Of a stretch of DNA of 64,000 nt, positions 1 through 64,000 are shown in pieces. Location: assembly GCA_950295325.1 (NCBI GenBank), contig OX485803.1:46393554-46457553 (forward strand), read 5' to 3'. A program made the position numbers and the translations under genes. The notes below the pieces were generated by a model. The model saw only the letters and a program-made list of their open reading frames with translations. It was not told the DNA's origin and did no database searches. Each line of letters starts with the position of its first letter. Position 1 is the first letter of the stretch. The stretch comes from Polytrichum commune. Its lineage: Eukaryota; Streptophyta; Polytrichopsida; Polytrichales; Polytrichaceae.

Positions 1-2
1 GA

Positions 3-632
3 GGTGACAATGTACTACCCGCAAACGAGCCAACGCATGTTCAACAGGATCCACTTCCAGCCAGAGTACATTCCGAATACATGGACGCCTCCCTCATATC
101 CAACCATCGTACCGAAGTTCAAACGTCCAATGTTGCTGAAATGCCTATAACCCGATGTCGTGCTCTTCAAGGAATTGCATCCACCTCTATTGTGCAAGTG
201 CATGCACAACGTCAACATCGTCCTCTCACTCGAAGTATTGCCAATACTTCTAGATTGGGTGTTTCACTAGCAACTACTGTGGGTGCTACTTTGGTTGCTA
301 TACACAATGTTTCAAGTCGTGGTAGGGGTAGAGGGCGCCATAGAACTACGAGAGGTGTCAAACGTACTAGGAAGAGGTATCAAGGAAGATCGCTTCTGTT
401 TACTGCTAAAGACTACAATGAAGATGAGGGTAGACCACATCTAGATGAAAATGGCATACAGGATGCAGAAGGCTCCCGGTCCACCAAGAAGATAATTATC
501 TCACAACGTGACCGAGAGTTGCGTCTTCGGAGCGCGACTCCCCAAACAGATGATGATTTCAGCACAGACAAGTCTGAAGAATATCTAAGATGTGTCGAAG
601 CAAATGATCCCACAGTACGGATTCGAACGTAA
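3..632 (+). CDS. Partial unknown protein, basic/Arg-rich centre and acidic tail
   Basis: The frame is open from base 3 to a TAA at 630-632, so the gene enters from outside the window; the first ATG is at 81 but the frame continues upstream of it. From the ATG the product is 183 residues: a mixed N-terminal part, a basic Ser-Arg-Gly-Arg-Gly-Arg-Gly-Arg stretch followed by more Arg/Lys (about residues 79-100), and an acidic Asp/Glu-rich C-terminal third. I do not recognise a domain. The RG run could bind RNA or act as a nuclear signal, but that is inference. It converges on the broken RING-like gene that ends at 1226. It may be one of the accessory ORFs of a transposon rather than a host gene. 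No intron boundary is needed within the visible part. Confidence 0.4.
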   Translation, partial: GDNVLPANEPTHVQQDPLPARVHSEYMDASLISNHRTEVQTSNVAEMPITRCRALQGIASTSIVQVHAQRQHRPLTRSIANTSRLGVSLATTVGATLVAIHNVSSRGRGRGRHRTTRGVKRTRKRYQGRSLLFTAKDYNEDEGRPHLDENGIQDAEGSRSTKKIIISQRDRELRLRSATPQTDDDFSTDKSEEYLRCVEANDPTVRIRT

Positions 633-1225
633 TGGTTTTGCAAAAATGTGGTCTTTCGGTGTTCCCACGTAATACCGTAATTTATTACTTACGTCAAAAT
701 TGATACAACATTAGGGCCTTCGGTGAGACATTTAGACCACAAAGCGAATGCTACCTTCGTAGTTGTATCGTTTATTATGATGTATTATTCTTACGGTGAA
801 TAGAGTTTTGTTTTTATTTATTGAGCTTCTTGAATCAAATGTTTTTATAAATATTGCAAGCCATCTATTGTTCGATTGTACATGCTTCGTTGGTGGCTTC
901 CTATTTTTTGGAATATTTCTATGTGTTTTACATAATTATATCTTTATATGTTATTCAATATTGGCTATGTAGTTATTAGTTAATAGTACTCTTGGTGAGA
1001 CTATCATATGAATGACTATTATTCAAGTAAGTTTTTAAAATTTTCAAAAAACATTAAAACATATGGCATCCATATGATATCTTTTACACGTTCTAATCAC
1101 TTTGAAATGAAAAATTGTCAGTAAATCCTCTTCATATTACATATTTTTTTAACATGAAATATGTTCATTGTGTCCAAAATTTTCCTCCCTTACTGTACAA
1201 CTTTCTAAACAATCTACAAAAATTC
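633..1225. other. AT-rich spacer, no gene seen
   Basis: This interval separates two convergent reading frames and is strongly AT-rich. It has no long ORF, RNA gene or clear repeat. It probably holds the 3' untranslated ends of both neighbours. Confidence 0.5.
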
Positions 1226-3553
1226 CTAATCCGAATCTGAATCGAGGTCTATAGCCACTGAACTAGCTGGATGAAGATGAAGTCCTTGTCGTGCTCGTGA
1301 TGATTCACCAGCTTCCATGCTTCGCGCTACTCCACGGGTGAGATATGGGCGACTTCTGAGAGACAATGGAACGGCATTACATGGTCTGGGCCCACCATTT
1401 AGCCGTTTCAAAACCGCATCACCCATAACTCTATGCAAGATCGCATCAATTGCACTCAATTGCAGCCTATTTTGGTGGTACCCCTCCTCTAATTCAAATT
1501 CAAGTCTCGGATCCCGTTCCATAGGCATGTCATCTGCATCTTGTTCCAAATCATGCTCCGATACTGATTCGAGACCTGTTGCATTGTACCAAGGAGGGTG
1601 CTTGCCGCTCTTTAATTGTCTGCTTGTTGTATTCCAATACCAACCAAAAGTTTGGTAAAAAAATCTTTTCAAGCCATACTCGAGGGACTTGTTGGGATAC
1701 AACTCGTCTGCAACATACAAAATTTGACGTGCACTCCGTGTCCATGCTCTATTCTTGTTCTCGTTCCATAGCTCAACCTTGGTACAATTGTATAACCAAC
1801 TCCACTCAACACACTGCCCATCAAATTCTTGAAGTTCGAAAAGAAAGTCCCATGGCTTTAACACCCACTCGTTAGGCATGTAATCCCGAAGGCCAAATTG
1901 GAGGTACAAACGAGGGTGAAAGGATGATCTACAATGAGGACATTGGCGGTTCTTGATCATATTCCCTATTAGACATTGTGGATGGAATTGGGCCCCACAT
2001 GATCCAACTTGAAAGCATCCCTCTGGGCTAAATGGACATTGTCAAATCACACACACGGATCCGTAAAAAATCATTGGATGTGGATTTGGCCATAACTTCT
2101 CACCAATCATGCGGGCAAGATATTCATGCACTTGTTGCATAGCCCAATGGTGATTTTCATCTGGCACTTGCTTCCAATCGATGCTCCCGCTTGGCAATGT
2201 CCATTTACACTCATCCCTCCAACTAGGGTACATCTGCTCATCTTTTGGCCACGAAGTGAGCATCATGTTCCGCATTCTCTGATTGCGGTTCCATTCTTTT
2301 TGGATGCTCTCAAACTCAGCTTCAAATTGCCGTGCCTTTGCCATAGCAAACAATGTGCCTGTCCTCATATTTTTGCGCTCCACAATCGCATCCAAGAGAA
2401 ATTTCTTTAGCTTGCCATTCTGCTCCTCCAGTTGACCAAGAATATCAAGGTCAATCTTGGCTTTGTAATCAACAACAACTTCATTGACCACTTGAAGTTG
2501 TTGATGCATGTCAACCACCTCTTTCTGCAAAGCCTCCATCTTTGATTGCATTACTTGATTCATCGTACATACTTCCAAAGTTTGTGACTTTGCAATCCTG
2601 GCTTTTTCTAAAGTTGTGTCCCTCTCTACTTGCAAAGACTGAAAATTACTGTCAGTTGTTGCCATTGGTGCACTGTTTGAACTGCCAGCCCCCCCCATCG
2701 TAAGTGTTGCAACTTGATTTTCCAAATCGAAAATCCTTGCTTTGTACTCACGAATTTCCTCAGCATGTTGCTTACGCAATTCTTCCATTTTGCTCTCCAA
2801 TGTGTCCCTTCCAAGTTCACCAAGGTTTACCTCGTTACCCACCTCGTTGACCAAATTGTTGACCTCAACTTCTACAATGTTTTCTTGGTTTACGGTATCT
2901 ACCATGCCCTCTTCCATATTTGCAACCACCTCCCCACTTACTGTCTCAATGTCATTGTCTGCTCGACAAGAATGACGTGGCCTTTTTGGTTCCCGACCAT
3001 CTGGCACTGGGGTCCTAGGATCATCTACTAGTCTGGAATTCTCCCTGAACTATTCCGGAACGGGAATGTATGGAATATCTGGAACTGTGCACTTAGTGAA
3101 TGCAATTCCAATACCTCCAAATTTCTTCTCATTCAGAGCACCCAAACTCGACCAATCCACTCTAACTCGCAACATGTGCTCCGCATACATCATACATGCC
3201 ACTGACTTCGGAATTGCGCCCTTGCGCCATCTTTCCAAATTGGAGATATTTCTAAGGATTGTTAAAAATCTCCATTTTGTCTCCACATCTTGAAGTTGAT
3301 TATAATTCGCACTGATGGACCTGGAATGTATCTCGTGACAAGGTCTTAGCGACAAATGATCAAAATGAGGGAAACCCACATATTGCATTGCAATATTCGC
3401 AATTCACGGCTATGGTACCCTCTCCCAACCTGTCCTCGCTTTTAAGGTGTGGTCATCATAAATATCCCACTCCAACTCAGCGAACTTGCGTTGATATTTT
3501 TTGGCCTCCCTTGATCTTCCACTTGCCATGTCTATAGATCCTCCACTTGCCAT
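1226..3553 (-). pseudogene. Coiled-coil plus RING-like zinc-finger protein, broken by in-frame stops
   Basis: One minus-strand frame runs from the ATG at 3553 to a stop at 1226-1228, interrupted by four nonsense codons but no frameshift: a TAG and a TGA two codons apart near 3410, a TAG at 3050-3052 and a TGA at 2042-2044. The order is a basic N-terminus, an acidic linker, a long heptad-like coiled coil (about 2880-2340), a Trp-rich segment, then a Cys/His cluster ending CPHC (about 2055-1930). After that come a Trp/Tyr-rich domain (WSWLYNCTKVELWNENKNRA, FGWYWN) and a Ser/Asp tail. The TGA at 2042-2044 lies where a RING CxxC motif would need its second Cys (CVI-stop-QC). I do not know a named family. 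It could be a captured host gene in a transposon or a decayed member of a lineage-specific RING family. Any readthrough function is speculation. Confidence 0.55.
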
Positions 3554-3884
3554 ATCCACCCCAATTGTGGTTTCTAAGTCTAGTGTATAACTCTAAAGTT
3601 TTAAAATACTACTTGCACTTCATAATAGTGCTACAAAAACATCCAAGCATACACTTCAAAATAGTGTTGCCGTGGAATAAGTTCAAAAATGTTGTTAAAA
3701 ATTAAAGTCAAAAAACAACCACCAAAAACACACCCACAAAACACGTGTGTATTTCCCCAATAAAGATAAAAGGGCCCCCAAATAGGGACCCCACACTCCC
3801 CCGAGTGCCCCGCGTGCCCCACGCTCTCTTTAAGAGGAGGGCCGACCGGGCTCCCACAAGGAGTAGAATGAGGTAGATAAGTGG

Positions 3885-4268
3885 TCCCCCCACTTATATA
3901 CCCCGTCCTCCCTCCCGTTCCCCTCCCCCATTCCCCTAATCCCGTTCCCATCCATCCCGTCCTATCCAAACCTCCTAAACCCGCTCCCACCCCCCGCTCC
4001 CCACGTTCCCACACGCTCCCCGCGTTCCCCCCCGTTTCCACTTACCTTCCCCCCGTTCCCCGTCCTCCCCCCCCCCCACCCCCGTCCTCCCCCTCCCCCC
4101 CCCCCCCCCCCGTCCGACCCTTCCCCGCCCGACCCTCCCCCCGTCCGCCCCCCCCGCCCGACCCTCACCCCCGTCCGACCCCACGTTCCCCCGCGTTCCC
4201 ACACGTCCGCCCGCGCTCCCCACCCGTTCCCCCCGTCCGACCCTCTCCCCCGTCCGACCTACACCCTC
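3885..4268. repeat. C-homopolymer/CCCGTCCGACC-type low-complexity tract
   Basis: The plus strand is almost purely pyrimidine, with runs of up to about 18 C broken by short GTT, GTCCGA and ACGTT interruptions. It reads as degenerate tandem units of CCCGTTCCCC and CCGTCCGACCC. Three ORFs that cross it encode only Pro/Arg or Gly/Arg and are composition artefacts. The minus strand has many closely spaced G3+ runs, so G-quadruplex formation there and i-motif on the plus strand are possible. Confidence 0.8.
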
Positions 4269-4442
4269 CTTAGTAATATTTTATTACTTTGATTTTAACA
4301 AAATGGTAAACACAATGGCAAAATGGTTTACATGCCAAGGGAAATATGCACATCCACGTCGGCATTTTTTGCCACATAGGACGCCACCTTGGCAAGAAGG
4401 TAAGTATTTTACCCACCCTACTAGGTTGACCCTAGTTTGACC

Positions 4443-6041
4443 CTACGAGGAGCCTATTGTGTCGTGACGGAGGGGTCCGACCCGACACGACGCGTCATGA
4501 CGGCACGATCCCGTCATGACATCGCGATAGACAACCCTGCCTGTGAGGAGTTCTCCCACATAAACAAGTTCGATTGGAGCCAGGGAGCGTTCGCTCCTAT
4601 CCACCATGTATTCTTCCAGTTTTTGCTCATGTTCTGAGCCCTTGATAATGATTGTTGTAACTCTCAATCTTTTCTTATGCGATTGTGGTGTGCTAGGCAT
4701 ACCTACCGCAGTCCAGAAGTCCTCGACTAACTGACCTAATTAGTATCCTTGCCAGGTGATGGGTGTGGAGTCTGCACCTTTTGCAGGCTGTGGTTTGGCA
4801 TGTTCCTTCCCTTTGTCCTGTCCTTCTGTGGGAGGTTTCAATCTCCAGACGAAAGTTGGCGCTGTCTTGGTTTCTTGCATTAGCGAAGGTTGGGCAGTGA
4901 CATGCGGGCTTTTTGGTGCGGGGGATGACAGTTGTGGGAATTCGTCTGGATATCGTGGTGATTGATTAGGAGAAATGTCTGGTTCGGCTGGGGGTGGATT
5001 GGGTTGATCATCGGGCAGGGCGGCGTCTGGAGCAGCTGTTGTTGTTCCCTGTGGTGACGTATGCGCGCTCCTGTCGGTTTGCAGTGGTTGGGCGTCTTGG
5101 CGGGGGTGACTGGCTGGAGCTTTGGTTGTATGCTTTCTTGATCTGTTGGACTCTTTCCTTGGGCAGTACCTCACCGGATGGTCCCTGGCGCGGCATCTGC
5201 CGCATTGATTAGGTAGGCCGTTGTATTCCAACATATATTCTACTACTCCCTCACAATCAAGTCGCGGAAGAACTATTGTGTGATGTAGTGTATCAAGGTT
5301 GCGCATGAGTATACAAATTCTCAGGCCAAAGAGCTTAGCTTCGTATGCCTCCGAGTTGTCAATCATTATTACCTGCCCAATTTGTTCCCCTATTGTTTTA
5401 AGAAACATCTCCTCTCGGAGGACTTGGCAGAGGTCCACTATTTGAACCCAAATCGGGAGGTCTAATCCATCTTCGACTTGTGAAGTTCTGGCATCGAAGT
5501 GTGGGCGCCAGCTGGAGAATGATATCGAAGTTGCTTCGCAGGTGAGCTCTGTCTGCGTGAGTGCGTGGATTCTACCTTCTGGCAGGCTGAAAGTAACTTC
5601 AAACAAATTGTTAGCTTTGAGGGAAAGAAGAGAAAGGGATGGGTGTAGGGTTTCCCAGGCCCAAGCCGTGAGGGCTTTGAGCCCAGGATGCTTACCATGT
5701 ATTCTTCCTAGGAGGGAGACTCCTGCTTTCGTTGCACATGTCAAGCGTAATGTTACTAACAGCTCCTCCGGTATGTTGGATAGTAACTTGCGTGTTTCGT
5801 CTGTGTTTTGAGCCACAGGTGGCGCAAGTGTGGTGGTGTTTTCCATTTCAGTGTGTGGCGGTGGCGGTGAGTTGGGGCGAGCGTATTCGGGTTGAGTTAG
5901 TCGATATGGGTGCGGGTTATGGAGAGGATTCTCCTGCCTGCGCGAGTGATCCACTGTGTTGGGTGAAGAGGTGTTTCGATGTTGTATTGCGACCCCTGCA
6001 AGATTGCTGCCCAAGACTTGCCGAACTCCATAGTGCTCCAA
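4443..6041 (-). pseudogene. LINE ORF1 (gag-like) remnant, DUF4283-type with CCHC knuckle
   Basis: The main frame gives 433 residues (6041 to a stop at 4740-4742). The same frame continues after that one stop to 4443. A Pro/Ser/Thr-rich N-terminus is followed by a central domain with the PIWVQIVDL and IGEQIGQVIMID signatures typical of the DUF4283 N-terminal domain in plant L1 ORF1 proteins. Next comes a knuckle C-x2-C-x4-H-x4-C (CGRCRARDHPVRYC) and a Pro-rich tail. In plant L1 elements this protein binds element RNA and is followed by an endonuclease/reverse-transcriptase ORF2. No ORF2 is found on the downstream side (below 4443), so the copy is truncated. The start follows the first ATG in a region without earlier homology and is not certain. 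A domesticated DUF4283 gene is a less likely alternative. Confidence 0.7.
4494..4520. repeat. Short inverted repeat (10-bp arms, 7-bp loop)
   Basis: GTCATGACGG (4494-4503) and CCGTCATGAC (4511-4520) are exact reverse complements around a CACGATC loop. Each arm also contains the palindrome GTCATGAC. It lies in the 3' part of the LINE ORF1 remnant, so it may be chance or a protein-binding site. No function can be assigned. Confidence 0.5.
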
Positions 6042-6253
6042 ATTTTTAGTGGTTTAATGCATTAGAAGCGCAATCTCTTCAGTTATCCCCTAGTAGCAAC
6101 ATTAGTCTCTAATACATCTCTACCGGCAAGAAATCTTACATTCTTGCGAGCATCCTGTAAATCCAGATCTCACCCGGACTTTGCAAAGCTACCAATAAGC
6201 CGGCGAGAATACTTTTACTTGAAGGCCTTAACCACTGAGTCATTGAACTTCAC

Positions 6254-6535
6254 ATGATATATATGGAGCGCTTTAAGCCTTTGTATATGAAGACCACTAT
6301 TTGCTCTCTATTCCTACTAATTATTGTATATTATTTATTATTTATTGTCTATTGTTCACTATGTACTATTTACTATCTATTATTACTATTATTACTATAT
6401 TTTGTACTTTTACTATTATTTATCTATTATTTATAGTTTTCTATTTATTGTATATTATTTTTTTCTATTTATATTCTTATATTGACCATTTAGTATTTAG
6501 TCTTTATTGTTTATTATTTATACGAGCCCAAAATG
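6254..6535. repeat. TATT/TTA-rich low-complexity DNA
   Basis: This stretch is composed of irregular TATTATTTA, CTATTTAC and TATTACTAT units. Its two Leu/Tyr/Ile-rich ORFs are by-products of base composition. A shorter similar stretch lies at 7810-7880. Confidence 0.7.
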
Positions 6536-7055
6536 AGTGCTCATATTTGTTTTATGTTTAGAATTTATTTAGAATTGTATTTGGAGTGTTAATTGAAACA
6601 ATCAAAAGTATAAAAAGAATGAGGATTGGTGTGGTTTATGTTTTAGGCTTTAAGCCTATTTTGTGTGGTTAAGTAGAAGTTTAGCAACAATAGGGAGTGT
6701 TTTGGTTGAGTGGGTAGTGTTTGAGGAAGCAAGGGTAAGGTCCTTTGATTTAAATGTTTGAATTAGAACATGCTCTTGTTGGCTTAAAGGGTGAAGGTTT
6801 AGTGGATAGGATAAGGTCCTACTAAGTAGGGGAATGTAAAGGGGCTTGTGGTCTTGGGTGCCCTCTCCTCCTCCTCCTCTTCTCTCTTCATTCTCTCCTC
6901 TCCCTCTCTCTCCCCTTCCTCTCTAGGATTTGGAACTCTTAGAAGTAGAAGGATAGTGGAATTAAGTAGTGAATTAGTAGGGGATTTAGTGGAATTATTA
7001 GAATTAGGTAAGGGGATTAGTTACGGAACTTATGGTGTTAAGAGGTTGAATTTAT
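6536..7055. other. Spacer with CT-rich run, no gene seen
   Basis: This is AT-rich DNA with a pyrimidine run of CTC/TCT units at about 6865-6925. The 78-codon ORF across it is Ser/Leu/Gly low-complexity and unconvincing. Confidence 0.4.
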
Positions 7056-7061
7056 GGTTAG

Positions 7062-7440
7062 GGGAGCTACTGATGTCTACTTAGTGAAGTTGTTGGTTTC
7101 ACACAGTTGGGAGCTACTGATTTCTACTTAGGGGAGCTGCTGGTTTCATACAGTTGGAGCTATTGATTTCTACTTAGGGGAGCTGCTGGTTCCACACAGT
7201 TGGAGCTACTGATTTCTACTTAGGGGAGCTGTTGGTTTCGTACAGTTGGAGCTACTGATTTCTACTTAGGGGAGCTGCTGGTTTCATACAGTTGGAGCTA
7301 CTGATTTCTACTTAGGGGAGCTACTGGTTTCATACAGTTGGAGCTACTGATTTCTACTTAGAGGAGCTGCTGGTTTCACACAGTTGGAGCTACTGAATTC
7401 TACTTAGTGAAGCTGCTGGTTTCACAATTGGGGAGCTGCC
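7062..7440. repeat. 46-bp minisatellite, about eight copies
   Basis: Units begin GGAGCTACTGATTTCTACTT and continue with GGGGAGCTGCTGGTTTCATACAGTT, about 46 bp per period, with a few substitutions per copy. The two halves of each unit resemble each other (GGAGCTACTGATTTC and GGAGCTGCTGGTTTC), so the array looks like a 23-bp repeat that was later amplified as a dimer. The outermost copies are the most divergent. Confidence 0.85.
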
Positions 7441-10400
7441 GGGGTTATAGTTGGAGGGTTACATGAGGATTAAGTAGGGAGACTAAACTAGAAACTTAAC
7501 TCCTTAAGAAATTAAGGAGGGAAGAGGTTCCTAACATGCAAAAGTGTGACATAAGGGAACAATCTTCTGGTAAAGATTGGAGTGTTGAGTTTTGAATCAG
7601 TGTGGGGAGATGGGACTACTAGGGAAGAGTATTTTTTAATACTTGTACTCGTATCCTGGAATAAATTGATGTGTAAAAGTTGATGGAGAGTGAAATGGAT
7701 TTTTATGAATTCGGAAGAGATAGGATGTAAGCATGAATGTGATACCCATACCCTCACCCGGACTAGGACGCTTAAGGGTGGGCGGTTTGGCCTCACAATT
7801 TAGTATTCATTATCTGCTATTTTTTATTATTTTTTATTATTTTTATATGTTTTTAATTTTTTATTATTTATTGTCTATTGTCTACTAGTGTCCCTAGATC
7901 TAGATCTAAAAGATCTGTAAAACTAAACAAATATAAAATATTCCTTCACAGACCTTTTGCATGACAATAGAGTGACACAACTCCCACACATGTAAGAAAT
8001 ATTGTGTGGAGCTCAAAAGTTGAGCGTGGAGCTTAAAACTCCAAAACAAAAGTTTTTTAGGTCACAACCTTATGTCAAAGTGACCCTCCTTCCTACTAGT
8101 GCATGTTTGTGTAATGGTAACGTCATTTTGTCATTTCCAATGCTATCATAGTCATCGCATGGAAAGTGCTTGTGAGGAAAATCAACGCAACACTTTAATT
8201 ATCACCCATGACATTCTAGTCAATGGTAGGGGCCACTTTACATATAGACCAAGAGCTGTGACCATGAATAAATCTAAGGGCCCTTAAAAACCATTCAAAG
8301 TCCCTCTTATGAGAAATAGGAATCCAATTTTGCAATCGATGGGCCTTCAAGCTTCAATGTAAAGTGAAGGTGGATCATGTTGAGGGACAACAACATACGT
8401 TCGGGTTCAAGACCCCATCATGGCAATACATTATTTCTAAAAGCCTATGGCAATGTATTAATTGTCACGGTCCCTAGATCCACCTCTTCTTGATGGGCCT
8501 AGCCACAATATTCAGTAGACCATGAAACATTATTCATTTGTTGCCATGTAGTTAAGTAAAAATGGGTGTTCTCCCCCATCCACTTTGCACAGTCATGAGC
8601 CTTGGTCAATCATGGCAAAAATACATTGCACCGTTTATGATATTTAGAGTCAAGTACATTATTGGCAAACAACCTAAACTAGATACTTAGAGGTCTAGTA
8701 GTTGTGATGTTCACTAATTGTTAACATGACACTATTTTTGTTTTGTATATTCTGCGGGTCGATTGCAATATCCATGAGCCCCAAGCCAACTTTGAGAGAG
8801 CAGCAAGGATAAGACCAAACCTAACCGACTAAATGTACACGATGTTGTGTTATCATCGTTAACTCTCACACCGAAACAACATGAAATTATTTGTTAATTT
8901 ACATAACTTTCTAAAGTGCATAAGTATTTATGTATGATATTCAACATAACACATTGGAGTGCTTGAAAGATGAGATGATGAACATAGTATTTGTGAAAAT
9001 GTCACGTTCACATATGATGGTTTCTTTTTAAAGCCCACTTAGTTTCTAGTCTTTTAGAGTGCACTTGAACTTTGGAAAAAACTGTAGTTCGCAAAAACTT
9101 GTGTAGTTGGCAAAAGTTGCCTCCAAAAATCAAATCAAGCCGGCCTTCCTTGTATTCGAGGAATGTCATATGTGACATTTTTACGTGCCATGTGACGTTT
9201 TTACAAATACCATGTTGATAGTTTTGTGTTTTAGTATGCATTAGGAAGAAATTATTGAGTATACTCATGCCAAGTGTCATGTGTTCATATTTTAGTATGT
9301 AAAGAATGATATTGTTGAGCACACTAATACCAAGTGTCATGTGCCAATACTTGTAGTGAACCTGACCATTGTGTAACCTAGGCATAGACCTCATAATATT
9401 ATTGAGCTTACCAATGCCAAAATAATAGTAAGCACACTAAAACACCAAGTGTCATGAGGTTACTCTGATAATAAAGTTGTTGGCCATTAGTGTCACGTGG
9501 CATATGCCTCATAATATGGAAAGTGAAGGTATAACTCATGTGACATTAAATACCATAAAAGGTGTACTTACTTGACATAATAGATTTCCAGCCTACAACA
9601 ACTCAAATCAATTGATAGGCTTAGATCAATTACATTACAAAGAAATATTGAACTCCTTACCGACTTCCTCAAATTCAAAATGTAGGCAGTGCAAGGTAGT
9701 TGAGCCTAAAAGCAATACTTTCATAATTTTTTCTATTTCAGGCATGTTAAAAAAATTGGAAAATTTTCAAAACATTTCCATGGATTTGCAAAACCATTAA
9801 GAATCTACACAATTTTTTTCAAAAAGTCGTAAATTCAAATTAAACATACTTAAATTTGCAAAGTTGTTTTAAGAAATAAACCTTCTACTATCAACTAGAG
9901 AAGTTGGATTGCTAAGTGAGAATCACCACAAAATGAGTTTTAGTGTGGGTGATAGTGTTCTATTGAATGAATGCATCGTCCCCCTTATGTGGATCACTTC
10001 TTACACTAGCTCGCTAAGCGGATTGATTCTCGATTAGCCATTATGATTGGCCAAAGTTGGTGCTCTTCTTAACCCCTAAACACTCAAGCTTCACATTTCA
10101 TTTTTAGGCATTTCAAGCACCAATGTTGAAAATGTATGTTATGTAGAAAAATATATTGTATTCTTGAAATCCAATTGTATGGATGTGAACTAGACTAACA
10201 TTTATTCTTTGTGAAAATTTGAAGTCAATTTGGCCATATTTGCTAGGTCAGATTGGCATATAAACAAGGCCTTCATCCGAGGGCAGCTAGAGAAAACTCT
10301 AGAATTTTTTGTTTCATGACCATTTCAGTCATGCCACAAATATTTGATAGTTGGCAACTTTGCCACAAAATGTTATGTGGATGACGAATGAGCTACTCCC

Positions 10401-10459
10401 AAAACTTAGGTGTTTTAGAAAATTTAGATGAATTCCATCACCCTCAAAGTTGAAGGGCC
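7441..10459. other. Repeat-derived spacer, no gene recognised
   Basis: I see no credible coding region in these 3 kb. A segment at about 7750-7800 (ACCCGGACT...GGGTGG) resembles one at about 60930-60975 and may be an old LTR end. At 9250-9480 a degenerate repeat built around ATTGTTGAGCACACTAA and CCAAGTGTCATG occurs three to four times. The ORFs at 9008-9394 and 9612-9800 have no recognisable features. Confidence 0.4.
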
Positions 10460-10701
10460 TGCAAAGGCCATGTGTAGATTTATATATATTCATTGTATTA
10501 ATTACAGTAAAGTGGCATAGCCGCCACTCTTGGCCGCCTACGGCCTAATCAATATAGCCTGCCTATACTATCTTTAATTACCTTGATTATACCCTGGACC
10601 CACATACCTTGGAGGTAGTGCAGCTACCTGGCCGATACTGCAGCTACCTAGAAGGTAGTGTATAGGTCGTCCAGGCTATGTAGCTACATGCTACCTTAAC
10701 A
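10460..10701 (-). repeat. Copia 3' LTR (left)
   Basis: This 242-bp copy matches the right LTR throughout. It includes the shared core CCGCCACTCTT and the CTACCTTAACA terminus. An extra block with repeated GCAGCTACCT is absent from the right LTR. Confidence 0.88.
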
Positions 10702-10791
10702 CTCCTCCTCGACCTATAGCGACTACCTCATTAAAAACTTCACTGTGTAAAATCCCGAAGGAAAAACCAGCAATGAAAAAAAAAATGTAGT

Positions 10792-13700
10792 CTAGGTAGA
10801 GGTAAGTTCGTGTAAGGTTTTCATTCCTACTTCTTCCACTAGCTTCTTATGCTTGTAGGCTGGTAAAGCCTTTGTGAGCATGTCTACTATGTTGTTTTCG
10901 GATTCGATCTTCTTTATTTTAATCTGACTTGTTTCTATAAGATCTTGAGCAAACCCAAAGATGTGTGGGCTGATATGCTTCATCCTATCAACCTTAATGA
11001 ATCCCGTGTTCATTTGGGTGACACATGTTGCATTGTCCTCAAATATGACCGTTGGTTTGAACTTCTGATCCATCTTCCATTGCTTAACTAGGATCTCTTG
11101 CATCGTTCTTAGCCATACCGCTTCCCTGGATGCTTCATGAAAGGCTAGAAATTGAACATGGTTTGTAGATGTTGTAGTCACGATTTGCTTGGCCGATTTC
11201 CACGATATCAGTGCTCCATTCTCGATGAATATGTAACTAATTTGAGATTTGTATGTCACTTCATTTGTTTTGAAGCCATAGTCAGCATATTTCGTGATTT
11301 CTCCTTTTGTGTCATTTCTGTAGTACAGTCCGAGGTCCTCCGTTCCTCGTAGGTATCGGAGTAGGTGCTTAATTCCATTCCAATGCCGGACAATTGGCTT
11401 TTGACTGTGTCTCGCAAGTATGTTCGTTGCGAATGCAATGTTCGGTCTTGTGTGCATGGTCAGGTACGTGAATGCTCCAACTGCCGTGAGGTATTTTGAT
11501 TTGTCCATTATCTCCTCCTCCTCTGAGCAAGGTTGGTATGGATCGTCATCGCTGCGGCTCCTCCCGATCATTGGCGCAGCCAATGCATGGGTTTGGTCCA
11601 TTTGAAAGTACTTGACGAACTTACGGGTGTAAGCTTGTTGGTGAAGGAGGACATCATTCGGGAAATGCTGGATTTGTAAACCAAGACAAAACGAAGTCTT
11701 TCCGAGCAATTTCATATCGAACTAGGCCGTGAGTAAGGTTTCGGTGTGCTTATACAATGATGGGGATCCGATCAGATTCAGATCGTCCACATATACAGTT
11801 ACAATCAGATATTCTGAATTCTGGGTCAAAGTAAAAATACATGGTCAAGCTGGATCATGCAAGAAACCATGGGAAATTAAAAAGTCTCGGAGTAGGTGAT
11901 ACCACATTCTGCCGGCTTGCTTTAAGCTATATAATGCCTTACAGATTCGTAAGCCAAGAAACTTTTCCAGATGAGGGGGTAGGCAACCTTTGTAGAAAAT
12001 ATGGAGGGGGTGAGATATACTAGAGTATATCCAGGTTCCTGTACAAGTATGTTGATACAACATCCATGAGAAATATTTTAATGGACCGTGAATGCTAACA
12101 GGTACCTGAATGATGTGATGTCCATGACGGGATAATAAGTTTGATTGAAATTCTCTCCCGGTCGTTGTGAGAAGCCTTGAGCAACAAGGCAGACTTTGAA
12201 TCTAAGCAGTTTGCCGTTTGCATCAAATTTCCTGGAAAATATTAGTTTGTAGCCCACTAGTTGTTTTATGAGTTCAGTGAATACCTCTCCGAATATTTGG
12301 TGCTTCCTAAGGGATGCGTATTCGGTTTCAAGAGCTTTGCTCCATTCTGGCCATTCAGGTGAGGCCTTAGCCTCTGCAAATGAGGCTGGATCCGGTGCAA
12401 CTTCGGTGTCGAATGTTGTTCGGTGTACCTTGGTTGACTTAGAGGTTAATGGAGCTAACCTCTTGGTGCGTAGTACATTGTATGTCCTAAGTAGTGGGTT
12501 CCGAAATACTCGAGGGCCCGAATAGAAACCATCTGGAATCTGGTCCGCTAGGTCTTTAAGGTTGATGAATTTTGTTACTTCGGTGTAGGCCAAAACGGTT
12601 CAGGGGTCCGGATTTAAGGTCAATATTTCTGGAGCCTGTAAGTTTAATGGCGTCGGTTTAATGGTTCGATTGACTAGTGGGGTAGGGAATATGTTTTTGA
12701 TGAACTTGCAGTTGGCTAGCCGAGCTTTAGGGATGGCTCATGTTTTGGGATCCATATATCTAATGATACTAGGGGAGTCATATCCGAGGTATATGGCCTC
12801 GGATCGGTGAGTACCTATGGTTTTACGTTGCGGTTCGGGGACATGTACCCATACCTGGCACCCGAATACGCATATGTGAGTGATGTAGGGTGGCTGGCCG
12901 GCAAGGAGTTCATATGGGGTCTGCTGGTTGAATAATGTAGGTCTCAACCGTAGGAGGGTTGCGGCATGAAGAACAATATGGCCCCAGAATGAATCTGGGA
13001 GTTTGGCGTGGATGAGGAGAGGTCTGGTTACTAACTGCATTTTCTTAATGAAAGCTTCCGCAAGGCCATTTTGCGAATGCTCATAGGGTGCAGAATAGGT
13101 AAGGGTGATACCTGATGCGGTACAACAATCCTCAAATGCATGTGATCTGAATTCCAATACATTGTCCACTCGGAGGAACTTGACAGGGTATTTAAGAAAA
13201 TGGTTTTTATAGCGTAACAGAATTGCAAGAATTTTGGAAAATACAAGGTTCCTAGTGGTTAAGAGGGCTACCTCTAAATGGCTTCCCGAAGCATCTATGA
13301 GTACTAGAAAATATAAAAATAAATTTGAAGGTGGGTTGATAGGTCCACAGATGTCACCTTGAATTCGATGAAACGATGGTGGTAATTCGGTGGGGAACTA
13401 CCACTGGGACGGCCTCTTGATCATCTTGCCTTGGATACATGCCTCGCAGGGGGTTGTCTTGCTAGCATCCGCGGTGGTGAAGTTATGGCCAGCCAGGAGG
13501 GGGAGCATCCTCCAAAATATAGTAGTGCCAAGGTGCCCAAGTCTTTTATGCCATATATCTGAAAGGGCAGCCGTTATGAGATATAGGCTAGTTTTCCGGG
13601 CTAGGTTGCGGGCTCTCGCACTACGACCTCTCTCCCGTGCAGTCAGGCTAACATCTTCCTCAGCCCTAGGGACGGGGCTAATTGCTTTGATAGCAATTTC

Positions 13701-15085
13701 ATACAGGCCATCAACTCCCGCGAATGCGGTAGCAAGGGGCCTCTGCTTCTGCCGGAGTTCGAGCGCCTCTTCATCATTCTCTATCTTAGTAGAGACATGG
13801 ATATCATTTGCCCTTAGGTCCCGGTAACTGATCAGGCTCCGGAGGGCATCGAGAGCATACATAGCATCCCAATAGGTTATCGGGTGATTCCCGGGCAACA
13901 AAACAGTTGCGGTACCTTCTTTAAAGGTTATGTTTTTATGTTCCGCTATTGTGGTAACGTGGTTAGTTCGCCAACCTATGTTACCAGTCGGGAATAAGAA
14001 AAACATCAAACTCCTCAAATTGGTATGTGTGGATGCGTTATCCAAGAGAGCAACCTCCATACCTTGAGTCATTGGAGTTGTGACAGTCATGTAATTCTCT
14101 ACATCCGTATTTGAGGGGGATGGAATTAAGACTGCATGAGACTCTCTGTGTTGGCTACGTAACTTATGTAGCTCTTTATACATCTTAATTATGTATGCCG
14201 ATGCTCAGCAGTCCTTAGCATACTAGTGGCCTGGACAGCCACACTTGTGCATGAAGATGAATTTTGCTTTGAAGCTTTGTGTTTTGGCGGGACATACCTC
14301 GGTTTCTGGTCTCTAGGCTTGAACTTGAATTGCTTAGGTGAAGGCCAACACTTGAATCCTCTTGGCGATCGGCGTGGATCTTCCAAAAGGTGGACAATTG
14401 GTACTCCATTTGATAAGCCAGCAGCTATCATGGTGTGGATCTCACGTGCGGGTCTGGCCTCTACATTTTTAATTAACATATGCTGGTGCTTCTCTACGAG
14501 AAGGAGGTGAGACATCAGCTTGCTATGTTTGGTGAAATTCATATTTCGGTATTGCTATGCAAGGATTGCAAAAGCAGATGGGAAGGTGGAGAGAGTCGTA
14601 TCTATCATCTGTGTTTTGGTGACTTGCTCGCCACACAAACAGAGTTGAGCAGAATTGCAATGAAGCTCCGCATTGAAAGAAAGTAAATCAGGAAAATCAA
14701 GTACTCTGAGATCAATCCAATCATTCCTGGCCTCTGGCAGGATGATTGTTTGCTCATGATGGAATCTGTCATGTAGTTGGGCCCACAAATCAACAGGGTG
14801 ATCTACTTGGATGTACTGTTGTCTCAGGGATGGATCTATATGCCTTCGTAAGATAAGCAGTGTTTGACATTTGAGAACATCGGGCTAACCTTCGGCCGTT
14901 TCCTTGTTTAGATATACTGTTAGTTCCTCAGCACCTAGGACTATGTTGGCATCATTTGCCCATTCTAGAAAGTTTGAGCCATCTGCAGCAAGAGGGTTGA
15001 ACCGAAAGGCTTTAAGAAAACCAGTATCTGCTGGAGGTCTACTGATTGTAGCCATAGTTACAATCTGGTCTAAAGGAGATGCCAT
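10792..15085 (-). pseudogene. Copia polyprotein (Gag-PR-IN-RT-RNase H), frameshifted
   Basis: Coding pieces lie in several minus frames. Gag starts at the ATG at 15085 and continues near 14790-14555 and 14540-14190, with a degraded CCHC region. The protease piece (14183 on) has LLDNAS where Copia proteases have a D-S/T-G/A triad. The GAG-pre-integrase H-x3-H...C-x2-C zinc motif is at about 13560-13420 and the integrase core at 13246-12738. The RT N-terminal half is 12593-12078. The catalytic YVDD is readable at about 11800 between the two main RT pieces. RT C-terminus and RNase H are 11715-10792. Multiple stops and frameshifts make the polyprotein non-functional. It would have acted in cytoplasmic particles. 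Confidence 0.88.
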
Positions 15086-16026
15086 ATTGAAACAGCTTGT
15101 ATCTCTAATGTATCAAGAAGATCTACATTTGTGTATTCTGGTATGAAGTTTATACTATAGTGATGATACTTTTTGGTTTCGGCTTACCACAGTCTATTGT
15201 GATTGATTGTATCAGCTTAAGTATACAAATATACTTCTGATCTAACAAAATGAGGTTAGGTAGACCCTGGTCTATTCTAATATCAACTCAGACTTCAAAA
15301 GCAGGCAGAACCGAAAGATTATGAGCAATAGGATAAGTGTGTGTTCTACTGGTCGTGTAAGTGTGATCTTGATCTAGGGCTCTAAGTTCGGTAGATACGG
15401 TTCTGAGTTCGCAGATCAGTTCAGAATTGAACCTAAAGCGTATGAAAAAGGTGAGAGAGAGAGAGTAAGTGTAAGATCTTATCCGGAGTTAGAGTGCGGC
15501 AGTCTGATGTTGTGTCCGAGGTTGGAAGAGACTTCAGGTGGTCTCGGCAGCTGCAACTTGAATGTGTTGTTGCTTCAGCAGCAGCAGCAATCAACAGCTC
15601 GGGGCGATCATTAGTCCATCAGCGGCATCAACTGGAGAGTTGTTGCGGTGGCTGCAGCAACTTCAGGCGATCGAAGCGATGGCAACGGCAGCAAGAAGGT
15701 GTTGCAACGGCGGCAGCTTGCAGCCTAAACAATCTAAGTGTTCATCTAAGCATCTCTCGGTTTGCTGCCTAAGGTGGTTTCTAGTCTTCTGATGCTATAA
15801 GCGACCTGATCTAAGGTAAATCAGAGGCAAGAATGATGCTCGATCAGAGCTCCCGCATGGTGTTGCAGAGAGAAACTAGACAGCAAGTAGAGAGCGAGAG
15901 AGAGAGAGAGAGAAGACTGAGCGGGAATGAGGAAAAAAATTTGAACTAAGCAGGTGTATTGAGCAATCATGACCGATAACATGTTAAGACTAGGCAGTAG
16001 TCGGATAGTCAATACAACTGATGACC

Positions 16027-16256
16027 TGCAAGGGCCATGTGTAGATATATATATATATATATATATATTCGTTGTATTAATTACAGTAAAGTGTCATAGC
16101 CGCCACTCTTAGCCGCCTATGGCCTAATCAGTATAGCCTGCCTATACTATCTTTAATTACCTTGATTATACCCTGGACCCACATACCTTAGAGGTACTGC
16201 AGCTTGGAGGTAGTGTATAGGTCGTCCAGGCTATGTAGCTACAGGCTACCTTAACA
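16027..16256 (-). repeat. Copia 5' LTR (right)
   Basis: This is the 230-bp partner of 10460-10701, with an expanded (TA)n at about 16045-16070. The internal region between this LTR and the Gag ATG (15086-16026) would hold the primer-binding site and leader, and has a GA-dinucleotide run at about 15895-15913. The bases adjoining the LTR did not match an obvious initiator-Met tRNA site. Confidence 0.88.
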
Positions 16257-17003
16257 ACCGTTACTATGAATGGCCAAAGTGGCACTACTCCTTCAGTAAG
16301 ATGACTTCACATAAGTGCAAATTGAATGTCATTAAGGTTCCAAGCTCGTTCATGAACCTACCAACCAATGTTACCATAGTGTTCTACCAATTTCACAAGT
16401 CTTCTAAATTAGTTCACGATTCCTCTAAACTGACTTGAGTTGTGGCGCACCTCAATTTCATGATAGTGGACCCTTAACTCTAACAACTTCATGTATCTTC
16501 CAATCCAATTTCATAAATCTTTTCGCACTCTTGAGTTTCATATTCTCAACTTCTCACCTCCTCGTTTCTCATTCTTTGCCTTCTCATTGTTCATTAGATG
16601 TATATGGAGCAGAAATAGGTGTCAGAATTGGGTCACTGACGGAATTGGCCATTTCTACCTTAGGCTGTAATGAAAAAGAGGACTACCATGATAATGGTTG
16701 ATTTACAGGAAACTCCCTACACTGGAAACAAAGAATAAGTGAGTCACCAAAGACAGACTCAAGGAATGAAATAAGAGTGTGCATAGACGACTTTATACTT
16801 TGTGTACATAAAGTACAATGAATTGCAAGTCTTCAGTGGGCTCAAGGTGACCCCACAAGTAAGAAATTTCACTATTACCTATCTATCCCTTCAAAACTGT
16901 TCTCAAAGCACAATCTATGGAACCAGAAGTAAAGGCTAGAGACTTCTGGGTTCTGAGACCTAATTCTAGCTACCCCTCTCAACTTTACAAAACAATAGCA
17001 GAG
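16257..17003. other. Downstream flank of alpha-COP, no gene seen
   Basis: This probably contains the alpha-COP 3' untranslated region near its right end. The 88-codon plus ORF at 16435 has no recognisable feature. Confidence 0.4.
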
Positions 17004-20000
17004 TTACCGCATCTGCGAGGAGGAGCAGAGTAGGCCTGATGAATCAACTCCCACAACAGCAAGGTCACATACAGGGCACAGCTTGTTGGCAGTTTCAGGA
17101 ACAAATCGTGCTCTGCAATAGGGGCATGCCGTGTCCTTGCTGCCTCGGTAAATTGGAGTAAAAGTAGCACCACAGACAATAAATGGGTTGCGAGGGTCAT
17201 AGTTCAGCCTCATCTCGTCCTTTGGAGTCTTCTCACCAACTTGCAAGACCTGTTAAAAGGTTCCACTCATGAGACTCCAGGTGTATAAACAACAGATACA
17301 TTACATCCAACTAACAACAGAGCCAACATCCAACTATATTAGCTAGTGTTGAATCTCCATACCCGCTGTTTGTGACAACACATAACACAACTAGTACCAT
17401 TCTGCACTAAGTAACACAAACAGTGTACTGTACCAAACAAATGCTTACCAAGAGCAGAACAGGCACAAGGCACACAAGTGACATGACCACTATGACAATC
17501 CAGGGTCAAACTGCTGAGGCTAAGTATGAGTGAACAGAAGAATGTCACCTTCACCCGCTTAGCAGATTATAATAGAGCCGTCTAGTTTTTCTTTGTAACA
17601 CAGATATTGAGACAATTGGAACTAAATTGGAACTAATTTACCTGACGGGCTGTGGTGGCGAGAGCTTGGGACAAATTCAACTCAAGCAGTCTGCGTGCAA
17701 AAGATGCTGCTGTGTTATAATTCTTAGCCTTGAAGCATACAGACATGGCCGACTGCAGACTCAGCTTTAAGTGTGTGGGCTGCAATTGGCAATGTGTGAA
17801 ATAAGCAGCTAACTCAGATTGGCGCAATAGATCATCTTTCAGTGCAGGCTCCTTCCTCTTCAGTTCAATGCGAATCGCCAGAGTATATTCTTTAGCAATC
17901 CCTAGAAGCTCTTTTACTTCATCTACTTCCTTCCGAGTATCCACCACCACCACAGGAATAGTATGCAGAATATCCAGGAAGAGCCTGTGGATCCAACACA
18001 ATGCCATTATAGTCTCAAGGAAAAGGAACAATAGGAAGGGACATGACTAATACATCACCAACTATTCTTTCAAGAGAAGACATTACAAAGAATAGTAGCT
18101 GTGGCTAAATATTGGCTACATTGCAAGGATTGTGCATGCAAACATATACAATGCTATTATTGCTGGAAGAACAATTCAACGGCACAGAACATCAGAACAA
18201 AATGCTTTCAAACCAGAGGATGTGAAAAATGTACCTTAGCGCCTCAGAAAACTTCCCCTCTGTAGTAGTCTTGTATGCAACTTTAAGTTTGTCTTCAAGA
18301 GTTGAAAGCTTCGTCATAATAGCAGGTGAACCTTTTGTCTTAATTGGTGCACTGTCGGTCCAACCCCGCTCCAAATAGAGAGGCAGGACTGGAATTGAAA
18401 CCAATGTAGGAAGAAGTGATTGACTGGCAAGATGAAGGTCAAGGAAGATGTTCTTCAAAGGAGCAAAGTTCTGGATTCCAAGCTGTCGGTTCAGCAATCT
18501 CATTGCTGAATCAAAAGAACCAGCAGCTGCATGCTCTCCTGCAAGGGAGGAGTTCTGCGTCCAGCTTTGGCTTCTAGGTACGCCCGTGTTAGGAGCAACA
18601 AAGTAAGCCATCTCAGTAGCAATTTCAGGAACATGGGCATCAGCTGGTATGTCTAGGTCTTCCATTTCCCAGCCTGCCTCCTCATCATCACCTGCATGCA
18701 CCCAAACATTCTAGGTCAACTAAGAATGCTGGGAATTGTCTTTCAAACCCTCAAGAGGACTAGTTTATAGCAAGTGGACTATGCAGGTACACAAGCTGAG
18801 AGGTACATGCGTATTGAAGGGCATACAACTCTCTGTACAAAATCAGAAATCTGTATGACACAATCAGGTGAAAAGTCACATGCAGTGAGGCAATGAGGTA
18901 ACAAACATGAATTGAAGATGAAACGTTAAGCACTGCAGTATTTGGATAAGCCTTACCCTTTTCCTCATCATCAATAATGACCACATCTCCATTCACACCT
19001 TCCTCTGGCTCAACAATCTCCATTTCTGCACCCCATGCTCCTGCAGCACCATCATCATCTATATCTGCTCCTGTGGTAGGCTCTGCAAATGCACCCTCAA
19101 AGAAACCCTTGCTGACCATCAGCAAGGGCCAGTTATTCTCCTGAAGAATAGGTGTCGGTGGCATCAACAGAACCAACTTCTCCTGAGAGGGCAGAGAAGG
19201 AAGATTGCCTTCACCAAGCTGTCGTTCCAATTCCTCTGCTGCCTCAGTCAACCCATGGACTTTTGCAGTGACATATGCAAGCGGCAAGTGGTGGGCATCC
19301 TCTAATATCTTCACTCTCTCTTGAATGTCTCCAAGGTAAAGAGCATTGTGAAAACGGCCCATCACATCAGAGCGCATTTCTGCAATCTTCAGCATTTTTC
19401 CAAGTTTCTCAAGATTTCCAGTAATGAGGTACAAGAAAGAAAGTCGTTCAAAGTTCTTTGTCTTCTGATATGCATACTCCACGATTTCATAATTTCCCTA
19501 GAAACCAAAAGAACAGAAGTGACCACTGATCAGGACATTGGAGAAATACATCTGCAGTTGGAAGTAAGGATGCCTGTCATTCAAGTCCTGTAGCAGAGAA
19601 GTCATTTGGAACCAAATTGAAAAAACAAGGCTTGTCTCTGCTGATCAAAGAAACTCCAAAACACCAACAGGAGTACAGAATGTCACCTGGCGCAAAGCTT
19701 CTACACCAAGACGATGCCAACAATCCTTTTGGTCAATCTCTTTTGCTGACGCCACAGCCACTTCAGTATTACCGCACTCCACCGCCAAGTTGAACCGGGT
19801 CTGCTCATCCTTGACAAAGTGCAAGGCCACCTCTGGGAATCCTTTCTGCTGCAGGTATGCAATGATAGACTGCCCACAAAGCTGCAAGCTTTGAATCATT
19901 TGTAGCACCTAGCTCAGAACAGAAACGCAGAAAAATTAGTGAAATGAAAGAAATCTGCTCGGATGTTAACTTTGATGGAAGATGAATCATTCATCCTTTA

Positions 20001-22827
20001 GTATGATGCTGCCTAATAAAGTACACATCTCTTAGTTTGAGTCCCCACTAATCTCACAAAACTTACTGTCTGCTCTAATAGATAAAGTGTGAGCCAAAAG
20101 CCCTCCGCTATAATTGCTGGCTTACCTGATCAAACCTGTGCTGGATGAGGGCTAGCTTGAAAGTATACTCCGTAGAATCAATTTGAATAACCCGATTCTT
20201 GCCATCTCTATCCAAGCAGTAGATTGAATTTCCAGACACTTTTGTGATATATACAGGCACATCAAGAGTTCGAATGATACCACTGTCTCCATTAGGCAAG
20301 CAGTACTTGATGTGGTTAAGAGTGGTGTAGATGAAAACTCCTGACTCATCCCATGCTCCACTCTTCACCCGGATAGTTTCATGAACAGTGCACTTGTGCA
20401 CAAGCTTCTTTGTGGCCACAACTATGGCATGCTTGCTGAGTAGAGCAACCATTTCCATATCACTTGACCATACCACATATTTCACAAAGGGAGTGCTGAC
20501 CTCTCCCAATATGGCTCGTTGCTGCAAGTCAAAGAGAACAACCTTGTCCTCTGATCTACAGAGTAGGTTTCCAGTGCCTGCATAAAAGATTACATCCGTT
20601 GTTGGAAAGGGCAGAACGACTTTCTTGGTCACTTCATTTCGCAGATTCTTGATGAGAACCTGGTTCAGAAAACACATTTGAATATTCAGCTCCTCATGCT
20701 AATTGCAGGTTGCTTTGAGGTAACAAAGACTCAGATATCCAATTCAGATGTGCTCACCAATTGATTGTGAAGCTAAGGAAAGTTAAGGACTGCAAATTGC
20801 GCACCTGGTTTTGGTTCTTGTCAAGGACTGCAAATCTGTTTCGAGCCACAAAGACAGCAGAGGAGCCTAGCCCACGCTTAGCCTCCTGAGCTGTCTCACT
20901 CCTACCAGTACTCTCCTTGGGAACAATGTAAAGCTCATAAGAACCCCCATCAACATCTGAACATAGGAGAACTGCATTCTCTGCAGGATTATAGGACAGT
21001 GTCCTTGGCCCCTGGTTCAGGCCCATAGAACCTGGTCGGCGAATGGAAATAAGAGGATTGTCTCTTGCAGCAGCAAAATCGTATGTTCGCAAGTACCGCT
21101 CTTTAACATAGTAAAGTGTGCCTCCCTGTACAGCACATGCGGGTCTTTCTCTCTCCAATTTGAAGACAATCATCCCACTGTCGTGACCAGCGGCAAGAAG
21201 GTTCATCTCTGGATGAGCAGAGAGGATCCAGAAACGGTCATGCTCTCTTCGAAAGGTCTGGACCCCTGTGCGCTTGGACATATCCCACACTCGGATGCTC
21301 TTGTCCTCAGAGTTTGACACAATGATATCCTGGCGGGCATGGAACATGACGCACGAAACATTGTTGACATGACCTCGGAGAGTATCAACCTCCCATGCCT
21401 TTGTGTCTGCATCATTTGCAATACTCTAGAATAAAGATGGTGGAACAGCCTGATCAATATCCTACAGACATTCTTTAAAGTCATCACAGGAAACCAATTG
21501 TTTCTTTGGTGGCAATCAGGTTGACTACAGACCCCTGACCCAAACATCCTGACTTTCTACAACATGGACAGTGCTTCATCCAGTATTGAAAAATCAAGAG
21601 TCCACAGGTAAGAAGAAATACCATTCATCCTCCACAGCTTCACCTGTCGATCGTCTGCTCCAGAAACGATCAATGGCAATGAGGGATGAAATGATGCCCA
21701 GTTGACACCCCGATCATGACCTTCTAGCACATACTTCACCACAGAATCACCTCCCCCAAATAGGTCAGTGTTCATCTGAGTGAGGCGCAACATATCTTCA
21801 GCAGGAGCAATAGATTTCTTCCTCAATGCACCAATGTCCCAAACCCGAACCGTCTGGTCCAATGATGCAGAAACCACTAAGTCCTCCTTAATATGGAAGG
21901 AGGCACACATCACATAGTGATTATGACCGGTAAGGACTGAAATGCATGTTCGAGACTGCCAGTTCCAGATGCGAATGGTCTGGTCATCACTTGCACTAAC
22001 AATCCATGGACTCTCATGATGAAATTGAACCGTCCGAATGTAATCTAGATGGCCCAGTAGAGTGAAGAGGCAACGCCGCATCTTATAGTTCCACACTTTG
22101 ATCTTGTAATCATCCCCTGCATTGAGGATTATGGAGCAAATTTGCACATAAGATGTCAATGCCCCATATTCATCAAAATGTACCACGCATTCATTATCAA
22201 ATATGAAGTGCATTATTCGCAACCAACTAATACCTATCTGCACAGACACGTATATATACGCCCATTCTTACTCCTTAACCCTAATGCACTAGGATTAAAA
22301 ACCAGAGACAAAAACAAAGCTCCATTTCCCATTTAGTTGAAGGTGTCAAGCTCAAAACTGGCTCAACACTCTATGCTGGATTTTACTCAGAATCACTTGT
22401 AGGCATAGATTGAACGAAACCAGAAACGAAACGCTGTCCTCATGGAATAATACATTAGGCTCATGGACGAGGTCAAAGTCCAATAGATCAAGACATTTGC
22501 AGCTGAGTAGATTTGTCACAAACATCCTAAACGCAGAATGCCAGACAGACAGAGGAGGAAGCTCAAATGTGCATAAATACACTGAGATGAAGGACCAATA
22601 ATACAACATAGTCTCATACCTCCAGAAACAAAAAGGGGCTGCGATTTGTGGAAATGGACTCCACGAACTGGCCCATCGTGCTCATCGAAGCGGTCGATGA
22701 GTGTGCCCATACGGTAGTCCCACAGCTGGATGATACCGCTGTGCAAGCTGGCCAGGATCCATGGCCGCCGTGGGTGGAAGCTCAGCCCCTTCACCCGATT
22801 GCTCTTGGTCTCGAACTTGGTCAGCAT
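17004..22827 (-). CDS. COPA: Coatomer subunit alpha (alpha-COP)
   Basis: This is the large WD-repeat subunit of the COPI coat, which drives retrograde Golgi-to-ER vesicle traffic in the cytosol. Nine exons, all GT-AG and phase-consistent: 22827-22620, 22116-21622, 21407/6-20805, 20659-20126, 19908-19687, 19497-18957, 18691-18235, 17984-17642, 17249-17004. They sum to 1,216 codons (1,215 residues), the usual plant length. The start [18 protein letters not shown] opens the first blade. WD repeats follow ([43 protein letters not shown]), then the second propeller and helical region. An acidic linker precedes the C-terminal COPI_C domain, which has Cys pairs (CPYC, CPVC). No lesion is seen, so it is probably functional. 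Only the transcription start is uncertain. Confidence 0.97.
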
Positions 22828-23067
22828 TTTAGCTGCCTTGAAATCGCAGATCCAGTCCAAAGATCCACGACAACAACGATACAAACCGCTACAAACTCTA
22901 CTTACAACCGCATTCTTCCGCTGACCCGCACCTCGTCTCCAATCCCTAAGAGCACCGCACAGCACACCGCGAACTCCTCACAAACCCTACTCCACATCGA
23001 TTTCCTTCGTATTTCCGCGTCTGTGCCCCAAATCGGGCGCTATCACTTGGGGGCCGCGAATGTGTGA

Positions 23068-24266
23068 AGTGCGGACGGCGATCCGCGGCAGGACGAAGGA
23101 CAAAACTGCCCGAAGGCCGCCTGGTAGCGAGCGATAGCGAGCGGGGAGTCCTTCAGTGCCGAGCGTTGGTGGCCATAGCCCTTCCCTTCCCTTCCTTCCT
23201 CGCTCGAGACACCTTCAATGCCTAACAATCATGGGAGCGTGGTGGCCGGGTATGAGTGCGAGGCGGGTATAAGTGGCGGGTATCCTCTGGGTATGAGTGA
23301 CCGCCTCCGTGGAGCCTGTGCGGCATCATCATGCCAACCTTGCATTGTTGAAGAACTTTTCCAATTCAATAATGTTGATTTTTAAATGCAACCTAAGGTA
23401 TCCTTTGCAGTGAGCCTCCTTATGCAGTCACTCTTCTTGATTGAAACACCTATATTTTGTTGAGTGGTATTATGGCAAGGTAGTCGTTAAGAATGGACAC
23501 CCTTATTCTGAATTAAGAACATAGCATCACTCAACCGATGAGTTGTGTTCATGAGTCTTATAATAGATTCGAGAATAAAGCCTTTCGATGATGGAATCTT
23601 AGTGCTTTAAATTGAATTTGAAGTCGAGACAACTGAACACATCTCTCATCAACTAAGTAATGATATGAATGATGATTCTGAATTGCACATGACATGACTC
23701 GGTGTTCATAGTGTGTTCCGTGGGCCCAACAAGGAGGAACGAGAATAAACCAACGTTGGGTATTGTAATATGATCCTTTCCTCCACCTAGATTTAGGTTG
23801 AAATTGGATTTGGCTAGAGGGGATTGATGGACATCTATAGGGGGGGTTCTATGGATGAATAGCTAAACTACATCAAAAGTGAGAGCCTTGGTTTGCAAAG
23901 TATTCATTTCCAACTTAAGTTGGTCCACGTGGCAATTACACGGCCTCATCACCAGTTGCTCCCATCTAGCCCTTTCAACTTTCCCTTGGACATGTAAATA
24001 TACTACCATTCTCACATACCAGTTAGAACTCAGACAAAAATAGTAAGGGTGTACTCTAACATTAATGATTAATGTTATGTGGTCTAAGGCATCATGTGCT
24101 TATTACTTAACAACAACCTTCCTAGCTTTTGTGGGCCCAAGAGATTGTTGACAATAATTCTCATATTATTTGGGGTGAGGATCGAACCACACATTACTTT
24201 CAACATGAGCCAAAGTGATTGCTTGAGTTTGGAAGGGCAACTATAAGTCTCCAAGAACATGTGAGT
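23068..24266. other. Spacer upstream of alpha-COP, no gene seen
   Basis: The alpha-COP promoter presumably lies in the GC-richer part near 22830-23300. There, short direct repeats GCGGGTAT and GGGTATGAGTG occur at about 23240-23300. The rest is AT-rich with no ORF of note. Confidence 0.4.
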
Positions 24267-24270
24267 ATTG

Positions 24271-24301
24271 GGGGGGGGGGTGGGGGGGGGGGGGGGGGGG
24301 T
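24271..24301. repeat. Poly-G run
   Basis: About 30 bases of G are interrupted by a single T. This is one of several pure G or C runs in an otherwise AT-rich window. Confidence 0.9.
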
Positions 24302-24324
24302 TGGTGGACCACACGCCAAATCGA

Positions 24325-24795
24325 TTGATACACCCTAAACTATGTAGTATCAACCCCAATAATGTCACTCGCTCTCTAATATCCCAAAACCCTAGGGAAC
24401 GGATGTTCGTAATTCAAATCTCACTCCTTATTGTCACATTTCTCTCCCATTTATCACGAATTTTGTCATTAATGCAAATCACCAAAGAAGTCAACCAACA
24501 CCCTCGCATTGCACCATGTATCAATATGTGGAGTTTCACCTTCATATTCTTATTCTTATGCCACTTGTTGAATGTTGGTGCATGCATATGCCACATCGCC
24601 CGGGAAGGCCAAGTGGAGTGGACCACACCACACCATTTAATATGTTGCACTTTGTGTTATTCCATAGTGTGACATGCTACACTAATTCACTAGTATCACA
24701 CATCCATGTTAACACTACAAAACTCCGTGATATCACGTGCACTTTGGTTGCCACATGTGTGATACTACAGAGTTTAGAGTGTAATTTTCGAGTTG
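24325..24795 (-). repeat. Dispersed repeat, copy 1
   Basis: The reverse complement of this segment aligns with 48110-48500 on the plus strand. Shared anchors are TGTGGCAACCAAAG, TAGTGTAGCATGT, GTTCCCTA-GGTTTTGGGATAT and GAG-GAGTGACATTAT. The spacing is preserved and there is no coding capacity. It is probably a fragment of an unclassified transposon family. Confidence 0.7.
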
Positions 24796-25308
24796 GAAGG
24801 GCATACACTATTGCATTTCTACCACCAATTCAAATTAGCTCTATGTACCGCATACAACCCACCCAATTCGGAGTTACCACATGGAGGCTAGGTGAAACCT
24901 AATCAGGTGTTCGCCATTTATTCCAACCATTTATCCCCATTTCTTACAACAAGGCTTTCAGACACTAAACAAATATGAGAGTATGTAGACGGATTGATCA
25001 AGACACTTATTTTTTATTAGTAAAAGATTAGAAGGAAATGAAAAAAAGTGGTGTAAGAATAGCCTAGCAGGTATATGCTAAAGTTTAAGTTGATATAAGA
25101 TTCAGCTGGAGAAGTTAGAAAAGGAAACACCAAATCTTTCATAATACAATGCAATCACATCCAAACACACGCACAAAATGCACTTCAGAATCACTGTTTT
25201 ATTAGATACAAATCACTCTTGTAAAAGAGCCTTACCACATTACCATACACAGCTAACCTTGTGAAGTCACATACGTTTAGCTCTTGCCAATGACCTCTTC
25301 AATATCCT

Positions 25309-25920
25309 CTACTGGCTGTATGTTGCAGCCAAACAATTTGATGCTCTTTCAGAAGCTTCACCTACACTGGAAGTGATAGGCCCAGTCTCAAGAGTCCACT
25401 TTGTATTTGCACTCCACTGTGGCATCCTCAGCAGCTCAACCAAAACCTGCCTGCTACCAACACAAATGCAAAGTAGGTATGTCAAGTTCCAATTTCATTC
25501 TCTAATGCAGACATGGAGACCAGCTCCAGAACAGCTAAGATAGCCAGCAAATCGTCTACAATCCTCTGGCCCCCATTAACATTCCAATAAGCTTCAAGCT
25601 CTGAGCGTCTGGGACAGAAATGTTAATGAAGCAAATCATTTGAAGTAAATACATATAAATAGTACATATAAATAGTCTCTGGCTTTCCAATATTGCACAG
25701 AATATTTGACAAAAGGTACACCAACAGGAGGAGTGATGATTACAGAAATATGAAGTGCTCATTTTGCTTCAAGGAACTGTTGAATTGTTCTCCGAAGATA
25801 TCACCACCTTCAGCTCATCTCCTAAAGACACATGACTCAGCAACACTGTTACCTTCCCGAGTTGCCTACTAATATGTAAGTGCCTCAAGATTGTTGATGT
25901 TCCAGCTTGAAGTAATTTCT
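25309..25920 (-). other. Possible 3' exons of an unidentified gene
   Basis: Three minus-strand stretches read like coding sequence. The first is about 25910-25775 (contains LLSHVSLGDELKVVISSE). The second is about 25610-25490 (contains ELEAYWNVNGG and VDDLLAILAVLEL). The third is an exon with a clean acceptor at 25446 running to a TAG at 25309-25311 (46 codons, contains LLRMPQWSANTKWTLETG). They follow the RNR1 stop at 25970 by only tens of bases. They could be the end of a separate gene, alternative 3' exons of RNR1, or untranslated sequence. I do not recognise the product and the exon links are not proven. Confidence 0.25.
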
Positions 25921-25969
25921 AGGGAGAGAACATTAGTCAATTTTATCCCACGGTAGCAAACAATCTTCC

Positions 25970-28900
25970 CTACAAAGCACTTTTAAGAATCTGTCCATGA
26001 ACCTCCCTGAAAAGGAGTACATCCTTGCGAGGGTGAGCCATATCCACTGCCACTGTGATCTCACTCCCAATCTCTGCTCTGCTTGATATAGTGGCGTTTG
26101 CTTGAATACCCAACTATACCCCAACAAGAATTCACAACCCCAAACACATACTCAGCTTCCTCAAACTAAAACAAGCCATCTGAACATAGACCTGATTCAA
26201 CTATCTGTGTAAATCGAACAATGCTTATCTTGTATTAGTCATCTTAAACAAAACTTGAAGTTGATTCTCTCCAAGATCTTTTAAATGTGCCAATGGCACA
26301 ATGATGGCCTATCATTCAACTGTCTCCTTATTGAATAACACATTGAAATATAAATCCATGCCATTCCAAAGTAGACTTTCCAACAGTGGCCCAACACTGA
26401 AATAAAAAGAGTCTTTAAATTGACTTCACTTCTTCAATGGTTGCAATATTGAATGCAATGTATTGTTAGATCTTTGTCTCGTAATCATGTGAGATACACC
26501 CAACATACCTCTTCAATCAGAATGACAGGCTCTCGTTCTTTCAAAAATCGAAGCACCAATGCCTGGAAGTGCATTCCTTGTGGCTGCCGGCGAAGGTACT
26601 CTATTCCCCAATAACGTGTGCTTGAGCTTTGCAGCTTGCGCGCTTGCTTGCTTTGCAGATTCACCACTGCCATCACTGCCTCTACATAAGCACTTGTGAA
26701 AGGAGGAAGCTCACCCCGTAAAACTGCCTTCACCTGTAAATTAAAGGCATACTTCATTATGTTTTACACCAATATCACAAGGAACAACATCTTAGGCCTG
26801 ATGTCAACAATACCTATCATGTTGTTGTAGGAACAACCAATTCTCAACCAAACTCATTATGCAAGAGGCAACTGCATTCAATCATGACATATCAGCCCCA
26901 ACCAACCTCATCTAGCAAAAAGAACTCCACAAACTCAGATCATGCCAAATCCAAGCATTTTAAGTTGTCAATATCATGTAAGTCTCATAGTAAGCATTAA
27001 TGGAGAGTCCGCGCATCTGTCATTCGGAAAATAAGCTTCTATTACATCTGTCCCTCTAAGCCTTATATCATAACCACCTCTTCTCTACTGACCAACACTC
27101 AAAAATATGGACATGCTACTTTATTAGTGCTTTGTGATGTTTCAGAATAAGCACATAGCACTGACCTGATAATGAGCTAAGAGATCGCTGTATCGGCGTA
27201 TTGGTGATGTAAATTGAACATATCCTGAAACACCCAGAGCTGCATGCATGATGGGTTTTGTGAAGCTCATATCTGCACGGCCCAGATATCTTCTTATTGC
27301 AATAGCTCGGGAGGGTCCTTCTGGAATACTCTCTATTTCATCTCTTGGGATCTCTCGAGATGACTGACCCCTGTATGGTAGAGAAATATTCTTCTGTTCA
27401 CCAAAAGCTGCCAATGCCTCTCCACATGCAATCATCAACTCCGAGACTAATCGGGCTGCAGACCCTCCTTGGTTTACCACTGACATTTGTATTGATGGCT
27501 CAGGGGTGTCTCCATATGTTACTTTTATGTTGGCCTCAGGAACTGCTGCATCTATAGCACCCTGTTACAGAATCAAAAAAGCCATCACCTTCCTTCTCTC
27601 TGGCATAAAGAGGCCACATTACAATGCATTTGTACATCCAGCATTAAGCCTCCACCAATTTAAATGGCCCTCCAATTTGTCCAGAAGTGTGATTACCTGA
27701 GCTGTTCGCCACTGTCGTCGTAACTTGGCAACCTCGGCGAGCAGGTACAACTCAGCCTCTTCCTCAACATGCATTAACAGGAGTTCAGCCACACTATCAT
27801 AGGATAGCCTGTATGTGGGCCGAATTGTGGAGCACACCACCTCACTCTCTGCCATACTATTAGAAAAATAAGCATATAAGTAATTACATATATGTATACA
27901 TGCACATGCACATGCCTATGAAAATGAGCCATAGCCTACTATAAGGAGAGCACATAATCACCTTTAATACCCAAATATAAATTCCCATAGTTGAGATTGG
28001 CAATCTGCAGCAATTTCAAGAGCTATAAACAAAGTACAAACATATGAATGTCAGAAAAGAAAATCACCTGCCATCAGGACGAAAAATTACTGAGATGCTG
28101 ATAGCACAACACTCATGACCCTGTCTCAGACTAAATATTGATGTTGCTAACTCCATTGGAAACATTGGAATGGTCTCCGTGGGCAAGTAGATTGATGTTG
28201 ATCTTTGCTTTGCTTCCCTGCATGCAAACTCTCCACAAATCAGCAACATGCTTCTACGCACACTTTAAACCAACTCAGATTTCACCTCCTCACTGGAAGC
28301 ACTATAGTGCCGCCAAATATATTTTCCTACTGCTTTTCAGAAAGCATAAAATGGAATACACTTTCCATATCAATATTGTGTTGTATTCATTTCTCTAATT
28401 GCTGTATGTGAATGTTAAGACAGTAGAAAGACACAAAGGCTTGCCTACTTTGATTCAATGCCACTAAATCCTCTCAGCACTTTGGTGAAGACCAAAATAA
28501 AAACATGACTCAAATTTAATGCCAAGCTTGAAACTTCAAGCAATCACCAGTTTAATCTCAAACAAATTTATATATTGATACTTTAAGCTCTCCAACACTC
28601 CTGAAGTTGCGTCATTTAATTTATTGACAGTTCAGATGAGTCCACACATGCAGTTGACACATACTTGTCTAACATGTGCATGGAAGGCACCCATCGAGTT
28701 GGATCTGCAACATGAATCCAAACCTTGATTCGCCCATCAGGTAATCGAACAGCACTCAGTCCATCATCTATCTAAAAGCACACAGAAATCAGAGATCAGA
28801 AATTGCAAAACATATCGTCCCACTCAATTGGGGTCTGTCAATAAGATAAACGAAGTGATGATGTTGACTCAGTGTATCAACGTTGATTAACAAATTCACA

Positions 28901-31900
28901 AGGTGCTGACAAACTGACTTCAGCACAAATGTCAATACATTAGACACATACTGAAATATCATTTGCAGAACTGAATCTCTCAGTATAACCTACAGCCAGG
29001 ACCTCCAGAACTGATCAAGGACTCAATTTCAAGCAACCAAACAGATGCTAGCAACAGGTTGCAAGTGACACCTTTCTTGGAGACATAGGGCATACCTCAT
29101 CAGCATCCTCAGAATCAATGGTGTAGATTTTCAGATGAGTTAGGTCCACCCGATCTTTCTGCAAAAGATAGATAGTCCTCATTGAATACAGCTCACCAGC
29201 AATTTAGTAATTCATTGCATCATTGGATCCATTTAAATGCACACAAATGAGACATATTTTATAGTACGTAACAATGGAACTAAGATTCTCAACAAACAAA
29301 CGAGTCCTCTTGAAAACTGAAAGTAGTAATAGATACACTAAAGAGAAAAGTTCTCTTGATTCTTCTTTATAGGGGCTCTTGCAACAGCTTCCAGTAAAGA
29401 GCACACAGCACACTAGAGTCAATGATGTACCAGATTTGTATCAGGGAAGGGATCTGCCAGAATCTGCTGAGCAGACTGCACTTGTTCATCAGAAAAAGCT
29501 ATGGGAACACCTGATTTCAACAATTCAAGGTTCACATGCACGGGAAAGACTCCCATTTTTATTAACACATCCACTGCAGCAGTTGACTTCTTCGAAACCT
29601 TCAGCAACTCCAATACCTGGTTCCACAAATATGTACACTTGTGAAGAAGTAGGTTTGATTGTATAAGACTCAACATGTCTTTACAAGAAAGCGTTTCACA
29701 AAGTGGAAATAAATTCATCAACATTGAATGTTGCTGAATTAGTGCTTTTAAGTAATGCCTTCTTTTGTTGCAAGTCAGCATGTTGAAGCCAAAGAATTAA
29801 CAAGATCCAAGCCTTACCAAAGATCACTTTGCAGGCAACAGTTGCCTGATAGGTAGAGAAGCTTGCTGAGCAACTGAGAAGAGACAAAGATTGAGAGTAT
29901 CTACTTAAAAGGATTTGAATGGAATTCATACAATTGCTGCTATCTTTTTTCTGCACATGACTTTTTGTTTAGTAATAACAAATCATGACAAGCAGTAGTT
30001 GGAAAAGAGATTCAGAACAGCATACCTCTTCAGCACACTTCTTCTGTTGAACTTGCTGTGATAATTCTAGTCCATATGCTTTTAAACACTCTGTGCGGGT
30101 TCTAAAACTCTCATTAGATTGCCAGAAGCTAGGCGGTGGCTTTGAATCATGAGATTGTTGACATGCCGTTCGTAGCTCATGTACATAATCCAATAGCTGT
30201 TGTTGCTCTGCTTCTGCAATTAATTGCTGCTTCCGTAGATCATTCACCTGTCAACCCATCCGCATCCATGTAAATTATCATACCATTGCCCAAGATGCAT
30301 GCTCTTGATCTTGAAACGAAATTATTAGTAGGCCTGACATATTGCATTCTGAAGCCTTCAGCTGCAAATTTCAGCATCTTCTCGAGCAGTAAGCAGAACT
30401 TGCATATTGTTTAGGAGATTTGAATAGGTATACTATTCTCAGAGATGATCTAGCATGGAATCACAGAGAACATGATGGTTTGTCAAAAATGATGGACATC
30501 CTCATCATCATGACACAAGAAAAATAAATACATTTTCTGGAGCACTGGTACGACACTCATAAACAAACTTTGTCCCATATTCACAAAATAACACCATTTC
30601 GATTCAGCAAGAATATACAGGTGTGATACTACATACATACATGTGGACACATCTTCACGTAATCAGTTCATTGATATGCAGCTTAGAAAAGATGGACTGC
30701 CATGTCTTTGTGAATTAAACAGAATTTGTTACATTTTCCTAGAATTTCCTCACTTTCCCCTAGACATCAATCCCCTAGAATTCTTCAGAAGTTAATAATT
30801 CCTTTATTAAGGAGGATTGGTGTACCTAACATTAGCAAGCAACTCACAATCCAGGTGTCCTCTTGACAACTCAAATTACCTGTGAACTAAGCCGTGGCTC
30901 ATATGTTGCAGATGGTCCCTTATGTTTGCATCGAAAGTATATTTGCTGGGAGTTTAACAACCGATGTGCTGCATAGCATTCTACTGGACCTTCTCCATAG
31001 CATATCTACACAGTTCAAAATATTTGGTCTCAAGACTTGAGAGGCACATCCATAACCAAAATAGTATAGAGTGTACATTGACAATGTCGCAACCTTGAAC
31101 ACATATTTAAGATTTTTTGAACCTCTCACCTTTGCTAGGTCCATGACATTTATATCCTTCCTAGCTTCCACCAGCTCCTCCCATGCAAACTCGAGAAGAG
31201 ATTTATCCTGGATCATTACCATGTGATCACATCAGACTGGGAATTACAGGTCATAGAGACAGTCAGAAATCGCTAGTGAATGGAAGGTAACCATCATCAA
31301 TCCTTCTCACATCTACAGTATAATGCACAGCCTTGTCATATTGCCTAAATTACACAGAAAAACCTTTCTACGGGCTCAACCTTCTTCAGATTCAGTATCA
31401 CCATACTAAGAAACCACCACACCAAATCTGGCATGTGCTGGCACAAGCTAAATTTATCTGTAAAAGGCAATCTCCACCACAGTCCAGTTCATCATGCAAA
31501 GCAAAGACCCACTTATAAATGACATCGTCCGATCTCCACACAAAGAGTATACCCAAAAGAGGATGCAGACTAGTAACTAAATAGACAGCCCAATGTCCAT
31601 CTAGATATGATGTACCTCTAGCTCTTCAACTTTATTGACAAACCTTCCAATATCAGCAGGGTTAAAATCCTCGGTTCCAGGAACAATAAATGTAACTTGC
31701 TGCGGCCTCACAACATGGATGTTCCCAAACTGCACACCACAACAACAACAAAAATTCAATCCTTTCACTCCTGGACCCTTCTACTGCAAATGCCACAATT
31801 TGATGAAACCGACCAATCCAGATTGCCCATAATATTCAATATATCCCCATTGATATGATGTTGGTGACCTGCCAAGGGTACTTCGCTTTGTGAAACAGAA

Positions 31901-33505
31901 AAACCCCAGACTAAGGGTTTATTGCAAATCTATATAGTCCCTTCACCTGCTTAAGTACATCAAGAAATATCAAATGACAGTCCCTCAACTGCATGAAAAT
32001 GGTCATAATGACCTTCCTTCACAAAGAGATTTAAGCCCACCTGATCAGCAGCAATCCAGTTACGCTTGCCATCTGGCTTCTGGATTACTGCGAGCAAGAA
32101 GGTGCCTGATTCCTTACGGAACTCAAGCAAAATGCCTTTCCTCAACATTGCATCAGTTTGCTTCACATCAGTTGCAGCGTGGTCCATGGTTGCTGCTTTC
32201 ACAGCCCTGTTTTCAACATGACAGAATGTCAGGAAATCCATCCTATGGAACAGTCAGAGAAGCGTTCATGATTTGCTTGAACAGTGTGTTCAATTAGCAT
32301 TGCATTTGAGTTTGATGCACAAGGCCTCCTCCAAAATTGACATGCAACAGGACATTTTTACAGTAAACTTTCTGCACTTCAAATTCTTTGAACATAATGG
32401 TTAGTCAGTCTAAAGTTTTCAAATGTAGTCCGACCAGTGAACCATTGACGCCGTAGAAAGGAAAGGAATACTTTACAGTTCTCAGAAATTGTAGTGATTA
32501 ACAAGCATTCATAAAGTTGGTGCAATAGAGTTATCCTTTAACTCAATGGGAGTTTTCATTGTGAGTTAGTCCCTATGACATCCCATTAATTGATTTGAAT
32601 ATAAAAACAGTAATTTCTTTCTTCTTGTGGTGCATGCTCAGAGGTTAGTGTTTGAATTTGAATAGTGAGCCACCTATTTCGGTTCATTGAGGGTCAAACT
32701 AGCACCTGTTGAGATACCAAATGCGTTTGACCCTCAATGACATGATATAGAATATTCTTTGTTCGAACCTCCACACTACCACCGAGCATGCACCCAAAAC
32801 TTTCCAAACATGGAAGTTGTTGTATGCAAAAAAACCAACTCCTGACCCCAACCAAAAGACTTAATAATTCAATAATTCGAATAGTGTTATCCTTCAAGTC
32901 TCTCAAAAACTCATGGTTTGGTGAGGAGTTCCCGGCCGTTTTTTATATTTTATAATGTTTAAGAAGTGTCCAAATGGTGTCGGTTTGACCTTGGCCGAAA
33001 ACAAGCTTTATAACAAGGAACTTTCGAGAGCACCATTTAGGTGAATTCAAAAGTTTGCCATGAAATTCAATGCAATGTAGTTGCAGTCCTGAGTTACAAC
33101 TTCGTGCTTGAATTGGGGCAGAACAGCCCCTGTAGTGCATTACTAGAGTACAAATTCGGAGCTCCAATTCATAGCTCCAATTCGGGCGTGAAGCTCTGAC
33201 TCGTATAAATTTGGAGTATGAATATAGAGTATGAATGTGGATTATGTAACGATGTTCCAACATATATGAAAATGAAGTATGGATATGGAGTATGTAATGA
33301 TGCACCTGAACCGCGGCAAAGGGGCTGATACTCTTCTATTGGCATTCTGTGCATTTTTTATTCCAATGTTAGCTGCCTTCGTAGAAAGATTGACACACAG
33401 CCACGGCAATATCCTCGAGGTCGCCACAAACCTCACACATGTAGAGTAAGGCCCAGGGTAATAACCAGGGCCTGAAATCGGCCTGAGCAGATAGGCGGCA
33501 GCCAT
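25970..33505 (-). CDS. RNR1: Organellar ribonuclease II/R family exoribonuclease (RNR1-type)
   Basis: This is a 3'-5' exoribonuclease of the RNB family. In plants RNR1 acts in chloroplasts and mitochondria on 3' ends of rRNA and mRNA. Fourteen phase-consistent GT-AG exons: 33505-33306, 32206-32041, 31729-31616, 31207-31130, 31005-30880, 30247-30026, 29616-29431, 29158-29096, 28771-28665, 28217-28068, 27856-27697, 27561-27166, 26733-26509, 26113-25970. The product is 778 residues, near the roughly 800 of known RNR1. The N-terminus (MAAAYLLRPIS) is Ser/Arg-rich and transit-like. The RNB active site reads TIDSEDADEIDDGLS across the exon 8/9 junction, with the metal-binding Asp cluster intact. 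FTSPIRRYSDLLAH is the conserved late RNB motif. An upstream in-frame ATG (MSRAGSAMAA) is shared with the duplicate at 47.6 kb, so the start could be eight codons earlier. Confidence 0.95.
32684..32740. repeat. Perfect 16-bp inverted repeat in RNR1 intron 1
   Basis: TCATTGAGGGTCAAAC (32684-32699) and GTTTGACCCTCAATGA (32725-32740) are exact complements separated by 25 bp. It could be the end pair of a small MITE-like insertion or a hairpin in the pre-mRNA. No flanking duplication was confirmed. Confidence 0.75.
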
Positions 33506-33647
33506 GGCCGAGCCCGCGCGGCTCATAAGGATCTTCGACATCCAAGTTATTCCATCGACAATGATCGGCCGAAAGACCGCGAGGAGAGGATTATTTGAGC
33601 ACAACAAGTGGTCCAGCAACACATTACACGCCCCGACCGCTCATGTG

Positions 33648-33661
33648 ACCCTAACCCTAAA
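33648..33661 (-). promoter_or_regulatory. Telo-box pair upstream of RNR1
   Basis: ACCCTAACCCTAAA on the plus strand is TTTAGGGTTAGGGT in gene orientation, about 145 bp upstream of the RNR1 ATG. Telo-boxes in plant promoters are common in genes of the translation and RNA machinery. The same element with flanking bases is kept in the duplicated copy at 47.74 kb. Function is inferred from position and conservation. Confidence 0.55.
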
Positions 33662-33699
33662 TTCTCCAAAATTGAGTGTACTACTAAACAGGCAAAAAT

Positions 33700-35129
33700 T
33701 CTGCGAATACTGTCACGAATGCTGAGTCTGAATTGGACTTCGATGTGGCCGAGAGCATCTTCTTTGAATCTATGTGTGGTTGGAAGTCGTGCGATAATCC
33801 AATGATGAGCACAAAGCGCCGCTCGTCCCAGAGAGAAAGAGGATGTATAGGCCAGTGTATGATACCTGCCCAGACACCCTCTATCCGGGTATCATTTCCC
33901 GGGTATCTCCAGAAGAGCACCACCACCAGTCAGAGTAATAAGAAATGTCAAATGAGGTATGTGACTTTGAACATTTATACATAAATTGGATATGCTTTTA
34001 TTCATGTGATCGTAATGATGTTGTTGTTAAATAATGTATTTGCAAATCTACATTAAAAATCGGATAAATTTTATGGGTTAGATTAGGAATCATAGTGCTC
34101 AAAGTATATATCATATGTGCTTCTACCTTAATGATCTTCCCAACACATTGGTTATGGTTTACAAAATGTATGATTTTGTGTTTTCATTATTCTTAATTTT
34201 TCATTTAGATTCATAGATTATTGAAAAAACGGACATAACGCAAAATTTAACAAGATTTGAAGGCATGATGGACATCACATGCACATTCTGATAATCAACA
34301 CCAAGTGCACATGATCTCTTATACGTAATTTTCTAAAAGTTGTTAAGTTCCCTAGATCTCCTAACACACTTGGGTGTAGGAGCCCTTAGTCACATGGGGG
34401 GGGGTTGCAAGGTGGAATGAAATTTTGTAGTTGGGAGCAAGAACACAAAAGAAAGAAAAATTAACATGAGTGATACCACTGAAGTGAATTTGAGCCCGTT
34501 GGACTTAATTTGTTCAAGTGTCCCCTTGTTACAGTGTGGATTAATTGCCTTTCCTTACAATAGGTGAACTGAATTTGAATGAATAAGTGGTTTGATGGTC
34601 TCTGTGGGACGTTGTATAGATCCTTGTTTGTTGTCTAGTTTTGTTATCTTAGACTATCTTTTAAGTAAATCTATGCTTATTCATGAGTTTTTAGACAATA
34701 TAAAATAAAAATTATGTGCACTTCTATCAGCAAACCATGTGATAGATTTGACATCAACTATTCCTAGATGTGAATTGCATCTCTTGTTATAGCATGTGTT
34801 AGTTGAATGCACACTATGTCATTTGTGGCAAATTACTCATCTAGAGGGAATATTCGATCATATTGCTTGTCGAAATATATAATATAGGGATTTTCATCAT
34901 ATTCTTTTAGTTTCTTCTTTCAAATAATATGTTGTGGATTGTGCATATCTCAATTGTGCAAAAAATACTCTTAAATACATCATAAATTTTGGACAAATTT
35001 TTTGTCCATATTTACTTAAATACTAGTTTCTAGTTAGTTGTCTAGTTTGTGGACTAGATATGTAAGGTATTTTATTGCAATATGATGAATGGCTTTCACT
35101 TGTTTTGGATAAATTTGGGGGGTTATGTG
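33700..35129. other. Spacer upstream of RNR1, no gene seen
   Basis: This is AT-rich DNA with a G10 run at about 34396-34406. No supported coding sequence is seen. Confidence 0.4.
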
Positions 35130-35650
35130 TAGGTTTTCAAGTAGTTTGATGTGTTTTTATGTGTATGGGTCTACGTACTCCAACAGTGATGTCAATAAGC
35201 AACTTGACATCTTTAGGTTTTGATGGTGTCGATAAGTGGGTTGTTTTTATCTCTTTCGTTTGAATGACTTGGTCCGTGTATTTGTCATGTGTGGATGTAA
35301 ATTCTTTAATTTGGATGACTATATTTTGGGGATGGTATGACTAGGCCAGATTGTTCTTGTGATGTACCTTGGATATACATAATGTATGGACTTAGTTTTG
35401 TTATGCAAATACATTTTGTTATTTATGGGACATGAGCATTCTAGTCTCCATAATGGGAGGATGTTTTCATGGGGGTGGTCTCCTTTGTTGCCGACATTTG
35501 TGAGCATGTATTGTCTTGTGCATATACAAGATTTAAGGAGGTTCACTAGTGGTTGGGTGGCAACTTTGTGTCATGCAATTAAGAGGCCTTTAAGAAACTT
35601 GTGGTTGCATGGGGACAACAAGTGGCCATGTGTCTTTGTCGTTATTTTGG
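35130..35650 (-). mobile_element. LINE-like element, 3' end fragment (minus orientation)
   Basis: Minus-strand translation in several frames is homologous to the C-terminal part of the plus-strand element at 38.8-39.2 kb. A Tyr-x-Leu-x-Asn-x-Gly segment, HENILPLW and a terminal DITVGVRRPIHI correspond to its YTLMNAG, QENIVPPW and VLSAGARGTTHI. Stops and frameshifts make it non-coding. It is probably the 3' part of the same minus-oriented insertion whose 5' part lies at 39.65-41.14 kb. Confidence 0.6.
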
Positions 35651-36092
35651 CATAGTGTATAATTAAGATTAGTGCATTTTTGGGGCTAGAAGAAGCTATT
35701 CGCATGGTTGCCCAATATATATAGTGGACTTAAATTTTAGAAAATGTGTGATTTACGTGTCCTTAGTTGTTATGTTTTCGAAAAGGAATTAGATAGCTCG
35801 TTAAGGATTTGGTCATATTTGATCCATTTCCCATCATAGTGGGATTGTTTGGTTTTTCCGATTGTGTGTTTTCTTGTGCTCCTTCTCTATGAAAGCTTGC
35901 AAGTTTCTTATTTTACCAGTTGGATTAGTTGACTAGGGCAGTTTTGCTAATTGTAAGGTATTGTATGTGTTATGTGTATACATGGTATTAGGGTTATGGG
36001 GGCTTTGGCAATGCCTTCGGTTGCTAGGGTGTTTGCTTGGTCGTTTCCATGGGTGCATGTATGGGCTCTAATTTTTGAATTGTGATTTGTTG

Positions 36093-39000
36093 TGGGAACC
36101 ATGTGATGAGATGCACCTTAAAAGCACACTCGAAAATTTTCTCCTCACCCCTACACCATTAGAAACCCAGTGGATGCTACAAGCAAGAAATATTCCATTG
36201 TTTACCCCATAATTATCACTAAAATACCTCCACAAACTAATATTACAGAACATATTTGAACTAAAGCATATAACATGTCCCAATGGAACACACCTAATGA
36301 ATAACGACAAATTTAAAACTTACTACAATCAACCCACAAAAATAGAGAAAATCGCACTAGAATATGCTAGAAAACTATTTTGCGAACCAATATGCCTTAC
36401 CCAATGCACACATCCATGCCCAATACATACAACACCAAACACCCTAAAGAAGGAATATAAAATACTAAATCATAACACACACATAAGACCACAAGAACAC
36501 CACACTCAATTGCCACCTCCACTATCATTAGAACACCCAAAACCACCCCCATACATACTCAAGGACCCAACACACTTCCCGATACAGAGCATAAGAAACG
36601 ACCGCCCATGCGCATACACAGACAAGTACAAAATCACGAGAAAATACACATCTTACCTATGCCAATGGACACTCACAAATGAAACAACTTACCACAAATG
36701 GCTACCCCAAAAAGAGTTGTTTCCCTGGAACAACCAAAATGCCATAAATCATAACATTTTACTACTAACACAATACTACATTCGAAAACAACACCAACAT
36801 TTTACTAACATACTAAACATAAACTTCGACCAAAAACAAATGAGAGATACCAGATATATCCCCCCACCACAAACCATACCCCTATGCCAAATACACATTA
36901 ACGAATGCAACCCAAAAGATGATATCGCATGCACACAATACACTATTCAAACTCAATATGATAATGCACACATCTACGATAACATTGGTCGACATTTGAT
37001 CACCATTCTTGAAACACGACTAAAATGGTTATGGAACCAATACCACTTAGCATTAAATAGACCACACAACCTAGAGCCCCCCACCCAACCATTCGAAACT
37101 GAAGTGGCATGGTTATACCAAAGATATAAATATAAAACTCCCAAAAATGATCCCCTTAAACTTTCGCAATACACACTCCCAAATACCATCCTTGAAAACC
37201 TCATAAACACATTCCAAATAACACACTCATATTTTTCATCACCAGTAACATGCTCCACCACACTCAGACAATACCACTCCCCATTCCCTATAGATGTAGT
37301 ATTTGGATTAGTTGGAAAAACGCTTCATCATAAATGGTAGGGAAATGGTTATGCACACCCACACACAAACACCGAAATTCAACAAGCCCTCCATTGGGCC
37401 CGCCTCGCAGCAAAAAATGACTCAAATTCTATCACAATACTAGTAATGCCAGACGAAAATTGGTATCACAATCCTAATCCTCACAAAGGACCCTTCCCAT
37501 ATTCGCATGTTATAACCCACTTCAAAGTTGATACCATCATCTACGAAGAACCAACAATCCCCCCAGAACTAAAGCTTGAACCTAGAACAAAAAATCGCGC
37601 TATACAAATAGTATGCATACACCATAAGAACACACCCATAGGAATAGAGACCTATATATACCCAACAAATGAAAGATACTGCCAACACACTACGGATCCC
37701 CGAAATGTTTTGCCAAATTGCACCACTAACGCCTCTAGACACCGTAGTGAACCGCAATACAAAATGGACCAAACTCACATACCCACCCCCCCCCCCCCCC
37801 CCGCTCCGACCATCCAAACCCCAACCAACCCATGGAATATCAACCCAGAACAATGCCTACCGCTTAAATACCCACCCCAATTTTGCTACTACACGGACGG
37901 GTCATTCAAACCACCCAACAAACAAACAATGGACAATGGAGACGTGAAAAAATTGGATATGGTATTTACAACCCCTTCAAAAACCTACAAATCGCAAAAA
38001 GATTACCGGGATTACAAAATATTTTACGAGCAGAAATGATGGCCATACACCACACTCTACAACTCCCCACTACAACATACCAAAATGAGCCAGCCCACAT
38101 ATTCACAAATTGTCTAAACATCCTATACCTCCTAAACACCCAACTCAAACACCCCACTAGTCATAACAGTCACCCGAACAAAATAGTTCTAGAAAACATG
38201 ATTAAAATGTTATAATCCCGCACACAAACCACCACACTCCATAAAATAAAGGCCCACGCAAACATAGGGGGAAACGACCAAGCAGATACACTAGCCAAAC
38301 AAGGACGCGAGCTAGACCATAGAGATGCCGCAATCCCATACGAGCATGCACACCCTACACCATGCTACCTACAAAAAGACTTGTGGCATTCCATAAAAGA
38401 AACACCTGACAAGGGCCCCATTAGGCACCTTAGTAAATACATTCTCAAGCATGACAATGAACATAACTTAACAATTATAGCAAATCAAACACACCAATTA
38501 CACAAATGGCTAGAAAATGACGACATAGATAAAATACTATCAAATGACTTTTGGACAAATTCCGCCATCACAGGTAAGCAAAAAACATGTTTAATAAAAT
38601 TCCGAACTGGACAATATATGGGTTACACCCGAAAACAACTCTTCTTTGGCAGAGAAGCCTTTTCATCGAAAACGTGTCTTATCTGCAACTCAACAGATGC
38701 GGAGACATGGCTACATGTCCTACTTAAATGCAAACAACATCACATCCATGCACTAATAACAAAAAGACATAACAAAGCGGTATGGGAAATACGGAAACTC
38801 ATTGTATCAACTCGAATATCAAGACATTATACACTAATGAATGCAGGAACGCATAATGAACTACCCCAAGAAAATATAGTCCCCCCATGGCTACTTCCAT
38901 GTACATGTGATACCCAAAGATGCCATTGCAACGCCATGCTCAAACCCGACATACTATGCATCACAAACCATCCATATAACCCCCCCCCCCTAGAAACCCC

Positions 39001-39349
39001 TACACCTGATATCACCATACAATTCATCGAACTCACATATTGCAATGATAGATTCGCCACTGAAACCCTAGACAAAAAAATCATAAAATACCAACCACTC
39101 ATAAACAACATCACAATAAAGGGTTAGAAAGTAGCCCCACTCATGGTACTAAGTGCGGGAGCAAGAGGCACAACACATATTCCATCAATGAAAAAACCAG
39201 AAACAACGTTCACACTCTCTATCGCGAAAATCAAAAACACGTTCAAACAAATTAACATAATTGCCACACGATACGCACATTCCATTTTAGTCCACAAGCG
39301 AAGGCTAGAAAATCGACAAACTATTAATGATCTCGAAGACTTCTCATAA
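36093..39349 (+). pseudogene. LINE-like ORF2 C-terminal half: RT thumb?, PCIF1-like MTase region, RNase H, CCHC
   Basis: A continuous frame is broken by TAA 36210, TAG 37338, one frameshift near 37940, TAA 38213 and TAG 39125. Order: a segment with KTYYNQPTKIEKIAL and paired Cys (LFCEP...CTHPCP), presumably the end of RT. Next, at about 37229-37560, is a region with SSPVTC, PFPIDVVFG, HPHT, IQQALHWARLAAK and ITILVMP that resembles the PCIF1-type methyltransferase fold. Then comes RNase H: YTDGS at 37885, a Glu in RAEMMAI, a later Asp in NDQADTLAK. The last parts are a C-x2-C-x8-H-x4-C knuckle (CLICNSTDAETWLHVLLKC) and a terminal AGARGTTH motif seen at the end of such LINE proteins. The methyltransferase assignment rests on motif recall and needs a profile search. 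Confidence 0.6.
37789..37803. repeat. Poly-C run inside the LINE-like coding region
   Basis: An uninterrupted run of about 15 C encodes a Pro run just before the RNase H domain. The opposite-strand copy has the equivalent G run at about 39880-39894, so the run is ancestral to the family. Confidence 0.85.
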
Positions 39350-39649
39350 ATAAATAAAACTCCCAACCCAATACAAATCCCCCCCCCCCCACTAACTACC
39401 CCAAACAAGGCCCGTACATAATAATGGCTACCGAAATTTACTATTGGTTACTAAATATAGTGTCTACGTCATGTAAAGGGCGAAGTAGTTTTACATCTAA
39501 CGCCACTGCCGTAAGGCATGGCCTAGGATGTTCTACGAATAGACACTTTATTCACTCCGGCCTCCTCCGGAGACCGGAGTTCTTCTGATGATGACGAGAT
39601 GCGCAATGAAGGCTATAAGGAGTATGTTGGGATGATTGTGTTGGGAGGA

Positions 39650-41140
39650 TGGACGTTTTATGTGGTTGTTAGAAGATAGATATTATTTAGATTGTTAACG
39701 AATATGTGTATATTGTGGAGGAGATTTTGCACAATTGTGAGGGCCTATGGCATAGAATTTTGCAAGTCATGTATTTTGGAAGCCTAGCATCCTTTATGTT
39801 ATTTGCATGTGTTGGGAGTTGTATTTGAGTGGCTTTGCAACATAGGATTATTGCAGCATGGGTGGTGTTTTTTTTTTTGGGGGGGGGGGGGGGGTTGTGG
39901 GTTATGCATGTCAGTTTGGGGCCTTTGTCCATTTTTCAATGTGTTTACTTTGTATGTTTTGTGTGGTGATTGTGGGGATGTCTAGGTGGTATTTTTTCCT
40001 GAATTTGTTGTTGGAGTTTGGGTGCACATGTGTGTTTTATATGTGGCATTGCTAAGCTATGTATGCATATTTGTTGTTGTGAGCGATGGTTCTAATTGGT
40101 TCTAATAGGTTGGCCATTGAACTTCAATAGCATATTTGAAGGCGTTGAATGGGATGGTCCAGACAATGTGAATGTCTTGTTGTGTTAATGTTGGTTTTTG
40201 AAGGGACTTGTCTTTGTGGTTGAGGATCACTATGGTAATGTCGTTGGGATTTTCTTTGGTGACCATTGTGGCCTAGTGGATTGCTTTGCTTGTGGTATGG
40301 TAATTGGTGGGGTGTGCTAGGCATATGCCTTGCTGTTGTGTTGTGAGGGTTGGGCCCCGTGATCCAAATATGATGTCTCTTTGGTGGGATAAGTAGTCGT
40401 TTGTTAGTAGTATGGGGCATGTGAGGGGTGATGAAAGTAGGAGTGTTTGATTGTGAATGTGTTTATTAGTAGTTTTGTGATTGACTAGTTTAGACATATG
40501 TTTGGGGTTCTTCATGGGTAAGCTTGTGACGTATCTATGTAGTAGGCCTACTAGTTTTGTGGCAAAGTTTTGTGGTGGGGGGTAAAATGCCATTGGATGT
40601 GTGTTGGCGCAATTTTCATTATATCTTTCCCATAGCCATTGTATTCTTCCTAGTGTGAGGGTAGCTATATATGAGCCTTTATGATCATATACGAGGACCT
40701 GATCTAGTTGAATTTATATTGTTGGGTTTTGGGGATGAATAGCTTTATCCATGTTATATTCTTGGGTATTGAGGGTGAGATGGGGAGCCAATAAATCTTA
40801 TGTCTTTTGTTTTGGGGTGTAGAATTCTTTTGGGTGTTTTCCTAGTGCATCGGTGTTGCGTTTGGTTTTGAGGAATTTGTGGACAAGGGTGAGGTTATGC
40901 TCATGGGCTAGGTTAACTTTGTCGAGGATGTGTTGTTCATCTATCCATTTTTTTATGAAAAAAAATTCGGTACTATTCAAGGTGTGCCATACACAAAGGT
41001 ATTGTTGGTGGGTGGCATACACTCCCCATTTGTCTTTCCGTTTTCTTGTTGGGAGCATATGTAGGTGTAAAGAAGCAAATGCATGTCCTTCATAAATAGT
41101 TACATGCAACCAAATTGTGCACAAAAGTGACAACCCTCAC
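39650..41140 (-). mobile_element. LINE-like element, 5' fragment (minus orientation)
   Basis: Minus-strand pieces at 41133-40798, 40593-40273 and about 40420-40124 align in order with the plus element: the W-T/H-L-x-N segment, then SSPLTC, FGSRGP, AHP, KAIHWA and ITIVIL. These are followed by the Pro run (39.9 kb). They are separated by stops and frameshifts. The region beyond 41.14 kb shows no further match, so this copy is also 5'-truncated. Confidence 0.6.
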
Positions 41141-42171
41141 CACACTCACTTGTACCTATTGTCATCACTATGCATCCTTGAATCTTGTAGATGTGGTAGT
41201 GGCAAGTCACATACGCATGCAATCACTTGAGATCTATGATATTAGATGAGATTTGGTATATATATATATATATATATTCATATCAACTTTAAAATGCCAT
41301 AGGCCAAATTGATTAATTCAACCACCCACTTTGCACCAACCCACATGATATAAATAATTTCAAGCCCTCCATGCATCAAGGCCACAACCACTTAAGTCAA
41401 ACAATGTGGAGTTGCATTCTGAAAGTTATCGAACTCCATATCAATTGGCCTAGATTTAGATTGTAAGCAATGTAGTAGCTACTAATGGAGTCTCTTTTCA
41501 CACATCACAAATTATAACAAGACTAAAAGAATCACATGCGGATGTTAGTGCATTAAGGGATGGTTGAGTTCCATAAAGGGACAAAAAATGGTGTCAGAAT
41601 TGGAACTGCTTCAACCTTAGAAGCAGACACAATATCCAGATTAAGGAAAAAACCTCCCAACTTCAAAGAAAAAACATGAAGTTATCACTATGGGTCACAA
41701 ACCAACCAAGTACCCAGTAGACGGTGGTACAGATACATTCGGTGCAGAAATTAGGACTACATTGATACACAACATGTTACAGGGGCAAACAAGGACCCAA
41801 AGTAGTTGTACAGTTTTATACAGGCATGTTGCTCATTTGGCACACTACTTATGGAATCTATTGGAGTTACAATGTTTCCCTAATTTGGATCCACAAGCTC
41901 TTGCAGCTGCGGGAGTCTAGATAACACCTTCTTTAGAGGTGCGTCAAAGGTTGTAAACCATTAGCTTCAGCACATCTGAAAAGTCACCCAAGCTGATAGT
42001 CCCATTGTGCATGTAGATTTCACCACATAAGTTATAGGAATAGGACACACCCATCTACTTTGATGTAGAAAAATGTGGAAAGAATCATGTATGAAGGCAG
42101 ACAAGATAGGTTACTGTATCATGTCATGAATCTTTTGGGAGACCTTTCTCAAAGGTGCATCAATAAGTACA
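41141..42171. other. Spacer downstream of GNAT, no gene seen
   Basis: This has a (TA)n microsatellite at about 41258-41277. The part adjoining 42171 presumably holds the GNAT 3' untranslated region. The plus ORF at 41690 has no recognisable feature. Confidence 0.4.
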
Positions 42172-44068
<1,897 letters not shown>

Positions 44069-45140
44069 TGTTCAGCGACAATTGAGATTGCACTGTTAGT
44101 TGAGGCATGCGGGACTGTGTTGCATACAGTACCACCAGTGGGACAACAACATTCAATATCTTCAAGAAGAGAAAAAAAACATACATTCTGACTAAAGAAG
44201 ATGCCTCACTTGCTGTCTCACTTACTATCATCAACTTAAGCATCCGCTACCTCCACAGGTACATGCAACAGGAAATCAAACATCTACTCTGATATGTGCA
44301 ATTAGGCTGATTCGCGAAAAGGTTGCCTCTTTACCCATGCAAAATTACCTTGGGTTAAAATCAGACTACAAAAACTTACAACTTTGTTCATTCATCTATA
44401 TAGCTACCAAACTTAAAACAAATTCCTGTAATTTTTCTACTGCGGTGATACATATTCAAAATAGTGTGAAATGTCGAAGAATTAGTGTGGGGCAACCAGA
44501 CTGCACATATCAGTGTCCATACGTTTGCACTATTTCATTGTTTTTATAAGGTTTATGATCTCCTGGATTGTGGAGCCCTTTAGTTGTGTCCCATGCACCA
44601 TTCAAAAGCCTTTTAACGAAGAAGGGTGCATTGGATCAGTTTCATGGCCATCCAATGAAACGGGAGAGAGATAGAGTTTTTAAGTGTTTTTGTATATTAT
44701 CATCATTCTAGGAATATATCATATTAATATTTTCAAACTTGATATAACATTATTTTTTATTATATTTAATTTTCTGGTTTCATTCATATTATTCCATGCT
44801 CAAAGGCATGGGTAGCGTTAGTTGAATGTGAAAGAAAAGAACTATAACAATAGTTCTTGGAGTTGTGAAGGCCCTCACCCTGATTTTATGGAGTCCCACA
44901 GGCTTGCCCTTGCAATTAATCTGCCTCTCTCCGGTTTAACTGCCATATAAATGCCCACTTAGTCCTATCAATAATAATTAGAGGCTTGCACATATCACCT
45001 CAGTGAAATGCCCACCTTGTGGATAGGCTAACCACTATCAACAGTATCACTAAGTCACAGGACCCTGGTGGGCTTATTGAGTTCCAGCATGTAAGTAAAT
45101 CTAGAAGAGGATGCGTCATGATAGCAGGAAAAGGTAGGTA

Positions 45141-47271
45141 TCAGTTTGAACCTGATCCAAAGTTCTGGTAGCCCAATAAGAAAGCTGCCTGAGAAGAAGC
45201 CTGACTTGAAAACGTCCTAGCCTGAGGCTGTATTTGTGATGGAAATGTTCTCTTCAATCTTAAGGAAGAATAAGCGCTGCAAACCATCGGATTTGCATTT
45301 CTCAGAGGGTTTAATAGAACAGACTCAGCCATCAGCTTCATAGGTTGAATCGTGGATTTCTTAACTGCAGGTGGGGCTGCTCCAATACCCAACAGATTTG
45401 GAAGCCATGACTTCCTAACTTCATTCACTGCAAAATTCATTCCCTGGTTCAAATTAATCTGCCCATACAGTACACACTATGTCAGACAGCACTCATGTAT
45501 TAGGCTCTCCTCTGTCTAAACTCCATTATATTTTCATAACTCTCAACCTTCATCAGATTCGGTATCACCATACCAAGACACAACCTTACTTAATCCAGCA
45601 TAAGCTACACTTATCTGTGCAAGGCAGTCTTCACCACTTAACCATCAAGGTTTAAGTTCATCAACCAATGCAAAGCAAAGTCCCGCTTACTAGTGACGTC
45701 ATCAGATCTTCAGACAAAGAGTATACTCAAAAGAGAGTGCAGACAAGTAACCAAATAGGCAACCTGATGTAAATCTAAAATAATCCAAGGTGTACCTCTA
45801 GCTCTTCAACTTTGTTGACGAATCTTCCAATATCAGCAGGATTGAAATGCTCTGTCCCCGGAACAATGAATGTAACTTGCTCTGGCCTCACAACATGTAC
45901 GTTCCCAAACTGCACCACAATACAAAAAAATTGTAGTCCGACCTCTCCTGGACGTGTCTACTGCAAACGCCACTATTGATGAAACCAACTGATCTAGATT
46001 TCCCATAAAATTATGTTAATCACCAAGGCTGCTTTGCTATGTGCAGTAATATTCCAAAGTAGTCATCTACTTAGCAGAAAGGCCTAATAGCGGCAGACTT
46101 AGTTCAAGATACAGATGCAAGGGCTAGGCGTGCAGTATAACCCTGCATGAAGGGTATATTCCACATGGAATGATCCCTTCACCTGCTTAATTACATCATG
46201 AACTATCAAACGACTCTCTTTGAACACTGCATAAGAGGAGTAATAAAAACCCTTTTCAATTAAGAAACTGAAGCTTACCTGATCAGCAGCAATCCAATTC
46301 CTCCCCTCATCTGACTTCTGGATGACTGCAAGCAAGAAACTGCCTGATTCCGTGCAGAACTCAAACAATATGCCTTTCCTTAATGTCACATCAGTTTGGT
46401 TCACATCAAATGCAGCGTGGTTCACAGTTGCAACTTTCACAGCCCTGTGTTCAAGGTAATAACCTGTCAGGAAATCTATGCTAGAGAAACCATTCTTAGC
46501 AACATTTTCAATCTGATGAAGAATAGGGAATATATATGTATATATGTTGCCCTTAAAATCAATGCAGATATCCTTCTCAGCACATTTCTCAAGAGAATTG
46601 ACTTATGTCCTGGTGTCTCAGCAAGTCCTCTTAAATCTAACAGACCAAACACTTAAGCCCCAAACTATGAAAATATAGGCAACTCAAGTTCAACCTTTTT
46701 AATTACGGTTTATGTGAACAAATACTTCACAGTTCTTAGCTACGGAAACAATGGAGAAGCCATTATGCACGTCAACACGATAATACGCCCATAAGCAAAC
46801 TAAATCTGGCACCATGTAGTTGCATTCATGAACTGGAACTTTGTGCGTGTTCAAGGTAATAACCTGTCGGTAAATCTATGCTAGAGAAACCAGTGGTACC
46901 AACATTTCCAAACTGATGAATAATATAATAAGTTTGCAACTGAACTTAAAACCGGATGCAGATATCCTTCTCAGAACATTTTCCAGAGCAAAACTTTGGA
47001 CTTGAATTATGTCCTGGTGTGCTCAGCAAGTCCGCTTGAACTCAAGAAACTGCAGTCAACTGAGGTTCCACCTCTTCAGTTAAAAGGTAATGTGAACCAC
47101 TACAGTAGCGGAAATGATACGAACACTTCGCAATTCTTGGCTATGGAAACGATGAAGAAGTCCTTAATTAGCGTCAACACAATAGGTAATGTGCTCAGAG
47201 GCAAATTAAATTTGGCATTGTGTAGCTGCATTCATGCATTCATTTGGAACTTCACGCGGCGAATTGAAGCC

Positions 47272-47307
<36 letters not shown>

Positions 47308-47573
47308 AGCTCCTGTAACTTAGCGGTCCACTCCGAAGCAGCTCATTAAATGGACTCGTCCACATACCTGTTAAACAGAGCCGCCGTTGCTCTCCTATTG
47401 GCATTCTGCGCATTTTTTAATCCAATGCTTGCAGCCTTCGTTGAAATATTCACACACAGCCAGGGGAGATTCTTCGACGCAGCCACTAACCGCACACATC
47501 CAGAATCCGGAAGAGATGAATATCCGATGCCAGAGATGCCTGAAATAGATGTCACCACAAAGGGGGCAGCCAT
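45141..47573 (-). CDS. Duplicated RNR1 exons 1-3 joined in phase to a novel exon
   Basis: Exons 47573-47368, 46444-46279 and 45909-45796 correspond one to one to RNR1 exons 1-3, with lengths 206, 166 and 114 against 200, 166 and 114. All are open, with intact GT-AG sites and many amino-acid differences. Similarity extends through the introns to about 45.53 kb, so this is a DNA-level duplication. Instead of RNR1 exon 4, a phase-0 acceptor at 45458 opens a 105-codon exon unlike RNR1. That exon contains SAYSSLRLKRTFPSQIQP and ends at a TGA at 45141. A spliced product would be 267 residues with a transit-like N-terminus and no RNB active site. Alternatively the novel exon is the original transit-peptide exon of GNAT, and RNR1 has donated a new promoter and 5' exons to it. 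Expression is unknown, and it could be a pseudogene. Confidence 0.5.
47271..47307. repeat. (CTGT)n microsatellite
   Basis: About nine CTGT units lie just upstream (plus-strand left) of duplicated exon 1, in its first intron. RNR1 intron 1 lacks it, so it arose after the duplication or was lost there. Confidence 0.9.
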
Positions 47574-47737
47574 GGCTGAGCCAGTGTGGCTCATAAGCAT
47601 CCACTTCATCGACATCCAGATCACTCACTCCATCGCCAATAAACCTATAAGAAGAGATCACCCGATGGTTTCTTGTACCAAGAGGAGTCAGCAGCACATC
47701 ACTCCGTTCGAACCTCCTGAGCGGTGGTTCTCATGTG

Positions 47738-47750
47738 ACCCTAACCCTAA
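47738..47750 (-). promoter_or_regulatory. Telo-box pair upstream of the RNR1 duplicate
   Basis: ACCCTAACCCTAA sits about 165 bp upstream of the duplicate's ATG. It is flanked by TCATGTG on one side and TTCTCCAAA on the other, exactly as at the RNR1 gene, so it belongs to the duplicated promoter. Confidence 0.55.
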
Positions 47751-48109
47751 TTTCTCCAAATCGCGCCAAAGAGGTTAGCAGAAAGTGTGGGAAAAGAAAA
47801 AGAATGTGAACCCATTTCTGCGAATCGGACGTTGAGGCTGCCGAAGGTTCGATTTGCTTGCAACATGGTGGAGAATCTGCGTTTGTGTGGTTGGAGGACG
47901 TGCGCTTCGAAGCTGATACCCGGATAGCCTTGCATCTGGCACTGGTGTCCATACCCGCTTGGCGAGAGTTTCGCTTCCTATCATCATGAGGGTCATCCGT
48001 TTCAGGATGAAGGTGATCCATCCAGAATCCATCTCCGTTCCAAGTTCATCCGAGTGGGCTACACCAATACGTGCAGTTATCTAGGTTTCCCTCCCACACT
48101 ATTTTATAA

Positions 48110-48500
48110 ACAAATTCACACTATTTTGAATACACTCTAACCTCCCGAATGTCACGCTTGTGGCAACCAAAGCACATGTGATATTAAGGAGGTATGTAGT
48201 GCTAACACAAATGCATGATAATGGAGAACTAGTGTAGCATGTGACATTATGGAATTATGCAAAGTCAACATTGCAATAACGACAATAATAATGATAATGA
48301 CGACAATGTGATGCGTGAAAATGTATTTTTTGAATCCTTTGGTGGATTATTTAATGTAAAAACTTGTGATATATGCGAGGGAAATCTGACAACGAGGAGG
48401 AATATCTAAATCGAGCACATATGTTCCCTAAGGTTTTGGGATATAGGAGAGGGAGTGACATTATAGAGGGTGATATTATAGGATTTTAAGGTATATTTCC
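48110..48500 (+). repeat. Dispersed repeat, copy 2
   Basis: This is the counterpart of 24325-24795 in opposite orientation, sharing collinear blocks over about 390 bp. It has no coding capacity. Confidence 0.7.
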
Positions 48501-50533
48501 TACCACGGTAAAAACATGACATAATATATTTCTATCATCGTTCCTATACAAACGGATAAACAAAGTTATTAGTCTTTCTGATTTGGTTTTGACCCAAGGT
48601 AATGTGCATAGGTATAGAAGCAACCTATTCGCAAAGGCAGCTTCATTGTACGTATCAATGGAGAGGACCTCCAATCAAGGTGGGTTTACACTAGGCTCCG
48701 GGTTCAAGAAACCTTGAGGGTCCAAATAACCCCCTTTTAATGGACCTAGTTCTTATGGACTATGGATTGAACCCAAGTTTGACAACTAATTTCTTAAACC
48801 AAGAGGACTACTTAGCAATGTGAGGGTGCCAACATTTGGTGGGAAAGTTGTGCCACTTAAGCACCACTTCATTTTTAATCATGCCTTGGAATTGGACCCT
48901 TGTGTAGAACTCTATGGAGTTTTTTGCTCTCAATCAATAGGATCCGTTCATTTTGGAGTTTCTTTGGTCTTGGATTTGACTATAAACCCACCCGTACGGT
49001 TTCTTTTGGTCCAAGAAACTCGGGTTTCAAAACATTGTTGTATTTGGTATCATCTTTCTATTTTACCAATCATATGTATACAATGAAGAATTTATTTTTG
49101 TTGATACAAGTGGGGTATGCATATCAATGCATGTTTTGTATTTGGAACTATTTAAGTCTATATACCATGCACAATCTTTATACCTGGTGTGAGCCCAAAT
49201 AAGGTGCCCACATATGTTTTTCGGCGTTGAAGTGATTAAAACTAGGACTTGGATTTCATATTAATTATCCAAAACATAAAAAGAGTGTTACATTGGAATT
49301 AAAATTAGATTAAGCATTAGGCTCGATTGTTGGTAGTTGGTACAAAAGTGTGGAGCTGGGAGTTTACAAATTAGTTAGTTGGGTCAATAGGGTGTAGGGC
49401 CTAAGGCTTGGTGAGTTGGGTTAAGTGTGGGGATTGGGCATCGTTGGTGTCCGTTTTGGGTAAGGACTGCTGGTATGGATAACTTTTGGAGGTCGGAGTC
49501 CAGGAGAGGCCACGGTGAGCCCTGGCTCTCTCTCTCTCTCTCTGTGCGACAATGCCCTACGGAAGACAGGAGGACGGAAGGGATACGAGACCCGGGAGAA
49601 ATCCAGGGTATGGGAAGAGGATTCACCAAGCAGGGTTCGGAGAAAAAGAGGTGCGGGGAGATGTGACAGAGGCCTGATCGAGTCCCAGGGGACCTCGGGG
49701 AAGAATGGGCATGAGCGGGAAGAGATTCGGTTGGGATTTGAATCCCTTTGGCGGCAGCAGGGTAAATCAACTAGCTCAGTAAGGTGTGAGGTGGGGAGGA
49801 GATCGTGAGGTGCCGGAGGAGAGCTCAGACACTTGCATTGCTGGCGACAGGATAGCTTGACCGTGTCGGCTAACTAGCAACTCAAAAAAGAAGGCCACCT
49901 TTGGAGGCTGGGGTCGCTTTTCGATGCGTTGGGTGCATGACCCGGCTAATCGAAATGTGGGGATTAGAGCAATTCCCATCGAGGGGGCCGGATTCAGGCA
50001 GCTGGCTGGGCATGAATTCATGAATCCAAATTTGAGCTTCCCCTGTGCTGATTAGTGTTCGGGGAGCAATGCAGACATTCCCGCATTCTACTGGGGGACA
50101 GCCTGGGAAGGGTTGATCGGCTATCTGAATTGAGCTGCCGAAGGGGAGCAGACAAAATGGCACAGTATATAGCGACGTTTCACTCCAGGGGAAGGTGGAT
50201 TCGATAGGAAAGGTGGACTGAGGAGGGCTGCTGGGGTAATCCGAAGGCAGGGAGCAGCGAATTCTACATATAGACAGGCGGCAGTTGGAGAGATGAACAC
50301 CGAGGGGTAACCACCAGGGGCCACCTTGGGGAGAAGGATCCAGAGGGGAATCGACCAGGGTTTAAGGGAGGCCCAGGGCAGTTGGGAGACTGGTAGCATT
50401 TAGCTCTCGGAAGACAGGCTGGTAGAGGGTAGGAGGTGTTCAATCAGATGGTGTGAACCTATAGTAGGTTGTGGTGAGAAGGATGGTTAATCCACTTGGT
50501 TCAATCAAGTGTGGCTTTGGCCCAATTCAATTG
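48501..50533. other. Spacer left of the Gypsy element, no gene recognised
   Basis: 48700-49100 is weakly similar to 61180-61450 (blocks like GCACCACTTCA-TTTT and CAATTTTGGAGTTT), suggesting an old repeat. 49390-50400 is purine-rich on the plus strand with a CT run at 49527-49543. Several ORFs of 80-130 codons on both strands there are Ser/Pro/Gly-rich and I do not support them. Confidence 0.4.
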
Positions 50534-51060
50534 TGTCACGTGAGGTGACATCGGGGGCTAAGTCACGTCAATTTAGGAGTAAATGGACTCCACTAGGAGT
50601 CCATGTGTGTTGGGATGAGTAACGGACTCCATTGGGAGTCCTAGTTAGTTGTTCATCCACTCCATGGATGAACTCCACATAGGATTGGGGTTGTATGGAG
50701 AGGAAGGCCTCTTGACTTGCCATTGTTGTGAAGTCAAGTCTTGTGAGTGTGTTTTGAGAGAGAGAGAGAGCTTGTTGTTGCTTTCTCATGGCTATGGTGT
50801 AATAGATTATGAGTAAAGCCTTTGCATTCTTTCTCCACCACTTGCACTCTTGGATTCTCCCTTCGTGGAGTGAGAGATAGCTTGACTTTTGTGTGTGAAT
50901 TTTAGAATTTCTTAAGCTTTGTAAGGAGACATTTTAGTTTCTTAAGCTTGTTGTTGCTTTCTCATGGCTATGGTGTAATAGATTAAGAGTAAAGCCTTTG
51001 CATTCTTTCTCCACCACTTGCACTCTTGGATTCTCCCTTCGTGGAGTGAGAGATAGCTTG
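50534..51060 (+). repeat. 5' LTR (part shared with the 3' copy)
   Basis: It starts TGTCACGTG and contains a G-box CACGTG at 50537-50542 and a second ACGT core in TCACGTCA at about 50563. Four small hairpins occupy the first 140 bp. A 176-bp unit beginning CTTGTTGTTGCTTTC starts at 50771 and again at 50947, so the LTR contains an internal tandem duplication that the 3' copy also has. The true LTR 3' border beyond 51060 is not visible by comparison. Confidence 0.85.
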
Positions 51061-52420
51061 ACTCTTGTGTGTGAATTTTAGAGTTTCTTAAGCTTTGTAA
51101 GGAGACATTTTAGTTTCTTAAGCTTGGAGAGAGAAACCCTCATACTTGACAACAATGTTCAAATTTTTCATTTTTGGTTGTATTTATGAGCTAGAATGGC
51201 CCAGTACTGAGAGCAAATGAGTGATACAAGTGTTTGAAAGCTTAGTTCGTCATTTCTTGCAATCCTCAAGAAGATTTTGAGAGAAATCTTCCCATTTTTC
51301 TTTTGTTGTCTCTTGTATTTTCTTCAAGTGTTGATGGTTGAATCTTGAGATTCCATTTGGTCTCAAGATTCTCAAGTCACATCATTCTTGCTTGCAATTT
51401 GTAAAAGCAAAGTTTAATTTTTTTTTAATTTACAAACAAACACAAACCAAACTTAAAATCCGAATTTTTTATTTTTATTTTTATTTTTTTTTGAGCTCCG
51501 GAGCTCCACGGACACTCTTGGAGCTCTTGGAGCTCCCATTCTGCACCTGGCGGCAGATCCCGGGGCCGGGGCGGGCGTACGCAGGCCGGGCCGGGCCCCC
51601 AGACACCGACCCCCAGGCCAGCTAGGCGGGCGGGCTCCGGCCAGGCCCAGCTGGCTTCCCCTTAAAGGGGGGTTGACAGGTAAGGGGGGTTGACATTCCT
51701 TTTTTTATTTTTTTTATTTTTTTAAGTTAATTAATTACATAATTAGGTTAAGTTAAGTTAATTTAATTAGATTAAGTTGATTAAGTTAATTAAGTTAAGT
51801 TAATTTAATTAATTTAGGCTAATTAAGTTACTTAGATTAAGTTCATTAAGTTAATTAATTTGTTTTTATTTTATTTTATTTTTTAAATAAACCGGATTTT
51901 TTTAAAAAAATTCTTTAAATTTCTTTTTTACTTTCACTTTCAAATTTGGCATTTCATTGTCACAAACTTTGAGGCTCAAATTTGGGGGCATACTAGCTCC
52001 GATTGAAGTGAAATTTGAGCCTATTTTGTGTGAAATTTGCCAAGGAATCCAATGGTGTAATTGGATTTTTGATTGGAAGTCAAAATCATTGCTGAAATTG
52101 CTAATTTCAACAATGATTTTTGTTTTTGGGAGCAAATTAACTCCGATTGGAGTGAAATTTGAGCCTAATTTGTGTGAAATCTTCCTAGGAGTCCATTGGT
52201 GCACTTAGTTTGTTGATTGGAGTTCATAATCACCTTGGAAATGAGCCTTTTCAACGCTGATTTTTCATTTTAATTACCAATCTCAAACCTTTGCACAATT
52301 TTGGAATTCTGGGGGCATAAACACTTGGCATTTGGCAAGGGATTGCCATTTAGATAGCCCGCAACAGGTGCAGGTTGCCATTACCTTGTAGATAGTTGCA
52401 GGTACTCAAGTGATTATTTT

Positions 52421-55400
52421 ATGGTGCAAACTAGGAGCCGATATTATCGATCTCCATCACCAGATTATTTGGAAAACGTGCATACCACAAATCTTGAGCC
52501 AGAGGTAGATACCAACAAGGCTTTTGAGCCTATTTCGGCGTTGGACACTACTAGTAGGCTTCGGATTTGGAGTGTCGGCACGTTCGACGAAATGGAGGAC
52601 GATCGCCACAATTCAGTGCGTGATCGGTTCTCAGGTCGAGCTGGGGGAATTTCCTTGCCCGATTGGAAACTCCGGTTTCGTACCTGGATTAAGGAGAAAC
52701 GCCAAAGGTCTTCCAATTTCAATGATTGGTATGCCTTTGAACTTCTGCCTCAGCATTTGGAGTATGAGGCACTCCAAACTTACGAACGCTGGATAGAGGG
52801 TCATCAGCGACAACTTCGGGAGGTGGAGCAGTATTGGGAGGCCCGGGTTGAACTTATTTCAGCCCTTAAAGATGGGGCGATTGCCACCTTAGCTCCACCT
52901 ACCTTAAAGGAGGAGGATCCACTGGAGGAGTCTAAGGACCAAGAACTGGCATTTGGGCCAATGGTGGCTGGCAGTAGCACGGCTACCCTTTCACGGATGG
53001 CACGTGCTACACAGGCAGCATTGACGGCTGTTGGTCCACCACCTCCGTTTAATCCCCTTGCTGAATTTGTCGCACATTTGGAAGTGGAGTATGGTGGGTT
53101 TCGGCGAGACCAAATGCAGCGCATCCAGGATTTCCGCCGAGAGAAGGATGATACTCCACGGACCATGTATACGCGACTCGCGCGATTTGCTGTGGAGTCG
53201 GGAGGTGTTTTTGCTGAGAGTCAGCTTGTTAAAATCTTTTTGTCTAAGATTGACAAGCGGCTACTTGAGTTGGCATCACCTCGGATTATCCTCGACTACG
53301 AGGGCCGAGCTACGCTTGCACAAGCGTTTGCCGTGGTTGAGAGATGTGATCGGGCTCTTTGCCAACATGATGCCACGGATATGGTATCTTGGATGACAGA
53401 GAGTCCGAAACCAAGAAGAATTGTCACAGCTACTAGTAGTTTAGCTGAGACTCAACCCGTCAAGGAGCAAAAGATTTTGCATTGTTGGGGTTGTGGAGAA
53501 GCTGGTCATTCGAAGAATGATCCCAATTGTCCTAGGAAGAAGAAAACTCAGCCTTTGGGAAAATTAAAACAAAAGATGGAACCAGTAAAGGCAGGGGACA
53601 ATTCTAAGAAGAGACAATTGAAATGTAACCATTGTGGTGGCACTAATCACGATGTGGATCATTGTTTCCAACTTCATCCTGAGATGCGGCCTGCCAGTTA
53701 TGTCACTGGAAAGTCTCCAAGGGAGCAGAGTCTTGAGGCTAAGGTGGCAGAGCTTGAGCAAAAGCTCAAATCTTCTGCATCTTTTGCTCAAATTTCTGAG
53801 CCGCATGCGGGTGGTGGCACCTCGGGGTCGGACATGTATATGTTTGGGGCATCTGGAGAGGTGGTGGCGGCGGCTTCTACTCGCTCACAAACGTTGGCAG
53901 ATGCGGTGGCTTCCACGAGTGGTGGTAGCAACGAGGTGCTACATCCTCGCCATGCCGGACCAGCTGATCAAATTGGTCAAGCACGTTTACCTCTTTCATT
54001 TGGATTGGTAGACACCACTGTTGTTGGGGCTAAAAACCCTGTACCTTTGAAAGATGGGGATTCCATCTCGAAGGATGTTACGCAGGCATTGGCATATAAA
54101 ATTCTCCATATGCCAATTTTCTCGGGTTCGGAGTTTATGGCTTCGGATTTCAAGCTTGCTGCAGTTTTTCATTTAGCTGGGAGAATGTTAGAAGGTAAGG
54201 CGGATTTGCCATCCCTTCAAGTATCCCAAGCTGTGGTTGACGTATCTGTGGCTGAGGAGGTGGAGGACTTAGCCAATTTGCGAGCGAGTCTTGCGGATGC
54301 GGCGATCATTGCTTTTGGTAAGCAAACTGATATTCCTCCAGCATCAATTTCAGCAGTGGATACGTCATTTTCGAATTATGCGTCGGGAGCGGCATATCTT
54401 GCAGACATTTCTGCAAGGCCTGCTCGCGAATGGCATAATTTGCAACCTGGAGTTGTACGGCTGATAAACGACAAATCTTTGTTGGTCGTTTCACGCACGG
54501 ATATGCCCACTATCCGTGCTACACTACTGAGAGTTATGATGGATTCCGGTGCTCAACCGGTTATGATTGGCAAAGGACTTGCTAACAGTCTTGGATTGAC
54601 GCCAGCAAGCTTGGATCCTTGTCCATTCACTATTGTGACTTCAGTAGGGGGCACTGAACGTGCAACAGGTTACACCAAGGCACCTCTACGTTTGATTTTT
54701 CATGTGGGGGTAGGGCCTACTTACACTCATTTGTCAATGAAGTGTGTTGTTACTAATGCTACCAATTATGATATACTTGTTGGTCAGCAAGCTCTTTACC
54801 CACTTGGCTTTGGTTTGGATAATTGGACGGAAGAGGCATGGATTAGACTGGGATGGTCCACTGGAGATGGCAGGAAGGTATTTATTCCCATCACATTTGC
54901 AGCCACTGCTATGACTATGATTGCGGAAGCAATGTTTGGTTGCAGCGGTTCAGTTGCAGATTTGCCTTGTGCTCCAGTTTTATTGGAGGAAACAATGGAC
55001 TACACTTGTAATGCGGCAGAACAACAATTTTTACCATCTTTTCAAATTCCTGCTCGTCATGTCAAAGATCCACCTCCACCATGGCGAACTCCTAAGGAGT
55101 TATCCGACCATTGTCGACACATTGTAAAAGATTTGGATATTGGAGAGGCACCTCCAACTTCACCCTCATTTTCTTTTGCTCAACCCATTCGTTGGCAACC
55201 ATCACCTGAAGGTCTTGTCCTTGTGGAGATCTTTGGAGGCATTGGCACAGGTTTGGCGGCAGTGTTGGAAGCTGGAATTACAGTTTGGCGATATATTCAT
55301 GTGGACAATGGATATGCAGCCAACAGAGCCGTCCGACACCACATCCAACAATTGTTGTTGAGATACCCCGCACAATTGTCAGCCTCTGCCATTTATGGAT

Positions 55401-56248
55401 GTTGTGGTCAACTTCCTCAAGATGTCACTATGATTAGTGATGAGGATTTGAGAAGGTTGGGCCACGTGGATTTGATTATTGCAGGATGGCCTTGTCAAGG
55501 CCATTCGCGGGCAGGAACTGGCCAGGGATTGGATGATCCTAGGTCTAGTTTGTTTGCGGATTTGATGCGATTGACGCAATGGTGGTTTACCCACCAATCA
55601 ACTCCGCCAGGGTACATTTTCGAAAATGTACCATTATTGGGTGATACCCGGCACAAAGTGGTGAAGGATGGTGAGTACATTCACCAAATTCTGGGTACTC
55701 CAACATTTTTGGATGCTGCATCTTTGGGATCCTTTGCTCATCGGCCTCGTTGGTTTTGGACCAACTTGGTAACACCTCGGGTGCTTTCAGCGGCGATTGC
55801 CCGCATTCCCCGCCTTATGGATCGCAAAGTAGATGACATTTTAGATGATCATCGTGTTTCCTTGGCAGTTACCAAGGATGACACCTTGTCATTTGCATTA
55901 ATTAATAAGGTGGGCATTCCAAGAGGTGCACTACCTACTTTTGTGACATATCCACAGTCTTTTGCATTTCGATCTCGTGGACCTGGCATGGTTTGGGATT
56001 CAAAAACCCAAACTTATGAGGAGCCTACGGCAGATGAGCGGGAACGCGCCATGGGTTTTCTTACAGGTACCACGGCTGCTCACGGGCTTCAGGAAGGTCA
56101 GAGACGTTTCCTATTGGGGCAAGCTATGGATCTTAATAACATTGTGTGGATAATTGGAATTTATCTTGCTGCTCAACAACGTATGGATGACCAATTGCTT
56201 ACTCTGAGGGCAGAGAACAATGGAGCCGCAATTCAAGGATCACATTGA
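52421..56248 (+). CDS. Gag-protease-C5 DNA methyltransferase fusion (Gypsy ORF1)
   Basis: This is an uninterrupted 1,275-residue ORF. Residues about 50-330 are Gag-like. Two zinc knuckles follow: CWGCGEAGHSKNDPNC from residue 355 and CNHCGGTNHDVDHC from 402. A short coiled coil lies near 435-455. The retroviral-type aspartic protease has MMDSGAQPVMIG with the catalytic Asp near residue 708. From about 930 to 1260 there is a C5-cytosine methyltransferase. It has motif I FGGIGTG (AdoMet binding), an HVDN acidic position, motif IV GWPCQG with catalytic Cys 1025, motif VI FENV with Glu 1068, motif VIII HRPRW near 1108-1110, then RERAMGF and LLGQAMD as motifs IX/X. All key residues are present, so activity is plausible. 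The Trp in GWPCQG replaces the usual Pro. It would methylate DNA, perhaps nascent cDNA or integrated copies (inference). Confidence 0.92.
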   Translation: MVQTRSRYYRSPSPDYLENVHTTNLEPEVDTNKAFEPISALDTTSRLRIWSVGTFDEMEDDRHNSVRDRFSGRAGGISLPDWKLRFRTWIKEKRQRSSNFNDWYAFELLPQHLEYEALQTYERWIEGHQRQLREVEQYWEARVELISALKDGAIATLAPPTLKEEDPLEESKDQELAFGPMVAGSSTATLSRMARATQAALTAVGPPPPFNPLAEFVAHLEVEYGGFRRDQMQRIQDFRREKDDTPRTMYTRLARFAVESGGVFAESQLVKIFLSKIDKRLLELASPRIILDYEGRATLAQAFAVVERCDRALCQHDATDMVSWMTESPKPRRIVTATSSLAETQPVKEQKILHCWGCGEAGHSKNDPNCPRKKKTQPLGKLKQKMEPVKAGDNSKKRQLKCNHCGGTNHDVDHCFQLHPEMRPASYVTGKSPREQSLEAKVAELEQKLKSSASFAQISEPHAGGGTSGSDMYMFGASGEVVAAASTRSQTLADAVASTSGGSNEVLHPRHAGPADQIGQARLPLSFGLVDTTVVGAKNPVPLKDGDSISKDVTQALAYKILHMPIFSGSEFMASDFKLAAVFHLAGRMLEGKADLPSLQVSQAVVDVSVAEEVEDLANLRASLADAAIIAFGKQTDIPPASISAVDTSFSNYASGAAYLADISARPAREWHNLQPGVVRLINDKSLLVVSRTDMPTIRATLLRVMMDSGAQPVMIGKGLANSLGLTPASLDPCPFTIVTSVGGTERATGYTKAPLRLIFHVGVGPTYTHLSMKCVVTNATNYDILVGQQALYPLGFGLDNWTEEAWIRLGWSTGDGRKVFIPITFAATAMTMIAEAMFGCSGSVADLPCAPVLLEETMDYTCNAAEQQFLPSFQIPARHVKDPPPPWRTPKELSDHCRHIVKDLDIGEAPPTSPSFSFAQPIRWQPSPEGLVLVEIFGGIGTGLAAVLEAGITVWRYIHVDNGYAANRAVRHHIQQLLLRYPAQLSASAIYGCCGQLPQDVTMISDEDLRRLGHVDLIIAGWPCQGHSRAGTGQGLDDPRSSLFADLMRLTQWWFTHQSTPPGYIFENVPLLGDTRHKVVKDGEYIHQILGTPTFLDAASLGSFAHRPRWFWTNLVTPRVLSAAIARIPRLMDRKVDDILDDHRVSLAVTKDDTLSFALINKVGIPRGALPTFVTYPQSFAFRSRGPGMVWDSKTQTYEEPTADERERAMGFLTGTTAAHGLQEGQRRFLLGQAMDLNNIVWIIGIYLAAQQRMDDQLLTLRAENNGAAIQGSH

Positions 56249-59200
56249 GGTCAATGACACCGAGGGATTATTTCCTTTGAAACTTCATGTTGCGGAAGAG
56301 CTTCGAGCCCAACGTGTTTTTTCGGCTTTGGCCCAAGAGTTTGGGAAGTTGGAGGCCCATAAAATGTTTCCACTTCTATTTCTTGGTGATACTTCATATG
56401 TGGGTAGCTATTTAGCTACACAAACTGGTTGTAGTGGAGAGAATACGCATTTGGATTCAAGTGCAGATGATGGGGGCAAAGGTGTTGCCCTCTCCACGGA
56501 CTAGCAATCACAGGCTGTGCTGGCACCAAGTGGCAATCCTTCTATAAAGAAGGAAACCACGGAGTTTGACGATTGGCCAATTGAAGTGGGGCCAAAGCTT
56601 ACTGGTGCCGAAGCACGAAAGGTACAGGCATTTATTCGCTCTTACCGTAATTGTTTTGCCTTTAGTCTTCATGATCTTGAAGGATATAAAGGTAAACATG
56701 TTCGTATTCAACTCGAGGACGACCACCCTATTTTCAGACGGCCATACAGACTTAGTACCTCTGAAAGGTTGGGTGTTCAAACTCGATGTCAAGAGTTATT
56801 GGCAGCGGAATTGATTGAACTCTCCAATGGAGAGTATGCTTGTGCCACGGTTATGCCGTCAAAGAAGGATATCTTTGGCAACTGGACGGAAAAACGGATG
56901 TGTGGTGATTATCGTCCAGTCAACCGCAAGACCAAGTCGGATCGATATCCAATGCCGATGCCGGAGGAGTTGTTTGATGCACTAGGATTTTCTAGAATCT
57001 TCAGCACTTTGGATTTGAGGTCTGGTTATCACCAATTACCTTTGTTGTTGGGTGATCGGGTGAAGACCGCATTTTGGGGAATTGATAAAGATGGCAATGA
57101 TCAATTTTATCATTGGAAATTTCTGCCATTTGGTCTCAAGAATGCACCAGCTGAATTTCAGCGGGTGATGGACCAATTATTGGCTGGTTTGCCGTTTGCT
57201 AGATGTTACATTGATGATGTTATCATCTTTAGTAACAGTCCACAGGATCATGTGAGGCATTTGCAAGCGGTATTTGAACGACTTCAACGGTGGGGACTCC
57301 GTTTACATCATGGGAAATGTAAGTTTTTCCATGATCAATTGCCCTATTTAGGCCACATGATTGTTCCTGGCGGTCTTGGTGTGCAACAGGCGAAGGTGGA
57401 TGCTTTGCACAAAATTCCCGCATCTAGTGATGTACCACGGCTTCGTGTATTTCTAGGATTGGCAAATTATTATAGGAGGTTTGTCAAAAACTTTAGTTTG
57501 ATTGCCAAACCTCTTACCATTCTCACGGGGAAAGACCAACCATGGATTTGGAGTCGGGAACAACAACAGGCATTTGATACATTGAAGTAGAGGCTCGGTT
57601 CAGCGCCAGTGCTTCGACGCCCGGATGTGTCTAGAGCTTTTCAATTGCACACGGATTGGAGTGCAGTGGGATTGGGAGCGGTATTGACACAGAAAGATGA
57701 AAAGGGAAAGGAATATGTGGTGGCTTATGCATCTAGAAGCAATAATAGTGCTGAATCTAATTATTCTTCTTATGAAGGCGAGGCCTTGGCGGCCGTTTGG
57801 GCCATTGCACATTTTCGACCTTATTTGTATGGGCAAAAATTTACTTTGGTGACTGATCATCAGCCTTTAAAATGGCTTATGGAATCAGATAAGCTCACCG
57901 GGAAACTAGCTAGGTGGGCATTGTTACTTCAGGAATATGATTTTGAAGTTGTTCACCGAGCAGGAATTGCCAACTTGGATGCAGACGGATTGTCTCGCAA
58001 TCCAAGTCCTTCAGATGAGGATTTAACTGGAGCCAGGTGGCATGGAGATTGTGATCGTGAGGCAGTGCCGGGTTGGCATGCTGCCACATATCTCACAATG
58101 ATGTCGGGATTGGCTGCTGAGATCCTTGTAGAAGAACAGGATGAGGAGGTTGATAAATCTCTCGTTGTTAGTGATGTGTGGGAAGACCAGGCGGTCTTGC
58201 ACAAACTTCAACACGGGATATTTCCTCTTGGACTATCTGCTATGGAGCGAGATAGAGTTAGTCACCGGATAACAAGATTTCGTTGGGCAAACAGCTTGTT
58301 ATTTCGTGTGTGGCCGAACGGAACGAGACGCATCGTTCCAAGGCCAGATCAAAGAGCTTCTTTGGTGCGGCAAGTGCACGAGGAGCTTGGACATTTTGGA
58401 GTGCGAAGGACGCACTCTATGTTGCGCAACCAATATTGGTGGACTGGTATGTATCAACAGGTTGCCACTTATGTTTCTCGGTGTGAAGTATGTGACCGGG
58501 TCAGGTCAAGTTTTAATACTTTGTCACCTCAACTTCAGCCTTTACCTATTATGGGCTTGGGATATCGTTGGTCTTTGGATTTTGCCGGACCGCTTATTAT
58601 CACTCCACGTGGTTCCAAGTATGTGCTTGTGATGGTGGAGCATTTTAGTAAGTGGATTGAACTCGTAGCTCTTCCCCAAAATTCCTCAGAATTGGCGGCT
58701 ATGGCATTTCTTGATCGAGTTTTGGCACGGTTTGGAGCACCTGCAGAGGTGTTGACGGATCAAGGGAGAGAATTCCTTGGATCTTTCGAGGCTTTGTGTA
58801 CCAAGGCTTTGATTGATCATCGGACAACTTCCAGAGATCACCCTGAGGCAGATGGCTTAGCTAAACGAGTTGTTCAGACGGTTAAGCGCGGTTTGCGGAA
58901 GTATGGATTGCTTCATGGCAACCATCGCGATTGGGACTTGATGTTACTATGGATAGCAATGGGTTATCGTTTCAGCAGGCAAACATCTTTGGCATCCTAT
59001 AGTCCTTACCAACTCTTGTATGGACGGGAACCAATTTTACCTAACTCGGTGCGAGAGAAATTGGCTCCGGTGGTAAACTTGGATGATCCAGATGTTTGGG
59101 CTCAATGTCTTCATAACCGAGCAACGTTCTTCCAAAAGGCCATGCCTATGGCTATGGAGAACTTAAATATTGCTCAACATCGTGATACATTACGGTATGC

Positions 59201-59648
59201 CCGAATCCGCAGTGGAGCTTATCGACCTCAGGTTCGTAGATTTTCCAAGGGGGATTATATTTACTTGCAACGGGAGGCGCCTACGACATCGGATGTCAAG
59301 GCTGGACGCACGATTTTGCGGGTAAAAGATGTCTTGCCAAGTGGTATATTATTGCTTGAAGGCAAGAATGGACGGGAATGTCGTGAGCATTCAAAGAATT
59401 GTGCTCCATGTCACCTTCCCATCGATGGCTCTGTGCATCCCGAGTTGGCGGTTGTACCACAGGGTCTGCCTTGTTATGTTTGTGGAGAGAAGAAAGGAGC
59501 TGCAACAATGTTATTGTGCGACCAATGTCAACATGGATGGCACATGGCATGTTTGACACCTCCCCTTTTGAGTCTTCCTTTTGGCAATTGGGTTTGTCCT
59601 CGTTGTCGGAAAGCCTCTCATTCCGTGGCCGTTAATGGTCATGATTGA
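56220..59648 (+). CDS. Gypsy Pol: RT, RNase H, integrase with C-terminal PHD finger
   Basis: One frame, +1 relative to ORF1 and overlapping it by 29 bp, runs from the ATG at 56220 with two in-frame TAG codons at 56502 and 57588. RT shows MCGDYRPVN, the LPFGLKNAPAEFQRVM block and the catalytic YIDD at about 57207. RNase H shows HTDWSAVGLGAVL and TDHQPLKWL. Integrase has an HHCC zinc finger (HEELGHFG...CEVC) and a DDE core: WSLDFAGP, LTDQGREF, DHPEADGLAKRVVQ. The last 60 residues are a C4HC3 PHD finger (CYVCGEKK...CDQCQHGWHMAC...CPRC, 59472-59606). The TAG at 56502 is followed by CAATCA, a readthrough-type context. The TAG at 57588 lies between RT and RNase H, where a Gln is usual, and looks like a mutation. 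How the frame change from ORF1 is made is unknown. Confidence 0.9.
56502..56510 (+). promoter_or_regulatory. Candidate UAG readthrough signal (TAG CAA TCA)
   Basis: The stop codon at 56502-56504 is followed by CAATCA, which fits the CARYYA context known to allow readthrough in several plant RNA viruses. The reading frame is open for about 93 codons before it and for hundreds after it. It may instead be a chance match at a mutated codon. Confidence 0.45.
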
Positions 59649-59972
59649 GGATTTTGTGAATGTTTACCACATGTTTTAGTAGTGAAGTTGTTATTTAGTT
59701 GGTTGAAATTTTATGGGATTAAAAATTACATTGAAAGAGTTATCCAAGAATTCAACATAAATTGTTGAAGGCGATTAAGGATGGGGCTCAAATTGCACCC
59801 AGCCTACAGTTTTTGGATTACTTTCTCAATCATGAATTTAATTCCTTAGATTACCACTACCCAATTGAATATGTATAGATGTAGCAACAACTTCATCATG
59901 TTCAACAACTCTACCGATGAGTGTGTTTGTTCCTAGCCGATTGGAGGGGCTCCTTATCTGCTAGTGGGGGCA
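59649..59972 (+). other. Gypsy 3' untranslated region
   Basis: This non-coding sequence lies between the integrase/PHD stop and the rearranged LTR junction. No ORF is supported. Confidence 0.6.
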
Positions 59973-60079
59973 CTTGAAGAGGTGGTTGTTTAGCATTTTA
60001 GTTTGCTATTTTATTTTGCTAATTGATGTTGACACCGACACTCGATCTGTTGTGTTTAACGATCTTAGTTTACACGACA
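59973..60079 (+). repeat. 107-bp direct repeat flanking the 3' LTR fragment, left copy
   Basis: This begins CTTGAAGAGGTGGTTG and ends TTTACACGACA. It matches 60603-60709 with one mismatch noticed (GACACC against GACGCC). The LTR fragment lies between the two copies. It is absent from the 5' LTR flank, so it is internal element sequence that has been duplicated. Confidence 0.85.
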
Positions 60080-60081
60080 GC

Positions 60082-60606
60082 TGTCACGTGAGGTGACATC
60101 GGGGGCTAAGTCACGTCAATTTAGGAGTAAATAGACTCCACTAGGAGTCCATGTATGTTGGGATGAGTAACGGACTCCATTGGGAGTCCTAGTTAGTTGT
60201 TCATCCACTCCATGGATGAACTCCACATAGGATTGGGGTTGTATGGAGAGGAAGGCCTCTTAACTTGCCATTGTTGTCAAGTCAAGTCTTGTGAATGTGT
60301 TTTGAGAGAGAGAGAGCTTGTTGTTGCTTTCTCATGGCTATGGTGTAATAGATTATGAGTAAAGCCTTTACATTCTTTCTCCATCACTTGCACTCTTGGA
60401 TTCTCCCTTCGTGGAGTGAGAGATAGCTTGACTCTTGTGTGTGAATTTTAGAGTTTCTTAAGCTTTGTAAGGAGACATTTTAGTTTCTTAAGCTTGTTGT
60501 TGCTTTCTCATGGCTATGGTGTAATAGATTATGAGTAAAGCCTTTGCATTCTTTCTCCACCACTTGTACTCTTGGATTCTCCCTTCGTGGAGTGAGAGAT
60601 AGCTTG
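60082..60606 (+). repeat. 3' LTR fragment
   Basis: It corresponds to 50534-51060 of the 5' LTR, including the first 176-bp unit and part of the second, and then stops abruptly at AGCTTG. The break falls in a short shared CTTG with the following 107-bp repeat. Confidence 0.85.
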
Positions 60607-60709
60607 AAGAGGTGGTTGTTTAGCATTTTAGTTTGCTATTTTATTTTGCTAATTGATGTTGACGCCGACACTCGATCTGTTGTGTTTAACGATCTTAGTT
60701 TACACGACA
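60603..60709 (+). repeat. 107-bp direct repeat flanking the 3' LTR fragment, right copy
   Basis: This is the second copy of 59973-60079. It continues into sequence (ATTGGGTTTC...) that may be the original continuation of the element's 3' region. Confidence 0.85.
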
Positions 60710-63700
60710 ATTGGGTTTCTTGTAATAGGATCGGGATTTAATCCCAGTGTATTGAGCATTCAAAAAGCCGGGGTGCTTGACAAGGCCCACAAGCCCGTAA
60801 GCATTTTTAATGCTTGTTACATTGGTTCTTTTGAATAAAGTGTATAAGGGACAGTTTATTGTGAATCAGTGGTATTGGGCTCCAAGGTTGAATTGGAATC
60901 AGGTAATTGTATGTGAGTCTTTGCCTTTCACCCGGACTACGATGCATAAGGGTGGAGGGTTAGGGCTCACACCTGGGTAGAATTATCATAACATCAATAT
61001 GGCATTAGGATTGTATTGATCAAAGTAAATAGTCATGTATATGAAGATTCTTTCATCTTATGATACCAACCAAGTATCAAGTAATTGATTGTTATTACAC
61101 TTTTGATGCCAATTGAACCGGCTCTTTGATGTTGGATATTGATTGTATTGTGTATTGATACAATGCATTCTCCTATATAATAGTCTAACATTGATCCAAA
61201 ACACTTTTCGATGAACGTTATTGTTTTTGGACTGCATATTGTACCCAATCTTGAAGATTGGTTTTTCAAACTAGGAGGAGTTTTTTCTTGAATTGGGATG
61301 AACAAGCTTTGGCGAGAAAGTGTTGCCACAATGTTGCATATTGGCACCACTTCAATTTTGAAGACTTCAAAATCCCAGACCTCTTTGGGTCCTAAATTTT
61401 GCTCTTAACCAACAAGATTATTCAATTTTGGAGTTTTGGACCTTGTCAATTTTATATTTTGGAAAAATTGTTATGCCTACCTCAAAGAGCTAGTCAAAAT
61501 GAATGCTCCTAAAAATCACGATAACATTGTCTAATGTGGTCATGGAGGACTCCAAATTTGTTCACAAAGAACAACATGGACCTTGGCCTAGGGGTAAACC
61601 CAACTCGGACCACAACATAGTTCTCGATCTTAGTGTAAACCACCCTCCAAGAAGACTATCGACTTCTTCTTCATAAAATATGAGAAGACATGGAAGGTAT
61701 CAACATATTGAGGACAGCTAGAAGCCAAAAAAAGTCAAGACCATCCCCAATATGAGAAGATATCAAAATTTACTAAGTTTATAACCAAATTTCTTAAAGG
61801 GAGGTCATTCAAATTTCCACTCGATTGATTCACATGTATGTTCACAAAGAACATCAAGTATGAAGCCTCGTGCTTTTATGCCATTCTATTGCAGTTGGTA
61901 AAACAAAAATCGTGGATTTGATTTTTCTTCTAACTAAGTTAGTTTACAGTGCACATTTCCGTGTGGAGGGGGTTCCAAAATTTTGTTAGCTTTGTAGTGG
62001 TTTTTGATGGCCCATGGAAGTGTGTTTAAAGACACGCTTTCATGTATTGGTTGTCTATGGAAAGAAAACTAGCCTTCACCAATGTTGACAAGCATTGGAG
62101 GAATTCTTAACATGTTTTGGGGTGAACAATTCCATGTGGAGCAAGTGAGTCAACAAATACGAGAGTAGGTGTAATAATTTAAAAGTTAGAAACTACCCAT
62201 CATCCACCTTATCCATTTTGAATGTTGCATGAATTGAGTGGATTGATCATCTTTTATATTTTGGTTTCTAGAAAGAAAAAAGCATGTTAAACACAAAAAA
62301 AACATCTCATCAAAGGGTTAAACATCGATCATAAAAATCAATCAATGTAAAAATATGGCAACATCAATTCCATGCCAACATGATTTTTCCAATCAAGTTT
62401 TTATGTTCAAATTAAGTTGACTTCCAATTTTGAAACTAAGAGTGAGTCCATTGCACTTCTCCAAATTTTAACCTCTTCTTCAGGTAATTATGTTGGCCCA
62501 TCGATCTTTTTTCTTTGAGCAAAATCTAAACACACTTTGGTGTGCAATGCTTTTTCTTTCTTTCTTTTATCCCTTGGAGATAAAGGCATGATAAATAAAC
62601 GAATGTGTGGCTAGTGGGACATGCCATTGGTGTCATGATTGGCTCTTGCGAGTGAGTGGGGGTAGGTTGGGCACACATAGAGGGGCCCACATGCATCATT
62701 ATAGTGCTACTATGTGGACATGCAAGGCAATTACATGACACAATACCAACTAAAAGCAAAGCCTATGCTACACATGAGAATGCAATGGTGCAAATATACG
62801 TCCAAGGGCCCCATGAAATCACATAAGTTGGCTATAAGCAAATTTATTAAGACCATTTTGTGGCATTGTGAAAAAATCATACATATGTTGGAGATTCTTA
62901 CAAATCACCTGAGTGGAAGTTGTTGTTGGTGCAACACTACTGAATTCAAATGTTGAAACTACAAGTCCATCAATTGAATGCCTGTCAAACTCCACAAATA
63001 AATTGTGCAAAACAAACACAATAAACCCACTCCACTACTATAGTAAAGTAACATTGATTGAAACATTGTGGAAAAATCATGAAACAAACGTCATTGTTCC
63101 CACTCCAACTCAAACCTACAAAACAAACACAAAACCACCTTTTGATGCCCAAACCAACAAGTATGTAAAAGGTCAAAAAAACCTAAAAATCAAATAAAAC
63201 ACATGCATATGCATAATTTAATGTCACAAATTAGTAGATGGCTCATTTGTGCCATACATTGTGCACAACATGCAACTTGATCTCTCCAATAACTCCAAAA
63301 ACTAGCCAATACATCATCTTCCTCAACCAAATATAAGGGCAACAATGGAGAGGACTAGCGTGAGAGCACACATAGACACAAGGCAACCAACACATAGGTA
63401 CATATTGTCTTTTTAAAAGAAATAATTTGTACACATGTTAGCTTACTCTTCCCTTGTACTATTTCTACACTTTTCCCATTTCTCACACATTTGATATCTT
63501 CCTTTTCTAGAGCACAATGCACACTACAAAATGGTTTTTTGGTTGCTTCCAAAAAAAAGGATGTTGGAGGAGATTTTTGGAATGTTTTACTAGGATGATG
63601 GAGCATATTTGAGTTAGGAGTCCATAAACCACATCATAAAGTGCCTTTATATTGCACTTTATGACACTTTCAATCAAAGATGGCAACTTGATAAGGAAAG

Positions 63701-64000
63701 GTCTTCCCGAGTAGAAATCTTTGTGCAGATATGTGGACAACAAGGTGGAAGTGGGAGGATAGTTTATTATGAAGCTTGTTATTGAGGAAAAACAAGGAAC
63801 TGTATGTATGCTTGTCTTTGATGCTTCCCAATACTTGCATAGGTGCATGTTTCGCCACCTTGAAGTACTTGGAAAGCTTGACAACAATGAATGCATTGTG
63901 AAATAGTTTTATCCAAAACATGGACACATGCTCTCCGTTGTCAACAATGCCATTGCCCCCTCTCCCCACCCCCATGCATGTTCACAAACATTGTGTTGTT
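60710..64000. other. Right flank, repeat-derived, no gene recognised
   Basis: 60710-60980 may be residual retroelement 3' sequence. It has an AATAAAG signal near 60833 and an ACCCGGACTACGATGCATAAGGG block similar to one at 7.75 kb. The rest to 64 kb is AT-rich, with only short ORFs lacking recognisable domains on both strands. Confidence 0.4.

Follow-up and report, generated by a model that had tools for sequence, protein, structure and literature searches.

Retrotransposons carrying DNA methyltransferases (DNMTs) are the subject of one paper found in the open-access PMC literature (de Mendoza 2018, PMC5890265), the available sections of which report independent DNMT captures by retrotransposons in dinoflagellates and one charophyte. 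The charophyte element, KnitGypsy-Dnmt3 of Klebsormidium nitens, combines Gypsy domains, a DNMT3 and DIRS-like repeats, and Ka/Ks below 0.2 between its copies indicates purifying selection; the copies are methylated at CHG and CHH, which is presented as one case of the general pattern for silent TEs (PMC5890265). SymbioDIRS-Dnmt3 and SymbioLINE-Dnmt are likewise DNMT-bearing retrotransposons, although they are dinoflagellate DIRS or LINE elements rather than Gypsy elements; the SymbioDIRS DNMT has CG activity in yeast (PMC5890265). According to the accessible part of PMC12344493, streptophytes and dinoflagellates have "LTR Copia and DIRS" elements with DNMT3 members. The accessible parts of PMC6453930, PMC12633428 and PMC5784723 contain nothing on such elements, and no paper on DNMT-bearing elements in bryophytes or chlorophytes was found in the open-access PMC literature.

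In this work, the window, a stretch of 64,000 nucleotides from Polytrichum commune, was found to contain a Gypsy-type retrotransposon with a DNMT3-like C5 cytosine methyltransferase (MTase) fused to Gag and protease (Table 1). We predict that this MTase methylates new cDNA of the element itself before or during integration, a reading whose chances we consider even. The kind of element is already known: the original prediction had called the concept not new, and KnitGypsy-Dnmt3 bears this out. We set our element beside KnitGypsy-Dnmt3 by domains, repeats and published description. As far as the available sections of PMC5890265 go, the two share Gypsy domains, an un-rearranged DNMT3-related MTase with key residues kept, purifying selection, and DIRS-like repeats, those of K. 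nitens being taken from a figure legend. They differ in the place of the MTase, which in K. nitens lies within the Pol polyprotein ORF and here together with Gag and protease upstream of a conserved leaky UAG, and in their hosts, a charophyte only in the one case and, for relatives of the present element, bryophytes and chlorophytes in the other (PMC5890265). At its C-terminus the present Pol also carries a PHD finger, a term absent from the main text of PMC5890265.

Table 1. Features of the retrotransposon, in positions of the window
Feature	Positions	Strand	Details
Left 4-bp target-site duplication	50530..50533	+	ATTG
Whole retrotransposon	50534..60709	+	10,176 bp; termini TGTC...GACA; bounded by repeat ends and target duplication
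Repeat A1, as matched to A2	50534..51061	+	97.5% to A2
ORF1 of window copy (Gag - protease - MTase)	52421..56248	+	1275 aa
Gag zinc knuckle	53624..53665	+	C-X2-C-X4-H-X4-C
Aspartic protease region	54488..54820	+	DSGA at 54542-54553; sub-threshold Pfam PF13650/PF13975
DNMT3-like C5 cytosine methyltransferase domain	55193..56206	+	motifs I (FGGIGTG, 55232-55252), IV (WPCQ, 55487-55498; catalytic Cys codon 55493-55495), VI (ENV, 55622-55630), VIII (HRPR, 55739-55750), X (GQAMDLN, 56117-56137)
TMV-type leaky stop motif, ORF1/Pol junction	56502..56510	+	TAG-CAA-TCA
Pol, reverse transcriptase	56505..57587	+	YIDD 57207-57218; PF00078 E 1.7e-31
In-frame stop within Pol of window copy	57588..57590	+	
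Pol, RNase H - integrase (H2C2, rve) - PHD	57591..59648	+	PF17917, PF17921, PF00665
PHD finger, C-terminus of Pol	59472..59606	+	PF00628 E 9.6e-10
Repeat B1	59973..60079	+	99.1% to B2
GC dinucleotide between B1 and A2	60080..60081	+	
Repeat A2	60082..60607	+	
Repeat B2	60603..60709	+	CTTGA shared with A2 at junction
Right 4-bp target-site duplication	60710..60713	+	ATTG

The original prediction of a Gypsy element encoding its own C5 MTase held: ORF1 matches PF00145 (DNA_methylase; E 2e-11, with 44.4 bits where the cut-off is 22), and RT, RNase H and integrase follow downstream in the Gypsy order. As claimed, the MTase motifs share an ORF with a zinc-knuckle Gag and a protease, the Pfam match of the latter falling below its cut-off (18 bits vs 24.3). 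The domain, at about 55193-56206, extends slightly beyond the 55210-56160 first assigned to it. The motif order is the canonical I-IV-VI-VIII-X, these being the numbers that we take the conserved segments to represent. Comparisons of sequence and of structure both place DNMT3A/DNMT3B first for the domain (top matches among solved sequences, E 1e-7; 25% identity in the structural alignment), although the element MTase is fused to Gag and protease and no Pfam match to PWWP or ADD was found in the element ORFs. A DRM identity was rejected, since DRM has motifs VI-X before motif I, as in the rearranged DRM-like gene of the host itself (L106), whereas the element order is un-rearranged. The copy count called for by the original prediction gave 101 scored places in the host genome out of 610 candidates, window included, for about 100 or more in all; chance motifs are excluded because the element scored at so many places.

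The repeats are not the plain LTRs that had been expected. In the window copy and in other copies they are split direct repeats in the order A1...B1-GC-A2-B2; an ordinary LTR retrotransposon with two full-length terminal LTRs was rejected, as the window copy has no B at its 5' end but one B before and another after A2 at its 3' end. The first repeat matches (D1-D5) had the appearance of LTRs before B was placed only 3', on either side of A2. B1-GC-A2-B2 was found at 21 of 27 3' ends and a single B at two, the fetched stretch holding no repeat at the other four; the GC between B1 and A2 is present in all 21 copies showing B1-A2-B2. At three of 14 further 5' ends (L037, L039 and L085), A is absent from the fetched stretch. 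A1 of the window copy contains a 176-bp tandem duplication, and in copies 6, 10 and 16 the A repeat extends as far as a CTTGA equivalent to 51145-51149. Target duplications of 4 bp are exact in 10 of the 11 copies with both ends read; in the remaining one, L081, three of the four bases match. Several copies have near-identical repeats, and the claim that the family was recently active stands. Split direct repeats of the form A1-B1-A2-B2 together with a putative MT domain are also found in DIRS/PAT elements, which differ in using a tyrosine recombinase (PMC4157794, as far as available), whereas the present element has an rve integrase and 4-bp target duplications; no recombinase family was among the Pfam matches of its three ORFs.

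The junction between ORF1 and Pol carries a motif of the tobamovirus type (type I), for which the consensus is UAG-CAR-YYA (PMC5382211, in the part available). The UAG is followed by CARYYA and an open frame beyond it, in both families of the element, although the motif lies here at a Gag-PR-MTase/Pol junction and readthrough is predicted from the motif. It is present at all 30 loci compared and, with every locus read in element orientation, in the MTase frame at 29 of them. The MTase is probably made at the Gag level, as the leaky stop separates Gag-PR-MTase from the in-frame Pol. The single exception is the window copy, which looks damaged: its ORF1 departs from the frame of the other copies just before ending early at 56248, ahead of the conserved TAG, and its Pol is broken by the stop at 57588. 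A programmed frameshift from ORF1 to Pol was thus rejected, and the out-of-frame arrangement is a defect of this copy, since TAG and Pol are in the MTase frame at the 29 other loci. The catalytic motifs of the MTase are intact.

Relatives were found in bryophytes and chlorophytes, the carriers including Marchantia polymorpha and Sphagnum and the algae Haematococcus and Monoraphidium; judged from sequence, the element type is widespread in green plants. Among the matches of the homology search, no K. nitens protein is named. The catalytic Cys, the general loss of which would have spoken against the original prediction, is kept in 189 of 191 MTase domains, the exceptions being P0129 and P0130, and a profile built from 58 relatives matches Ty3 Gag-Pol. 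The proposal that an MTase before Pol is a new architecture was partly right, with the MTase before RT in 16 of 195 fetched proteins and after it in 128. The MTase domain tracks RT in trees and in distances (126 elements having both domains), and one architecture is kept together both in the RT trees (76 of 87 RT domains, then 127 of 145 with at least 230 model positions) and in the MTase tree (121 of 132 domains with at least 270 model positions, host DNMT3 outgroups absent), where the label "ORF1-type" denotes proteins up to P0040 in which RT was not found and the MTase starts after residue 300. A Closterium protein, P0131, with a Copia-type RT upstream of zinc-knuckle and MTase pieces in the same gene model, is read as a merged or nested gene model, and 21 loci from a scan of viral contigs, with matches mostly covering part of the MTase domain, are taken for phage C5 MTases. 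The spread suggests an old, broad lineage of DNMT-bearing Gypsy elements. Somewhat short of an even chance, in our estimate, is a single capture of a DNMT3-type MTase by an integrase-bearing, split-direct-repeat Gypsy ancestor predating the chlorophyte/streptophyte split; the MTase would have stayed with RT ever since, changing place once between the gap that separates RT from integrase and the Gag side of the leaky stop.

From these sequence features we infer MTase activity and self-methylation. The leaky stop would yield much Gag-PR-MTase and little Gag-PR-MTase-Pol, and the enzyme may be packaged at the Gag level as a consequence. In the particle, it would meet double-stranded cDNA and deposit 5mC, so that a new insertion would arrive premarked, at a lower cost to the host, and could be kept quiet by host maintenance enzymes until reactivated. 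A further prediction is that the PHD finger, downstream of the integrase, reads histone H3 and steers integration. Such a supply of enzyme at the Gag level would not be general, as the MTase lies downstream of RT in most of the fetched relatives. Against self-methylation stands a yeast assay of KnitGypsy-Dnmt3, the nearest relative to have been tested: methylation was not detectable, a result that its authors call inconclusive (available sections of PMC5890265).

An unlikely alternative target is host chromatin: Gag-PR-MTase would enter the nucleus and methylate host loci or raise bulk methylation, shifting silencing in the element's favour. The DNMT3-like fold, the many copies that could supply enzyme and the coincidence of DNMT-bearing elements with an unusual methylome in Symbiodinium (PMC5890265, in part) fit such a role, but K. 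nitens has the element type together with a land-plant-like methylome (same source), and the MTase, being fused to Gag and protease, is tied to the particle. Still less probable is a service to the split-direct-repeat replication cycle, in which the enzyme would, for example, mark circular or nicked cDNA or protect it; DIRS elements may use their putative MT domain, a different one, in this way. The A1-B1-A2-B2 repeats here, the DIRS-like repeats of KnitGypsy-Dnmt3 (PMC5890265) and the presence of both features, split repeats and a putative MT domain, in PAT-type DIRS elements are consistent with it, whereas Ngaro elements, which also have split direct repeats, lack an MT domain (PMC4157794, both as far as available), and the algal relatives are represented here by proteins, not repeats. 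Zinc-knuckle Gags bind RNA, and the MTase shares its ORF with one, so DNMT2-like methylation of element RNA or a tRNA might be considered; with DNMT3A/3B ranked first by both sequence and structure, we regard it as very improbable.

Equally improbable, and already disfavoured, is that the MTase is a passenger, a captured host gene without selection. Singleton variants are neutral in the MTase (N ratio 1.06), and the domain has stops at 11 of 30 loci; RT singletons, however, are neutral too (0.97), as post-insertion decay predicts, the neutral yardstick being noisy (linker ratio 2.1, from six synonymous changes). Deep constraint, seen in the retained Cys and in a between-family dN of 0.27-0.31 against saturated dS, and the co-tracking of MTase and RT in trees likewise argue against a passenger. 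Judged from the sequences, the MTase domain is under constraint, contrary to the neutral evolution that would have refuted the original prediction: purifying selection is seen between families and mostly also within them (pairs below 93% identity), and is weaker among the closest copies, where pairwise dN/dS is about 0.54 for the MTase and 0.55 for RT. Among variants common to at least three copies, the 30 copies being picked by MTase similarity, non-synonymous changes are depleted, the MTase result being borderline (p 0.0499). A comparison of the family members L100 and L101 gives 0.77. No clear methylation signature was seen in the context of C-to-T changes, the CG bias being small (CG, CHG and CHH: 0.250, 0.246 and 0.233 for singletons; 0.147, 0.168 and 0.098 for shared variants). 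The close-copy dN/dS, the MTase stops, the borderline p value, the small CG bias and the L100/L101 value were counted against the best explanation, self-methylation of new cDNA.

Beyond the original prediction, the analysis brought out the split direct repeats, the leaky UAG, the spread across bryophytes and chlorophytes and the PHD finger. The combination of an integrase with split repeats poses a separate replication question, and the conserved leaky stop predicts the amount of enzyme relative to Pol. Whereas the available sections of PMC5890265 describe independent captures, a single element type is seen here in chlorophytes as well as bryophytes, and its catalytic residues are hardly ever lost; if the single ancient capture is true, this would be the oldest known mobile epigenetic-writer system, spanning green algae and bryophytes. 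Since Marchantia polymorpha and Sphagnum carry relatives, why a transposon would methylate DNA becomes a testable question in tractable plants.

The original prediction of a Gypsy retrotransposon encoding its own cytosine DNA methyltransferase was borne out by a Pfam check, in which the window element matched PF00145 DNA_methylase (E 2e-11). The motifs of its methyltransferase (MTase) follow the canonical order, the closest solved sequences are DNMT3A and DNMT3B, and the enzyme class is strongly indicated. The element also contains RVT_1 (1.7e-31), RNase H, the integrase zinc-binding and core domains, a PHD finger (9.6e-10) and a sub-threshold match to an aspartyl protease. The window copy itself looks inactive: ORF1 shifts frame shortly before it ends, and Pol is interrupted by a stop at 57588. 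Four ORFs outside the element are included in the table; DUF4283, found in one of them, is presumably tied to retroelements.

Features of the window and copies with exact target duplications (paired L-numbers, 5' and 3' ends of one copy)
Feature	Window position	Remark
ORF1	52421-56248	1275 aa (ORF list)
Pol ORFs	56517-57590 and 57609-59648	single shared frame (ORF list)
Repeat A1	50534-51061	97.5% alike to A2
Repeat A2	60082-60607	97.5% alike to A1
Repeat B1	59973-60079	99.1% alike to B2
Repeat B2	60603-60709	99.1% alike to B1
176-bp tandem duplication	50750-51225	within A of the window copy
DUF4283 ORF	4740-6041 (-)	likely remnant of another retroelement
GAG-pre-integrase ORF	13398-14183 (-)	likely remnant of another retroelement
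WD40-repeat ORF	21557-22249 (-)	likely host gene exon
PCIF1_WW ORF	36297-37340 (+)	likely host gene exon
Exact 4-bp target duplications		window, L038/L032, L040/L034, L041/L035, L042/L036, L084/L064, L086/L068, L088/L075, L089/L079, L091/L083

The sequence CTCTCCACGGAC-TAG-CAATCA was found in all 30 loci L001-L030, and its TAG lies in the MTase frame in 29 of them, the sole exception being the window copy (L001). In 17 of these 29 loci the TAG is the sole stop from the MTase region onward, and in 26 at least 200 codons are open past the TAG in the same frame. A second MTase-bearing family in this genome (L092, L094, L095, L096, L098 and L102), with an MTase about 62% identical to that of the window family (59-64% where compared), carries TAG-CAATTA in frame in L094, L095, L096 and L098, with different flanks and with 229, 91, 229 and 55 codons open past the stop, respectively; L092 and L102 have TAG-CAGTTA, out of frame with their MTase start. 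All three variants fit the type I readthrough motif of tobamoviruses, UAG-CARYYA (PMC5382211). An expression layout with a potentially leaky UAG is strongly indicated by these sequences, readthrough there is predicted and, since this stop stands between MTase and Pol, the MTase is on the side that would be overproduced.

The MTase query against the host genome scored 101 places among 610 candidates, including the window; the other 100 are 86-97% identical to the window MTase, and a tally of the resulting table gives 44 of the 101 as free of stops within the match. With PF00145 as the query, 123 out of 353 candidates were scored, taking in second-family places and a DRM-like exon; L106 (C2:4700600-4706600) is a DRM-like host gene with rearranged motif order. 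Insertions of the family look recent, since within three copies A1 and A2 are 99.8, 99.8 and 98.6% identical and B1 and B2 differ at 2, 2 and 1 of 107 compared positions.

The element is arranged as A1 - ORFs - B1 - GC - A2 - B2, with no B after A1 in the window copy, and this order of split direct repeats matches that of PAT-type elements as defined in PMC4157794. Among 27 inspected 3' ends (window + 6 + 20), 21 show the B1-GC-A2-B2 order, the GC always separating B1 from A2, two have a single terminal B (L035, L075), and four show no repeat within the fetched stretch (L071, L072, L073, L077). Of 14 further 5' ends, A was found in 11 and was absent from the fetched stretch in three. A copies from a subset of the other loci match the 176-bp duplicated stretch as one unit. 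Of the 11 copies read at both ends, 10 have perfect 4-bp target duplications, and in L090/L081 three of four bases match. The single-B copies L041/L035 and L088/L075 have exact duplications; they may have arisen by recombination between B1 and B2 or from another form of cDNA. CTTGA forms the A2-B2 junction, the end of A1 and the start of B1; the window copy uses a different CTTGA of A for this junction, and in L080 B2 begins further in. Strand transfer or priming could occur at this microhomology, and B1-GC-A2 could serve as a template restoring both element ends.

Selection was assessed in the 30 loci closest in MTase, a choice that introduces bias, with pairwise dN/dS as summed dN over summed dS: MTase 0.54, RT 0.55 and linker 0.80. 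Singletons gave N ratios near neutral for MTase (1.06) and RT (0.97), and a noisy 2.1 for the linker; variants in at least three copies gave 0.46, 0.28 and 0.96 (Fisher p versus singletons 0.0499, 0.0004 and 0.38). Between the two families, MTase dN was 0.27-0.31 and dS above 2.3 or saturated. Pairwise values were 0.23-0.31 for L100 and L101 against four window-family members, 0.77 between these two loci, and 0.33-0.42 among the second-family pairs listed. In the set of 196 MTase domains, 189 of the 191 that have a residue at the catalytic position carry the Cys, and motif VI Glu is present in 191/193 and motif VIII Arg in 191/193 and 190/192; Glu replaces the Pro before this Cys in about half (92/192). 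Constraint on the MTase is strongly indicated. The Cys is absent in P0129 and P0130 (Pleodorina starrii and one other source), possibly an inactive offshoot.

Three protein searches yielded 195 relatives, with named sources including Marchantia polymorpha, Calypogeia fissa, Sphagnum fallax, Closterium sp., Haematococcus lacustris, Monoraphidium neglectum, Pleodorina starrii and Cymbomonas tetramitiformis. RT precedes MTase in 128 (P0038 and 127 others), mostly with MTase before integrase and in 112 as RT-MTase-integrase-PHD; MTase precedes RT in 16, and 51 have no RT within the same protein. P0131 (Closterium sp. NIES-53), in which a Copia-type RT is followed by fragments of a zinc knuckle, a protease-like region and an MTase, is probably either a nested insertion or a merged gene model, and P0068, an algal-type element inside a MAG labelled Minisyncoccia bacterium, is likely contamination.

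The 10 MTase-before-RT rows, including the window, together make up one side of a branch in the 127-row RT tree (SH-aLRT 98), as do four in the 76-row RT tree (support 99). In the 121-row MTase tree, a 31-row set (support 99) unites all 25 rows labelled ORF1-type, all five MTase-before-RT rows, the window among them, and one unassigned row. For the 126 elements compared, distances in the MTase are correlated with those in RT (rho 0.417, a value reached in 0 of 999 permutations). These groupings and the correlation support one relocation of the MTase and its joint inheritance with RT. Because the trees are unrooted, sampled by MTase and free of a host DNMT3 outgroup, they leave the capture undated and are also compatible with movement of MTase elements by transfer between hosts.

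As for activity, substrate and benefit, the inference we favour is that Gag-PR-MTase carried in the particle would methylate the element's own new cDNA, a proposal to which we give an even chance. In the 2018 paper (PMC5890265), SymbioDIRS enzymes gave CG methylation and the KnitGypsy enzyme gave none, a result its authors call inconclusive. A figure legend there (de Mendoza et al.) describes KnitGypsy-Dnmt3, from Klebsormidium nitens, as combining DIRS-element repeats with Gypsy domains. The DNMT-bearing Gypsy retrotransposon is a type already known; what this case adds is the leaky-stop layout, the copy-by-copy repeat anatomy, a PHD finger and an occurrence that extends to bryophytes and chlorophytes.
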